A DNA stretch of 64,000 nt from Pagrus major (taxonomy: Eukaryota > Chordata > Actinopteri > Spariformes > Sparidae), in NCBI RefSeq assembly GCF_040436345.1, contig NC_133216.1, positions 14,278,110 through 14,342,109 on the forward strand, in the 5' to 3' direction. Shown piece by piece: positions 1 through 64,000 of the stretch. Under the pieces are notes generated by a model. The model did not search any database. It saw only the letters and a program-made list of their open reading frames with translations, and had not been told where the DNA came from. Both the position numbers and the translations under genes were made by a program. Every line of letters begins with the position of its first letter. The stretch's first letter is position 1.

Positions 1-43
1 GAGCAGGTCAGCTCCAGGCATGGTAGCCTCCGCCACCAGTGTG

Positions 44-369
44 TGAATGTGTGAATGCTGACTTAAAGTGCTCTGAGTGGTCAGTAAGACCACATTTACA
101 CATAGCCGGGTATTTACAGAAACGAATATTTCTCCCCCTCCGTTTTCAAAAATAACGTCGTACACACAAGATCGTTTTCAAAAAAGTTTTCCTTTACATG
201 AACCCGCATAAATACACCGTCGAGCGCCATCATAACTATGCCAAACCTGTAGGCGGCAGTGTAACAAGAAGGATAAAGCCACGCAAGCCAATCAGAACAG
301 TACACACGCAAACACAAAAACAGCATTTTCTCAGACTCAAAAAGCGCTATATAAATACAGTCCATTCAC
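44..369 (+). mobile_element. Fish retroelement 3' tail, interrupted by an insertion
   Basis: GTGTGAATGCTGACTTAAAG... (44-92) and AAAAAGCGCTATATAAATAC (337-356) are two halves of a very common fish LINE/SINE tail. The piece between (about 93-331) is unrelated and ends near a repeated AGAC, so it appears to be a later insertion. Assignment is from remembered fish repeats. Confidence 0.5.
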
Positions 370-869
370 ATCTCAGAGCAGCACTGGCCAGTCAATATTT
401 ACAGGACACCCTCATCACTCACCTGTAAATGTTTTCTGTAGGCTATACGTGCCCTTGACTGTGGCTGAACAGGTCCAAATATCACATCACCCCCAGTAAC
501 TTCTCAAAGATTGTATTAAAAAGACTGGTTTGATATTTTGGATTATTTTAGATAATGCCCTTATTTATTTTCTTGAGAGTTAGCTGAGCATGCAGATACT
601 TTATTGTCATTGTTATTATAAGCAGCACACGCTCGGAGCAGCGGAGCACCAAGAGCAGTCAGTGTTTCAACTGTGGACTGATGGGTGAATTAACCAAAAT
701 ATTTCAACCCACATAGAAGAGAAGACTGAGCTATTTGTGTGTGTAATGTTAGCTAAGTGCTAGCCAGTAGCATGCATTTCTTAAACTTATTTTCACAGGC
801 ATATTGTTACTGATGTGTTACATCATCCTCCTCAATTTTGCCAGGCTCTTGCACAAGAGGCATTACATT

Positions 870-1131
870 TTTTTTTTTTTTGAGGAGTTACGTGCCAATG
901 AAGACGAGCTAGCCAGACGGTTAACTTTTGATTGACAAGAAAAATGGGGGATTTTAAAAACTCTTAATTGCCATTTTTACATTTCTGTTTGTGTACAGAT
1001 TAAACAAGATACATCATGTTTAGTAACCTGTCTTTATGCCAAAGTAAGCTAACCAGATAACCAAGCTCATATAAATCTAACCGCTGGCAAAAACATGAGT
1101 ATTTTCCAAAATGTCAGACTATTCCTTTAAG
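870..1131. repeat. Dispersed fish repeat, family A, partial copy
   Basis: Contains CATCATGTTTAGTAACC, TTTATGCCAAAGTAAGCTAA and ends AAAATGTCAGACTATTCCTTTAA. The same signals occur at 2735-3320, 22998-23214 and 49428-49953. Confidence 0.6.
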
Positions 1132-2734
1132 ATTCAGAGGATGAATGTTGCAGGAATGTCACTTGTGTGCTGAATATTCATCAAGGCAACACAAATTGCC
1201 ACTAAATGGAGCGCAATTTTGTGGTTAAATCATCCTGTCCGTGAAGTCATTTGAAAAGTAGAATGGCGGAGGATGTAATAGGATGTGTCTCTGTGGTTTT
1301 CCTTGTCTGGTTTCAGACGTGAACACCAGATTTCGCTTTGCCTCCTGGACATCGGTAATCGTACAGACGTGGCTTCATTTTGACCCCAGCGTTACAATCA
1401 CAGACACTCAGCGGTCTGGGATGTTTTAGCTGCGGCGCCTCCGCAGAGAGACGGGAAAAGTTCAAAGACTTCATAACTGCGAGGTCATTTCTTCAAGCCG
1501 TCTCTCTGTTGGTGGTTTCACTGTTGAATCTGTTTGGATGTGGAGAGGGAAACAGAGCAGACTGCCAAGAGAAGAGCGTTCAGTTTGTTCCTGATGAATC
1601 TGTTTATCTGACAGCAGTGGGAACAAGTCAGTGAATGAACCAGGAAGGATGAATGAGAAAGCTAAAGTGAAGGCGAGTTGGCAGGTACACAGTGCAAAAC
1701 TAATGAACAGGTGGTGATAGTACAGACAAAGCTCGGGTGGATATGTATAGACCACCACTTAGCAGACATTACGGGAACTCAATCTGATGTTTCCTGACCT
1801 TTTGTCACCCCGAGCTGGTTCATCAAGGTCTGGTTAAGGCGAGCTCTTTTGTTTAGACGACCGGTGACAAATGACAATATGATAGGTGCTATGGAAATAC
1901 TGAACATGAAGAGAAAGCAGCGACATCCCCGCTGTTCAAACTCACTCGTGGTCAGGTTCACTGCCGGAGGCCAGAGCTGACTGTTCCTGGGAAAAGACTC
2001 ACGTTAGGCTGAGAGTGTGTGTTTGAGTTTTCAGTGCATGCCAACTTTGATCATCTTGTGCTGATGATCGCTTGTCATTCCTGGTAAATGTATCACGTGT
2101 GTTTGCATAGATATCACAGCCCTAGACCTGGCCACAACTAAATGGGATGCAGCCATGATTAATGTTATGGATGCAGATAACTGGAAAAAACTCACGACAT
2201 AAAGAAGAAACCATCTATGTGAGCGTTCAGTCCGTGCTCAGTGAAAGTGTTTTCAGAGAGCTTCTTCTTCCCAGAGCTCCGAGTTCAGCATGCAAAGTGT
2301 GGCTGTCATGCAAATATGTTCAGGTGAATCTACTGTGGGCTGAATCTTCTTATCAGTCTCTGTCTGCTCTAATGTTATTCTACTGTCTTTGTGTTTCTTT
2401 ATGTAAGTAAAAGTACCATTACTACAATGTAAAAGTACAGAAGTATTATCAGGAAAATACACATGACAGTAAAGCACAAACAGCGGTGTCCTGGGTGAAT
2501 GTCTGGGTGTGTTTGACTCCCTCCATCCACCCCACCTCCTGCCTACACAGACTATGACACTCTTTACACTGCTTTACCTGACGTCCTCCTTTGCTCCCGT
2601 CATAGTTACTGCCACTAGAGGTCACCACGCAATCGTAATAAGCTGCTTGCACGGACAAAATACAGCTGCTTTTCTGATGAGGACGGGCTAGTTTTATAAA
2701 CGCTCACAAGTCAAATGTAAATCTTTGATGAAAA

Positions 2735-3320
2735 GTTAGACATTTTGGGATTAGGCTTTATTTGGAGTGAGATGAGAAGGGAGAAACCTGACGTCTTTGA
2801 TATTAGGCTACTGCCATCAGCTGGTTACTTTAGCTTAGCTGTTAGGAGGGGTTCTGGTCCAAACACTGGATCTAACCTCGACTTCATGGCCGAGCTGGCT
2901 AACTTCCTGTTTGGCTCCCGGCTAACTTGAATAAGGATAAGATGTTTTAATCGTGCGGCTCTTCTGCACTTTCCAAATGTTCTCCAACTGACTGGATCAA
3001 ACTATGAGAGTGAAACGAGTCACTTCACGGGGGGTTGTGGCGCTTAAAAAATGTATCCACTGTTTAACAGCCGCTTCTTTTTGGGCCCCGGTGCATCACG
3101 TGACGATGTAATTACACGGTTTGACCTGGTGTCTCCATTGGTTGCCTAGCAACTGCTCTGAGCTCAGTAATAGCCACATAATTCCCCCGTAAAATGGTGA
3201 ATTGTCATTTTTAACCTTGAGTTATTGTACGGTCTAAACAAATGAGATACAACATGTTAAGTAGTGAGCGTTTTCTTGCCTTTTAACAGAGCCGGGCTAG
3301 CTTTTTAATAAGATCATATT
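2735..3320. repeat. Dispersed fish repeat, family A, longer copy
   Basis: Starts GACATTTTGGGATTAGGCTT and contains GGTTGCCTAGCAACTG, AACAAATGAGATACAACATG and AGAGCCGGGCTAGC, all shared landmarks of this family. Ends are diverged, so the limits are approximate. Confidence 0.55.
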
Positions 3321-3531
3321 AACCTTAAATTAAACCTAACTATAGCTGTCAGATGAATGAAGTGGAGTAAAAAAACACAATATATTCACTCTGAGACGAA
3401 GTATGAAGTTGCATAAAGTTGAAACACTCAAGTAAAGTAACTCAGAACTGTGCTTGAATACAATCTTTTACCGTGTGATTACAATCCACTACTGAAACTG
3501 ATCAGAAGAGACTTTCTATACCATCATATAT

Positions 3532-3532
<1 letters not shown>

Positions 3533-3591
<59 letters not shown>
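3533..3591. repeat. (CA)n microsatellite
   Basis: About 29 uninterrupted CA dinucleotides. Apparent reading frames across it are artefacts. Confidence 0.97.
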
Positions 3592-3592
<1 letters not shown>

Positions 3593-6084
3593 CGTTGTAA
3601 CCTGCACATTCCTGCTGTGTGGGAGCCGAATCATGGGGAAGCCAGTGAAGGGAAACGACAGGAGAGGAGCATAGTTGGAGCTTTCTTCCTCCACCGAGTC
3701 TCTCTTTCACTCTTTCTCCTCCTCAGCTCTCTTTTGTCCCCTAATTGACTCTCCTACGCAGCCTCGCATACCTGCGTGTACGCTGATACTGTTGTGCACG
3801 TCGTTTGTACATTATAAACCTGGAGGCTCGTACACAGACACACACACACAGACACACACAGTTTTCTCCTCATAACCTTTTCTCGCTGTAGACACACCCA
3901 AACACACACACAAAACACAAAGAAGGTTAATTCCGTCGGGATCTGGAGCCGGTGTTTTTTAGAGATAAGTTAATAACTCGGGGGTAAACGTCTCATGGGA
4001 AGCTTGTTTTAATGATTTCATTTGTGTGCAAATTGGATGGAGAGTAGGAGTCTCTTTATTAGAAGAGAAAAAAGGGCACAAACATGATCACTGTGAAATC
4101 ACAGTCTCCGGCTGTCATTGTGTGTCATTGAATGCATCGCAGGTACACAATCTTTTTAAAAGGGCACACAGGTGTAATCGCAGCGAATAGTTGACGCCAT
4201 CGATCGCCTTCTCTTCTCGTCGTGTCTCCTCGCCCGTCATCTCTCTCCCACGCACGCCCTCTCTCGTTCTTAAAACCCTCATCGCGAACCTTTTGTTCTC
4301 CTTGGTCGCTGCCCTCCGACATCTGGTCCCCGTGGGTCGCACAGAGCAGGCAGAGTTTACACTTGCTGTCGTAAATCCTCCTCTTCTATCTGTGGTTTGT
4401 TGTGCTGATGAAGCTTCACAGGGGCGACCACAAACATTTCAAGCGTCTACATTGTGAAACATATTCTGACCTCAGTGTGATTTCAGTCCTGTCACACGAC
4501 GCCTCTCCCGTTACGCTCTGTCACTCCCGTCCACTGTCATGCACATCGCGTAGATTTCGTGTTAATTAGCGTCAGAGTTAGCGTTCGTTTGATGTTCACG
4601 CCATTTTAAATGAATCAACATAATTGGAAGTCATCATCATAAGTACACATATAGTACTGGTGACATGTGTGTCTTTAAGCCATCGTCTTTTATGTTTCTT
4701 TCTGTTTCTCTTTTTATCGCCGTTTTAAAGTCACAATGCACGTCATATTATCTCCTGTAATTCTTTAACCACGTCACAGTTATAAATCATCGTTCCAAAC
4801 TAATTTGAATCTGCTTGGAGGTCCGATTGAGGATCTTAGTGGAGAAGCAGAGGCATGACAACCTCACACAGCAGCCTTGTCAGTGTTTCCTCTGTATTTT
4901 CCCCACAATCTTTCTCTGAGGCCAATTTAAGACCGTCTAGTTTAGGTGTGTTGGTATCTCTGATAAGGTCATGAGAGAATGTATGCACAGACAGCACTGG
5001 TCAATTTTTCTATTTTTTGCGGGGTAATTTCCTTATACAGACCTCTGATAACACACACACACACTGTTAACACACACTGTGTTGTACAGACGCACACACC
5101 ACTCCCAGACCTGTTCTATTTTCTCCCTCTTAATGCGTCTATCTGAAAGTGCAGCCGTGGATGTGAAGCGTTCAGCGGCTAGACAAGGTAATTTCCTGCG
5201 GAAGTCGGAGAGGCCGAGGAGGAGGGAGGTGGAGGGAGGTGGGGCAGTCAGACTGGGCTGGCTGATGTGAGGGAGGGGTGGAAGGTGGTAGAGAGAGTCG
5301 AGATTAATGAGCAAAAGGTTAAAGTTGATGTAAGCGCTGCGGAGGGGAGGCTGAGTAAAGAAGAAGGAAGTGAGAGTTAGGAGGGGGAGGTTCAGGGTTG
5401 GGAGGTGGATGATCTCAGCGTGGGGCGCAGGTGTTTTGGGTGGAGGTGCAGATGTAGACAGAGGTGTGTGTGTCATAACGTCTGACTCACTCTGTTGAGA
5501 GAATCATAAGCAGCAGGAGGTGAAGGAGGGGAGGCAGGACGGGAGGATGGGAGGACAGGATGGAGATGGGGCAGGGCGACATGGAGGATGAAGGCATGTC
5601 GTGTCAAGAGGCCTCTGTTGTTCTGCAGCGTTTGAAGACGCTGCAAAGTTCAGTTTAAGTCAATTAACCCTGCAGGAGTGTGACTCCTGTGAGAGAGGGA
5701 CAGACGGTAGTGGTGTGTAAGTACTGTACTTATGTGCAATTTTTGAGGTACTGCTACTTCTACACCTGTCTGTAGTTAAAAGTTATTTTACACATTAAGA
5801 TTACAGTGAAAAGCATATAATAATCTTTAAAAAATACAGTTATTTGTTGAAGATTAAATCAGTGCTTTTTTTGAGAAAACAAAACAAGTCATGTCTAGTT
5901 GGGTCCCATATCACACTTTAGATGTCTATGAGTTGTAAGCAGTTCCTCCAAAGTTATTTCCCCTTAAAAGTGTTGTTGGTGACATTCATCCACCAAATGT
6001 GCCGCGTCCATTGCGTTCACGTTACAAAACGGCTGTTATTTGAATCATCTGCCCCCTCAAGTGCCAGTTTGTTGGACTCTAATA

Positions 6085-6515
6085 TTCCTAACGCTAGCGA
6101 GCAAACCTTAATGTTGCTAACACTATTTAACGTCAATTAACATTAGCTAGCATTAGCAACATTAATTTTTGTGCAACAAACTGAAACGCCATCTAACATT
6201 AACGTTAGCTAGCTAGCATTTGCAACATTAACTTGCAATTGCACTATTAGCTTGCATTAGCAATGTTAATGTTAGCTAGCATTAGCAGCATAAATTGCTT
6301 AGTTATCTTTAAAGTTGCTAACACTAGCGAGCAAGTATTTCTGTTGCTAACGCTAGTTAATGTCAGTTAATGTTGCTGACGCGAGCTAACATTAACATTG
6401 CTAATGCCTGGAAGCAAACATTACCGTTGCTAGTTAATGTCAGTTAAGGTTGCTAATGCTAGCTAATGTTAATGTTTCTAATGATAGTTAACATTGACAT
6501 TGCTAATGCTAGCTA
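6085..6515. repeat. Degenerate GCTAGC/ACATTA tandem repeat block
   Basis: About 430 bp made from variants of GCTAATGTTAGCTAGCATTAGCAACATTA, in both orientations because the core GCTAGC and AACGTT words are palindromic. No open frame. It looks like an old minisatellite. Confidence 0.75.
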
Positions 6516-7589
6516 GCTGACGTCAGGGCAGAAATCAGCCATTTTTACGTAGGCTATTTTCTGCCAAGACTCTTGATGCTGACAAAACACAGTTAGCACG
6601 TGAACAGCGTTATATAATTGGCTGAAAACTGCTTCTTTTCTATTAGACCGATGTGGACAAAACAATAATTTTGAACCTGACAAAATATTTTAAATTATTA
6701 ATTCACAATCACAATTATGTTTTTAAGAAAAAGAGATTTTGTTCTGAATTTCTGTAGTTGCCTCTAATGCTGGGGAAACATAATTTCTTTGTGCCTCCAT
6801 AACTGCTCCAAGTAATTGTTGGTAAATGAATCAGTTTTATGATGTGACAATGCTGTGGTTAAGGTTTGGTTAGGTTCAGACACCAGGTACAAAACTTTAT
6901 TCAGTTTGGTTTTCCATGCAGCTGGTAGCCCCTCGATGTACAGGCAGGATTGGATGGAGGGTATTAAAAGCACAGTGTTCTTGTTTCTCTGTATGTGGCT
7001 GTTCGTCACTGCGAGGAGACAAGCTTTGTTTCAGATAAGGCTGAAGGCAGCAAGAAAAAAGACTGATGACAAAAAAATTTGTCTGCTTTCTCACCAACTT
7101 TTCAACGTTTTAACTCCACCTCGACCAGCTACAGCAAAAAAATGCTCCTCATACAATGAAGCATCAGTGTTAAAAATGTAAGTCATTATAAAATAAAAGA
7201 ATCAGAATTGAAACTTTTATACTTTTAGTAGACTTTGCTGATAAAACCTTTGTACTTTTAACTATGTAGGAGACGGAGAAGACATTTTTACATTCCCGTA
7301 TTCTTAAGTAAAGAATCTGAGGGGGCCTCCTCAAACACTGATGAGCCAGAGTTTGCAGGAAGGTCGAGTGATGGGGAAGTGGTAGAGTTGCCGGTGGTGG
7401 CTGAATGGAAAAGTGGGTGAGGGCGGAGAGGGAAAGATAAAGTCTGATGCTAATTACGTCCAGAATGAAAGAAAAACAGAAGAGACGGCGAGAATGCGAG
7501 AGCAGAGACATTTAATTATAGAGACGGGGTCATGGGAGCAGGGTGGGGTGGACGGCTGCACACCGGGGGTCTAATTCGACATCTCGTAC

Positions 7590-7612
7590 TCTCTCTCTCT
7601 CTCTCGCTCGCT

Positions 7613-7656
<44 letters not shown>
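7590..7656. repeat. (CT)n followed by (GT)n compound microsatellite
   Basis: A CTCTCTCT tract (about 7590-7608) runs into a (GT)n tract ending at 7656. Confidence 0.95.
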
Positions 7657-7660
<4 letters not shown>

Positions 7661-10600
7661 CACCTAAGGGCAGGGAGACGGCCTGCATTGGATAATATCC
7701 GCAGAGACTTTAGAAATTCACAAATTAGCCACCTTAACGTCACGTCTCTCGTGTCTCCTGTGCAACTCCTCGATCCAAAGCGATTGATTTTTGTCTTTGT
7801 TATTGTCGGGCCAAGAATCGATCAATAACACAATAATCATGTTTGACACAAGGATTCTTAGATTGTGAGTCTGTGGGGAGCCTCAGCGTCCTGAAAGCAT
7901 TTTATTTTATTCTTCAGTGGAGCGGAAATCAATCTGACATCTGTTATATTCTCAGCTTTGTGGCTCTTCTTTACACTCGGATGCTAACAACATGACACTG
8001 ACAACGTGGTTCACAGCTTCAACATACTCTCGTATTTACTGTAAGCACTTAAAACAGTGTACGCTTCACCACTGGAATAATAATGGCATTGTTACTGTGG
8101 TTACCTCCACTACTAATCTGTAGTGCAGGTGAGGTGTCAGCCGTCCAATCCGGCGCTGGCACAGCTGCTGTCATGTCAACCGTTTGCATGTTTGTGTCTT
8201 TTGTGTTTTGTGAGCGCAGCCTGTAATTACTCCAGCGTTCTGATGCAAAGGGTGAGAGTTGGCAGGTGTACGAAAACAGCAAATGTTCAGCTGTGGATTA
8301 TGAATATTAAACGTTGTGTGAAACATTCGCAGTTAATTGAATTTTCTCCATCGTTGACAAAGCGAATGTTTAATCGTCAATTAGTCATCTGCTCGTTTGT
8401 GCGTGTTCGTACAAGATTGTTACCGTCTGAGTGCGCTCATGTTTTATTATGTGCATAAAGGCTGAGGTGCATTTGTTTAATTAGTGTACGTCGGCTTTAC
8501 ATGATATTTATGAGTTCAGTCCTGTGATTTGATTTAACTGTATGTTTGGATTTCTACTGTTTGATTAACTGGAACAAGGCAGTAAAAGATTATCAGATGA
8601 GTCAAACATATAGATGATAATGTTAGTTAGATAATTAAAGTAGGGTGTTAAAACAGACGGTAAGAAAAAGCTTTCTGTTTCTTTCCTTCACCACCAGTCA
8701 GTTCATAAAATAAATTAAAAGTTTGAATTTAAAAACAGCTCCGCCCACCCTGAACGTATCACTGCTCTGCACATGCGATGCCACGCCCATCTCATTATCA
8801 TTTGTATTAGCATAATTGCAAATGTAGAACTGGAAGTGGGAATGTCGCTGGTGAAAACAAAGAATGGATAAATAATTCAATGTGTGCCAAGACAAACAAA
8901 GAAAAGGAAGGAAAACAAAGTTTGAAAATAAATGAGGTGGTGACAGATACGTAGAAGCAATCAGATGAAATAAATGAGAACCTTATTGATTTTGTTGACT
9001 GAGCGGAGAAACTGTAAACTGTACACTCCCTCTTAATTGTATTTTTTTTCCTGATTCTATGTTAATTTCCACGAATGTTTTAAGTGTAAAAAAACATGTA
9101 ATTTGGTGATAATTATATGGAGAGTAGAGACTGTGCTTAATTTACACACCTCAGTTAATTAATCCTGGTTAATTACTTACTTTGCTGCTCAGAGCTGGCT
9201 AGAGAGTCGGGTGCAGAGCCAGATCTTCTGGAGGAATAAACAGATTCTGCTCAGAGATTACTTTTGAACTTTTTGGCATTAAAAAGCGGATTTATCTTCA
9301 CTCCTGTTTATCAACCTGACTGCAGCAGTGATCCACTGAGGTGACCTCCATTGTCGGTTGTTTACTGTAATACTGAGCGCTGACTGGAGCTGGACGTGAC
9401 GTTAGGTAAGCTAGGTTAGGTAGCTAACATTAGCTTATGGCTAATGTATGCGTGAGTAACCCGAATAAACACAAACGATCGTTTCACTTGTGGTGAATAA
9501 ACCATTAAACAACCACCGTTAGTGATGAGAATCTATCTACACGTCATATGCAATTGAAATAAAAATTCTATTTTTAAAAACAACTGTGAGGTGACTTTAT
9601 TTTGAAGCAGACTAGTCACAGGAAATGTAATGTGGTCGGTCATTGCACCGCTGTCGTTAATAAAAAATGCATCTACAGTGCAAACAGCGGCCATTTTAGG
9701 CATTTGTAGACAATATGATCTGTCAAGAAATAAAGTTCAAATGTCTTTATTAGTTCAGTGTACGGTTTCAATAAGTTATTTGAGAGAAGGGAAACAAGAT
9801 TTGCACTAAATGTTAAAAACTAATCATATAACATGTATACAAACTAAATAAGATAAATAAATAACTAAATTCAGAAATTTTCAGAAACACAGAAGCGGCT
9901 CTCCTAAGAGATGACAATGCCGGCCCAAGCTAATTTGAGTTTGAGACGCCTGCTTTCAAACAAAGTTAAAAATCATTAGGAAACTACAGACGTAAAAATA
10001 AAGTGTTTTGTGGAGGATGGTCGCTATTGTTAAATGATTAAAGCGCCAGATCCTGCTGTCTGAAATGATAAATGATGCATTTCGTCTGCCACACTCTCCA
10101 TTGTGCTACGTAGACTAATATTTTCAGGGCTGAGTGAAAGCATTGTATATGGAAAAATAAAGCGACCTGGGTAATATTGGATGCCTGACTGTGTGTGTCT
10201 GACTTGCGTGTGCGTGTAAGTATGTATGCATTAGTGTGTGAGCTCTGAGGGGAAATTCCTCTCTCAGGGCTGGGAGTCCTTCCTGTCGTAGAGCTGTGTT
10301 TGTACAGCCTGGCTTTGTCGGGATATCCTACCCTGCCCATGTCTGAGAGAGAGAGGCAGAGATGGAGGGATGGCAGGGGGGAGAAAGAGGGGCATCCATG
10401 GATGGGGGGAGGGAGGGAGGGAGAGTGAGGGGTCAGCCTGAGAAAGTGGAGGAGGCAGTGGAGTTTGTAGGATGGAAAACATGGTAGATTTTTTTTTAAA
10501 AACCTTCATCTAATCGAATTTGGCATGCCATCACTAATGTCTGCACGGTGGTTTGAATTAGCATAGCTCGCTCTAATCCTGAGCTTTACCGCTGTTTGAC

Positions 10601-13600
10601 CGGTGTGAGGCTGCGGGCGAAAGAGACGGGCCCAGACGACCAGACAGCCTCCAGCCTCAGAGAAGGGACGACTCACCATCAGGACTAATTTTCTTGTTTT
10701 GATGTTGTTCTTGTTTTTGTTTTTTGTTTGTTTTGGAAAAGCCCAGTTCTTTCTCCGACAATGCCAGGCTCAGACCATCTGCACATGGCATGTCTAGCAA
10801 CAATCAGAGTGAGATCTGACTGAAAATGAGCTGTTTTCTGTGCAGGACCTGACCTGAACTTCACAGAGATACGAGAGAAATCAATGCAAACTGCTGCAGA
10901 GTGGAAGTGCTTGAGATGGAGAGACAAGATGTGATTTATGGGCAGTACAGAGCTAATCAAATATCCACTTGTACGCTAAAAAAATATCCGGCTACAGTAC
11001 AGTGAACAGCTGAAACATGTATCTGATTACTTGTATCAGATATTTTGTGTACAAATTGAAATAGTGATATGTCTCACACAGCTGTAAACAGTTATGGAGA
11101 GCATTTAAACAGGAAGTATACAAGAAAGAGTCTCCTTGTTCGGTTTATATTTATTTACCCCCGCTAAATAATTAAACAAGCTGAGATGCAGCTAAAAATG
11201 CACCCAGAGTTCAATCCAATGTCCTCGTTTCAGGGAATGAGTCCATCCAAACACAAAACAGTCGACATCGAGGTTTCAGGGTTCAGATCACTCGGCTTCG
11301 TTCTCTGTCGTCCTCTGATACACAGAATATAAAACACTAAAGGTGTTAAAGCAACATTATGTAACTGCTTTACTTTAAACTAACAGCTTCTAAATCACGG
11401 CCTTTTTCACAGTAGGCGTTTTGATTTGTCAAACACAGGTGTAACTAATTCACTAATTGTAAGACTTGAATTAATTGCCGGCACAGAGACATCGTTAATG
11501 TTGTTAGTTCCACCTGTTGGGTTTCCTGCTACGACACGTCAGCGTGTCTTAAACGGTCCACGATCGAGAAAACAAACTCGCTTGTCGAGGTTTTATATTG
11601 ATGAAAACAATGTACTGCTTTGGTATTTGTATATTGAAGCTTTAGAGAATTCGTTGTTCACCTTATATTGAGTTTACAAGATGTTTTTGGGACTCGCTTC
11701 AAAATTGGATTTCTGAAACGACCTTTTAGAATAAAATAATGGAGTCATGATGGAGGACTGACAAAAGGGAAATAATGTACAAAAGCCTGATCATTATGGC
11801 CAAACAATTAATCCAAAGATGTAAGAGAGTAAACAAACTTTGAGAAAACACTGAGTGTATAAAAACTAAACAAGCTTATTTACCCAGAGTTGATCGATAA
11901 TTGATTGGTTAGATCCAATATTCAGCATTTTTGTGATTTTTTGTGTACTGTTTATACTATATGCCAACTGGAAATTGTAATGCCAGACAATTTATTCAGA
12001 GAAGAACAACATTTTTTGCATAGCCTGTTAAGAACTGGTGTCTATTTTGGGTCTCTGCTCGAAAATTACATGCCCATAATTAACAGAGTGTATCTCTGCA
12101 ACTACAATTTCTATTTGAATAATCAAGGTATCATGATAAAGGGAACACGTTTAACTTAAATATTTGTTCAGATGTGTAAGTATATATATGTCACTGGGTC
12201 TGAGTAAATATCCGCTCGGGCTGAACAGGTTGCAGGAGAGGAAATGAAACATTTGCTCATCAAATAAACCAGTTCGGGCCGTCAGAGTTTGGCAGTTTTC
12301 ATTTGGACAACAGAAACTTAACACGCATGAAAATAAACATGAAGTTTGATAGAAATGCAATCAGTTTACCCATCAGGGGGTGAGGGAGACGTATTCTCCG
12401 CTTTAGGTTGGTAACAACTTCCAGAAGATGAAATTCAGTCTCTCTGCTGCTGATTCATTTCAAAGGCTTATTTCAGTTTGTGTGAGCATGTCGACCAAAG
12501 TCAGAAGAGATCTGATCAGTAACATTAATACACGAAACATTAACCACGTAACATTCAGCATTAAGAGAAGTATGAACCCGTCTGTGGCAGAGTCATTCAT
12601 CCTCACAGTGACATTAACATTCGGTCGCCAGGTATCCACCTGTGTTTGTCTCTTGACCAGGTGTTTGACTGTCTAATGAAATCCCGTCCGATCCAGCTGT
12701 TCGAAGGTTTCTCTTTTTGATTTGATGGAATATTTGACCTTTTTTTTCTGAGATTCAAATCATATTTTTCTTCAGGAGGAAGAAATGTCTCACTCTCAGC
12801 TGTGAAAGAAAACACAATAGTACTTTTTTTTCTATTTCCTTTTCTTTTCTCGTCACTGTTTTGCGAGAGACTGCTGTCTCTGCTCAGTTAATCTTCCATC
12901 TCCACACACACACACACACCTTTTCCATTAAGTCATTTCCCCGCTGTCATCACTGCGGCCATTAAATCCACAAATGGCACGATTAAAGTTGAGATGTTGT
13001 TTGTGTCAGAAGGAGGTAAAAATATCACTTCATGGTTGACTGTGATCTTATCAGCCTGGTCTTTGTGGTGTTTACAGTCTGATTTTCCTGTCTGTGCCTC
13101 GTGTGTGTTTTTTTAAACAGACTATGTGGTCACTTTGCCTTCGCCTGGCCTCTCATGTCCACAGGTCTCCCTGACGTCACACGACTTTGTGATTGCAAAA
13201 CAAATTGCTATGGTGTCCATGTGAGTGTGAGTGTGTGTGTGTGTGTGTTTTGGAAAGGTTGTCAGGAAGCGTTTATTGTCGGTGATTCCCTTAATCTTTT
13301 TACACACATATTCAGAGTCTTATCAGTGGTTATTGTTGTGATTTTCACTCGGTAACCATGGTTAGCTTCACCCCTCACCTCGACCTTAGCGACAGGGCTT
13401 AGCGCAGATACACCCTTCCTGTATCGATGATGAAATCATAACTTACCTGGCTGTGTGCACTTGTGGGTGAAGGGTTGAAGAGAAAAGAAGAAGAAATGAA
13501 AAACGCTCTGGACTTCCCACAGGTCTTAACCTGAAGTTACAGTTGGCAGAAGATGCGGGCAGAAAGAGGGAGAGGCGTGAACAGAGGATGGAAGGAAGGG

Positions 13601-13927
13601 TGAGGGAAGAGGGAGAGGGCGATCGCAAAGATGATAAGGCTGCAAGGTCTGAGAGCAAGCTAACAGTGAAGTAATGCTGCGTGTGCAGTTTGTAGCCGCG
13701 GACAGTTCGTCATAACCGCTCTGATCCTAAAATCGCCTCGACTGAAGCAGAAGTTAATCTTCTGCAGGAGACATTGTGCTGATTAACTCCGTACAGTGGT
13801 GGAAAGTTACTTAATAGTTACTCAAGGGTACTTTGTAACTTTGTGCTATGAAACTCTGACCTACATAAGCAAACAAGACCATCAGTGAGAAGATTGGCAA
13901 TTTCTTTATAGTTATTATAATTATTCT

Positions 13928-14287
13928 TAAAGGTGCACTGTGTAGTTTTGGGGAGAGAAACATCTTCATTGACACATTTTTTTTAATTCCTAAACAAACT
14001 AAATAAACAAACTCTCTTTGTTCTTATGACTGAATAAACTGAATAAACAAACTGACCTTAAAGGACAACACAACTTCATACTGTTTTACTTTGTTTATAT
14101 GTGGCGGACCCTGCCACCTTTCTAGCTTCAAACAGTGTTCTGGGGACCTTATTTTCCTCTGAGAACAGCTTGTTTATTCAGTTATGGAGAAGTTAAATAT
14201 TAGTTTGCATTATAACCTCATAAATATTGTAAATATTAAAATTCTGAGTTTGAATTTCTTCTCCAAAACTACAAACTGCCCCTTTAA
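13928..14287. mobile_element. TTAA-ended MITE, complete copy
   Basis: Left end TTAAAGGTGCACTGTGTAGT and right end, read in reverse complement, TTAAAGGGGCAGTTTGTAGT: inverted ends about 25 bp long that both run on to TTTTGG, 360 bp in all. Related copies: 58686-58762 (short) and 41285-41314 (one end). TTAA at both outer limits suggests TTAA target choice, as piggyBac-like elements have; this is inferred. Confidence 0.75.
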
Positions 14288-14837
14288 TGTCAGATCAGAT
14301 AGGTATATCAGGCTACCTTATCGCTACGCATCCTGCAAACAGCTGTGTTTAAAATAGAAAAAATATTATTAAAAATATGTTGCACCTTTCTTTCACTCGC
14401 TTTGGAAACAAATGTACGTGGCCAGATCAAGATCTTACTGACACGAGGGGTTTTTTGCTCATACGGCTGCAAGAGTCAACAAAAAATGAAAGTTGCTTGT
14501 TGCTGCTCTAAGTAAAATTCTGGGGAACATCGTGTTAAACTTGATCACAGCCCAATCCTCATCTCTGCTTGATTTACAGATTTTGACGAACAAGAGAAGA
14601 AGGTGTGGAATGAAAAAAGACAAAATATTAGGTTTTGCTGCACCGATTTGTTTTAAAAGCACATCATGGGACTGACAATGCAACGCAAACCAGACATTTT
14701 ACCTCTAAAAGTTTGTGATTGTTTCGTTTAAATAATAGTTTGAAGTCCAAATAGGTCAAATTATACTTTATAAAAAAGGCAAAGATTAGAGTAAAGTAAA
14801 GAAAAAAACAATCTGTGTATTTGAGACTTTTACATCT

Positions 14838-15027
14838 CCAGAAGGAGCCGGTCCTCTTCCTTGTTGCAACGTCATTTTTTTACAGTAGCCCAGAACAGAC
14901 AAACCAAACACTGGCTCTGGGTTTAGCAGCTACTGTAGGAGAGGGCTAGGCGAGGGGTGTTCAGTTGGTTGCAATCTGCAACCACACCACTAGATGCCAG
15001 TAAACTCTACACACTGGACCTTTTAAA
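14838..15027. mobile_element. Fish MITE remnant
   Basis: Has CAGTAGCCCAGAACAGACAA, CAGTTGGTTGCAATCTGCAA, ACCACTAGATGCCAG and ACACACTGGACCTTTTAA in order. These are landmarks I remember from a widespread percomorph element. The right end ends in a TTTTAA related to the TTAA-ended elements. Confidence 0.6.
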
Positions 15028-15216
15028 GCACTGATTCTGTAGTGAGGATATAGTAAAGTGTGAATACTGAGCATTACTTCAGGTGGGAGTTGTAAGCCGA
15101 AGCTTAATGACTCCAGCTGGTCCATCTGTCGGCTACCTGCTATCTGCTGGCCTTAATGAACTGGCTGCGAGCCCTCCGCAGACCAGCACATCTCATTAGC
15201 ACCATGTCTGCTAAGT

Positions 15217-15218
<2 letters not shown>

Positions 15219-15288
<70 letters not shown>

Positions 15289-15300
15289 TGTGTGTGGGTG
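15219..15300. repeat. (GT)n microsatellite
   Basis: About 80 bp of GT repeats with two GG interruptions near the end. Confidence 0.97.
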
Positions 15301-17559
15301 TTCTTCCACTTCCCCTCACTACCGTTTTCCTTATCTTATCACTCCGCCTTTTTTTTTTTGTGCCCCGCTCTGATCTTTTCTCTTCTATCTCATCATCGTT
15401 TTGTTTCGCCTCCCTCCGACCTCTTTGTTCTCTTTCTCCGTCACATGTCTGGAGATCTGACAAACTCCGGGAGTCCTGCAAATCGTTAGTCCACCACAGC
15501 CTCCGACATTTCTTTGCCCAGTTTCTTTACATACTCCCACATAATTATCCCTTTTTCCCAGTCCCTTTCTCCTTTGTAGTCACTCTTCTCACCTTTTCCT
15601 CCCATCTGTTGCAGATATACTGGATGTGTCTCCACTTGGAGCTGACTCAGTGCTTTCTGACACACCAATTTTCCCTCCCCTAACATTTTGCACATTCACT
15701 GCAACCCTTCATCTTCTCTTCTCCTCCTTGCATGACTTCTTTTTGCCTCTAGCTAACGTTAGCATTGCTGCCGACCTCCTGCCCTTAACCTCCCCCCAAA
15801 TCCATCTCTCGCTGACTTCACACCTCACTCACCTCCTGTGCCCATCACTTGCTTCCCTTCCTCTCCTCCCCTTCCGGCGGTGCGCTCTCACCGCAAAAGA
15901 CGTGACTACACATCCATGTAGCCCTTTAGGAGAAACCTCACCCATTTGCATGACAGGCGCTGGTGCGTTTCTCAGAGGGAGCGATGGATGGAGAGAGAGA
16001 GAGGAATTGTAGGAGAAGGTGTTGCTCTGAATTATTCATTTCTGGTCTATAGGATGAACAAATGCATCAGAACACCTGTCCTCTGTTATCTCTCCAGAGT
16101 GTGATATCTCTGTATGCTCAAAGTCATCATTTGAAGATGTCCAGCTTAAGCCCGAGTCCCCTGCCGCAGGATGGCCTTATACAGGCTGACTTTATCTTTG
16201 CACAAGGCTATGAATTTTAATAAAATATCTAGATTTAGTCACGCAACGACCTGACCCATTTATCCTGGATTAGTCTGGAAGACTCGTCAGAGAGTAAACA
16301 ATAAAGAACCTGGTCCACGAGTGTGTTCACTGACAAACAGGGTTTTTTTTGGATGTCCTTCCTCACCACACTGATGTATCAGCTCGTCTCTTTCTCTCTG
16401 CATGGCTGCAGGTTGAGGTTTTCTTGAATCAGCACCCAGCTGCAGCCCTGGCGTGTTGGGGCAGTGAATCACTTCTGATGATAGTCCTCTTTTTTTCAAG
16501 GCGTAGAGCAAAGATAGAAACACACACACACACTTTCCACAGAGGTGGAATGAGAGTTACTCAAGTGCAGGTCTTAAAAGCCTCTTCACACCAGTATTGT
16601 CTTCGACTTGGTTGTTGAGGTAGTCGTTACTTGTCATACAGTATTGGATATTGTGTCATAAATCGATGGTGTGAAAAGGCTTTCATGCTTCAACTACACT
16701 ACTTTTATTTCACTGCTGTGGTCAGAACAAGATTTTACTGAAACATGATCAGATTGTGAAACATTACGCATTTGTACATATTAAACTACACACTGGTATA
16801 TAAGGTTTTTAAGAATAGCTTGACCTTGACATCATTAAAATATTCCAGTATACGATAAATGTGATATACTTTGATTTTGCTGCAAACACATAAGAATAAT
16901 TTTGATTGTAGGACTTTAACCTGCAGTGGAGTATTTTTATGCAGCATGGTTGGTATTTTTAACCTCAGTAAAATATCTCAGTGTTTCCTCCACCACTGAT
17001 TTTCAATGCCTTATTTGAATCCACCTACTGCATTATGTATAAAGGACATTCATTATTATATATGGATTATGCATTAAGTGTAGCGGATGCAAACACTTAC
17101 GGAGGTTATGTGCATTTTTTTTTACACTAATGAGAAAAGAAGGGCTACCTGTTACAGCTCTCTAGCTCTTCTTTTGTTTTTTTTGTTTGTATAACTTGTG
17201 GTAAACCTGCAAATTATAACCCAGTAAATGTAAAAGATGCCAATTTTCCCTTAATATCCAAGCATACTGATATTTGCAACAAGGAACGGGCACTCAGAAA
17301 AAGTCTCATCCATGTACAGGTCAGAAACATAACCCACCTCTACGATTATAACTTCTATTTGGCCTTCGTCAACAAAAACAAACATCACGGGTGTTACGGT
17401 GAAGATCAACTGGAAGCGAACAAATCCCCTCAGATAATCAATGAAACTGTGAAGGATTACAGAATTACATTTTGTCGTTTATTGCAATATTAAAGTCAGT
17501 CAAGGGTATTAGTGGCAAATGTTTGACAGATGTTTTCTCTGTGTTTTTCTCTTTCACAG

Positions 17560-17617
17560 AAGTCCTTCTCTCTGGTGTTGGATGCACTGGACTACGACAA
17601 CGACACGTCAGATTCAG
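17560..17617 (+). CDS. Jagged-like gene, exon encoding the end of the MNLL/C2 domain
   Basis: The acceptor is tctctttcacag and the donor is TCAG|GTGAAG. Starting in phase 0, the exon reads [19 protein letters not shown] and matches the short third exon of JAG1, where the last C2-domain strand has the pattern LLVEAWDxxNDT. Human JAG1 exon 3 also starts in phase 0 and, as I recall, is 52 bp long. NDT is a potential N-glycosylation site. This is the most 5' exon of the gene that I can support in the window. Confidence 0.85.
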
Positions 17618-20600
17618 GTGAAGCTGCAGTGTGTGTTTGTGCGTCTGTGAGAAAGGGGAGGCTGAATAAATGAAAAGCTTGATCCTAAGATAATAAGAAA
17701 GAGTTGATTTTTTTAATGCGTACATCTATGATCCTCCTCCTCCGAAGACATATTCTGCTTGTTTAAAGTTCGAAGGCTACTTAGCAAAGTTGAGAATGAC
17801 TGTAGACAGCCGTGTCAGTGAAAATCAGATGCTGTCATCTAGGCTAATGTTATGTTTGATCGATCTGAGGGAGATCTAACCAAAGCCAGTTAGCTTTTAG
17901 CATGACCAGTTGGTGTTATTATTTTTCTCCATGATGATTGTTGACTCGCTTCCTTAATAATGTGTATTTATAATAATAAAGCTAGGTTAATTTTCAGCAT
18001 CTCTAGTCGGTGTTAATATAATGATTATATTTAGCCACTGCATTATTAATGTCGATAACAAATTAAAGACAGATCTTTCAATTAGGCATACAGGAAATGG
18101 GTCTAAAAAGTTGTTAGGCTATATTAGCTTTAGCTAAGGCTCGCTCTGACTGCACTCCGGCTAACTTTAACTAGCTAGTTACAGTCAAGGTAGTCTGGTT
18201 TTTTAACTTCTGTTTTGTTGTACCTGGAAATTTCCCTTTTTGTTTTTTAAAGTACTCAAACAAATGTTAGAGAGTGTGATTAGATTTGAAAACTTTGTCC
18301 AATATGTCAAAACTGACCCACAGGCTATTTTGCCATCTAAGCAAGGTCAGCTTTTAGCTTTTAACTAAGATCTATGGTACAATGGGTTATTTTCGGTTAA
18401 ACAGATGTCAAAAAGTCAGAGTATGGCCTTTACTTTATTTTGACCTTGGTCTATCTCTCTTACCTATAAGTATAGTTTTCAACAAGCTACATTTCCATGG
18501 AGGCAAACGGTTCATGAGAGCTTGTTTACGAGTTAGTGTGGTTTAACATGGTGGAACAATGTGAAAATATCCCCTTTGTCTCTGTGTCTGTGATCATACG
18601 CGGCTCGAAAGTCTTTTATCCAGGCCCTTTAATTTCCTGCTCGTCTCCTTGTTGTTTCTACTCATAATCAGGAAAAGCTCCGTGACAGGGAATGTGAGCT
18701 GCGTGCTATAAAAAGCATAACACGCACACACACACATACACACACACACACACACAGATGGAGACAGATGTTCCTATGCCTTCCTCATTCCTGACATGCC
18801 ACAGTCGTCCCTTTCATCCCGCCATCCCCAGTCGTATCCAAAAGATGGCTGAGATAATGAGAAACTGGGAGCTGCACCAGAGATCCTTCTCCTCTTCTGC
18901 GTTCGTCTCTCCTGTCCTCTCCATCCTCTCCTTCCCTCTGCCCTCCAGCGCTGCTCTTACATCTTGTTTGCATCATCTGTCGTTTCCACCTGAGCTCCTG
19001 ACAGCCCTTACATTGGGTCTAAAGCCGTTCACTAGGCCGGCAGCTTAGCTCAGCCCAAACACGGGCGTCCCGTAGCAGTCTGAATGGACTTATCAGGCCC
19101 TGCCGCTAATCAGAAAGGATTACCCAGCACGACTGTACCTTCTGAAACAGTCCTTGGAAATAGCGAGAAAATATGATTTCCTTTGAGCACCAACAGTCTG
19201 ACCTTCACTGAGTTTAAATAAAATGGAGCTAGTGATAATTTTGCAGGTCTTGTTTCCATAGTTTTGGTCCTCATTTTTATTGGATATGAGAACGTTTAAC
19301 TGGATCAGGGAACACAATCACATTGCTACAACAGGCATTTTTGTTTTATCACATAGAACGTGAAGATTTTCAGCTGCAAGAATGAATTTCAGTGAAAGAT
19401 TTTACTAAAAGATGTAATAACATGAACAGTATATCACACTTGAGATCCACGTCTAGAGGAGATCACGCCAGCCGCCACATCTGTCAGTATGTTGACATTC
19501 TGACCCAGTGTTCATCACTACGTACATTATTATATCAGTACCCTGTACTCATGGGTCGGACCACACCCATCTTTGAACTCAGCCTTCATTTTGATCTCAA
19601 CTACACACCTGTAAAGCTTCATGACTGCATCGTGTACGGTTGTGACAAAATCTGTCCACAGACACCTGGCAATGTACTCAGAGTCGCTTGGGCCCCGCTG
19701 GACTAGGTGTCTCCAGGAACATATTTTTGTCATTACGGCACACACACACATACGCACACTCACACTCCCAAGGTGAAAACAATACAAGCTGCTTGCTGTC
19801 TTGGCAGATAATGAGCAAGAGGAAATCATTTCATATTACAAATCACAGCGTGAATGTAGCTAATGTGGTGAAACGACCCCTGGAGGTTTGTTTAAAACCT
19901 GTCTGATCTCTGTGTCTTGCCCCACCTGACTTCTTTTTGGCAATGTCACCCAAAAAAAACCCCAGATCTCAAGATCTCAGCATTTAAAGGCACATTGTGG
20001 AGTCTTCTTGTTGAAAGTTAAAGTTATTTTCATGTTTACGTTCACTGTTTCTCACCAGAACACATTGTGCGTAGGTTTGATGCTTCATAAACATTTGCAG
20101 AGCTGATTTTTTGAAAGAAATTGAACCCTGCATTGCTAGCAGTCCTCTTCTTCTTTGTGTTTGTTGATGTATTGCTACATCTCTCAGGACATTAAAACCA
20201 CCAACAGACGATTAAACCAGTGACAAGACTATCACGCTCATGCAACAACAAAATGGCCTCCCACTCTTTGTAAAAAAATAGCTTTTAATTTCACCACTAC
20301 AGTGTTTTAATGAGCCATAATTACCTTAAAAAAGCAGCAGTTTAATTTTCTCTGTTTTCCCCTCTGCACATATTTATAGGGTCACTGAGTGTTGGATTCG
20401 CTGCTGGTTTCACCCACGTTTCAACTGTATTGACATAACACTCATAGCCACAAAATTGCCACCACCGACAGAGAGAGAGAGTGAAATTCAATATTAAGAA
20501 GCATTATAATCTGGTCCAGCTTGTCTATAAAATTCAAAACACATGTTTAGTCTTAGTGCCTTTATCCAGATGAGGATAATTTCATCGGGGAGCGTCCTAC

Positions 20601-23600
20601 ACTGGGTTAAAAAACAAAAACAAGACACATACATCGAACATAGGGGAGACATGAATGCTATCCAGCTGATCTATTGTCTTCCATAGGTCTACTGTATTGA
20701 TTTGTCGGTTCAGGGAAGTCAAAAAGGAGGCGGTTTCTCTCCTGCAGTGTTTTCTCAGCTTCTGTCAAGGGCAAGCACTTCACAGCCAGCAGCGGGGGAC
20801 AATCACCAGAGGCTAAAGAAAGAGATTTAAGTGTTTTCGATACCTGCAGACACAATCCCCCCGTGTGTCGGCTGCTTATATTTTCTCTGCTGTAAAGTTG
20901 CTGCTGTTTGTGCCATCTAATATTTAAGCTTCTCTCTCTGTCTCCATCTTTGTCTCGTCCTGTGCTCACTTGTCATGGTGCCGTCTCATCTAATCTCATC
21001 AGAGAGGAAATCAGACTCTGTTATACACCTCTCCTGCTGTGCTGCCTGATAATGTGGTTATTGTTTTCTACTCTTCTCGCTTGTTCGTATCTGGCAGAGA
21101 AACGGTGATGTGAAATTAGCCCTTTGACATGCCAGAGTCATAAAATAATGAAAAACCCACAATGCAGTGCAGTAGCATGATGAGTGTTTGGAAACCGGGC
21201 CCGCAGATTTGACTACAGGCGGAGGCCGCTGGAGTGTCCGCTCTGTTCCCACTCCACTTTTACTCTCTTAAACACACACACAGACACACACACACACACA
21301 CACACAGATACACACACACTGGCCAATATGTGCCCCTGTTTTCATTCCTTTGTGTCAAACCACAGTGACCTCATCTCTCCATCAGGCGGTTTGCAATGTG
21401 TGTGCGCTAATAGCTGCCTCCCTTCCTCTTTGGCTCTGTTTGTCACACACACACACACACACACGCACACACACGCACACACACACAGTACACCCTTCCT
21501 CAGTCCATCGCTGACTTACTCCCAACAAGTCCTCCTTTTCTGTGCTCCTATCTCACAATCTTTCCCTTTATCATCACCACCATCTCTGTAACACACACAT
21601 ACATACGTTGAGAAACACCGATATACACACGCACACACATATTCTCAGTGCTTTGTGTGTGTTAATACCCTGTCAGAGGAGATTATAAGTGAGGTGGGGA
21701 TGACAGCGCCTCTGGGAAATCCCCTCCGGGGGTCAGGAGCGCTGCCCCCAGGCCTCGTCTGGTCCTCTCTGGTGTTCAGGCTCTCTGGTGTCCCCTGTTC
21801 TCTGGTCTTATGGCCGACCCTTGTCTCCATCGATATCCGTGCCGGTATCCTTCATTCTCATTCTCATTCATTCTTCATATATCTAAGACATATCTAAGAA
21901 ATTCCAGACAGAGAAAAATGTGAAAATGTGCCTTTCTTTTTGACTTGTCTTAAGTGAAATTGTGGAAAGAGAGATTGTTGAATGGACGGTGCAGAAAACC
22001 CTGTTGAAAACACCTTTGATTATGTGATCCAAGTTTTGCTACATTTTTAAAAGAAGTTTGTGAAGAAATGTCTTAAAACTGGTTGTTTAAAAGGCCTCCA
22101 GATGCCAAGCGCCAAGAAGTCTAAAGCAATCCTGATTGATTTTTTTGTCCAGTGTTCTGAAAAAGCCTTTCCTCCTTCCCTCCTCCCTCAGGTCAGCTGA
22201 TTGAGCGAGTCCTCCTCTCCTCCATGTTGAACCCCGGTGAGCAGTGGCAGACGTACCGTCACCACGGACGGACTCTCAGCCTGGAGTACCGGCTTCGCTT
22301 CCGCTGCGATTCAAACTACTACGGACCTTTCTGCAACAAGTTCTGCAGGGCCCGCGATGACTTCTTCGGCCACTTCAACTGTGACCCCAGCGGCTCCAAG
22401 GTCTGCATGGAAGGCTGGACAGGACCAGAGTGCAAAGAGGGTGAGAGAGGAAACTGCCCACATCATATGTCATGTAAAAGTTTTGAAAATTTACGATTGA
22501 TTGATTCAGTGAGTTCAAGTCTTTAGTTTTGTTTGGTTTAGATCAATTACGAGCTGTGAAATACTCAAAAGCACACCACATACAACAAATAATTTACCTA
22601 TTACACCCTACAGGATCAATCGCCCCCCCTTGGTGCCCCTATGTTTGAAAAAACGCAGCAAACGTGCCCGCTGTGATGCTCCTGTGGTAGATTAATCCTC
22701 ATTAAATGCCCTCTACGGTGGCCCAATGTGCAAGAAAGCATGATAATATGTATCATAGTTTGTATTTTCAATTGAAAAAGTGCATGTAGCTAGTTCCTTT
22801 TTTTATCTTCGTCACCCCTGCCCCTCGGACAGCCTGAGTCCGCCATTGCTCGGTCGACGAATGTAACAAATCCGCCAATTTCTTGGCAGGTTAGTCCAGT
22901 GACGACCTACTAGACTTTGATCACAGTGACGACAAGACTCCAGGCATGCCATCAGAAATAGTTTGCTATATACAACAACAAGTTTCTTACGGTACAGTTT
23001 GTTTTTATCCAGATTAAAGGTAAATGCTGGTAGGGGGATTTTTATTACCTTTGGACGGGGCCCGGCTAGCTTTTTTCCCCTGCTTCCAGTCTCAGTGCTA
23101 AGCTAAGCTACCTATCTGCTGGTTGTGACTTCATATTTACTGTACAAACATGAAACTGGCATTCTCAATAAGAGACAAAAGTGCATGTCCAAAAATGCTG
23201 AACTATTCCTTTAACACCACGTCTGCGTTATAATTTGTCAGTGTAATGTGATAATAGATATGGTTAATGAGTTATCTGATAACAATAATTGTAATTATTA
23301 TTATTATTATTAATTTAATCTTAAGGATTTAGAGTGTGAAAAGTAAAAACTGTTCTTTAATCTAAAGTGTGTAACTTGTATAAAAAAGCTTATGAAGATT
23401 AAATGACAGGGAAGGATCTTCGTCTTTTAACATCCATTGCTCATCTTCTTTGTCCTTTATTTGGCAAACCTTCACATCTCAGTTTGCTTACAAAGTTTCA
23501 GTTTGATGCATGAATACTTTGGAAAATGTTTGTTTGCAGATAATAATTCAGCTAATATTTCCCTCAGGATAACTTTAAGCCACTGATGAGAAAAGTTAAA

Positions 23601-23815
23601 GAATGTTTTCACTTTCCATTTATTTTTCCACCGCTCCTGACAGGGGGTTTCCTCTTTAGTGATCCCTTCCAACGTTTCTTAAAAGGTTTTTCCATGAGAG
23701 TGTCTTTCAAACGTTGGCCTCTGAAATTGTTTTTGTGATTAAGGGCCGTTAAAATAAACTTGACCCCCAAACCAGCGCCATCAGCTTTTAGTGGTAGATG
23801 TGTTGTTTTGGATTG

Positions 23816-23869
<54 letters not shown>

Positions 23870-24026
23870 GTAAAGATCAGCTTCGTGATCGTCCACATGT
23901 TTGGTGGTATTCAACCCAAGAATCAGCACACATAAGTCCACACATCTATTCCCGTTAATGTCAATACTGACAGCTTTAGGATCTGTGACACTGACACACT
24001 CCTGTACATCTGTTAGCTTCAGTGGA

Positions 24027-24061
<35 letters not shown>

Positions 24062-26379
24062 AGTGTGTTTGGGGGGATTATTCTCCGTCTGTCTGTGACT
24101 CATCAGCTGGACGACCTCACTGTGTGACCTCGGAGCGCTGCCATCGTGTTGCAATGGTAAAAAGTGAATGGAGGAAGCCAGAGTGGAAACCATGGGAACC
24201 CTGAAGGACACGCAGCTAGTTTACGGACATCCTCACTTCGTCTGACTTCCTCCTCAGCAGGTCGCTGATTGGACTGCAGAGAAGCAGGAAGTCTGAAAAA
24301 TTAGTCAGGGGTCCCTCTGTTACCCCCCGCAGGTTAATGACCGTGATGAAGTTCGGGGAGTTTTTCTCCACCTGGAAACTTTTGAAGAGCTTGTGTGAGA
24401 TTGAAGACATGTTCCAACTGTTTATGAGGTTGCTCCTCCTCATGTTATGTTGCACAACTAAGCCTGTGTTTTGGATATCTGGTGATATCTGGAGGGGTTT
24501 TTCTGTCAACTGTTTTGGATTTTCATCTAACTGGCAGATATATTCAGGGTTGATTTCAGCTTTAAATGCCCTTTAACTCAACTGGGCTTCATTCCTGTTT
24601 CATAATTACTGATTTATAATCTCTAACAGCTCTCTTTTTGTTTGTGTTTGCATGTTTTTGTTCACAGCTGTGTGCAGGCAGGGCTGTCATCAGGTCCACG
24701 GCTTCTGCACTGAACCTGGAGAATGCAAGTAAGTCCGGAGATTTAAAGCAACGGGTTAGCGTTAGTTAAGTTCTGCTGGAGCAGAAACCTCCAGAACAAG
24801 TTACAGTCAATGCGACAGTAATATGATGATATAATGTTCCCAAAGGCTAATAAGCCATTTGAAGAAAACAAGTTTCACAACATTTAATAACAGCAACATC
24901 AGCCACAGTATGCACATAAAGTGACTGATGTTACTGGTTTAAAACGGTTTCTTTCAATCCTGTGAATGTGATGTGGACTTTGCGCTTCACCTCTTCAGGT
25001 GTCATTATGGCTGGAATGGCCCTCTGTGTGACCAGTGTGTGACGTTCCCCGGCTGCGTGTACGGAAGCTGCTCCGAGCCTTGGCAGTGTGTGTGCGACGT
25101 CAACTGGGGAGGACTGCTGTGTGACAAAGGTTAGACATGTGACAGAATGAAAGAAAGCCCAGATATATTAACATGGGTATCTAATTTGTGTTTGTTGGTC
25201 TGTTTCCCTTCTTCTGTTTATTTTAACATTCCTAACTTGTAGACAGAGCTGTTTATTTCAAGGCTGTCAGACTCACATGGTCCTCCCTTTAACATTTCAA
25301 CCTGACCTTTTATACCTTCATATTTCATGCCACACACAACCACATTTTTTGTCACAGATGCAGCAGTCTCTTCATCTAGCAGGCACAAAAAAAATCGCTG
25401 TTTTATCCTGTTAGGAAACCAGTAGACCCAATAATTCGACATGATGAAAAAAAACTAGTAAAAAAAACTGTTGAAAGCTGCCCATACTCAGTACCTCCTA
25501 CTATCCAGTATGCTGTGGCACAGTTATGCAAAACGTTGTCTTTTAAATCTTAATTTCAACTCTTATGGCTTGTAAGAGTATCTTTTTTTTCAGCCCTAAG
25601 ACTTAAGAAACCTGCATATTGCTCTTTAAACTCATTACAACAGAGACACAAATCAGTAACTGAGACGAACACTTAAACTTTTATCTCAATTAGTATCTAA
25701 TTTAACTGTGTAACATTTAATGCAAATGAGGATCTCCACAGCTAAACTCAGTATATAGAGGACTGTGTCATCTGCATAGAGATGAAAGACTCTTTGCTGT
25801 CTATTGTATGTTGGTCAGGGACTTGGTGTGTGTGTGTGTGAAATGTGAAATGTGAAACATTGCATGTGCAGTATATGTTTTAAGCCAGCCGTGTTTCTTC
25901 ACACACCTTCCCAGGGATGGCCTACTGATCTTCCGTAGGAGATAGCACGCAGCTCCCTCAGGGGCTTCACCTTCTTTAACTTTTCCCACCGCACTGCAGC
26001 AAAGTTCCTCCAACATTATCCCAGAATATAACTTCCCACCTCCCACCTCTGTCCCGGTGTGGGAGCTGGGATCCGGGAGCCAAGAGAGTGCCCACGGGAC
26101 GCTGTATTGTGCAGAGGAAAGGCGATAGCCTTGGGTAAGGTGAATGTGAGCGGGGCTGGGCTGGGCGCTTTCAGATAGGTGGGGTCCTGAGCTCTTTCTG
26201 AGAATTCATTCAGGCTCTGTAAAGAGCTGTGGTGAGACAAAGAGACTGTGGGCACGGAGGAGATCATTAGAGAAAGCAGAGCTTTAATCAGCTTTAACAC
26301 TGGAGACAACAGGCCCTGCAGCTACTGGCCTGCACAGTCAGCACACTGAGCCGACCTGGATGCACTTCAGCCTCAGTGC

Positions 26380-26431
<52 letters not shown>

Positions 26432-29400
26432 TGTGTGCGTGCGTGTGTGTGCTGCTGCTGCACTCTTTACCTGAGACAAAGTCAAACTGAAGTTAACCTG
26501 GATCCATCTGCATTGTCAACCTTTTATCTTTTCTTCAATATATGCTTTTTATCTCTCTGCTGTTTTGTGTTGTAAACGACAAAATGAAAGCAGGTTTTAA
26601 TCGGACAGTTTTGTGGTTTCAGATCTGAACTACTGTGGCACCCATCAGCCCTGTAAGAACGGCGGGACCTGCACCAACACAGAGCCAAACGAGTACCAGT
26701 GTGAGTGCCAGGAAGGTTTCAGAGGAAGAAACTGTGACATTGGTGAGCATTGAGCCACTGAAAAGAAACAATGAAAGATAACACAGGAAGCCGCAGTTAA
26801 TGTGAAATTGTCGTCTGTTTTTTTTTCTCCTCTCTCATGCCTCCACCTCCTCCATCGCTCTCCTTTAATCAGTGGAACATGCATGTTTGTCATCCCCGTG
26901 TGTGAATGGCGCCACCTGTGTGGAAGACCCAACAGGCTTCAGCTGCATCTGTACTGACAGCTGGACCGGACACACCTGCGCTGATGGTGATTTTCAAACC
27001 ACACACACAAACACACACACCGCTCACGGAAACACACAGCTCTGAGCTGAGGGGCTGGACAGTGTGAGATTGCGTGTGATTGGTTGTTATTGGATCAAAG
27101 CCAGTGAGTGACTCTAATCAATCCAGCAGAGGAAGCTAAATTAGTCTGAACACAAACAGTATCAGCAGCAATCAGCGGTCGGCCTCGCCCTCCGTCTGGC
27201 TTTGTGTGTGTCGGCTGTGTGTGTATGCATTTCCACACTCATACTGACATTGCCAAAAAAGGTGAGGTGGAGCATCTTTAATCAACTCTATTGATTTAAT
27301 ATAGACTGAGATTAATCTGTGAGCTAAGGGCGTTTTTTTATTGATTCAAAATTTTTAAAACTTAATTGTCCATTAATGTAGGTATAATGGAAATGTGTCT
27401 TTCACTGGTGTAAGGCTCATATAAAGTTACATAAAGCACATATAAGACCATCAAATGCACATAAAAAGACAACACAATACATGTAGTAAATAATATGCTG
27501 TTTACTAACAGGAGTACAAGTTAAAAGTAAAAAAAACGCACCAGCTGCAGGTCATCGGAAAGTCGCGCCGGCTGCTACCGATAAGAAAATAGCGTTTTAA
27601 TCTCCTGGGCCTTATTCAGTCTTACATCTAGATGCATCCAGACTTTGTTGAGATCCAGATGAGATGGATTAGAAATGCAAGCAGAGTGTGATACAAGCAC
27701 CTCTTAAAGCACGGGGGGACACCCTTGTGATGAAAGGGGAATGGTTGTTATGTACATTTTAAGCTGTTGAGCGAAATAAGGAAAACACAAAGCCTCAAAT
27801 TTCTCCTGGTGTAACGAAAAACTGAAGACAGTGCTACTAACATCTGAAAACAATGAAACACAAAAGTAGACATACTATCAGCAGACTTTAATCTCATATG
27901 TGAGGATTTGTGCAACATCCGGTGCACTTATGATGTGTGTGTGCATGGGAAAAAAATCAAAAGTTGTTTTGGGCCAAATGAATGTAATGTTATGAGACTG
28001 TTTGCTCTGTGAGGAAACTGAAAGCGCTGTTAAATGTTAAAACAATACACACTAAACTTTAGAGCAGGACTGACATGTTGTTGTTGGCTTTAAGCATCAT
28101 CAGTTGTGGTGGTATTAGTTTGCTCAACAGTAGACAGATGCTTTTCCTAAAAAATATGCAACGCTAGACTGTTTAACGTTATTACAGTTTCTATGTATGT
28201 AATCTATGTCATGTCTAATCTCTTAAACCTGCATTAATCCACATGAGGAACTCTGAGCATTTGATATTTATTTTAAAATGGACAGTAAGATTTTTTTTGT
28301 CTGCATCACAGCAAACTAACTGGCAAATATTCCTCAGTTTTACCTTCAGATCATATCAGTCAGTCTGTATTCACATGCCCTTTAGGCACTGTCAGCCATC
28401 TGCAGTAATTTGATTTATTAACTGGCATGTAAACAAAAAAAACGGTTTCTGTAATCAGCGTAAAATATCTGAGAAACCTGGTTATCACAGCCAGATTTCT
28501 GCTGGAGAAACCTGGTCTCTGTCCATAGTAGACAGGGTTTTATAAGAGTGCATGTGCATGAAGAGAAAATAATGAAAACAGTGTGGAGGGATGAAAGAAA
28601 CATTTTTTTTACATGGTGCTTTCATGTTTGAAGATAGTTTAATTCAAGCTCACAAAAGCAAAGCAGCCAAAAGCAAAGATATCATGCCTTTTAATCACAA
28701 GTATGAATCAAGCTCAGGAATGCTGCAAAACACATTTCAAGTAGCGGGGACAAAAGAAAAAAAAGGAAAAGAAAAAGGACACCAGCTGCATGCAGTGGCA
28801 CACTCCTAGAAAGACGTGTTGCTTGTTCCTCCGTGAAACAGTTCCTGGTTAAGATCAAAATTATTTAATTATGTGACATTTAAAGTGTAACTACTACCTC
28901 TGTAATAAAAACACACAGGAAACTATTAACTATTCAACCATTTAAGGGCACAAAGAGGCCAGCTAATTTTGTAGGGCAGCAGATATGACACTTCATCATG
29001 TTTTCTCCACCTAACAGGGCACTTTATCATGTTGTTTTTTTGCACGTTGAGCCACTGAAGAGGGCACTTTATCATTTTCTATCTACCATAGGGGAATTCA
29101 AGAGGGCACTCTTGCTGCTTTTTTCCAAACATTGCTGCACCAGGGTAGGCCACAAGTCCAAATAAAGCTGGGCTCTGGATACAGGAGTTTTACAGCGATT
29201 TATTTCAGATGATTTTGCATGTTTCTGTAAAACCCCAGATAAATTCAAACTGGATGTCTCTTAATGTTGCAACTTCATGTTTGTGTCAGTTCAATATTTC
29301 TATCTCTCTCGTCACAACGCTGTGCTTATGCTCTAGTTAGGTTTAGGCAGAAAAACCACTTGGTTAAGGTTAGAAAAGCATCATCTTGGCTTAAAATGCC

Positions 29401-32400
29401 CATTTTTGGTCACTATGATCATGGATGGAGATGGTCCGACTTCCAGTAAAAAATAGCCAGTTTTGATTGCCAGAAAAACCACTGGAAATGTCCGCAGGTC
29501 TCCTTAAACACCAACTTGCAACGTGACAAAAACTGATGGAAATATCCCTGGGTTAGGGTGACTCAAAGCGTGGTCGGCCATTCCTGACACTCTGACACGA
29601 CATTTAGATTTCAGAGAAGAATATCTGTAAAGTGTAGTAAAGTTAGAGCTCGGTTTACATCTGCTTCAACACCTTAATAGTTGACTATTCCTAAAATGCA
29701 GGCCCATTTTTAGGCACATGCAGTTGGAACATTGTTTATTGACTTTATTTTCTTTGTCTGAATCTTGTTCCTTGGTACACGCTGTGTTACATCAGCTTAC
29801 AGAAGCCCTCACACCTCATATGATCTCCCACTGAAGCGTGGATAAAGGTCAAACGTGTTTTGGTCTGCGAAGTAACAACTGAGCTGTCAGAACAGTCTCG
29901 ATCATGTGCTCTGTATTTGTGTGTGAGCCGTATGTATACTCAGGTTGTGTGATTGTGTGAGTGGCCACAGGTGAGATTGGATCGTACAGGTTATGGTCTG
30001 TCAGAGCTGCGTGTGTAAACAAGCCGCGTTCCACATCCTCTGATTTCACCTCGATCAGGATAAGCTACGCTGCAGGTCGCCCACTGGCATGTAAACACTT
30101 CAACAAGAAGACAGTAAGAGGGAAGGGACAAACAGAGGAATAAAGAACAGTTTATTTTTGCTCTTGTTGTTTGTTGTCAGAGAGGCGGTCTATCTCGGTC
30201 TCTGTATGTGTTGTGGAGATTCTCTCTGGGGGTTACACAGCGAGAGGATTGTCAGGCTCGCAGGGAATGACGACCATAACCACAACACAGCTCTGCTTTC
30301 AGACTAGATTTATATATATAACCAATATTAATTAAAGGCTTCTTTGTTTGTTTGGGAGAAGTGCTGCTAGCTTGGCTTGGGTTATTACTGCTCAGAGTCG
30401 GGGTCAGGAGGATGGAAAGTGGTTGTTCTGCAGGGTGAAAAAAGGTTATGAGAGAGACAGAGCGTGAGATGTATGGGAAAAGTCTTGATGGCACTACTGC
30501 ACAAATATGACAAGTGTAATAGGATGATATGCGTGGTCAATCCTTAAAACGAGAGCTTCTCTCCTCACATTCCCTCAGTTCTTCGTATCGGTTTTTAATT
30601 TCTCTTCAGAGGAGCGAAACCAGGCGTGGCAGCTTCATTTTTCTATTTCTATTTTACCCCGTCTCTCCATTCTTTCCCCCCGTCATCCTCTATTTAAATT
30701 CACTTGTTCCTGCCTCCTCTCTGGGAAAAGGTTGGTGGTGTCAGCCATCATGTACGTGCAGCAGATTATTATATTTATCACTGTTTGCACAGAAACCAGA
30801 GGAGCAGAAAGAGAATGAAAACACAGGCTGCCAAAGCATCCGCATACCAATGGTGGCGTGGTGGCATCACACAGACACAGTGACACACACACAACATATC
30901 TTTGATATGCACACACACACTCCCATTACACAGACCAGTAGTTCATGTACAATATGTTCTCATTCTCTTCTCAGCGGTGAGGCAGTGTGATCGGAGCCCT
31001 TGCGGACGTGGAGCGACGTGTCAGGAGGCTCCTGGAGGTTACCGCTGCCTCTGCCCACCTGGATGGACCGGCAGAACCTGCCAGCTGGGTCAGTGGGTCA
31101 CGATTAAACATGTATTATATACAGTATATACCTGTAGATGGTCACTGTCTCTGAATAACCCAATACAGTGATTCCCAACCCGAGGCATTTCTACTCAGAG
31201 GTTTCTGCTGTAGCTAGCACGTATGTGAAGAGTTTGCAGAGTAGTTCAACTAATTTGGAAAAAAGTCATTAATGAATTGATTAAAAATTACATCCCCAAG
31301 TCAGTTATAACAATTAATTTAAGTGTTATTGCAATTAGCGTGCATAAAAACTAGTTAGCAAGGAAGCAGAGGAGATGGAACAGTTAGATGAAAGCGATGG
31401 ATAAACTGTTGAAACATGTCATTAAAAGTAAATAGTTGGAACATCCAGCTTTTACGCCTTCATGTGTATGCAGTACGAATGCAAACGTGACCAGTCCAAA
31501 CTACACATTGATAGTTTAATTGTTAAAAAGATATAAACCCACTTTTATATGATTAATAGCTAAATAACACCCAGTGTGACATTAAATCAAATGAACACAT
31601 TTTTGGCAATAAATGGTGGTGTTGATGACGGGTACATGAGTTCATCGGACTGGGTAGAGTAAGAAAGAATAAATTTAAATGAATTACTAAAAGATAAGTG
31701 CTTGTAGCTGCCAGTAGCTCACTGATTGGTTCAACCACTGTGTGTTCGGCCACAAGTGCACAGCTTGAGGTTCTCGAGATCAAATGATCACAAGGTGAAT
31801 ATTGTGATATACCACTCATATATTGATATTGGAAGTATATCCTTACCAAGCCATAAATAAAAGTAATGTGAACAAAGGAAGAAACTTAAAAGTAAAACAG
31901 AGATGCAAATTGTGTTTGTAAAGATGGAGGACCAAGACAATTATTGTGATTATTTTCTTAATTAAAAAATTGCTAAGTGAGAGCAAGACTAAACAAAAAG
32001 GACAGGACGAGTGCTCTCTAAGTGTTTGAGGTGCAGACACAAGGACCATTAAGGCCGTAAGACGTGCAGTTTAATTAAATCCAACACTTCACCAGACGAG
32101 CTGCCTTCATCGGGTTTCATTCGGGGGTGAAAATGTACGGTGTGTGGGACACCAGGTTTTACAAGCTTTGTAGCAAAGATTTCATTATGAGCACAGAAGA
32201 CGGCAGATTCAACTTATACAAGGTTAACAGACACGTGACATGCTGTACATGGATGCCAGAACTATGTCCGTACTATAATGCTTCAGAAGTTTAACATACT
32301 GGTGTTTGTTAATGGTGATAATGTTTCAGTCGTTGACTTAGCTTTCTATTATTATCTATAAAAAAAATAGATATTTATCATGTTCAAAGGGATCTTTCAC

Positions 32401-35400
32401 AGGATTTAAATCACTGATCTTCTAATCAGCTACATCAATCTCAGCTTTGATACACAGCTGGTTTCACAACCTGTGTGTTCAGTGGAATATGTGTGATTAC
32501 GTTTTCCATTTGAAGTGAAATATGCATTTAAAGCACAAATTAAAGAGGCAGAAATAGCTGCCGGCATGTTAATTCTCCTATAAACCCATCCTGACTGTGA
32601 ATCAGTATTCACTAAATGCACTGTCACGTCTCTGTGGGCTGCACTCGCTCATATTGACGAGTATACTCCCAGAGGGTTGTTGTGTTAGATGGTACAGCAG
32701 AGGGAATATTGTATAGCATCACGTCACACACACACACACACACATGGTGGACATACTGTATAAGGCTTGGGGGGGTTATGAAGTAAAAACTGAGACATAT
32801 TTCAGGATGACAGCCTCTCCTGCTCCTCTGTGTTGCAGTGATATGTCACTCTGACACTTGATAATCCCCCGTAGTTCCACATCACAGGTCACTGGCTCAC
32901 AGTATAACACACACACACACACACACACCCAATGTTCAAACACAAGTGATAAAACTCTTTACGGCCTGAGCCGAGAGGCAGAGCATCAGTAGTGCCTCAA
33001 ATGGTGAAAGGCAATTATACTTTCTATCAGTTTCACTCTTTTATTAGCGACTTCTGTCCCCACATTTTCTCCCAGGCTTTTCCCTTAGATAACACACACA
33101 CACACACACACACATACACACACACACATACACTTCACCGGCGTTAAATCCTAATAGGCCTCTCACTGACTGTAACAGGTTTAGATTACCTATAACTGAC
33201 TGACTACTTCCCCTTTATTCATTCAGCATTTCTTTCTAATCCTCCTCTTCTGCTATCAGAGCCAAGCCCTCGGGGGTTCCTGGCGTTTACACTCCCAGTG
33301 AGGCGGAGGCTGGGAAGAGGCACACATAAACTTAACAGAAGCAGTGAGGGGAGCTGCGCATAAACAGAGATGCTGCGAGGCATTATTTTGGATGCGATGT
33401 GCATTTGTAAACATAATATTTGACAAGCACTCCCAAGTGTTGGTGTGCGTCCTGCCAGCGTCTCCACTTTTACTTTCATCTTAACTTTGGAGGCTAAACA
33501 TCGTCGGACATGCAGGATTAGATTCTGTATCCATGAGATGTTTTTACTTATTTCAGTGAGAAGCAACACAACAAGATTACACTGATATCTCTGGTTTATT
33601 AGCTGCAACCAGCAGCTCTATGGTTTGCATTGTTGGTCGGCCCACAAATATTTCCCCACCCTTTCACGGCCACAGTTTTCGCCCTAGGAGGCTAAGGTTT
33701 GGCATGGAGGTCGAGTGTGTGTGAGAAAGTGTGTGTTTGTTTTCATGCCAATTGGCTAAAAGTGTCCGTGGTAATGGGAGGGGTCTATCGCAAAAAGGCT
33801 CATAACAGCCCTGTCCATATTGGAAAAGGCAGCGCCAGCATTGTCTGTTGTGTTGTTGTTGTCTTCACTGTTGCACAGTAAATACTGTGCAGTCCACGTA
33901 CTCATGGTTTCATACCAAGATTTCAGACATAGTAGAAAACCTCACATACTGTTTTAGCGTACAAAATAGCATGTTGGTATGGGTAGCTGAGTTTTGGTTA
34001 ACACTAGTAAAAATGCTAAGATCATGTCAATCAAGACAGTGTAAAACTTTCTATCTATGAGGCTGAAATTACTCATGGAGGTGAAGTGTTTGAGAGGTTG
34101 TGTGCTTGAGAATGCACGAACACCTGGATGCTGTGCGTACCTGGTCGCAGCTTTTACAAATTTGCGCTTGTAAATATATCTTTGAATTCGATCTTGTGTG
34201 TCCTTTCAGTTCACAACTTGTTAGTTTATTTCCTGTATAATAAGTGCTAAAACAGCAGCCTTTTAAACAGCTGTTTCTGCAATCTGCACAAAAGAATAAA
34301 ACCTGCAACTGCTATGTGTTACGGAGGAAGACCACTTATGGACATATTGTTGCATGTTTATGTAAAAATTAGAGGAAGTGGGAACAAGATTGTTGTTGTC
34401 CTGGTTTAGATCTATCAGGGACCGCAGAGATGAAATGTGGTTCATCACATCAGTATTTCTGGAAACATTCCTTCTTCTTCTTTCTCCCTTCAGACACCAA
34501 CGAGTGTGAAATGAGTATCTGCGTCCACGCCCGCTCTTGTCGCAACCTGATCGGAGGATACCTGTGTGACTGCCTTCCTGGGTGGACAGGGCCTAACTGT
34601 GACATCAGTGAGTATAAAAGGAAAAGGAATAAAAGATAAAAGAGTCCTGTGGCGGCAGGCAGTGAAACATGAAGAGCCTCAGTGCAGACCAGAGTCCCTG
34701 CAGGCAGGAGATCATTTTACTTCCACTCCAGTTACATCAATCATCTGTCACCCTGCATCACTAAAATACACAATAATTAAAGACTAACTTTTGTTTTTGA
34801 GTATTGTCTCTCTCTTTTCACTGTGTATATTGATGTTTATGGCACCATATTGCATAATTATCTGTGTGTGAAAGATTAATAAGTGTTTCCGGTCTCTCTT
34901 AGGGAACAGCAGCTGTCAGGGTTTGTGTCTGAACGGCGGACATTGTGAGGTAAGAGTCCTGGCAGTGCTGCCCTTTTCTGTCCGTCTAATTTGCCTGTTG
35001 TTGCAGTCACAACACGAATCCACTTCATTGTCTTCCTCCCACTCTCTCTCAGACTGGTGACATTATCGCCTCCTTTGTCATTCCTTTATTTGTTCCTTAA
35101 ATTAAGATTTCTCACAAAAACTCTAGAAACTACATTTTAAAGTGAATCCATGGGAATCATTTTAATTGTGTTAACGCCCAAGGCATTTCAGGCCTTCTTC
35201 TGGGGACAATACCCTCTTTTTGACATTTTGCCTCGAGTTGTGAGCAGTATTTATTCTCAAGGGGGCAAAAATGTTTCATTGCCTGAGGCAGATCCATAAC
35301 AGGCCTCCTCTCTCTCTCTTTAGTGCCCCTTTTTCCTGATGCTCCATCTGTGTCACATACATTTAAATAACATACAATATATGCTGTCCCGCATAGGACC

Positions 35401-37324
35401 AGGTGTCAGGGTCCAGATGCTTGTGTCCACCTGGCTTCTCGGGGAAATATTGCCAAAATGCTCCGAGTCCTTGTGACAGCGCCCCTTGTCTGCATGGAGG
35501 ACAGTGTGTGGAGAAAGATGGAAAGACTGTCACCTGTAACTGTCCCGCGGGATATTCAGGAATCTTCTGTGAGGTTAGAAAACCTTCATAGAAGTTAGCT
35601 CAAGGCTAGCTTAAAGTTAGATTAATACAGCGCTGTAAAAATGTACCTAAATGTTATGTCATGCTTGAGTAAGGATAGCGTGTTAAAATATTACTTTGGT
35701 AAAAGTGAAAGTCATCCATACGAACATGTACTTAATTATCAAAATTATTTATGTGGCAATAAATGTACACAAAAAGAATAAAAAGCACAAATTAAAGTAA
35801 ACATATGCACATATTTACATGTACATGACTGTATACTATGGGTCGACCGATTATCATCCTGACCAATTATCGGATACGATTATCTGAAGGTTTTTTTTCA
35901 TCCAATTGCCAATAAAGTAAATAAATTTAAATATGTGCTATTTTGGCTCTGATGCAGCGTGTAATCTGCAAAGTAACTCATAACTGAAGTTACCAAATAA
36001 ATGTAGAGACATGAAACATTTCAGTATTTCCCTTCAAATGTAGGTGGAGGTATAAATTAGCAAAAAATGTGAATACTCAAGTAAAGTACAAGCACCTCAA
36101 AATTGTGCTTGGGTACACTACACGAGTAAATGTACTCAGTTACATTTTATCACCGGGCTTATGGGAGGGTGCTCGACACTTTCCTTTCATGTCGCACAGT
36201 GGAGAATATTTTTATAATGTGATCATGTTAAGTCAGGTTGAGTGGGTGGTCACTTTAGCTGTTGGAGGATGATGTCTGGTTGCCATGGAGATTACTGAAG
36301 CCATTAACTGAAGCATAAATTGAAAACATCATGTGGCCCTCCAAGACACAACTCATCAAGTGTCGAGCGCCCTATCATAAATCAGGCTTATAATAAAAGA
36401 AAATGATGAATTTGAATAGAGGAGCAATGTAACTAAATAAGATGTCATCTTATTTATCAATTCAATCAAATATAATTAGAAAAATTATGAAAAATAAACA
36501 AATTTCAATCATAGAAAAATAAACATACTGATAGAAAATGAAGGGAAAGATATATAACATTTCATGTTGAAAAGCTTGTGAAATGACTAGAAGAAAGATT
36601 TTCAAGCCGATCTTTATTGTTTCTTCTTTCCATTATTTCAGATCACTTTGGATCTGTGCAATCCCAACCCCTGCCAGCAGGGGGCACCCTGTCACAGCAC
36701 AGAGGGCAGATACATGTGTGCCTGCCCTGAGGGTTACTATGGTAACGAGTGCATGAGCCTCAAAAATCCCTGCATTGGTCAGCACTGTCCAGGTAATCAT
36801 AATATGTGTGTGTGTTTCTTAAAAAGCGCAAAATCTCTATGAAGTTTTGTCGAACCCTCTCTGTCTCCGCCTCCATGTCTGCAGGCGCCATGTCTGACAC
36901 GACACACAGCGGTGTCAGCTTCTACATCATCCTGGTGGGCGTCTTAGCTTTAGTGATGGTCTGTGGCTGCGCCGCCTGCGCCTTCATCCTCTCCCACCTC
37001 CATCGAAAGCGGAAAAAGCAGCAGGCCGTCCCACAGGAAGAAGGCATCAACAACCAGAGGGAGTTTGTCAACCTCATCAGAAACGTGGACCGTCCCGTGC
37101 CCCTCCTGCCCCCCGCAACCGCCCCGCTCGCTCACCCTCCAGCCCCCGCCCCCGTCTCACGTTGCTACGAGGAGATTGAACTGACCCTGCCACCCTCTCC
37201 GGCACCTTCACACCCCTCTCCGGCTCTAAAGCCAGCTCATGCGCCCAAACTGGACATTTCAAACCGGGAGAGGGAGAAGTTGAACCGCTTCCACTACACA
37301 GACAGCCAGGAACTGGAGGCCTGA
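17560..37324 (+). CDS. Jagged/Serrate-type Notch ligand, short form with 9 EGF repeats (5' partial)
   Basis: Membrane ligand of the Notch pathway, signalling to Notch on neighbouring cells. Exons by splice sites and phase: 17560-17617, 22192-22440, 24668-24728, 24999-25129, 26623-26742, 26873-26986, 30975-31088, 34494-34607, 34903-34949, 35397-35573, 36642-36792, 36885-37324; they join without a frame break into 591 residues plus TGA. Domain order: end of MNLL/C2, DSL with the Jagged-type motif [10 protein letters not shown], nine EGF repeats, a helix at residues about 458-481 of the partial protein, stop-transfer HRKRKK, then a 110-residue tail with [12 protein letters not shown], close to the juxtamembrane tail of JAG1/JAG2. 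DSL and EGF1-6 read as Jagged, not Delta (for example GTHQPC and DTNECE). Odd: EGF10-16 and the cysteine-rich/VWC domain of JAG1/2 are missing. Signal peptide and MNLL exons were not found and should lie upstream of the window. Family is certain; which ortholog or ohnolog is inferred. Confidence 0.93.
17618..22191 (+). other. Intron of the Jagged-like gene between MNLL-end and DSL exons
   Basis: No exon seen. Contains (CA)n tracts at 18721-18757, 21270-21320 and 21446-21488, and a diverged dispersed repeat at about 19984-20170 that starts AAAGGCACATTGTGGAGTC. The rest is AT-rich. Confidence 0.75.
22192..22440 (+). CDS. Jagged-like gene, DSL-domain exon
   Basis: A polypyrimidine tract and acceptor (ccctcctccctcag) precede 249 nt that end in phase 1 at AAAGAGG|GTGAGA. 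It encodes the C2-DSL linker [16 protein letters not shown] and the whole DSL domain, with six cysteines in Jagged spacing, receptor-facing loop [10 protein letters not shown] and ending [12 protein letters not shown] is the module that contacts Notch EGF11-12. The JAG1 counterpart, as I recall, is a 255-bp exon. Confidence 0.95.
22441..24667 (+). other. Intron of the Jagged-like gene (DSL to EGF1)
   Basis: No exon seen. Holds a family A repeat (22998-23214), (CA)n at 23829-23866 and (GT)n at 24030-24058. Confidence 0.8.
22998..23214. repeat. Dispersed fish repeat, family A, partial copy
   Basis: Contains GGCCCGGCTAGC, CCAGTCTCAGTGCTAAGCTA and ends AATGCTGAACTATTCCTTTAA, matching the other copies of this family in the window. 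Confidence 0.65.
24668..24728 (+). CDS. Jagged-like gene, first part of EGF1
   Basis: This 61-nt exon has phase 1 in and phase 2 out, and a strong donor (GCAA|GTAAGT). It encodes [19 protein letters not shown], the start of the atypical first EGF of the Jagged DOS region. JAG1 has an exon of the same 61 nt at this place. Confidence 0.93.
24999..25129 (+). CDS. Jagged-like gene, end of EGF1 and EGF2 (DOS region)
   Basis: The exon is 131 nt, the same size as the JAG1 counterpart. It contains [12 protein letters not shown] followed by [15 protein letters not shown] and NWGGLLCDK, the conserved second DOS-type EGF of Jagged ligands. Phases 2 to 1 fit both neighbours. Confidence 0.95.
25130..26622 (+). 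other. Intron of the Jagged-like gene (EGF2 to EGF3)
   Basis: No exon seen. A long (GT)n microsatellite occupies 26382-26451; the rest is unremarkable. Confidence 0.8.
26623..26742 (+). CDS. Jagged-like gene, EGF3
   Basis: This 120-nt exon encodes one complete [20 protein letters not shown], then [16 protein letters not shown]. The GTHQPC wording is that of Jagged; Delta ligands have THHxPC. CKNGGTC is an O-fucose consensus (C-x4-S/T-C). Confidence 0.95.
26873..26986 (+). CDS. Jagged-like gene, EGF4
   Basis: This 114-nt symmetric (1-1) exon encodes [16 protein letters not shown] and ends [14 protein letters not shown] fits the O-glucose consensus and CVNGATC the O-fucose consensus. The intron before it is only 130 bp. 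Confidence 0.95.
26987..30974 (+). other. Intron of the Jagged-like gene (EGF4 to EGF5)
   Basis: No exon seen. It includes three imperfect copies of GGGCACTTTATCAT-like sequence (29017, 29062, 29102) and a dispersed repeat at 29325-29600. Confidence 0.78.
29325..29600. repeat. Dispersed fish repeat (GGTTTAGG / GGTTAAGGTTAG type)
   Basis: TAGGTTTAGGCAGAAAAACC followed by CTTGGTTAAGGTTAGAAAAG is a landmark of a well-known dispersed fish repeat. Limits are approximate. Confidence 0.5.
30975..31088 (+). CDS. Jagged-like gene, EGF5
   Basis: This 114-nt symmetric (1-1) exon follows an intron of about 4 kb. It encodes [15 protein letters not shown] and ends [18 protein letters not shown] keeps the O-fucose consensus, while CDRSPC does not fit the O-glucose one. 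Confidence 0.94.
31089..34493 (+). other. Intron of the Jagged-like gene (EGF5 to EGF6)
   Basis: No exon seen. Short (CA)n tracts lie near 32726-32743, 32909-32928 and 33091-33131. Confidence 0.8.
34494..34607 (+). CDS. Jagged-like gene, EGF6 (calcium-binding type)
   Basis: This 114-nt symmetric exon encodes [16 protein letters not shown] followed by [26 protein letters not shown] is a calcium-binding EGF start. CxxARSCxNLIxxYxCDCLPGW is almost identical to JAG1/JAG2 EGF6 and is one of the best family markers here. Confidence 0.95.
34903..34949 (+). CDS. Jagged-like gene, first part of EGF7
   Basis: A 47-nt micro-exon (acceptor ctctcttag, donor GAG|GTAAGA) encoding [18 protein letters not shown]1 has an exon of exactly 47 nt at this position. 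It moves the phase from 1 to 0. NSS is a possible N-glycosylation site. Confidence 0.92.
34950..35396 (+). other. Intron of the Jagged-like gene (within EGF7)
   Basis: A 447-bp intron between the 47-nt micro-exon and the EGF7/8 exon. Nothing else is visible in it. Confidence 0.8.
35397..35573 (+). CDS. Jagged-like gene, rest of EGF7 and EGF8
   Basis: This 177-nt phase 0-0 exon (JAG1 counterpart 174 nt, as I recall) encodes [18 protein letters not shown] and the full EGF8, [14 protein letters not shown] followed by [18 protein letters not shown] fits the O-glucose consensus. The donor is GAG|GTTAGA. Confidence 0.94.
35574..36641 (+). other. Intron of the Jagged-like gene (EGF8 to EGF9)
   Basis: More than half of this intron is the dispersed element at 35630-36155. 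The remainder is AT-rich with no exon. Confidence 0.8.
35630..36155 (+). mobile_element. Dispersed fish element, family B
   Basis: Shares in order TATTACTTTGGTAAAAGTGA, TTTGGCTCTGATGCAG, GTAATCTGCAAAGTAACT, AGTACxxxCACCTCAAAATT and GAGTAAATGTACT(C/T)AGTTACATT with 54935-55612. Same orientation. No protein-coding frame. Confidence 0.75.
36642..36792 (+). CDS. Jagged-like gene, EGF9 and start of a lost EGF10
   Basis: With the donor CCAG|GTAATC at 36793 the exon is 151 nt, the same as JAG1 exon 13. It encodes [19 protein letters not shown] to EGYYGNEC and then [12 protein letters not shown], the first residues of what is EGF10 in JAG1/2. A second in-frame donor (ATTG|GTCAGC at 36778) would drop QHCPG only. 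The next exon begins 92 bp later with the membrane segment, so EGF10 is left as a stub. Confidence 0.92.
36885..37324 (+). CDS. Jagged-like gene, last coding exon: transmembrane helix and cytoplasmic tail
   Basis: The acceptor tctgcag is followed by [12 protein letters not shown], then the helix [20 protein letters not shown] and the basic stop-transfer HRKRKK. The tail has [12 protein letters not shown] (37049-37084), which resembles the NNxRExxNxIRN/IKN segment just inside the membrane in JAG1/JAG2; this lies near where Mind bomb binds. Two proline-rich stretches and [17 protein letters not shown] finish the protein. Unlike JAG1 (ending EYIV) there is no PDZ-type C-terminus. TGA is at 37322-37324. 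Confidence 0.94.
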
Positions 37325-38220
37325 CCTTTGAACTCTTGGGAGCTTCTGTTTTTTATTTTATTTTGCGTTTTTCGCACTCTCTCGCTCACAGACCTGATTC
37401 TAGTTTTTTGCACTGTGTCACCGTTGCAGTCATGAAAACAGGCTGACCCTACGACCTTTATGTGCTCAGGTAGCTGTCAGCAGACACCTGAGGAGGAGCA
37501 AAGGCTGCTATAAGCAGAAGGGTCAAAAGTCTAACTGCGTTGTCGTCTTTGACCTTGTTTGACGACCATGAGAAGCGACAGGTGCGTGACGTTTGACTGT
37601 AAGATTCATCAGACTCTTGATTTAATCTAGAGACTTGAGTGCCTGAGATACTGTCAAGAGGAAAAAGAGGATCGTTCTCTGTTTCCTGGTCCACGACGCC
37701 ATCTGATTGGTGTTCAGACCTCCATTTCCGTTTCAGACTGAACTCTGACAGACAGAGAGATTAACGAATGGATGTTTATTTAACACTTTCCGTGTCTGGT
37801 TGTGTGTAAATGTGTGTGAGAGTGAACTAGAGAATGTATATTATGAGTGTACGTGTTGGAAAAGGAAGGACAGAGACGGTTTACTTTAAGAAAAGAAAAC
37901 AAAGTTGATCTACTTGTCAAAGAGAGTTCATACTCCCGCTCTGAAGGCTTTAAAGCCTTTTAAAAACTGTTTTTAAAACTATACACTGTTGCCTGTATTG
38001 TCTCTGTAATACTACAGTCTGTCAAAGATGTATGATTTTTTCATACCTGCGTGTAAAATAGCTTTTTTGTACATGGATATATTGTACATATTGATGCCCT
38101 TTTTGTACTGTGGTTTGGTCTGGAAGTATCACTGTATTACTTTGCTCTGTTTGTCCCATTTCGCTTTCCATTTGGAGCAACCAGCACATGTGGATTGTAA
38201 TAAAAGTGCATTTACCAACT
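37325..38220 (+). other. 3' UTR of the Jagged-like gene with poly(A) signal
   Basis: AT-rich sequence follows the TGA. The first canonical AATAAA is at 38199-38204, so cleavage is expected 10-30 nt later. A Pumilio-type element TGTACATA lies at 38083-38090. Its use in regulation is inferred. Confidence 0.7.
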
Positions 38221-41067
38221 CTATTTTTTAATTTTTTAATTACAAATCATCATTAATAACCAGTGTTAGGACCACAGGTATTTCAGTCGCTGCTAGAGGG
38301 AGGTGTCAGCGCTGACATACAGAGATTAAAGGTGCAAAATGTAATCATTTTAGTTTCAAACATTTTCAAATTAGCTTACACTTGTCATCAGAGTGTGAAA
38401 ATATTTATTTCAACATCATGTTCTGGCACCTTTTCCTGCCAGCATCCCCTCCTGGGTCCGTCCAAACCTGCTAGCGGTGCAATCAACACCAACACTCCCC
38501 CAACGCTTCAAGTTTGGACTGTAAAATATTTATATATGCATAACAACTTTTGGGATACTATGACAAGCTTTCCTGTGAATATCATTGTCACAGGCCCAAG
38601 CAATGATGCATCATGAGTGAGCAACAATCAAAAGTCTTTTGAAGTTCTCATTTGCTCTTTATTTATGAGTTTGTACGACTAATCACAAACTAATTACAAG
38701 TGTGTTTTTCTCAGTGTCACAATCAAATGTGAGTATTGTTTATGTTGCACACCAAGCAGTGCTCATAGACCTTCCACAGATCCCATTTATATGCCAAATA
38801 TGTCATGTTGAATTTTAGGAAAATGTTTAACAACCATAAAACGTATGTAGTTTGGAGTTTAATGTGTCCACTGTAAGCATCGTACAGCTTCAGTGAAGTA
38901 TCAGAACAAACAGAGACAGCGCTGCAGACTTTGTAGGAGGAGAAAAACAGGGTTTAAAACTGGTAAGAAGTGATGGGATCACATTACAAGAAGAAGATAG
39001 GGCAACACACAGACTTAGGGATACAGAAAATAAGCATCTTATGTAAAAAAGGAAAACAAACACATGGAAATATAAATTAGGAACACACAATATGGTCAAA
39101 AACATCATATTGCAATTATTTTTTGACAGAAATTGTGATGCAAGATTAGTGAGAGTGATCAATTTTGCATCACAATTTTTATTTTCACTGAAAAATCTAT
39201 TAAAATCATTATGTCTGCAAAACAGTACAGTACAGTACTTCAGTAAAATGCTATTTTGTCACACATTTGACCTTTTCCCTAAAAAAAATTGCAGCCTCTT
39301 GCGATTTTGGATATTGAACTTTGCCATATTGCAATTGCAATTATATTTTGGTTATAAAATTTTTCATAAAAAGTTACATGTGATGATCTTTACAAGCGAG
39401 CGTGAAGAGCTTCTTACCCTTTGTGTCAGTGTGAGAGCACTTTTCAGATGCTATGACAAGCTCAACAGTTCATATCATTGTTAAAGGCCCGAGGGAGGAT
39501 ATTTCACCATGGAGCACATGGCTCACCGCCACTATGACTAGGTCAGTGGGTCACTGTATACACAAGGTCTCTTTCTCTCTCTCTCTCTCTCTCTCTGACA
39601 CACATTCACAAACAATGATCCTGACCAGGAAAATTGTCCACAGTCTTCCTAGAAAACAACTGTGCGGTTGTGGGAAACTTGTCCGTTGTTGGAAAGTTGA
39701 TAAAGTTTGTAGAAAGTTACAAAATCATGGAAATCAAATTACCCTATTTTAACCCCTTAACACCATGTCACTGTAAATTCATTGTATGCTTTAGGTGTCA
39801 TGCAAACCGCTAAAATATTAAATATATAAACATAAAGAACACAAAACGTTTATTTGGCAGTGTAGTATGTAAACCCAACTCCTCTGTATATGTCATGCTG
39901 ATGTCAAAATGATAAATTAACTGTAGAAATGTGTGTGAAAGGAAGGGTTGTGTGTAAAGTGACACAGCAGCGAAAGTTACCAGGCACATGCATGTGACAA
40001 ATGTGATCTAACAGCGGCAGACTGGAAACGAACACGGGCTTCCTGTCGCCACCCTGGTCAGGAGGAAATGTAGGAAATAGAGTTCACACACACACACATG
40101 ACTGTAGGACACCCTCCACCTGCTGTGCGGTTTCAGGATGTCAAACCTCAGCCTGCATGTTAGGAAGTTTTCTCAAAAGGTGCTGCCCCTCAATCCAAAA
40201 AACGGTTGTTGAGCGCCTGAGGACAGATGTTTACCTGTGAAATCTCAGGTGTTGACAGCGGTGCAGGTAATTTTGTTCCCTTCAGTTTTAATGTCACGAT
40301 CTTGGCGACTTTGTCAGTTCCTCGTTGAAGCAGACAGAAGTTTGAAAAGAAACTTTCTGGTCTCTGTCCTTCACTCTCCTGACAGCCTGTGGGTAATAGT
40401 ACAAATAAAGGGTAATCTGGGGTTTAAACTATGATTGATTTGTCACTGGGGATCCAAATTTCAACATTTGCACAGAGCCTGTTGCATAAGAAGGATCATT
40501 TATGTTAATTCAGCTGATCTGGGTTGACACAAGAGGCATCTCATCACAGAAAAGAGTTTTGAGGTGGAGTTATTCTATTCAATTCAATGTAATTTACTTT
40601 ATTCCCCCAGAAAAGTGAGGCGGACCTCAGAGTTCAGAGCATCTCTCCTGTCTTACAGGGACATCTTGTGGCCACAGCAGGTAGAAACTTTAAAACCACT
40701 TCGTCTCATGACTCGTGTTACCACTCTCACTTTTTAATATCATCTTCACATCCTTTATTATCCAGATCCATATATAGTGTTTTCTACATTAGCACTTTAT
40801 AGAGGATCAAAATGTGTGCGATGATGTGCAAAAAGTTAAACAAAGAACAATAAAATAAATGTGAGTAACAAACTGGCAAATGACTTGAAAACAGTTCAAA
40901 CGGTCGTGATAAAACTCATCAATTCATCGTTAAGAATCAGGATTCACATGAGCACAAAAGCTGTAAACTGTAAACCAAATGATGGAAATATAAATGAAAA
41001 CATCTATGAAAGGATAAAGATCTATCAACTGCTTCAAAAATCATTAAAGTCCACGTTTAAGTTAGGT

Positions 41068-41237
41068 TAATTGGTTACTCTACATTGTCCATAGGTGTGA
41101 ATGTGAGCGTGAATGGTTGTTTGTCCCTATATGTCAGCCCTGTGATGAACTGTTGACTTATCCAGGGTGTACCCCGCCGGCACCCACTGTCAGCTGGGAT
41201 CGACTCCAGGATAAGTGGTTTCAATGGATGGATGTAG
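41068..41237 (+). mobile_element. Common fish LINE/SINE-derived fragment
   Basis: Contains GGTGTGAATGTGAGCGTGAA, CAGCCCTGTGATGAACTG, CCAGGGTGTACCCCGCC, GTCAGCTGGGATCGACTCCA and ends ATGGATGGATG. This order is typical of one of the most abundant fish repeats. Confidence 0.75.
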
Positions 41238-41437
41238 TTTGTTTAGACATAAAAAAAAATCAGTCAATCTTCTGATTAAATTGTCTTCCCCAAAACTACA
41301 TAATGCACCTTTAAGGTTTTCCTGAATCAAATGATGGCAGGGTTAGGGTAGGGCATTTTATTGTCCTAACACAAGAGTCAGGCGCCCCAAGAATTGTTTT
41401 AGGTCTGTGAGGTTAATTTGTGAGGTTAATTTAAGCC

Positions 41438-41457
41438 ATATATACAGTATATATACA

Positions 41458-41529
<72 letters not shown>

Positions 41530-41540
41530 TGTATATGTAT
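41438..41540. repeat. (TA)n palindrome flanked by inverted ATACAGTATAT motifs
   Basis: About 75 bp of pure TA repeat, entered by ATATACAGTATATATACAGT and left by TATATACTGTATATG, which is the inverse. The whole is self-complementary and lies just upstream of the proposed clasrp exon 1. Confidence 0.95.
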
Positions 41541-41559
41541 ATCAAATCAATCATTAAGC

Positions 41560-41765
41560 CCAGTGTTCAGCACTGACAGTGACGCTCTCTGGTGTACATG
41601 CTGTGTACAGCTGTGTAGCGCCCCCGCAGGCTGAGCTCGGTACTGCACAGACCGACTACAACAGCTCGTCCGTGGAGAAGGAGGCGTGTAATTGACAGCG
41701 CGACGCTAACATCGTCCTCGGCTGACGAAAACAACCCCAGTGTGTGTTGGCGATCCGTAAAACAG
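41560..41765 (+). other. clasrp: clasrp 5' UTR exon 1 and core promoter area
   Basis: A GC-richer block ends in a good donor (AACAG|GTAAAC). The next acceptor that gives a reading frame is the clasrp start exon at about 43558, so this is best read as the non-coding first exon. Its 5' end is not visible, and I see no clear TATA box at a sensible distance. CpGs are enriched at 41590-41960. Confidence 0.5.
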
Positions 41766-43557
41766 GTAAACGGTGACATTTAAACCCGTGCCGAGGCTGT
41801 TCTGCAGCTGTGTCTCATGCTGTGTTGGTGCTAGAGAGGCTGCGACACACGCGTCTTTGCAGGTTGAGCTAAGCTAATGTGTGCTAGCTGTGATGCTAAC
41901 AGTAGGCCTGGTCTGCATGCGCAACCAGGCCGACGTGCACGCCAACAAACTCCTCAATAACTTTGAAAACATTGATATTTCACAGACTATTCAGCCTAAC
42001 ATCAATGGGAGGAAGGCGCATATGGTATACATAAATATAACTTACAACAGATGAACAGTGTTGTGGTGTGAGGAGCTTGACAACAATAATATAAAGATAG
42101 TTAGCTAGGTTAGCTCTTCGGCTCCAGGCGGTTTAGCTACATGAAGCTACTAAACAAACACAAGTAATGTTAATGATTACACGCAGAGGCGATGAAACTG
42201 GTATCAAAGCTTACAATGACATGGTTGTGTTGTGCAATTTGTTAAAGTTAATTAACTATACCTTTTAATATTGCAATAGTGCAACCCATGCACACTCAAA
42301 CTGTGGATGTAATTAACCTTTTAATCAGAGAAGGTAATTGGAAATACAGTAAAACTTCTACTGGGAGTATTTTGCATAAATGTATTGGCTTTCATTTTGT
42401 TTGTTGGCTTGAATGTCACTTTACTCTGCAGCACCAAATACTTGGCTACAGTTATGGGCAGCTTAAAGTCAACTATCGACTCCTTTATAAATAGTTAAAT
42501 ATAAAAATAATGTGTATAGTTGGTGCTGAGCCACAAGGGAAGAATGGCATGAAAGCCCTCTTATGATATCAGTTAACATGAAGCCATGTCTGTGACAAAA
42601 GGGGACATCACATGGAGTTATCTAGGTTAAAGTTAACTACACCGGACTGGATTATCATGATGGTTACTTCATTTAAATCACAGCACACACAGCAAGAAAT
42701 AACAATAACCTCAATTGTTTATTTTGGATTAGGCATCTTTGGAATGGGGTGGAGCTGTAATGGTTATCTCTGCTGAAGATGTGGGGTCAGATAAAACAGG
42801 AAATGCAGCATTTTTCATGGCAGATAAATAATCGGTGGCTTAATTAAAAATAAATAGATCTATGCTACAAGGTTGTGATGTCTCATGACTTCTCTTGTTT
42901 GTTTGCAAGGACTTCAGAAGCAGTACACGCAGACATGCAGTGCACATGTGCAAAATATACATACAATCCTGCTATATGTTGACAAAATAGTCCAGAAAAA
43001 TAGGCTAATTTTTGTTAAAAGGCAACTGTCTGCACAAGCAGTTTGTGTTTGTTATGAAATATTTTTATAAAAAAAATAGTCTCACCCTGGAGCCCTGCTG
43101 TGTTGTTGTCCATAAAATGTACATAATGCTCCACAATATTTGTAAAATGTACAAATATTCTGATATACTGCTTTCCCAGAATTATCTTTACTCAGTATGA
43201 TTGAGAGTCACCGGTTGTATCCTAGATAAATATAGAACTGAGCGTTGGCATTGTGCTCTCAGTTGTATTTATTGTGCTTCATGGTTTGTTGTTTTCATGA
43301 GAAATAACTGCTGAAAGTAGTTATATTCTAATATCTATATCAATAAAATGATGTGGGAGCCTGAAGTTATGTAAAGTGCTCTCTAGAGCTCTGTCTGTGC
43401 AGCTTGCCCCGTCGATTATTTGTTAAAAATACATTCTTCTGTCTCCTTCACTCCACGCCTCCTCCACTCCTATCTCTGTACTGAAATTTCCTCACGTCCT
43501 TTTGTGCTCTCTCTTTCTCCTCTCTCCCATGTTACTTTCCTCTCTGGCCATTTACAG
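41766..43557 (+). other. clasrp: clasrp intron 1
   Basis: Lies between the non-coding exon 1 donor and the acceptor tttacag before the start codon. AT-rich; no exon or recognisable element found. Confidence 0.6.
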
Positions 43558-43598
43558 CAGCCGTGCCCCGCCGCGCCCCCACCCCCAGCGGAGCCGTC

Positions 43599-46500
43599 AT
43601 GTGGCAGGAGGCCCGCAAGCATGAGCGCAAGCTCCGTGGCATGATGGTAGATTACAAACGCCGAGGCGAGCGACGGCGGGAGTACTACGAGAAGATAGTA
43701 AGAGACTTTTTCATCTAGCTGAGCAACACATTCAGAGATACTCGAGTGTTATAATATTTGTTGTAGCTGACTAACGGTGTCTGATTAAGACCTGAGACAC
43801 ATTGATACAGTTAACTATCAGATTTACAGCAGTGTTTTGAACAGTGGAGATAAGAGTGTGCTCGATCAGCACCATGCACAGCCTGAATTGTGCTTCTGGT
43901 TTGAAATGAAGATGAAATTCAGGAGATAAAGGGCTGTGCAGTATAATATCGTTCGCTGTGTGGTGAGTTTTTTTATTTGATTACAAGATGCCATTTTATC
44001 GTCTGCTGACTGCCTCTCATTCTGTCTCAACAGAAAAAAGATCCAGCTCAGTTTCTGCAGGTTCATGGCCGAGCCTACAAGATCCATCTGGATCCTGCTG
44101 TGGCTCTGGCTGCAGAGAGCCCCATCAACATGTGAGGAGACAGACACACACACACACACACCCTACATACGTACATACTAGACATCACATCAGATGCACA
44201 GTATGTGTCGGATCTCACTGATCAGATTTAACCTCTGTTTTGTCAAAAGGATGCCGTGGCAGGGAGATGCCAACAACATGATTGACAGGTTTGATGTGAG
44301 GGCTCACCTGGACTACATCCCCACCTACACACCTCCACTGCTCAGCACATCGTAAGTTTTAAAGTGAAATGAACGTCACACTCTGTCTATTATGAATATT
44401 TTATGATGTTTAATTTCTTTTCCTCATGATTGTACATAACAGTGGGGCATTGTGGCAATGTTCATGTTTTCTTCTTTTATTACACATTTTGGTATTTGAG
44501 GCGTTTTACTGAAGTAGAGCAAAAGTCATCAATATAACAATGCACAATACCTTAACATAAAGTTAGAAAGTTTTGAGAGTGCTTTGAAGCTTAAGCAGAG
44601 AGGTTTTAGTCAGTTAGTTTGGTTTTTATTCTTTTCTGTTTAACACAACAACATGTTTAGCTTATATATGTAGAAGTTTACCAGCTTGAGTCAGAAGATT
44701 TTCTAGTAAATGTAATACTTGGACAGAAAAACATATCCAGCCTTTTTGATGTCTGAATGCATCATACTCAAAACACTGGTTGTTGCTGTATTTTAAAATG
44801 AATGTGTTACTGAATAATGTCAAGCGTTATTAAATTTCTTCTTCTACAATGCTTAAGAGCCAGATGCTTCAGCCTCAGTTAGAAGAGAAAATGCTCAGCG
44901 TGTTGAGATGTGAGTATTCAGTCAAGTTTTAAATGTGAAAAACATCCTTCCACTCTTTGTGTCATGCAGCACCCCGGAGCAGGAGATGGAGGAGAGGAAG
45001 TGCAATTATGAACGCTACAGAGGCCTCGTGCAGAACGACTTTGCCAACAGTGAGTATCACAAACTCATTTACTGATGTTCTTTCAAGAAAAAGTTGAATT
45101 TTATTCGACTGTCAGAAGCTGCATCATCAGAAGTAATACATCACTTTAACAATACATTTCACACATTCACAGTGCTGCACATGTTATCTTGATGTCGCTA
45201 TAATAGTCTGTTAACCTGCCCTCAGTGGGTATATTTTGCAGTCGTGTTGTGCTGTTAAACTCCCTGCTGTCCTCCCACAGTCTCTGAGGAGCAATGTTTA
45301 TACCAAATCTACCTGGATGAGCTCTACGGTGGCCTGCAGAAGCCAAATGAGGATGAGAAGAAAAAGTATGTTTAAAGTGGTTGTTTCATCCTGACTTGTA
45401 TCCAACATTTCAGCTGTTTGTGTATTTATAAATGTCTCCTTCCATCGTGCAGACTGGCAGAAAAAAAGGCCACCATTGGTTACACCTATGAAGACAGCAC
45501 TGTGACCGAGCCTGACCCCCAGTCAGACAAAGATGAAGACAATTCAGAGAACAGTGAATCCGAAGAGGACGAGGGCATCCCAGATATTGGTGAGGAAATG
45601 GGTTCAGCACTAATGAGATTAACACATTAGGGGGGAAAAAACAAAGCTGTAAAGGTAAGTAGCTCCAGAAACGGGAAGCAGAGCAGAAATATGTATCAGA
45701 GAACAACAACAACCTTCAGTCTGTCGATCTTCATCAGTTTATAAGAAAACACAATCATATCTGGCTTAAAATCAGTAGAAATGATTATTAAATTAAGCAC
45801 AACTTGACATTTTTTTAATTTATTCTCATTGTGTTTTACCTGCTGTGAACTTAGAATCTGTTTTAACAAAAACAAATCCTGTCTCTACAAATATATGTTA
45901 AACATGAGTATGAGGGTAAAATCTTGTTTTTGTCTCTGTGCACAGATGTGGAGGTCGATGTTGATGAGCTGAACCAGGAACAGGTGTTGGACGTAAACAA
46001 AATGGCGACATCTTATGGAATGGCCGAAGGAGACTTTGTGAGGTAACTTGTCTGTGATTACATCATGATGTCTCAGAGCTCACCTGTTGGGTCTGTCATG
46101 TGCTGCTGTGATTGAGGCTCTGTTGCTTTTATAGGTTCTTTGTTTACAAATATGTAAGAAACTCAGATGAGTGACCTCATTTAAAAAAAATGTGCACTGT
46201 TTTTTGTTGCAAGACTGTTAACATGATACCTGTTTCTCAGGATGTTACGGAAAGACAAGGAGGAAGTGGAGGCCATCAAACATGCCAAAGCTCTGGAGGC
46301 GGAGAAGGCCATGTACTCTGTAAGATGACGTCCACTGAGGAATTTGTGTCTTATGATTGATTCTTATCAGCATTTTTAAGCAACATGTTTGATCGTCTCA
46401 GGGCCGGCGTTCCCGCAGACAAAGGAGAGAGTTCAGAGAAAAGAGGCTCAAAGGTAGACAGATCAGCCCACCAAGGTAAATTGATGATGCCCTGAAAGGG

Positions 46501-49500
46501 TTTTTATCTAATCAGTTTGCTTACCTCAAAACATGTTTAAGTTAAGTCATGCTCCTGTTTTTCAGCTATGCCAGGAGAGACAGCCCAACGTACGACCCCT
46601 ATAAACGGTGAGTTGACTTCATCAGTTTCCTTGCTAATGTCCTGATTTCTTTTGTTTGCCTGTGTGTTTGAAATTTCTGGTTTTTATGATTTCTCTCAGG
46701 CCAGAGTCCGAGTCAAGCTCTGAGTCCCGGTCACGCTCTCGTACACCCGGTCCAGAGAAGATCACCTTCATCACCAGCTTTGGAGGCAGCGATGATGAAG
46801 CTGCAGCAGCACAAACACCTGCTCCTCACACTGGCCATGCCACCTCCAACTCGCAGCACCCTGCAGGTCATAACAGGGGCTCCCGGTCGGTAACTTTCCG
46901 TTTTCCTGGCTTTTCATTGGTTACAGTCAGTTTGTTGTCTGTTGAAATGACCACAGCTGTTGAGGCAGAAAGAATACTGACGATGAAATACTGATTTTTG
47001 TGGTAGGTGAGGTGGATTACAGTTTTTTATGAAGTGAAGTCAGTGCAAAGAGTTGCCGTTAAGTGCACTTAATTGCACTCTGCATGTGTGTATAGACAAA
47101 ATGTGTAAGATTGGATAGTTGTAAGCATTGACACACATTTACTAGGTTGATTGTGGCAATGGGAAGCAGTTATATGATTCTTAAATATTTTGATAATTTA
47201 CAAAAAGTCGACCCTGTGATTTCTTCAAAACAAGAGAACAGAAGTATTCTGAAGATAGGCTAGGTGCTGGGCTGGTGTTCTTACTAAAACAGCGTCTCTG
47301 TTTATCCAGGAGACGAAGGTCATCCTCCAGTCACTCCCCATCCTCCTCCTCCCACTCCTCCTCTCGCTCCTCCTCTCGCTCTTCTTCCCGTTCACGCCGT
47401 GCCCGACGTGGACGGGGAGGGAGGGATGGGCGGCGATCCCGGACCCGGTCGCGGTCGAGACGGCGTTCCAGATCTCACTCCCGGGGTAGAGGAGGGAACG
47501 GAGGGAGCGCATCTTGGAGGAGACGAGACCGGACACGATCGCGGTCTAACGACCGAGAAAGAGAACGAGAGAGGGACAGAGACAGAGACAGGGATAGGGA
47601 TAGGAGACGATACTCTGCACGCAGACGAACGAGGTAAGATGTCTGCCAATGTCTCCCAACAGTGACCTATTAACATCACACACAGTAGTGACCTCAGCTC
47701 TCTTTCCGTTCTGTCAGGTCCCGTTCCAGCTCACGACAGGGGGGCGGCTCGAGGCGAGGATGTCGGAGCAGCGGAGGCCATCGGCGGGGAGACAGCGACA
47801 GCCACAGTCCCTCTCAGTCCCCCAGTCGTGCCAACCACAGTCCCTCCCCTGCTCACAGAGGAGCCCAGGCCTCTTCCACCACCATCTGTGACAAGCTAAG
47901 AAAGTAAGAAGGTCATGTAAACACTGTGGCAGCGACAAATCTCCACTAGGGGTGTAACGATTCTGAAACAGAGTGCGAAGCCATGAAATAAATGTCCACA
48001 ATCTGGAGTTGAATCTGGGACATCTGTTTACTGTCAGTCTTGTCCCAAAAAGGAGAAAAACTACAAAAAACAATTACATTCCCTCCTCAGATAAGACTTC
48101 CTTCTCTTCTCTAAAACTTTAGTTTTGTCTGACTGTTGGCCCATGTTTTTACATTGTGTGGGCTCGCAGTAAACCACGTACCTGCTTCTGCTGATTGACT
48201 GCTCTCTGCAAGGTGCATTCAGGGGCTGCTCGTAAATTACAAACATGTCTCATTCCATTCGCATCCAACTTTTCAAAGACTTTGTGCTGCACTTATTAAT
48301 TTTGTGTGAAGTTAAAGATAGGGAAGGCAATTCTGGACAATTTCCCAGGTCAGCAGATACAGAAGTTTTGGGTTACAATGTCCCAAATCATCGGTATTTG
48401 ACGACCTGGGAATGAGACTCTACAATCAACTTTATTTCTCAAGAATCACTTTCTCTATCTTTAACTTACAAAGTTAATCTACTTCATAATGTTGTTTAGT
48501 GGTTTTGATATTCCAAATTGCAGTTGATTAAACAAAACAAACATTTTTCCTCGTTTTTTTCTCATTCACACGAGCTGAACCGAACCATGGATTTAGATAA
48601 TCGTTACACCCCTAATCTCAACCGAAACACTTATTTGTGATGTAGATAAAGTTTTTGATTATCAATCAAGATGTCACTCTTCCCCAGCTAATCGTCTTCT
48701 CTCTTCCTCTCCAGGCCTGAAACTCCGGGTGGTAAAGAGACGGGAGCTGCCAAAGTCAGTAAGAATTTGATCTAGCTGGGTTTCTTGCTAAAGCCTACGC
48801 CTCCCTCATCCCTGACAGGCTGACATGGTTGTCCACCAGACTGGGATGTAGAAGCCATTGTTGCCCACAGAAAATAAAATGATGTGATTTTTTTTTTTCT
48901 TTTTTTTTCTTTCTTGTTTCCACAAAGTGGACATGCACTGCAATCAAAGCCCCTCATCTATTTGCCATTACAGTTTTCTTCACCTTCTCAGTGTTTTGCT
49001 GAGAAGAATGTGAACTTGCCAACACTGAAAAAATGACTGAATTAATGCTGCCATCTCTGTATGGAGTGAACATTTGGGCACCCTGTGAAGTCATTTTGTC
49101 TTGATTGTGCTTTAAGTCTGGGTTGTGCATGCATGTGTATATATATACATGTGGGTGAGAGAGTGAAGCGTCTTTATATCTGTTTGTAGTCTCAGCAGTA
49201 CATCACATATCAAAGCCCTCAGAGGGAGAAGATGACTTGTTTTCCTCATGACTCCATGTCTTGTTACAACTTCAGTATTCACTAAATCAGTATTGGCCAA
49301 GTGATCATTTTATAGTGACAGATGATGTTTGATTAACGATTGAAAAACAACATGGGTGTGCTCTGGGCAGCCTTTCTTGGGCTTGTTTTAACAAGCAGCA
49401 GAGCACATACAGACTGAAGACCTAATGAGAGTTAAAGGAGCAGTTGGACATTTTGGGATATACACTTATTTCCTTTCTTGCAGAGACTTAGATTAGAAAA

Positions 49501-50341
49501 TCGCACTTCGCACTAGGAGTGCGACATGTAGCTAAAGGGAGCAACCTGTTAGCTTAGTGTAAGTACTTGAAAACAGAGGCAAACAGCTAGCCTCTCTTTG
49601 TCCAAAGGTTTAAAAAAAATGCCTACAAGCACCTCTAAAGCTCTAAAACTAACATGTTAAACTTTGTTTAATCCGTACAAAAACTCACAAATAGCAGATT
49701 TCTGGGGGTTTATGTGCCGGCCTATTTCTAAATCAAACAAACCAGATATATCATGTTAGTCAGCAAGCTTAAGAGATGCTCATAGGTGGATTTTGTTCCC
49801 TTCAGACAGAACCAGGCTAGCTGTTCCCCTCTGTTCTCAGTCTTTATGCTAAGCTAAACTAACAGACGCTCGTGGAAGCTTCTTCTGATCTCACTCTAGG
49901 ACAAAAAGGCTGATGAACTGAATATTTTGACATTTTGGAAAATATGTTTAAGGCTAAATAACATCTATTTGTTGTTAATTTCTAACATTATGGATAGTTT
50001 GCCAGCCTGAAGTGGTTTCTCTTTTACTGCTGTAGAAAAGATTTGCATGTACAGACAGAGTGGAAGAGGGTTATTACTTGTTCTAGCCTGCGGTTTTGTG
50101 ACCTGCAGTTTTTCTTGCCTGGCCAGGTTTGAACGGCCCAGTGATGGGCGTGTCCCTGACAAAATGCCACTGGCTCTTTCTAAACTGAACGTACTGGACC
50201 TGAACTTGCCCTTGCCTCACTTCCCGACCTCCTTCTTCTTCTTTTCTCTCTAAATCTCTCTGACAGTTTTTGTACGTGTAAATCTGTTGTGTAAAGGTTC
50301 ATGTGACTGGATCCTGCCCTAAAGCAGCAGTGTGTCTCTGT

Positions 50342-50391
<50 letters not shown>

Positions 50392-50537
50392 ACGCACACA
50401 GCCTGTAAGACCCCAGGGTGCTTGTTGACTCAACAAACATCACACATGATTAATTTATCTGTGGCCTTTTCATCTCCACCAGCTACTGTACATGAAGGTG
50501 ATGGTACTGAAATTGTGTAACAGCACGGTGCCTTTGA

Positions 50538-50571
<34 letters not shown>

Positions 50572-53290
50572 CGACACACACACACTCACTTTTATCAGGC
50601 TGTGAGAGGATGTGCTAACACAGTTGTGTCACCTGCAGCCCAAGATGACCCCTCAGGAGCGTCTGAAGCTACGAATGCAGAAGGCGCTCAACAAGCAGTG
50701 TGAGTACAACAGCACAGACCCCTGAGTGATGTCGAGATGTTGAACGTTTTGTCACGTAATGCAGATGACAAAACTGATAACTGATTTGTCATCTCCTCTT
50801 AATTTGCTGTGTTTGTTTTTTCTTGTCCTGCAGCCAAGGCGGATAAAAGAGCAGCTCAGGTGAAGATCCAGCAACAGGAACACAAACGACAGGTGTGTCT
50901 TAGTTTGTTTTTTTTAGGCAGAAACGGCTACTACTGTTATCCTGCATCTCCCCTCATTACTGTGTGTTTGTTTTACAGGAGCGGGAAGGAGAGCTACGAG
51001 CCATGGCACGCAAAATACGCATGAAGTAAGAATCTGTGTGTGTGTGTGGGTGTGTGTGTCTAAGTGGACTGTTTGGTATTTGCATGTTGCAATTGTCTGA
51101 CCCAGAAGCTCTGCCTTTAGGGAGCGTGAGCGACGAGAGAAAGAGAGGGACGAATGGGAGAGACAGTATGGCCGACAGAGCCACTCGCCTTCTCCTTCCA
51201 AACATGGTAAGATCGCAAACAGCCATATGGATCTAATAGAATAATAATGATTTTATTCAGCGCAGTGTTTATTGTGTGTGTGTGTGTGTGCTTACTCAGA
51301 ACAGAAGTAACCAAAATATTTAATCAGCCAGCGACTGATCTGCTGGCGTCAGTTTGCCCTCTGACAGTTTTATTGGCGTTAGATGTTGTGGCATGCTATT
51401 GTTTTGATGGTGTGCTCTGTCTCCTCTGTCCCTCAGGCCGAGAGCACAGCTCACACAGAAGGTATGCTAGAAGCCGCAAGAATCTGCACAGCTCCGACGA
51501 AGCAGAGTGATCTGTAGGGATTTGTTCACATTAATACACAAACATTATCTCAAAGGTCTTTTTATATGCAAAACTTCAGCTACCTTTCTTCTGTTATCTG
51601 TCAAATCTGTGAGGTAACTTTTGAGGGAGAAGTCGGGCCAAGACCAGCAACAAAAACAATCCAGTTAATAAAGAAAGTCACACAAAATGCCTCAAACTCT
51701 TCACTGCAATTAATTCTTCTTGGCAAACACAAACACGTTTGAATTTCAATACAATTCATAAGAACGTGTTTATAAACAAGTTTATAATCAAATTCTGAAT
51801 GGAAAGTTTACTTTTAAACAGTTGCCAAATGGTTACATTGACAAGACCAAAGTGATCTGTGTCTTTGGTCGTTGCGAACTGAGCTATCATCGTAGCACGT
51901 CCAGTCTGAAATACCACTTGATGGCAAAGCACACAGCTGATGCGAATTCTCCGCCCCCTCGTCATAGCGTCAAAAAGAAATCAAGGGACATTTAGAATTA
52001 AATATTTTAATCGTTTGACAGCACTAATTTTTAGTAATAAACTTTTCAAGACAAAGTTACAAATTGATGTACGAGGTTGGACCAGAATTAAAAGGTTTCA
52101 GAACTGCAATGAGGCAAATAAAATCAGATAAATAGACGAGACCTGTTCTGCTTTTTTTTATATGTTATTGTGCATGTAAAAGATCTTGAAAGTTAAAAAG
52201 GTCAAACCAACAGAAGCTCCTCTCTCCCACAAAAAACACTGCTCCTTAAACGACTCGTCACAAGTCCCGCCTTTAATCCCGTCACACTACTCACCATGTC
52301 ACACATTTGCATATTTTATGCCTAGCAGCTAGTTTGGCAGTAACAGCTGCTCTGTTGTTGTCAGCGGTGCTGGCTCAGGCGTGCGTGAGCCGACCAATCA
52401 GTACTCCTGGGTATTCAGGAGGCGGGGCCTTAAAGAGACAGGAACTAAAACAGAGCATTTAATACAGAGCTGCAGCGCTGGGCAGTATGAGAAAACTGAT
52501 GTGTTTTTGAGCATTAAAGTATGTAAACTTATTCTGGTATTAACCCAAAATAAAATTATGAACCTGAAAATGAGCAGAATATGTCTCCTTTAAAATAATA
52601 CAACAATAAAATGACAACATTTAGTTAAGAATCCACTTTTTGTTTAAGATATGTACTAAATTAACTTTTTAGTTGAAAAGTAAAATTTGTTAGTGAAGAA
52701 ACATTGTACTGGAGACACTTTCTAAATGATCTCAGACATGAGTAGATGTATCTGGCGGCCTCTCGTCTCAAGTAAATAATAAAATTGACCTAAAATAGAA
52801 GTTTAGCTCAGTTGTCCATTCTTATTCAGACTAACCAGCAAATCTGTTAAGTATCATTAAAGCTGTCTTATAGCCTGTCTTATTCGCATATTTAAAAAAA
52901 GAGCCCAACCACTAACGTATGAAACTTTGAAACTCAGGATTGGAAACTCACATTTCTCCACAGATTAACACCTCAGTTTAAGTTTCTGGATATTAAATGT
53001 CACTAAACATGTGTTTATGTTAATAATGTGTGAAGACTTTAGTGCCCAGGCTTTAAAACTTTGGCCGAGTAATTCTGGAGAAAGAAAGGTGATCATTAAG
53101 TCTTATCCCCAGGTCGTTATTTCACATCCTGGAATGAGACTCAACGATCAACTGTCTTTCTACTTCAGGCACATTTTCTTTATTATGTTTATCAGATTAT
53201 TTTGTTCTCATCTCATCTTGATACTGATTCATTTTGTGTTTTTCCAGGAGGTCGCGGTCTCGGTCAAGGAGTCCTCACTACCGATACTGA
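43599..53290 (+). CDS. clasrp: CLK4-associating serine/arginine-rich protein (CLASRP)
   Basis: Nuclear SR-like splicing regulator (also SFRS16/SWAP2) that in mammals binds CLK4. Coding exons: 43599-43697, 44034-44131, 44250-44351, 44970-45049, 45281-45365, 45453-45589, 45946-46042, 46241-46319, 46402-46475, 46566-46607, 46700-46885, 47310-47633, 47718-47903, 48715-48754, 50639-50699, 50834-50892, 50979-51025, 51121-51206, 51437-51461, 53248-53290. They total 1950 nt, 649 residues plus stop; human is 674, as I recall. It starts MWQEARKHERKLRGMM and ends RSRSRSPHYRY, both as in human. N-terminal alternative-splicing-regulator (DRY_EERY) domain at about 40-170, acidic SEEDEGIPDIDVEVDVDELN, basic GRRSRRQRREFREKR, long RS region (exons 47310-47903), C-terminal charged helix RLKLRMQKALNKQ through RREKERDEWERQYG. 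Two donors are 4-nt tandem pairs. Confidence 0.97.
46886..47309 (+). other. clasrp: clasrp intron with 4-nt tandem donor
   Basis: The frame requires the donor GTCGGT at 46886. A second donor GTAACT starts 4 nt later at 46890. Otherwise featureless. Confidence 0.75.
47310..47633 (+). CDS. clasrp: clasrp main arginine/serine-rich exon
   Basis: The largest clasrp exon (324 nt). It encodes RRRRSSSSHSPSSSSHSSS, then repeated RSSSRSSSRSRRARRGRGG, and ends with an RE/RD run and RRRYSARRRTR. RS tracts are phosphorylated by CLK/SRPK kinases and drive nuclear-speckle localisation in this protein class. Entry needs two bases from the previous exon, which fixes the weak donor at 46886. Similar long open frames on the opposite strand are shadows of this low-complexity code. 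Confidence 0.95.
47947..48614. mobile_element. hAT-type non-autonomous element (MITE) in a clasrp intron
   Basis: Terminal inverted repeats are perfect over 16 bp: TAGGGGTGTAACGATT at 47947-47962 and its reverse complement at 48599-48614. The flanks ATCTCCAC (47939-47946) and ATCTCAAC (48615-48622) are an 8-bp target duplication with one mismatch, as hAT transposases make. The GGGGTGTAACG terminus is common in fish elements of this superfamily. There is no transposase frame inside. It sits wholly in the intron 47904-48714. Confidence 0.88.
48309..48467. mobile_element. Second MITE nested inside the hAT-type element
   Basis: A 159-bp segment has inverted ends: AAGTTAAAGATAG (48309-48321) and CTATCTTTAACTT (48455-48467). 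A diverged stretch of the same family is at about 53090-53175, sharing GGAATGAGACTC followed by ATCAAC. The family is therefore dispersed and inserted after the outer element. Confidence 0.7.
48755..50638 (+). other. clasrp: clasrp intron holding a family A repeat and (CA)n tracts
   Basis: The donor used is AAA|GTCAGT, with a second donor GTAAGA 4 nt downstream. Contents: family A repeat 49428-49953, (CA)n 50344-50386 and a CT/CA compound tract 50541-50585. No extra exon could be supported. Confidence 0.75.
49428..49953. repeat. Dispersed fish repeat, family A, near-complete copy
   Basis: Starts GTTAAAGGAGCAGTTGGACA, contains AAACAGCTAGCC, TTTAATCCGTACAAAAAC, TTATGTGCCGGCCTATTTCT, CCAGGCTAGCTG, TTTATGCTAAGCTAA and ends with a second GACATTTTGG and TTTAAGG. 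It is the best-preserved copy in the window. Confidence 0.75.
51437..51510 (+). CDS. clasrp: clasrp penultimate exon with possible intron-read-through terminus
   Basis: The spliced form uses 51437-51461 (GREHSSHR, donor AGAAG|GTATGC) and joins the last exon at 53248. If the donor is not used, the frame stays open to TGA at 51508-51510 and adds YARSRKNLHSSDEAE. I annotate the spliced form as the main product because it restores the conserved SPHYR end. The read-through form is only a possibility. Confidence 0.45.
51462..53247 (+). other. clasrp: Last clasrp intron
   Basis: Contains the BED transposase relic (51789-51995) and a diverged piece of the small MITE also found at 48309-48467 (about 53090-53175). 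No other exon seen. Confidence 0.75.
51789..51995 (+). pseudogene. Decayed BED-finger hAT transposase fragment
   Basis: This frame in the last clasrp intron reads GKFTFKQLPNGYIDKTKVIC, then SYHRSTSSLKYHLMAKH, and stops at TAG (51993). The pattern is the BED zinc finger found at the N-terminus of hAT transposases and ZBED proteins. In the finger, ICVFGRCELSYH carries Gly (GGT) where the second zinc-binding Cys (TGT) would be expected, so it should not fold normally. No transposase core follows. It has no sign of belonging to clasrp. Confidence 0.75.
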
Positions 53291-53970
53291 GCTGTGGAAA
53301 CAGACGGATCCTTCAGTGCAGCGCTTTGTCACTGACAAACATATTGTCCTATGAAAGAGGACAGTACATGGAAATATGAAGAGATGGACTGACTGACTCA
53401 CAAATCTGTACCTGAACACTCTGTTCTCTAGTTCTGTGTCCGCAGAATATAACATTTGACTGTGATACCTAAGTTTCACTAATCACACAGCCGACTGGTT
53501 CAGCCAAGCAGAGTTTGTTCTGCCCCTTTCATCTCTGCTTCGTCTTGATTTCTTCTGCATGCTTCCTTTTTATTCCTTTTCTGCCTGAACAGTTCTTCTC
53601 AACGTGGACTCGTCTGGGGACGTTTGTGTGTCAAAGTCCTTAATTGATAAGCAATATATCACATTTTACCTCACATCTTCATGTCATTGCTATCTATTTC
53701 GACCTTTTACTTTTCTCCAACAAGAAACACTCACTGAAGACCATTTAAAACATCTTTATTGAACTGATGTACAGGATATTTATACACATCCATGTGAAAC
53801 CTCTTTGTGAAATCTGATGCAAACAAAATTCACGTATGAATAAAATCAATCGTCATCTCTTTTTATACTCTGTCCTCTGCCAGCCGGTCAACAGCAGCAA
53901 ATAACTTTTTGTTCTCAGTAATGTGGAATGTTAAATACAGAACAGCAAATAAAAGTGTCTTTGAAATTGT
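53291..53970 (+). other. clasrp: clasrp 3' UTR with two poly(A) signals
   Basis: AT-rich sequence follows the TGA at 53288-53290. AATAAA occurs at 53839-53844 and again at 53948-53953, so two alternative 3' ends are possible. Confidence 0.7.
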
Positions 53971-56049
53971 TTGTTTTCTTCTTTTTTGAAATCCTGTGTT
54001 ATTTTGGTTTTGCATTCAGTCTTTAAACATAAAACGGGCGTCGTATTATCGCGATATTCACGATAACATTAAAAACATGAAAAACTGATAGTGTTAAATA
54101 TACATACGGTTATACCGTGTGAATTGTCCAGCGACGATGTTCGGCCTTGTTCATATTTCATTTATCGGTTCATCTGGTTGTCTTTTCACAAGTAATTGAG
54201 TGTAATTGTTCTTTCAGTACACTTTTTTCAAAAGGTTATGATTACAGATCATCTCCACCTCACCTCACATTCTGAGAGTAATTAATTTACCAAATGCACA
54301 GTAATCAAAGTTAGATTTGATTGTTCTGTAGATATTGTGATAATTATGCCATCGTAAATTTGTTTTTTGCTACGATAATTGTGTGATTAAAAATCTGATA
54401 TCACAAACCTAACTTGAAATACTGATGGAAAACTCTTTTTCATTATCAATTAATCGTTTGGTCAACAAAATGTCCGAAAATAGGAAATCATTCCTAGAGT
54501 GCGCCCTGTCTTTGGTGAAAGTGCTTTTTCAAGTTTAATGTGTCTTCATCCTGGAGGTACAGAGACGTCCTAAACTGGATATTTCATGGAAGATTATAAG
54601 AAAAGAATTGAGGACACACGTCCTGTGACTCAGCACTGGTAAAATCATTGTTTGATGTCATTTGTTGATTGTTTCTTTCATGTGAAACTTTCAGTGCCGC
54701 TGTCTTGGCCAGGACTCCCTTGTAAATTAGATTCTATAGTGAGAAATGTCCGACCCAGTCCAATGTAATGTCTTGAATGTCTCGGTTTATTAGTCCAAAC
54801 CCAAAAGTATTCAGTTTAATATGAAATAAAAGCAATAACCAGTTTTTTTAAATATATAAATATTTGAAAAATGACTTTAATGATGAATCAACGATCAAAA
54901 TAGTTGGTGATTATTTTTCTGTTGATCATCCAGTGTCCAATATTACTTTGGTAAAAGTGACAGTCACCCGTACAAGTCTGAAAGTATCTGATGATAAATG
55001 TACTTAAGTATGAAAAGTACAAGTAAATGTAAGTAATACATATATTTACCTTTATGTCTGTAATGTATGTGGTGGGCTGACTGATATTCAGCATTTTTCT
55101 GAGTATCAGAATGGGTTTTTAATCGATTGCTGATCAAATAAATACATTTTAATATGTTCTACTTTGGCTCTGATGCAGAATGTAATCTGCAAAGTAACTA
55201 GTTACTGAAGTCATCAAGTAAATGTAGAATTTAAAGTACAATGTTTGCCTCCAAACTGGTGAAGTGGAAGTATAAAGTAACAGAAAATGAAAAGTACCTC
55301 AAAATTAAACTCTTCATTTGTTTTCTTTCTTCCCTTTTCTGTGATTTTGCCTGCTGATCACTTTTACTCAGTAAAATTACTCATATTGACTTTTTGTGTT
55401 TTTGCTTTTTCTCTTCTGCCTTCTTGTTTGAACTCCTGAGACCAGACATCCTTGTGTTTGACTTGACCGTTGACTGTTTATTCTGTAACATCCTCCTGAG
55501 TTTCCTGCTTTTGCTTGTTTGTCAAAGCACTTTGTAAAAACTCTGTTTTTTAAATAAAGTTTATCACAAGTTTATTATCGAGTAAATGTACTTAGTTACA
55601 TTCCATCACCGCTACGGGCTAATCGATTAATCGACTAGTCGTTGCAGCTCTGCGCTCTCTCACCCCCGACTGCTGACTTTTTCAGAGGGCTGCAGTTTGT
55701 TGTTCCTACCAGCAGGTGGCGACAGATCTCAGCCCTGCAGCTGAGGTCGCCTCTCTGCAGCTTCTCGTCGCTTCGCTGTCATTCTGCAACTTTGGAGCCG
55801 TTTGTCTGAATGTTTTCTGTATTTTTATGCGTGTGTTTCACCCGCAGCTGCTCAGAGAGATAAAGAGAAATGAGTGTTGCTCTGATTACAGTTTGGTTTT
55901 GGAGACACCTGTAGGAAACCACAGAGGTAGTTCCTCTGAGCTGCTGAGGAGGAACTAAACGATCATTTTCTATCATCAGGATGTGAAATTCATAATGACA
56001 CACGTAAAAAACCAGAAAGACAGCGTGTTAGACAAAAAAAAAAAAAAAA
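53971..56049. other. Intergenic region between clasrp and znf296, mostly nested repeats
   Basis: No gene is supported. An outer repeat (about 54430-54928 plus 55617-55651) is split by family B (54935-55612), which is itself split by a short retroelement tail (about 55310-55577). Confidence 0.7.
54935..55612 (+). mobile_element. Dispersed fish element, family B, second copy
   Basis: Matches 35630-36155 in landmark order. Between AAAAGTACCTCAAAATT (ends about 55307) and CGAGTAAATGTACTTAGTTA (from 55578) about 270 bp of foreign sequence is inserted, ending AAATAAAGTTTATCACAAG, a retroelement-like tail. Confidence 0.75.
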
Positions 56050-56382
56050 GCTTTAAAGTGTGTTTACACAGAGAGTAACTCGAGGAGGGCGGGGTCAGGG
56101 TCGTGGAAGCGGAGCGGGGCGGGCGGTGCCTACAGTCGCCCATGCCCCCTTTCGCCCTCCGCTCGCTGCGCTGCGGGGGAAGAAGCGTGAACTTGAACGC
56201 AGCCTTCACTGCTCACAGAGCGAGTCCAGGCAGAGGCCAGCCAGTCTTATCAGTCCGTCCACCGCCGCTCAGGTTTCGGTCAACTTATCGGAGAAGGAGC
56301 AGCTGGACGGATTTCTGGAGGGTTTTCTGGTTTGGAGCTGTTTGGGACCCTGAACGGTGCCGGACGCGGGACGCTCGACGCG
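56050..56382 (+). promoter_or_regulatory. znf296: znf296 promoter / 5' UTR, GC-rich with Sp1-type GC boxes
   Basis: The base composition changes sharply from AT-rich to GC/CpG-rich at about 56080. GC boxes are seen at 56087-56094 (GGGCGGGG) and 56116-56126 (GGGGCGGGCGG). This is the area just before the start codon of znf296 exon 1, and no TATA box is evident. The transcription start is not determined. Confidence 0.6.
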
Positions 56383-56434
56383 ATGTCCAGGCGCAAACTT
56401 GGCAGCAGACCGCAGCACCTGAGTGCAATTCAAG
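56383..56434 (+). CDS. znf296: znf296 exon 1: NuRD-recruitment peptide
   Basis: The exon has 52 coding nt from ATG to CAAG|GTAAGA. The peptide MSRRKLGSRPQHL keeps MSRRKQxxPQHL-type residues of BCL11A, BCL11B and SALL. In the BCL11 genes this peptide also sits alone on a short first coding exon split in phase 1 from the next. Confidence 0.9.
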
Positions 56435-57613
56435 GTAAGAGCAGCGGTGTGTGTGTGTGGGGGGGCACGTTGAAGCTGGATGTGTGTTTGTTTGTCAGGT
56501 AAAAAAGTAAAATAAATTCAGGTCACAGCTTTGTTTCATTGTCGGTCTGCGCGCATGGTTTGGATGCGCGCTGGCACCAATTACCTAATAATGAATGAAC
56601 GTGTTGTCGTTTTAATTTAAAAACACTTCCCTGTGAGTGTTTTAAAGTATCTTTGTCCTCAGTAATCCAACATGGATGTGTTTTAATCCCCTCTGTGGGC
56701 TTCACAGGCAGATATTTAAATAAGGAATCATGATTTTCTGGTCATGTTTGTCCTGATGTGCACTGTTACTGCAGTTGTGTTGATAGAGGAAGGACCGGTT
56801 TGCTGGCACGCTCTCCTCACAGGCTACAGGTCCGAACACGATGATTAATATTTCCAAGGTAGGCGATGATCAAGTTTCTCGGTAGGTCTGTGGGACAGTT
56901 TCCCCTCCACTGCCTCTCTGGCGCACAAGAAAACCAGGTGGTTGAGTCGTTTGTTTGTTTGTTTGTTTGTTTGTTTGTGAAAACATTCGGACACTTAAAT
57001 GATGTTGTCAATTAAAATAAAGACGAGTACAAGAGTCCATTCATCGTGTTCAGACACGAAGACAAAGATGCAGCTCAGGAAACGAGAGAAACTTCAACAC
57101 CATTCTTGTTTTTACAGTTCTCTACTGGAGACCAGTGGTGCGTGTCTGCTGTGACCACAGGCCCTGACTCAATCCTGTGCGTGTGTGTGTGTGCGTGTGT
57201 GTGTGTGTGTGACCGCGCCTTGCAAGTCTGCACAAACAGCGCAGCCCTGAAACAGGAAAGGTGACATTTTTTCACAAACAACTGGCGAGATCCGACTTCA
57301 GACTGTACTGTCTGTACCTGTCCTGTATGTTAGCCCAGGCAGGTGGATCCAGTCCAGGCATCAAGGTGTGCCCATGACCGCGTTGAGCAATAATAGTGTA
57401 CTGACCTCCCCCCTCCTCCCCCCCCTCCTCCTCCTCCCCCCCCCCACCTCCACCTCCTCCTCTACCTGAGAGAAAAGAGGCTTGGTTGAACTTGTGTCCA
57501 CTGCCTCAACAACTCTCCCAGGTGCTCTCGGCTGCATGAATGCAACTCATTTCAGCTCCCTGCTCACCACACAAGATTTGTCAGGTTGTTAAGGTTGAAT
57601 CAGATGAGCTGTC

Positions 57614-57691
<78 letters not shown>

Positions 57692-60600
57692 CACAGGGGC
57701 TGTTCTTATCTCTAACACCTTCAGTCAGTTTTTTTTTTCTCTTTTATTGCAATCCACTTCCTGTTGAGAAACTCCCGCTGCCTGTAGCCCGTAGCTGTAA
57801 CTGAAAGGTGAGGAGCCTTGGTGGCGTTAGTGCATCTTTTTAACATCAGTAATCTGTTGGTTATTGTTTGTCACGTTAGCTGTGGGGCGGCGATGCTCCT
57901 GCTGAGGTGGACAGTTGCACCCGGCAGCAGCTGCAGCCTCGGTGAGAGCGAGCAGATCTGTTCTGGGGTGTTTAAAGGAAGTGGTCAGTATTGGCCTAGT
58001 TGCTTTAGAGCTCAACTGAAACTAGCGCTCTCAATCAACACGCCTGTTTGTTGTTCCACTGAGGTCTAACAGTATTTGTGCCACTTTCGGTTGCTGATGT
58101 GTCAGAGCATGGTCAAAGACTCCTCGAAGAGATATCCTCAATGAGCACTCCTCCTGAGGTGTTAAAGAAACTACTGACGTTTTCACAGACTGTGTCAAAA
58201 ATCTACACTGAGTGGAAAAGATGATTTGCAACCAACTGCAGAAAGAAAAGGGTGAAAAGTACTGAGTGACGTCAGTTCACCTACTGTTTGAACTACAGCC
58301 CGACCAATATGCGGTTACCAGTATCGCATTTTTTACAGTGGTTATCAAAAAATATATAAAAAGGTAGGATAGGGTTAGGGGTAATTTAATAATTATAAAT
58401 CATCTCAAGCATCATTTCCTTCACTGTGTTCTTTAAAACCAAAAAGTTTGCATATCAGCCGATATCCACGAGATATATCTGCGATAGGCCGATAATATCA
58501 GCTAACGGATACATCAGTCTGCTCTAGTTTGAACTATTACTCTGACGTCTTCAGATGTCTCGTTTTGTTTGACCAACAGTCCAAAACTCAAAGATATATT
58601 CACTTTACTGTCAAATTAGCTTTTATAAATAACATGAGATTTACATCCTCTCAAATTTTGGGTATTCTTATATCACAGTACGGCTTTAAAGGAGCACTAT
58701 GTAGTTTTGGGAATCAGAAGGGTTTGAATTTCTTCTCCAAAACTACATAATGCACCTTTTAAAGTTGTGTTTTCCTGGTTTTAAAGGCTGCATTACAACT
58801 ACTGAAGATTTTATCAAAACTTAAACCGTGTGAACATTTTGTGAAAGCACCGATAGTAATCTCTGCAATATCATCGCAGTATCGATATCGAGGTATTTGT
58901 TGGAAAGTATGTGATATTTGATTTTGTCACCCAGCCCGAAGATTTATGAATCGCTTCTGAGGACATTTCAAAACATCGAGATGTATATTGTGTTTCGCGA
59001 CGAATGAGACCCGGGGAAAATCAACTTTCTTAAAAAATGTCCTATCTGTTAGTCATTAAACTTTCCTCGTCATGTTCCTCAGATACCACTGACATGGCGG
59101 ATGGCGCCACTCCATCAGACGACCACCTTCCTCCTCCTCCTCCTCCGCAGGTCCGGGCTCCAGACGATGGTCGCGACCTCCTGACCTGCGGCCAGTGCAG
59201 CCGGGCCTTCCCCCTCGCCCACATCTTGGCGTTCATCCAGCACAAACAGGGCGGCTGCCGCTCCCGAAGCCAAGCCCCTAACGCCAACGCCACGCCCCCC
59301 TCACCTGCCAACCGAGCACAGCATCGCGTCGCCAACGCCGAGCCGGGGCCGGGCTTCATCGAGCTAAGGAGAGGAAGGGCCGGCGGGGACAGAGCGTGGG
59401 GGGAGGAGCCCGGTGTGAGGGCGGAGCGAAACAAAGCAGGTGAGTGAAGAAGAAGAAGATGGCAGGTTGCTAATTAGTGACTCTGTTGTTTTGTTTTCAT
59501 TTTTTTTTCAACCGCCCTCCTCTTCATTTAACAACTGTCCCCCTCCTCCCCCCTCTCGAGTCCAGCTCATTAGCTAGCCGTTGCCATTAGCAGACCTGCG
59601 TGAGTTAGTGACGCACAGGCTAATTGTGTGGAAAGGATAGGCGTCAGGAGCGTTCAGAGGGCACCGAGGGTCCCCGAGGGCTCCACGCTGAGCAACTGAG
59701 CTCCAGAGCTGCTTTTATGTCCCCGACTGTCAGTCTCTGAGGTCGAACGGCCAGGTAAACATGTTTCTCCCTCTCTACGTCCTGGACAACGGAGACCGAA
59801 ACCACCTCCTCTAAAAACCAGCTCGGGAGCACATTTCAGCGCTGATAAGGCCATCGGAGAAGGATGTGACGGTGTTAGTCACGCAGCGCAGGATGAAAAT
59901 GGTCAGAGGAGTGGATGTGAGGCTGTGCGTGCAGCTCTCCTCGCTGTCATGACACTGTAATGGAGGACGTTGCATCATGTGCAGCTCCTCCGCCATCTCC
60001 CACTGTTCTGCCCCGGGCCGAGCCACCTGAGCTCCTGGGAATCTCACACACATCTTCTTTTGCTTCACCTTGTTTTCTACATTTTCATCCCTCTCTTCTG
60101 AGTCTTCTCAGTGCATCCAACATGAGCGCAGATTTTCCTAAAAGGTCTTTCTTCTTCTTCACGCCTTTTCCGCTGCTGTTTTTAGAGAAGATGGTTGTGC
60201 CAAATAGAGTACGTCACGGTGCGGGTCAATCAGCAATTCATGAATGCTCATTAAAATCCTTTTGAAGAATTCTCACTTCTTCGAGTTTGAGATGGAGGCT
60301 TGTGTTTCAGATGCATTTTGAAGGTCACGACTGCAGACTCATAGCAGGTACGAGTGGCCCTTTTGCACGCATTTTGAAACTCTCTCCTCTCTGCCATGTT
60401 ACGAACGCACACACACGTTAGCAGTTCCTTCCTCTGTGTAACGCTCAGGGGACTGCCGCGCACACCGTTTCCGCCTGTCCACAACCTCCCTCTTGTTTTT
60501 CTATTTCAGTCTGTTTTTCATCTCTCTCGTCTCTCACTTAGCATCTGAGAGCGAGCCAGTTTGGTAATTTGGTGGCCGCAGGATTATACAACAAACCAAA

Positions 60601-63600
60601 CACGAGGCGAGGCGAGGTGGTGGTGGGGGGGCTCAAGAGCACGATGGCTTGTGAATAATGAAAAAGTGGATAAGTTTGGATTAAAGTTTTATCAGCGAAT
60701 GGAGGTTGTTTGGAGTTTTTTTTTTTTTTTGCGAAGCTTTTAGTGTTTTTTTTTATCTCGATGAAGTTTGAGGACAGTTTTAATTGGACGTGTGAGTAAT
60801 AGGAAGTCTTGTTGTATGTGTGAGGGAGGGAAAACGAAGCTTGAGAGATGACTGAAAGTGAAAGAGCAGTTATCCCACAACAGAAAGGCCCTCCATCTCT
60901 GCGAGGACGGAGGAGAAAAGGGGGTAGAGAAAGGGAGAGGGATGGATTACTGAAGAGCCGCGTGCATCTGTCTCATTCCTTTTTATTTATTCTCCTTGTT
61001 TGTTTTTTTTTTCCCCTCCTCATCTCCAACATCCCCCCCTCCTTATTTCTTCCCCCCATCTTCAACACACTTTCGCTTTGCCCTCTTTCAATTTCTCGCC
61101 CCCCCATCCTCCACTCACCCACCACCCTCCATCGCCTCCCTCCTCCTCCTCCTCCTCCTCCTCTCTTTTCTCCTCCCTCTGCCTCCCAAGGGAAAAGAGA
61201 TTCTGCCTGCTGCTCGTTAGTGCTCCCAGCCAATCTGCATTTTTAATTAGTAGTTATTGCTTCTGCTTAATATTCAAGTGCTACCCCGGGCCAAATGGGA
61301 ATCCTTACAAAAAAAAAAAAAGAAGAAGCGGCGAGGAGTGAGAGAGAGAGAGAGAGAGGGAAGGAAGGAAAGAGAAACCGGCTGGGTATTGTGTTTCACT
61401 CCAGGACCCTGAGACAAAAGCACCCCCCTCCGCCACCCCTCCGCCCCCCTCAGGGAAAGATTTGGAAGGTTTTGGGGGGGTGGAGGGGTGAGGAGAGTCG
61501 GGGTTGGAGGATGGGTCTCAAGTACAATCCAAAGGGGGTGACATATTTTCGTGGTGTCTCTTGGCCCCCCGTACTACATTATAATCTTTTTATCTCATTT
61601 TCTTTTTATCTCCTGAGCCCTGACCTACCTATCTCTCCCTCTACGTCTCCCTCTCCTTTTTTTTTTTTTCCCTCGCTCTCACTCTTCACCCTATTTTTAA
61701 AAAGAAAGTATCTCAACTTCTCCTGGGTTTCCTCCTCGGGCTAGGTTAAAGGACATGAACACCACAGCTCCTCTCTCCGTCTCCAGACAGAGGGAGGGCG
61801 GGAGAGAAAGGGGAAAAAGAGAAAGAAACAGTTGCTCTCTTTTTCATCTTCACTCTCCTCCCCCCTCCAGTAAAATACAGAAGGATTTGACTTGAGGAAA
61901 CATGAAAGAGGCTTATACCAGAGTCGGCTTTGAACCTCTCCAAAAAAGAAGGAGAAAAAAAAGAACTGTTTTCCCCCTCAATTTGGGGATCTTCTCTCCA
62001 ATTTTGATTTATGCAGAAAGGCCTCATTTGTCAAGCAGGCTGAGTCAGTGCCTGATTTGCATAAAGCGTTCGTTTTCTACGTTCTGCTAATTAGCAATTT
62101 GCAGCTTAATTGGAGAGTGGCTCTCGGTTAGGAGACAAAGCTATCCACATATAAAAATATCTCCAGATGTACTTTGGCGACACGACTCGCATCTCTGCTT
62201 TGAGTCGTACTTTTCCACACTTTCTCCTCGTCTTATTCTTCGTCACCTCACTCTTTTCTTCAACATACCGTCTGATACTCGTGTTCCTGTGCAGCTTTCA
62301 TAACTTTAAAGCAGCTATAATCGATGTTTATGTGCTAGCAAAGGATCACATGACTTGAGGTCGCTCACAGTGACGAAACCACAGATAACAATCGCTCAAC
62401 TCTTCGGTTCCCCTCAGCTGTACGGAGGTCTTTTAAGTCATTGTTTTGATTCTTAACCGCATCTTTGCGCTCACCTTTGTCATTGTGATGTTAAGTAGGC
62501 GGCTGTTCTGCAAAAAAGCTTCAAAACCCCTCCGAACAGGACATGTTGAGGACACAACTGCGGACAGACACAGTTAGGTCTGGTGAAAACCAAAATCAGA
62601 GCTAAAATGATGGTGAATCTTGACTTACAATCATCAGGTGGACACAAACAAAACCCCAGATAAACAGCACAACAGCTGCTAGTACAGACAAATAGGTCAG
62701 CAACGCTTGTGATTAATTATCTATGTTTAATTAAACGCTAGTAGTGGAGGCTGATGTCTGTTACATCCTGAAAAGGGTGTGTTAGTGGCCAATCAGGGAA
62801 GGAAATGTAGTGACCCTAACCCTGCATCAGTGTTTCGCCTTCGTTTCCGGCTGTCCAAATTAAAAAACGCAACCCCAAACAAACGAGCAGTTTAGCCTCG
62901 ACGTGTGAGGTAACAGACGCCATTATACATGATATTTTACGGCACTTTTATTCTTGGAAACGTATCTGAACATTTCATTCACTGTGACATCAGACTGCTG
63001 CTCCCTCGTGGAGTCGATGTAGACGGATCTGACCCGATCTGACTTTGTGTGGCGGTCCATTGGACTTTTTCAAGTAGGAAGTTTGCTCTCCACATGGATT
63101 TTACTTTGGTTATGATGACAGGGAAAACCCTGGCTTCATACCTGCTGGATGTGTAGAAGGCAGCTAACAACTTTAAAAATATTTCAGAAGTTGTGTTTTC
63201 AGCTTGTTGCCTGAAGATCATTTGTTCTCTCCTAGTGGAAAACAAGACATTTCAAAGTAAACTGACAACCATTAATTAAAATGTCTAACTCAGTCTGGTC
63301 TGTCTTTGTTTTCCAGTTTCTGACGAGCCCTCCTATTTCACCTGCCAGCAGTGTGAAGGCCTGTTTCCATCTGCCTGGGCGCTCCTGCAGCACGCCCAGC
63401 ACACACACTCCTTCAGCATCTACCAAGAGGACGATGAGGACGACATTAGACGAGGAGGAAGAGGAGGACTCAAACAGCAGAAGCCCGCTGCAGCCACTCT
63501 GGACCCTCGCCGCCTGAGCCAAGCTCTCGCCTCTGCCTTTCAGCCCTCCGCCCTGCGCCTCAGTCGCTCCCGTCAGACACACACCACCTCCTCCTCCTCC

Positions 63601-64000
63601 TCCTCCGGTAACCTGCAGGCTCTGAACTTTTCAGTGCGGCTCAGGGAGCTCGCCGAGGGGAATGGCAACACCGCCGGCAGCTCTCCTGGAGGCCTGGTGC
63701 TGTCTCCGTCCTCTTCTCCGCCAGCAGCTTCTCCCTTTCCTCAGAACAGCGCCCTCCAGGGTGAGTTCCACTGCGAGCCGTGTGACCAGAGCTTCCAGTC
63801 CCTGCGCGCCCTGTCCGCCCACCGCCGGACTCACAACTGCGAAAGGCCCTATCACTGCGGCGTGTGCGGGGAGGCCTTCACCCAGAGCGGCCAGCTGGCC
63901 CGTCACATAAGGAGCCATCACAGGGTGGCTGGCGGTGCAGGAGGTGGATATGAGTTGGTGGAGATGGCGGTGATGGAGGAGGATGTAGGGAGGCAGGGGA
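56383..64000 (+). CDS. znf296: ZNF296, BCL11-family zinc-finger transcription factor (3' end beyond window)
   Basis: DNA-binding nuclear regulator of the BCL11A/BCL11B/ZNF296 family. Exons: 56383-56434, 59083-59439, 63317 to the window edge; all junctions are phase 1 and open. Exon 1 encodes MSRRKLGSRPQHLSAIQ, the N-terminal peptide by which BCL11 and SALL proteins bind RBBP4/7 of the NuRD corepressor. Exon 2 has the C2HC finger DLLTCGQCSRAFPLAHILAF with HKQGGC. Exon 3 has C2H2 finger TCQQCEGLFPSAWALLQHAQ, the BCL11-like block LNFSVRLRELAEGN, then a pair of C2H2 fingers (CEPCDQSF..., CGVCGEAFTQSGQLARH). The linker in the pair is NCERP instead of TGEKP. Further C-terminal fingers should lie beyond the window. 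I choose znf296 over bcl11a/b because clasrp is adjacent, as in human 19q13.32, and because similarity outside the fingers is low. Confidence 0.88.
57613..57689. repeat. (CT)n(CA)n compound microsatellite
   Basis: About 14 CT units followed directly by about 25 CA units. Confidence 0.97.
58686..58762. mobile_element. Short, almost fully palindromic copy of the TTAA-ended MITE
   Basis: TTAAAGGAGCACTATGTAGT at the left is repeated in inverse as ACTACATAATGCACCTTTTA at the right, with about 20 bp between the arms. It keeps TTTGAATTTCTTCTCCAAAA of the 13928-14287 copy, so it appears to be a deletion derivative. Confidence 0.8.
59083..59439 (+). CDS. znf296: znf296 exon 2: C2HC zinc finger
   Basis: Acceptor catgttcctcag, donor AAAGCAG|GTGAGT; 357 nt, phase 1 in and out. 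It encodes DTTDMADGATPSDD, a proline run, and the finger DLLTCGQC to FIQHKQGGC, which corresponds to the first finger of BCL11A (DLLTCGQCxxxFPLxxILxFIxHK). The rest is a low-complexity Ala/Arg/Gly stretch without clear family similarity. Confidence 0.92.
59440..63316 (+). other. znf296: znf296 intron 2
   Basis: No exon seen. Contains long pyrimidine-rich (60985-61193, 61590-61700) and purine-rich (61310-61370) tracts, and AT-rich homeodomain-site-like blocks at about 61215-61285 and 61980-62125 that look like candidate conserved elements. Confidence 0.75.
63317..64000 (+). CDS. znf296: znf296 exon 3 (partial): three C2H2 fingers seen
   Basis: Acceptor tttgttttccag; the frame is open from SDEPSYFTCQQC to the window edge (684 nt). 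First finger ends LLQHAQHTHSFSIYQE, as BCL11A does with LLQHAQNTH. LDPRRLSQALA and LNFSVRLRELAEGN align with the BCL11 middle region (MDFSRRLRELAGN). The finger pair follows (FHCEPCDQSFQSLRALSAHR, YHCGVCGEAFTQSGQLARHI). The end of the gene is cut off. Confidence 0.93.

Follow-up and report, generated by a model that had tools for sequence, protein, structure and literature searches.

The question raised by this locus is whether the Jagged-type gene found in a 64,000-nucleotide stretch of Pagrus major DNA (the window) encodes a genuine Notch ligand lacking EGF10-16 and the cysteine-rich domain, and whether such a ligand can signal. The original prediction described a Jagged head on a shortened body, in an intact frame with good splice sites.

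Gene structure and domains of the short Jagged

Twelve exons on the + strand (17560-37324) encode, in the spliced translation, a single frame of 591 residues, and all 11 introns have GT...AG ends and consistent phases, in agreement with the intact frame and splice sites first described. The protein consists of the end of the MNNL/C2 domain, a DSL domain, nine EGFs, the stub of EGF10, a transmembrane segment, and a tail of about 112 residues. Pfam matches are found to the C-terminal third of MNNL, a complete DSL domain, a JAG1-like EGF2 (PF21795), and several EGFs, and the count of nine EGFs is the same by reading the translation and by regular expression.

The exon at 17560-17617 (58 nt) encodes the C-terminal end of the MNNL/C2 domain, as judged from Pfam MNNL and the translation, and the exon at 22192-22440 (249 nt) the end of C2 together with the DSL domain, whose Notch-binding face is conserved; positions 100-157 of the MNNL profile span these two exons. 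The window does not include the first two exons of the gene, nor the signal peptide and the greater part of MNNL, and MNNL (PF07657) is annotated in the records of many relatives. A tblastn search of positions 1-17559 with the N-termini of ten relatives gave no upstream MNNL exon, the best E value being 3.1, so that intron 2 probably exceeds 17.5 kb. A promoter scan and a tRNA scan (bacterial code) of the window were uninformative here, and the zinc-finger frames in the window matched no family in NCBIfam, a prokaryote library.

EGF1 begins in the exon at 24668-24728 (61 nt) and ends in that at 24999-25129 (131 nt), which also encodes the atypical JAG1-like EGF2. EGF3 (26623-26742, 120 nt) and EGF4 (26873-26986, 114 nt), read from the translation, occupy one exon each. 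According to the alignment, EGF5 (30975-31088, 114 nt) has lost its N-terminal calcium motif (AVRQC), and EGF6 (34494-34607, 114 nt) has kept it (DTNEC). The motif is also lost in EGF7 (RNSSC), the first part of which is at 34903-34949 (47 nt), and in EGF8 (APSPC), which shares the exon at 35397-35573 (177 nt) with the end of EGF7. The exon at 36642-36792 (151 nt) encodes EGF9 and the EGF10 stub. This succession of sizes from 61 to 151 nt, with about 177 nt before the last, presumably copies that of JAG1 in order.

The last exon (36885-37324, 440 nt, stop included) encodes a short stalk, the transmembrane segment, and the cytoplasmic tail, and it is separated from the EGF9 exon by an intron of only 92 bp (36793-36884), which takes the place of the JAG1 and JAG2 exons encoding EGF10-16 and the cysteine-rich domain (CRD). 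In the alignment, the residues at the end of the last EGF exon match the start of JAG1 EGF10 (LKDHCRTTPC), so that the missing part begins inside EGF10. When the window was searched by tblastn with the EGF10-to-CRD parts (470 residues) of ten long JAG1, JAG2, and amphioxus proteins, matches (E up to 0.01) were obtained only on or overlapping the known EGF exons, and no further EGF exon into which position 36792 could splice was found within the window. The nine-EGF Jagged-type gene without a cysteine-rich domain is confirmed as first described.

The head of the protein is Jagged-like, with a DSL domain after MNNL and the EGF2 of PF21795. The JAG1 residues R201, R203, and F207 (numbering on P0133) are kept, and the residue at JAG1 F199 can be read from NKFCRARDD in the window translation. 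According to PMC3415683, F199, R201, R203, and F207 constitute the putative Notch-binding face, confirmed by mutants. The coelacanth protein P0164 has Val at F207. In a search of the PDB, the best single stretches were those of JAG2 (308 bits) and JAG1 (302 bits), followed by DLL1 (277 bits, a longer stretch) and DLL4 (204 bits); by summed bits DLL1, not a Jagged, came first, with 409 over three stretches of a longer construct.

Short-form relatives and phylogeny

The same short form is present in other teleosts and in gar, so it is not private to Pagrus major, and short relatives were also found in bowfin, bichir, salamanders, caecilians, a turtle, and squamates. In 22 relatives whose junction was compared (ray-finned fishes, salamanders, caecilians, turtle, and squamates), the last EGF almost directly abuts the membrane segment, and all except the turtle protein (21/22) have the EGF10 stub. 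By regular expression, 15 of them have nine EGFs, six have eight (including gar, bowfin, and turtle), and the bichir protein has seven. No named short form from mammals, birds, crocodiles, snakes, frogs, or cartilaginous fishes was present among the matches listed.

The window protein, whose frame is intact, is 92% identical to that of tuna over its whole length. Its identities by part amount to 98/103 for the C2 end and DSL, 98/103 for EGF1-3, and 98/104 for the tail, pointing to strong constraint. The stalk and transmembrane segment are poorly conserved, with 11/41 positions identical to axolotl.

In the short forms, the calcium motif D/N-x-D/N is found in EGF5 of 2/21 rows, EGF7 of 0/23, EGF8 of 0/24, and EGF9 of 0/24 (gapped rows included), compared to 12/12, 11/12, 11/12, and 12/12, respectively, in JAG1. 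The loss is only partly special to the short forms, because JAG2 is also without several of these motifs (EGF7 2/6, EGF8 2/9 with amphioxus counted, and EGF9 2/8).

We have also considered that the short gene is the product of an assembly collapse, of missed exons, or of splicing in a 16-EGF gene. The 92-bp length of the last intron and the isoform numbers on some records would fit such an origin, and the exon search covered the window only. However, the junction recurs in comparable form in the 22 relatives, which come from other records, and no EGF10-16 or CRD exon was found in the window. In addition, six proteins (685-760 aa) are encoded on contigs of 2357-4151 bases; a genomic copy of a gene like this would probably need more room, which supports a spliced form.

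The same origin was weighed with a collection of 200 proteins drawn from similarity searches, which is not a random sample; the searches gave the best 120 of 719 matches (about 325-1034 aa allowed) and the best 120 of 484 (about 384-1221 aa, 8000 candidates scored). A tail motif of the short forms, K-x-D-x-x-N-x-E-R-x-K-L-N, is present in 98 of the 200, all with at most nine EGFs (58 with nine, 26 with eight), and in none of the 90 that have at least 12 EGFs. Twelve collected proteins with fewer than 12 EGFs are without the strict motif; among the seven whose tails were compared, the whole short forms P0004, P0007, P0062, and P0066 are one residue off (E-R to D-R or K-R), P0072 lacks the first Lys, and P0093 and P0164 have other ends. 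A search with the transmembrane-and-tail part of the arowana protein, in which lengths up to about 1309 aa were allowed, found 66 of 1273 candidates, all of at most 918 aa; it reached ray-finned tails only, the short forms of tetrapods and bichir having escaped it, and would likewise miss distant tails such as those of sharks. With no sign of a collapse or, within these searches, of the 16-EGF ortholog that would have contradicted the original prediction, an origin of this kind appears very improbable.

The phylogenetic tree comprises 46 rows including the window, hand-chosen from the 200 to span the groups: 24 short forms, 12 JAG1, and 8 JAG2, with amphioxus Jagged and an insect Serrate-like protein as the pre-set outgroup. 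The short forms constitute one clade of 24 rows with support 100/100, outside JAG1 and JAG2, in which the ray-finned and lobe-finned members separate. JAG1, JAG2, and the short clade group together against the outgroup with support 98/97, in a tree that has no Delta row. For the branching order of JAG1, JAG2, and the short clade, two alternatives are not rejected (AU p of 0.111 and 0.188). In coelacanth, the model P0164 does not have the short-form tail at its end, and it supports the clade, not the short form.

Automatic record names such as jagged-1b, jagged-1, and jagged-2 would suit a truncated copy of JAG1 or JAG2 that is young or confined to a lineage. The position of the single clade outside both genes, and the separation of ray-finned and lobe-finned members inside it, make this origin scarcely credible, and the tree speaks against a recent truncated copy.

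Cytoplasmic tail and proposed signalling

Across the 23 rows measured, the short-form tails range from 78 to 119 residues, and an alignment of 22 of them shows that mainly two blocks stay conserved in an otherwise variable tail. In alignments, both fall on the JAG1 boxes that are bound by Mind bomb-1. Block 1 (37049-37084, 12 residues) aligns with the JAG1 N-box, and the position of JAG1 Asn1124, pivotal for Mind bomb-1 (PMC11887331), is conserved in the window protein and is Asn in 10 of the 11 short forms compared, coelacanth having a gap. This block varies, with a gap in the turtle and two extra residues in squamates. Block 2 (37247-37285, 13 residues) has a Lys at its N-terminal edge and is a putative C-box in the sense of PMC11887331 and PMC12577249, matched by alignment within a variable tail. 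The key lysines of Delta and Serrate are likewise placed at the N-terminal edge of the C-box (PMC12577249). The tail motif given above is invariant at its lettered positions in the 22 aligned tails. No chain with the Mind bomb-1 peptides was recovered from the PDB when a JAG1 tail served as query.

These blocks bear on whether the protein is a non-signalling antagonist, i.e., a decoy that binds Notch without pulling and mainly blocks or cis-inhibits it. DLL3 has been proposed as such a ligand. The short ectodomain, a tail that is mostly free to vary, and the poorly conserved stalk and transmembrane segment are what one would expect of a decoy. On the other hand, a pure decoy would need neither of the tail blocks aligned with the Mind bomb-1 boxes, with their lysine and pivotal Asn, and the DSL face is intact; we regard the decoy as unlikely.

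It is instead probable, in our judgement, that the gene belongs to a third vertebrate Jagged clade, here labelled 'JAG3', which was shortened from a long Jagged and is signalling-competent, likely as a good trans-activator and a poor cis-inhibitor. The short-bodied Jagged interpretation with which the analysis began is supported. The ancestor would have been a long Jagged gene that lost everything between the first EGF10 residues and the transmembrane exon, most simply before the split of ray-finned and lobe-finned lineages. Binding of Notch by the C2-DSL-EGF1-3 head would follow the mode of JAG1, whose target region is Notch1 EGF8-12. In the tail, the two blocks would recruit Mind bomb-1, and ubiquitylation of the tail would then trigger endocytosis; the resulting pull would activate Notch on the neighbouring cell. 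With about half the EGFs and the calcium motifs lost in EGF5 and EGF7-9, the half-length stalk may allow closer membrane contact and more flexibility.

Good trans-activation with poor cis-inhibition appears likely by analogy, because EGF deletions in ligands can abolish the latter and spare the former: as described in PMC9891537, DLL4 without EGF8 loses cis-inhibition and keeps trans-activation, and EGF deletions in Serrate are reported to uncouple the two. These published deletions affected other repeats, and their effects may not apply to the short form.

We also lean, with some reserve, towards a wider history, in which jawed vertebrates inherited three Jagged genes, of which the third had lost the cysteine-rich domain and all but nine EGFs by the time bony vertebrates radiated. 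Fishes, salamanders, caecilians, turtles, and squamates would have retained it for trans-activation with weak cis-inhibition, and mammals and birds would have lost it, which would explain its absence from ligand lists, including that of zebrafish. The Jagged ligands are given as Jagged1/2 for mammals in PMC4283135 and as jag1a/b and jag2a/b for zebrafish in PMC10859470, and no third short Jagged is described in the titles and abstract starts among the matches listed from open-licence PubMed Central papers. The short clade can be considered a natural test of the part that EGF10-16 and the cysteine-rich domain play in reach, cis-inhibition, and receptor choice. One may also speculate that it is a hidden source of redundancy in jag1 and jag2 mutants of fish and amphibians.

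Comparison with known Notch ligands

With JAG1 and JAG2, the short form shares probable common descent, the MNNL-DSL-EGF1-9 head, the Jagged-type EGF2, the position of the EGF10 stub, and tail blocks that align with the JAG1 N-box and C-terminal region. It differs from them in having nine instead of 16 EGFs, below the 12-18 given for Jagged in PMC2770060, and in the loss of the EGF5, 7, 8, and 9 calcium motifs. No cysteine-rich (VWC-type) domain was found in the window, where the EGFs join directly to the transmembrane exon, and the tails bear a signature of their own without a MEYIV-type end. Zebrafish jagged1b, formerly called 'jagged3' (PMC1781496), shares only the name; its present name makes it a jagged1 gene, and it is by name, not by sequence, that it is set apart from the short clade here.

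Branchiostoma Jagged is a similar case in being a Jagged by tree for which the VWC domain is reported absent, with wrong prediction, incomplete assembly, or secondary loss named as causes (PMC2770060). Unlike the short form, however, the amphioxus protein P0137 is long, with 1209 aa and 15 EGFs by regular expression.

DLL1 and DLL4 resemble the short form in ectodomain length and in the absence of a VWC domain. Deuterostome Deltas average 7-8 EGFs (PMC2770060), and the window protein, with nine EGFs and no VWC domain found, comes near to them by loss. The cysteine-rich domain would then no longer be diagnostic for Jagged versus Delta. In contrast to the Deltas, the head and tail of the window protein are Jagged-like, as judged from similarity.

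The ligand gene and its surroundings

The coordinates 17560–37324 contain a genuine gene and no artefact. Its 12 exons on the forward strand (58, 249, 61, 131, 120, 114, 114, 114, 47, 177, 151, and 440 nt, in order) read in one frame of 591 residues to a terminal stop, with GT–AG introns throughout and consistent phases, as the original prediction of an intact frame and good splice sites had it. Pfam finds the last third of MNNL, DSL, EGFs of the Jagged/Delta types including a JAG1-like EGF2, and more EGFs. Nine EGFs are counted. At the end of the EGF9 exon, [12 protein letters not shown] aligns with the start of JAG1 EGF10 (LKDHCRTTPC), and a 92-bp intron separates this exon from the transmembrane (TM) exon. 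The predicted absence of EGF10–16 and the cysteine-rich domain (CRD) holds within the window, where EGF10-to-CRD queries from ten long Jagged proteins matched only the already known EGF exons; the window sequence contains no N. The first two exons, which would encode the signal peptide and the larger part of MNNL, were looked for in 1–17559 and not found. An AATAAA at 38199–38204 (forward strand), about 880 nt 3' of the stop codon, probably serves as the polyadenylation signal of this gene.

A long TA-type simple repeat (YIYIYI frames) lies at 41347–41631. A CLASRP-like splicing-regulator gene (~43599–47900, same strand) begins about 6 kb downstream of the ligand gene; a DRY_EERY domain is recognised when four pieces are joined (E 1.8e-24), and its RS-rich frame at ~47.2–47.6 kb by itself matches no Pfam family. 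Forward-strand zinc-finger frames of the BCL11 type follow at 59034–63999 (from ~59.1 kb, cut by the window end), with a BCL11A-type CCHC finger (E 1e-13) and C2H2 fingers near 63.8 kb, and appear to belong to one gene, probably ZNF296-like. In human, CLASRP and the BCL11 relative ZNF296 adjoin on 19q13.32, and 14q32 carries both JAG2 and BCL11B. Provided that this map is right, the short Jagged locus would be the sister region of that of JAG2, which fits a lost human copy.

Relatives with a short body and their descent

A search of 5.8 billion proteins gave 719 matches, of which the best 120 were considered. Among the matches listed, the closest relatives are mostly of 700–770 aa and come from tuna, turbot, wrasse, stickleback, medaka, pike, goldfish, and many other teleosts, followed by gar, bowfin, bichir, axolotl, newt, caecilian, Anolis, and geckos. 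The axolotl protein as query (484 matches, best 120 considered) added, among those listed, another caecilian, a turtle cluster (41 sequences), more squamates, and a coelacanth model. Sharks, rays, and a chimaera are present among the matches listed with JAG1 and JAG2 proteins, and neither set of best 120 names a short form from a mammal or a bird. Aldrovandia affinis has two distinct short forms, P0050 and P0071 (72% and 55% identity to the window protein), which may have arisen in the teleost genome duplication.

An assembly collapse in the 92-bp intron is argued against by the comparable junction between EGF and membrane in the relatives: among the 22 in which this stretch was examined, all except a turtle keep an EGF10 stub with two cysteines. 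A regular expression counts nine EGFs in 15 of them, eight in six, and seven in bichir. By eye, EGF5 is missing from gar model P0076 and present in gar model P0103, and a bowfin isoform lacks EGF6. The bichir model P0116 (Polypterus senegalus), again by eye, lacks EGF5 and EGF6, which is either a real loss or a prediction fault. Six of the listed proteins (P0014, P0033, P0040, P0047, P0080, and P0098; 685–760 residues) are carried by contigs of 2357–4151 bases, which are hardly genomic since the window gene spans more than 19 kb; their source tag 'lgn' presumably denotes Logan assemblies, and they would provide RNA-level support from relatives.

A full-length 16-EGF ortholog was sought through the cytoplasmic tail. 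The tail signature of the short forms (K-x-D-x-x-N-x-E-R-x-K-L-N) occurs in 98 of the 200 proteins collected, every one with at most nine EGFs, and in none of the 90 with at least 12. A search with the arowana TM segment and tail, admitting lengths up to ~1309 aa, returned 66 proteins, the longest of 918 aa. As no tetrapod was among them, a long ortholog is excluded only for tails near the ray-finned ones.

In a maximum-likelihood tree built on 46 rows and 540 columns from MNNL to EGF9, with amphioxus and an insect set as outgroup, the 24 short forms constitute one clade (100/100), separate from JAG1 (12 rows, 100/99) and JAG2 (8 rows, 96/88). Within it, ray-finned fishes with one further row (100/99) split from the lobe-finned coelacanth, amphibians, and reptiles (98/94), and the gene is thus older than that split. 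The clade pairs with JAG2 (91/86); in the AU test, the alternatives JAG1+JAG2 (p 0.111) and JAG1+short (p 0.188) are both unrejected. We infer that the three are old paralogs, as left by two rounds of genome duplication. Since amphioxus Jagged is long, the short form would most simply be derived, through loss.

Head, stalk, and tail

F199, R201, R203, and F207 of JAG1 are described as the putative Notch-binding face, their importance confirmed by mutants (PMC3415683). R201, R203, and F207 (numbered on P0133, a lemur JAG1 of 1218 residues) are kept in the window protein and ten other short forms, except for Val at 207 in coelacanth, a residue also found in platypus JAG2 and amphioxus. The 22 aligned tails show two conspicuous blocks, NN....LIRN, in which both N of NN and the final N are invariant, and K.D[IL]SN.ER.KLN, from which further whole short forms (P0004, P0007, P0062, and P0066) deviate by one residue. 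The former, aligned with the JAG1 N-box, includes the counterpart of Asn1124 (Asn in 10 of 11 short forms examined, a gap in the eleventh), reported as pivotal for binding the Mind bomb-1 MZM domain (PMC11887331). The latter lies near the JAG1 C-terminal end, its front Lys invariant in 22/22; in Drosophila Delta and Serrate, the lysines that matter most are likewise reported at the front of the C-box, the box of Serrate being a prediction (PMC12577249). Judging from this conservation, the parts that would serve Notch binding and uptake of the ligand seem retained, while most of the tail drifts.

The N-terminal calcium motif D/N-x-D/N of the EGFs is kept in 2/21, 21/21, 0/23, and 0/24 short forms for EGF5, 6, 7, and 8, and in 0/24 for EGF9 with gapped rows counted, versus 12/12, 12/12, 11/12, 11/12, and 12/12 for EGF5–9 of JAG1; JAG2 has partly lost its motifs. 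With fewer EGFs as well, the stalk would be shorter and more flexible. DLL4 without its membrane-near EGF8 is reported to lose cis-inhibition and retain trans-activation, and certain Serrate EGF deletions to act likewise (PMC9891537). By analogy, the short Jagged is predicted to be a trans-activating ligand with weak cis-inhibition.

Comparison with known Jagged ligands

The zebrafish set of a 2024 review comprises only jag1a, jag1b, jag2a, and jag2b (PMC10859470), and the 'jagged3' of an older paper is given as jag1b (PMC1781496). A third, short Jagged is undescribed in the titles and abstract beginnings listed from the open-licence PubMed Central literature searched. Its sequences are already in databases under automatic names; what seems undescribed in that literature is the clade and its architecture.

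One account puts Jagged at 12–18 EGFs and applies that name to any gene with a VWC domain; as causes for amphioxus genes that lack VWC it suggests faulty gene prediction, gaps in the assembly, or a secondary loss (PMC2770060). The window protein departs from this domain definition in both EGF number and the cysteine-rich/VWC domain, and by sequence and descent it looks like a Jagged. The Branchiostoma genes resemble it in the reported absence of VWC; amphioxus Jagged, however, is long, whereas the window protein is short.
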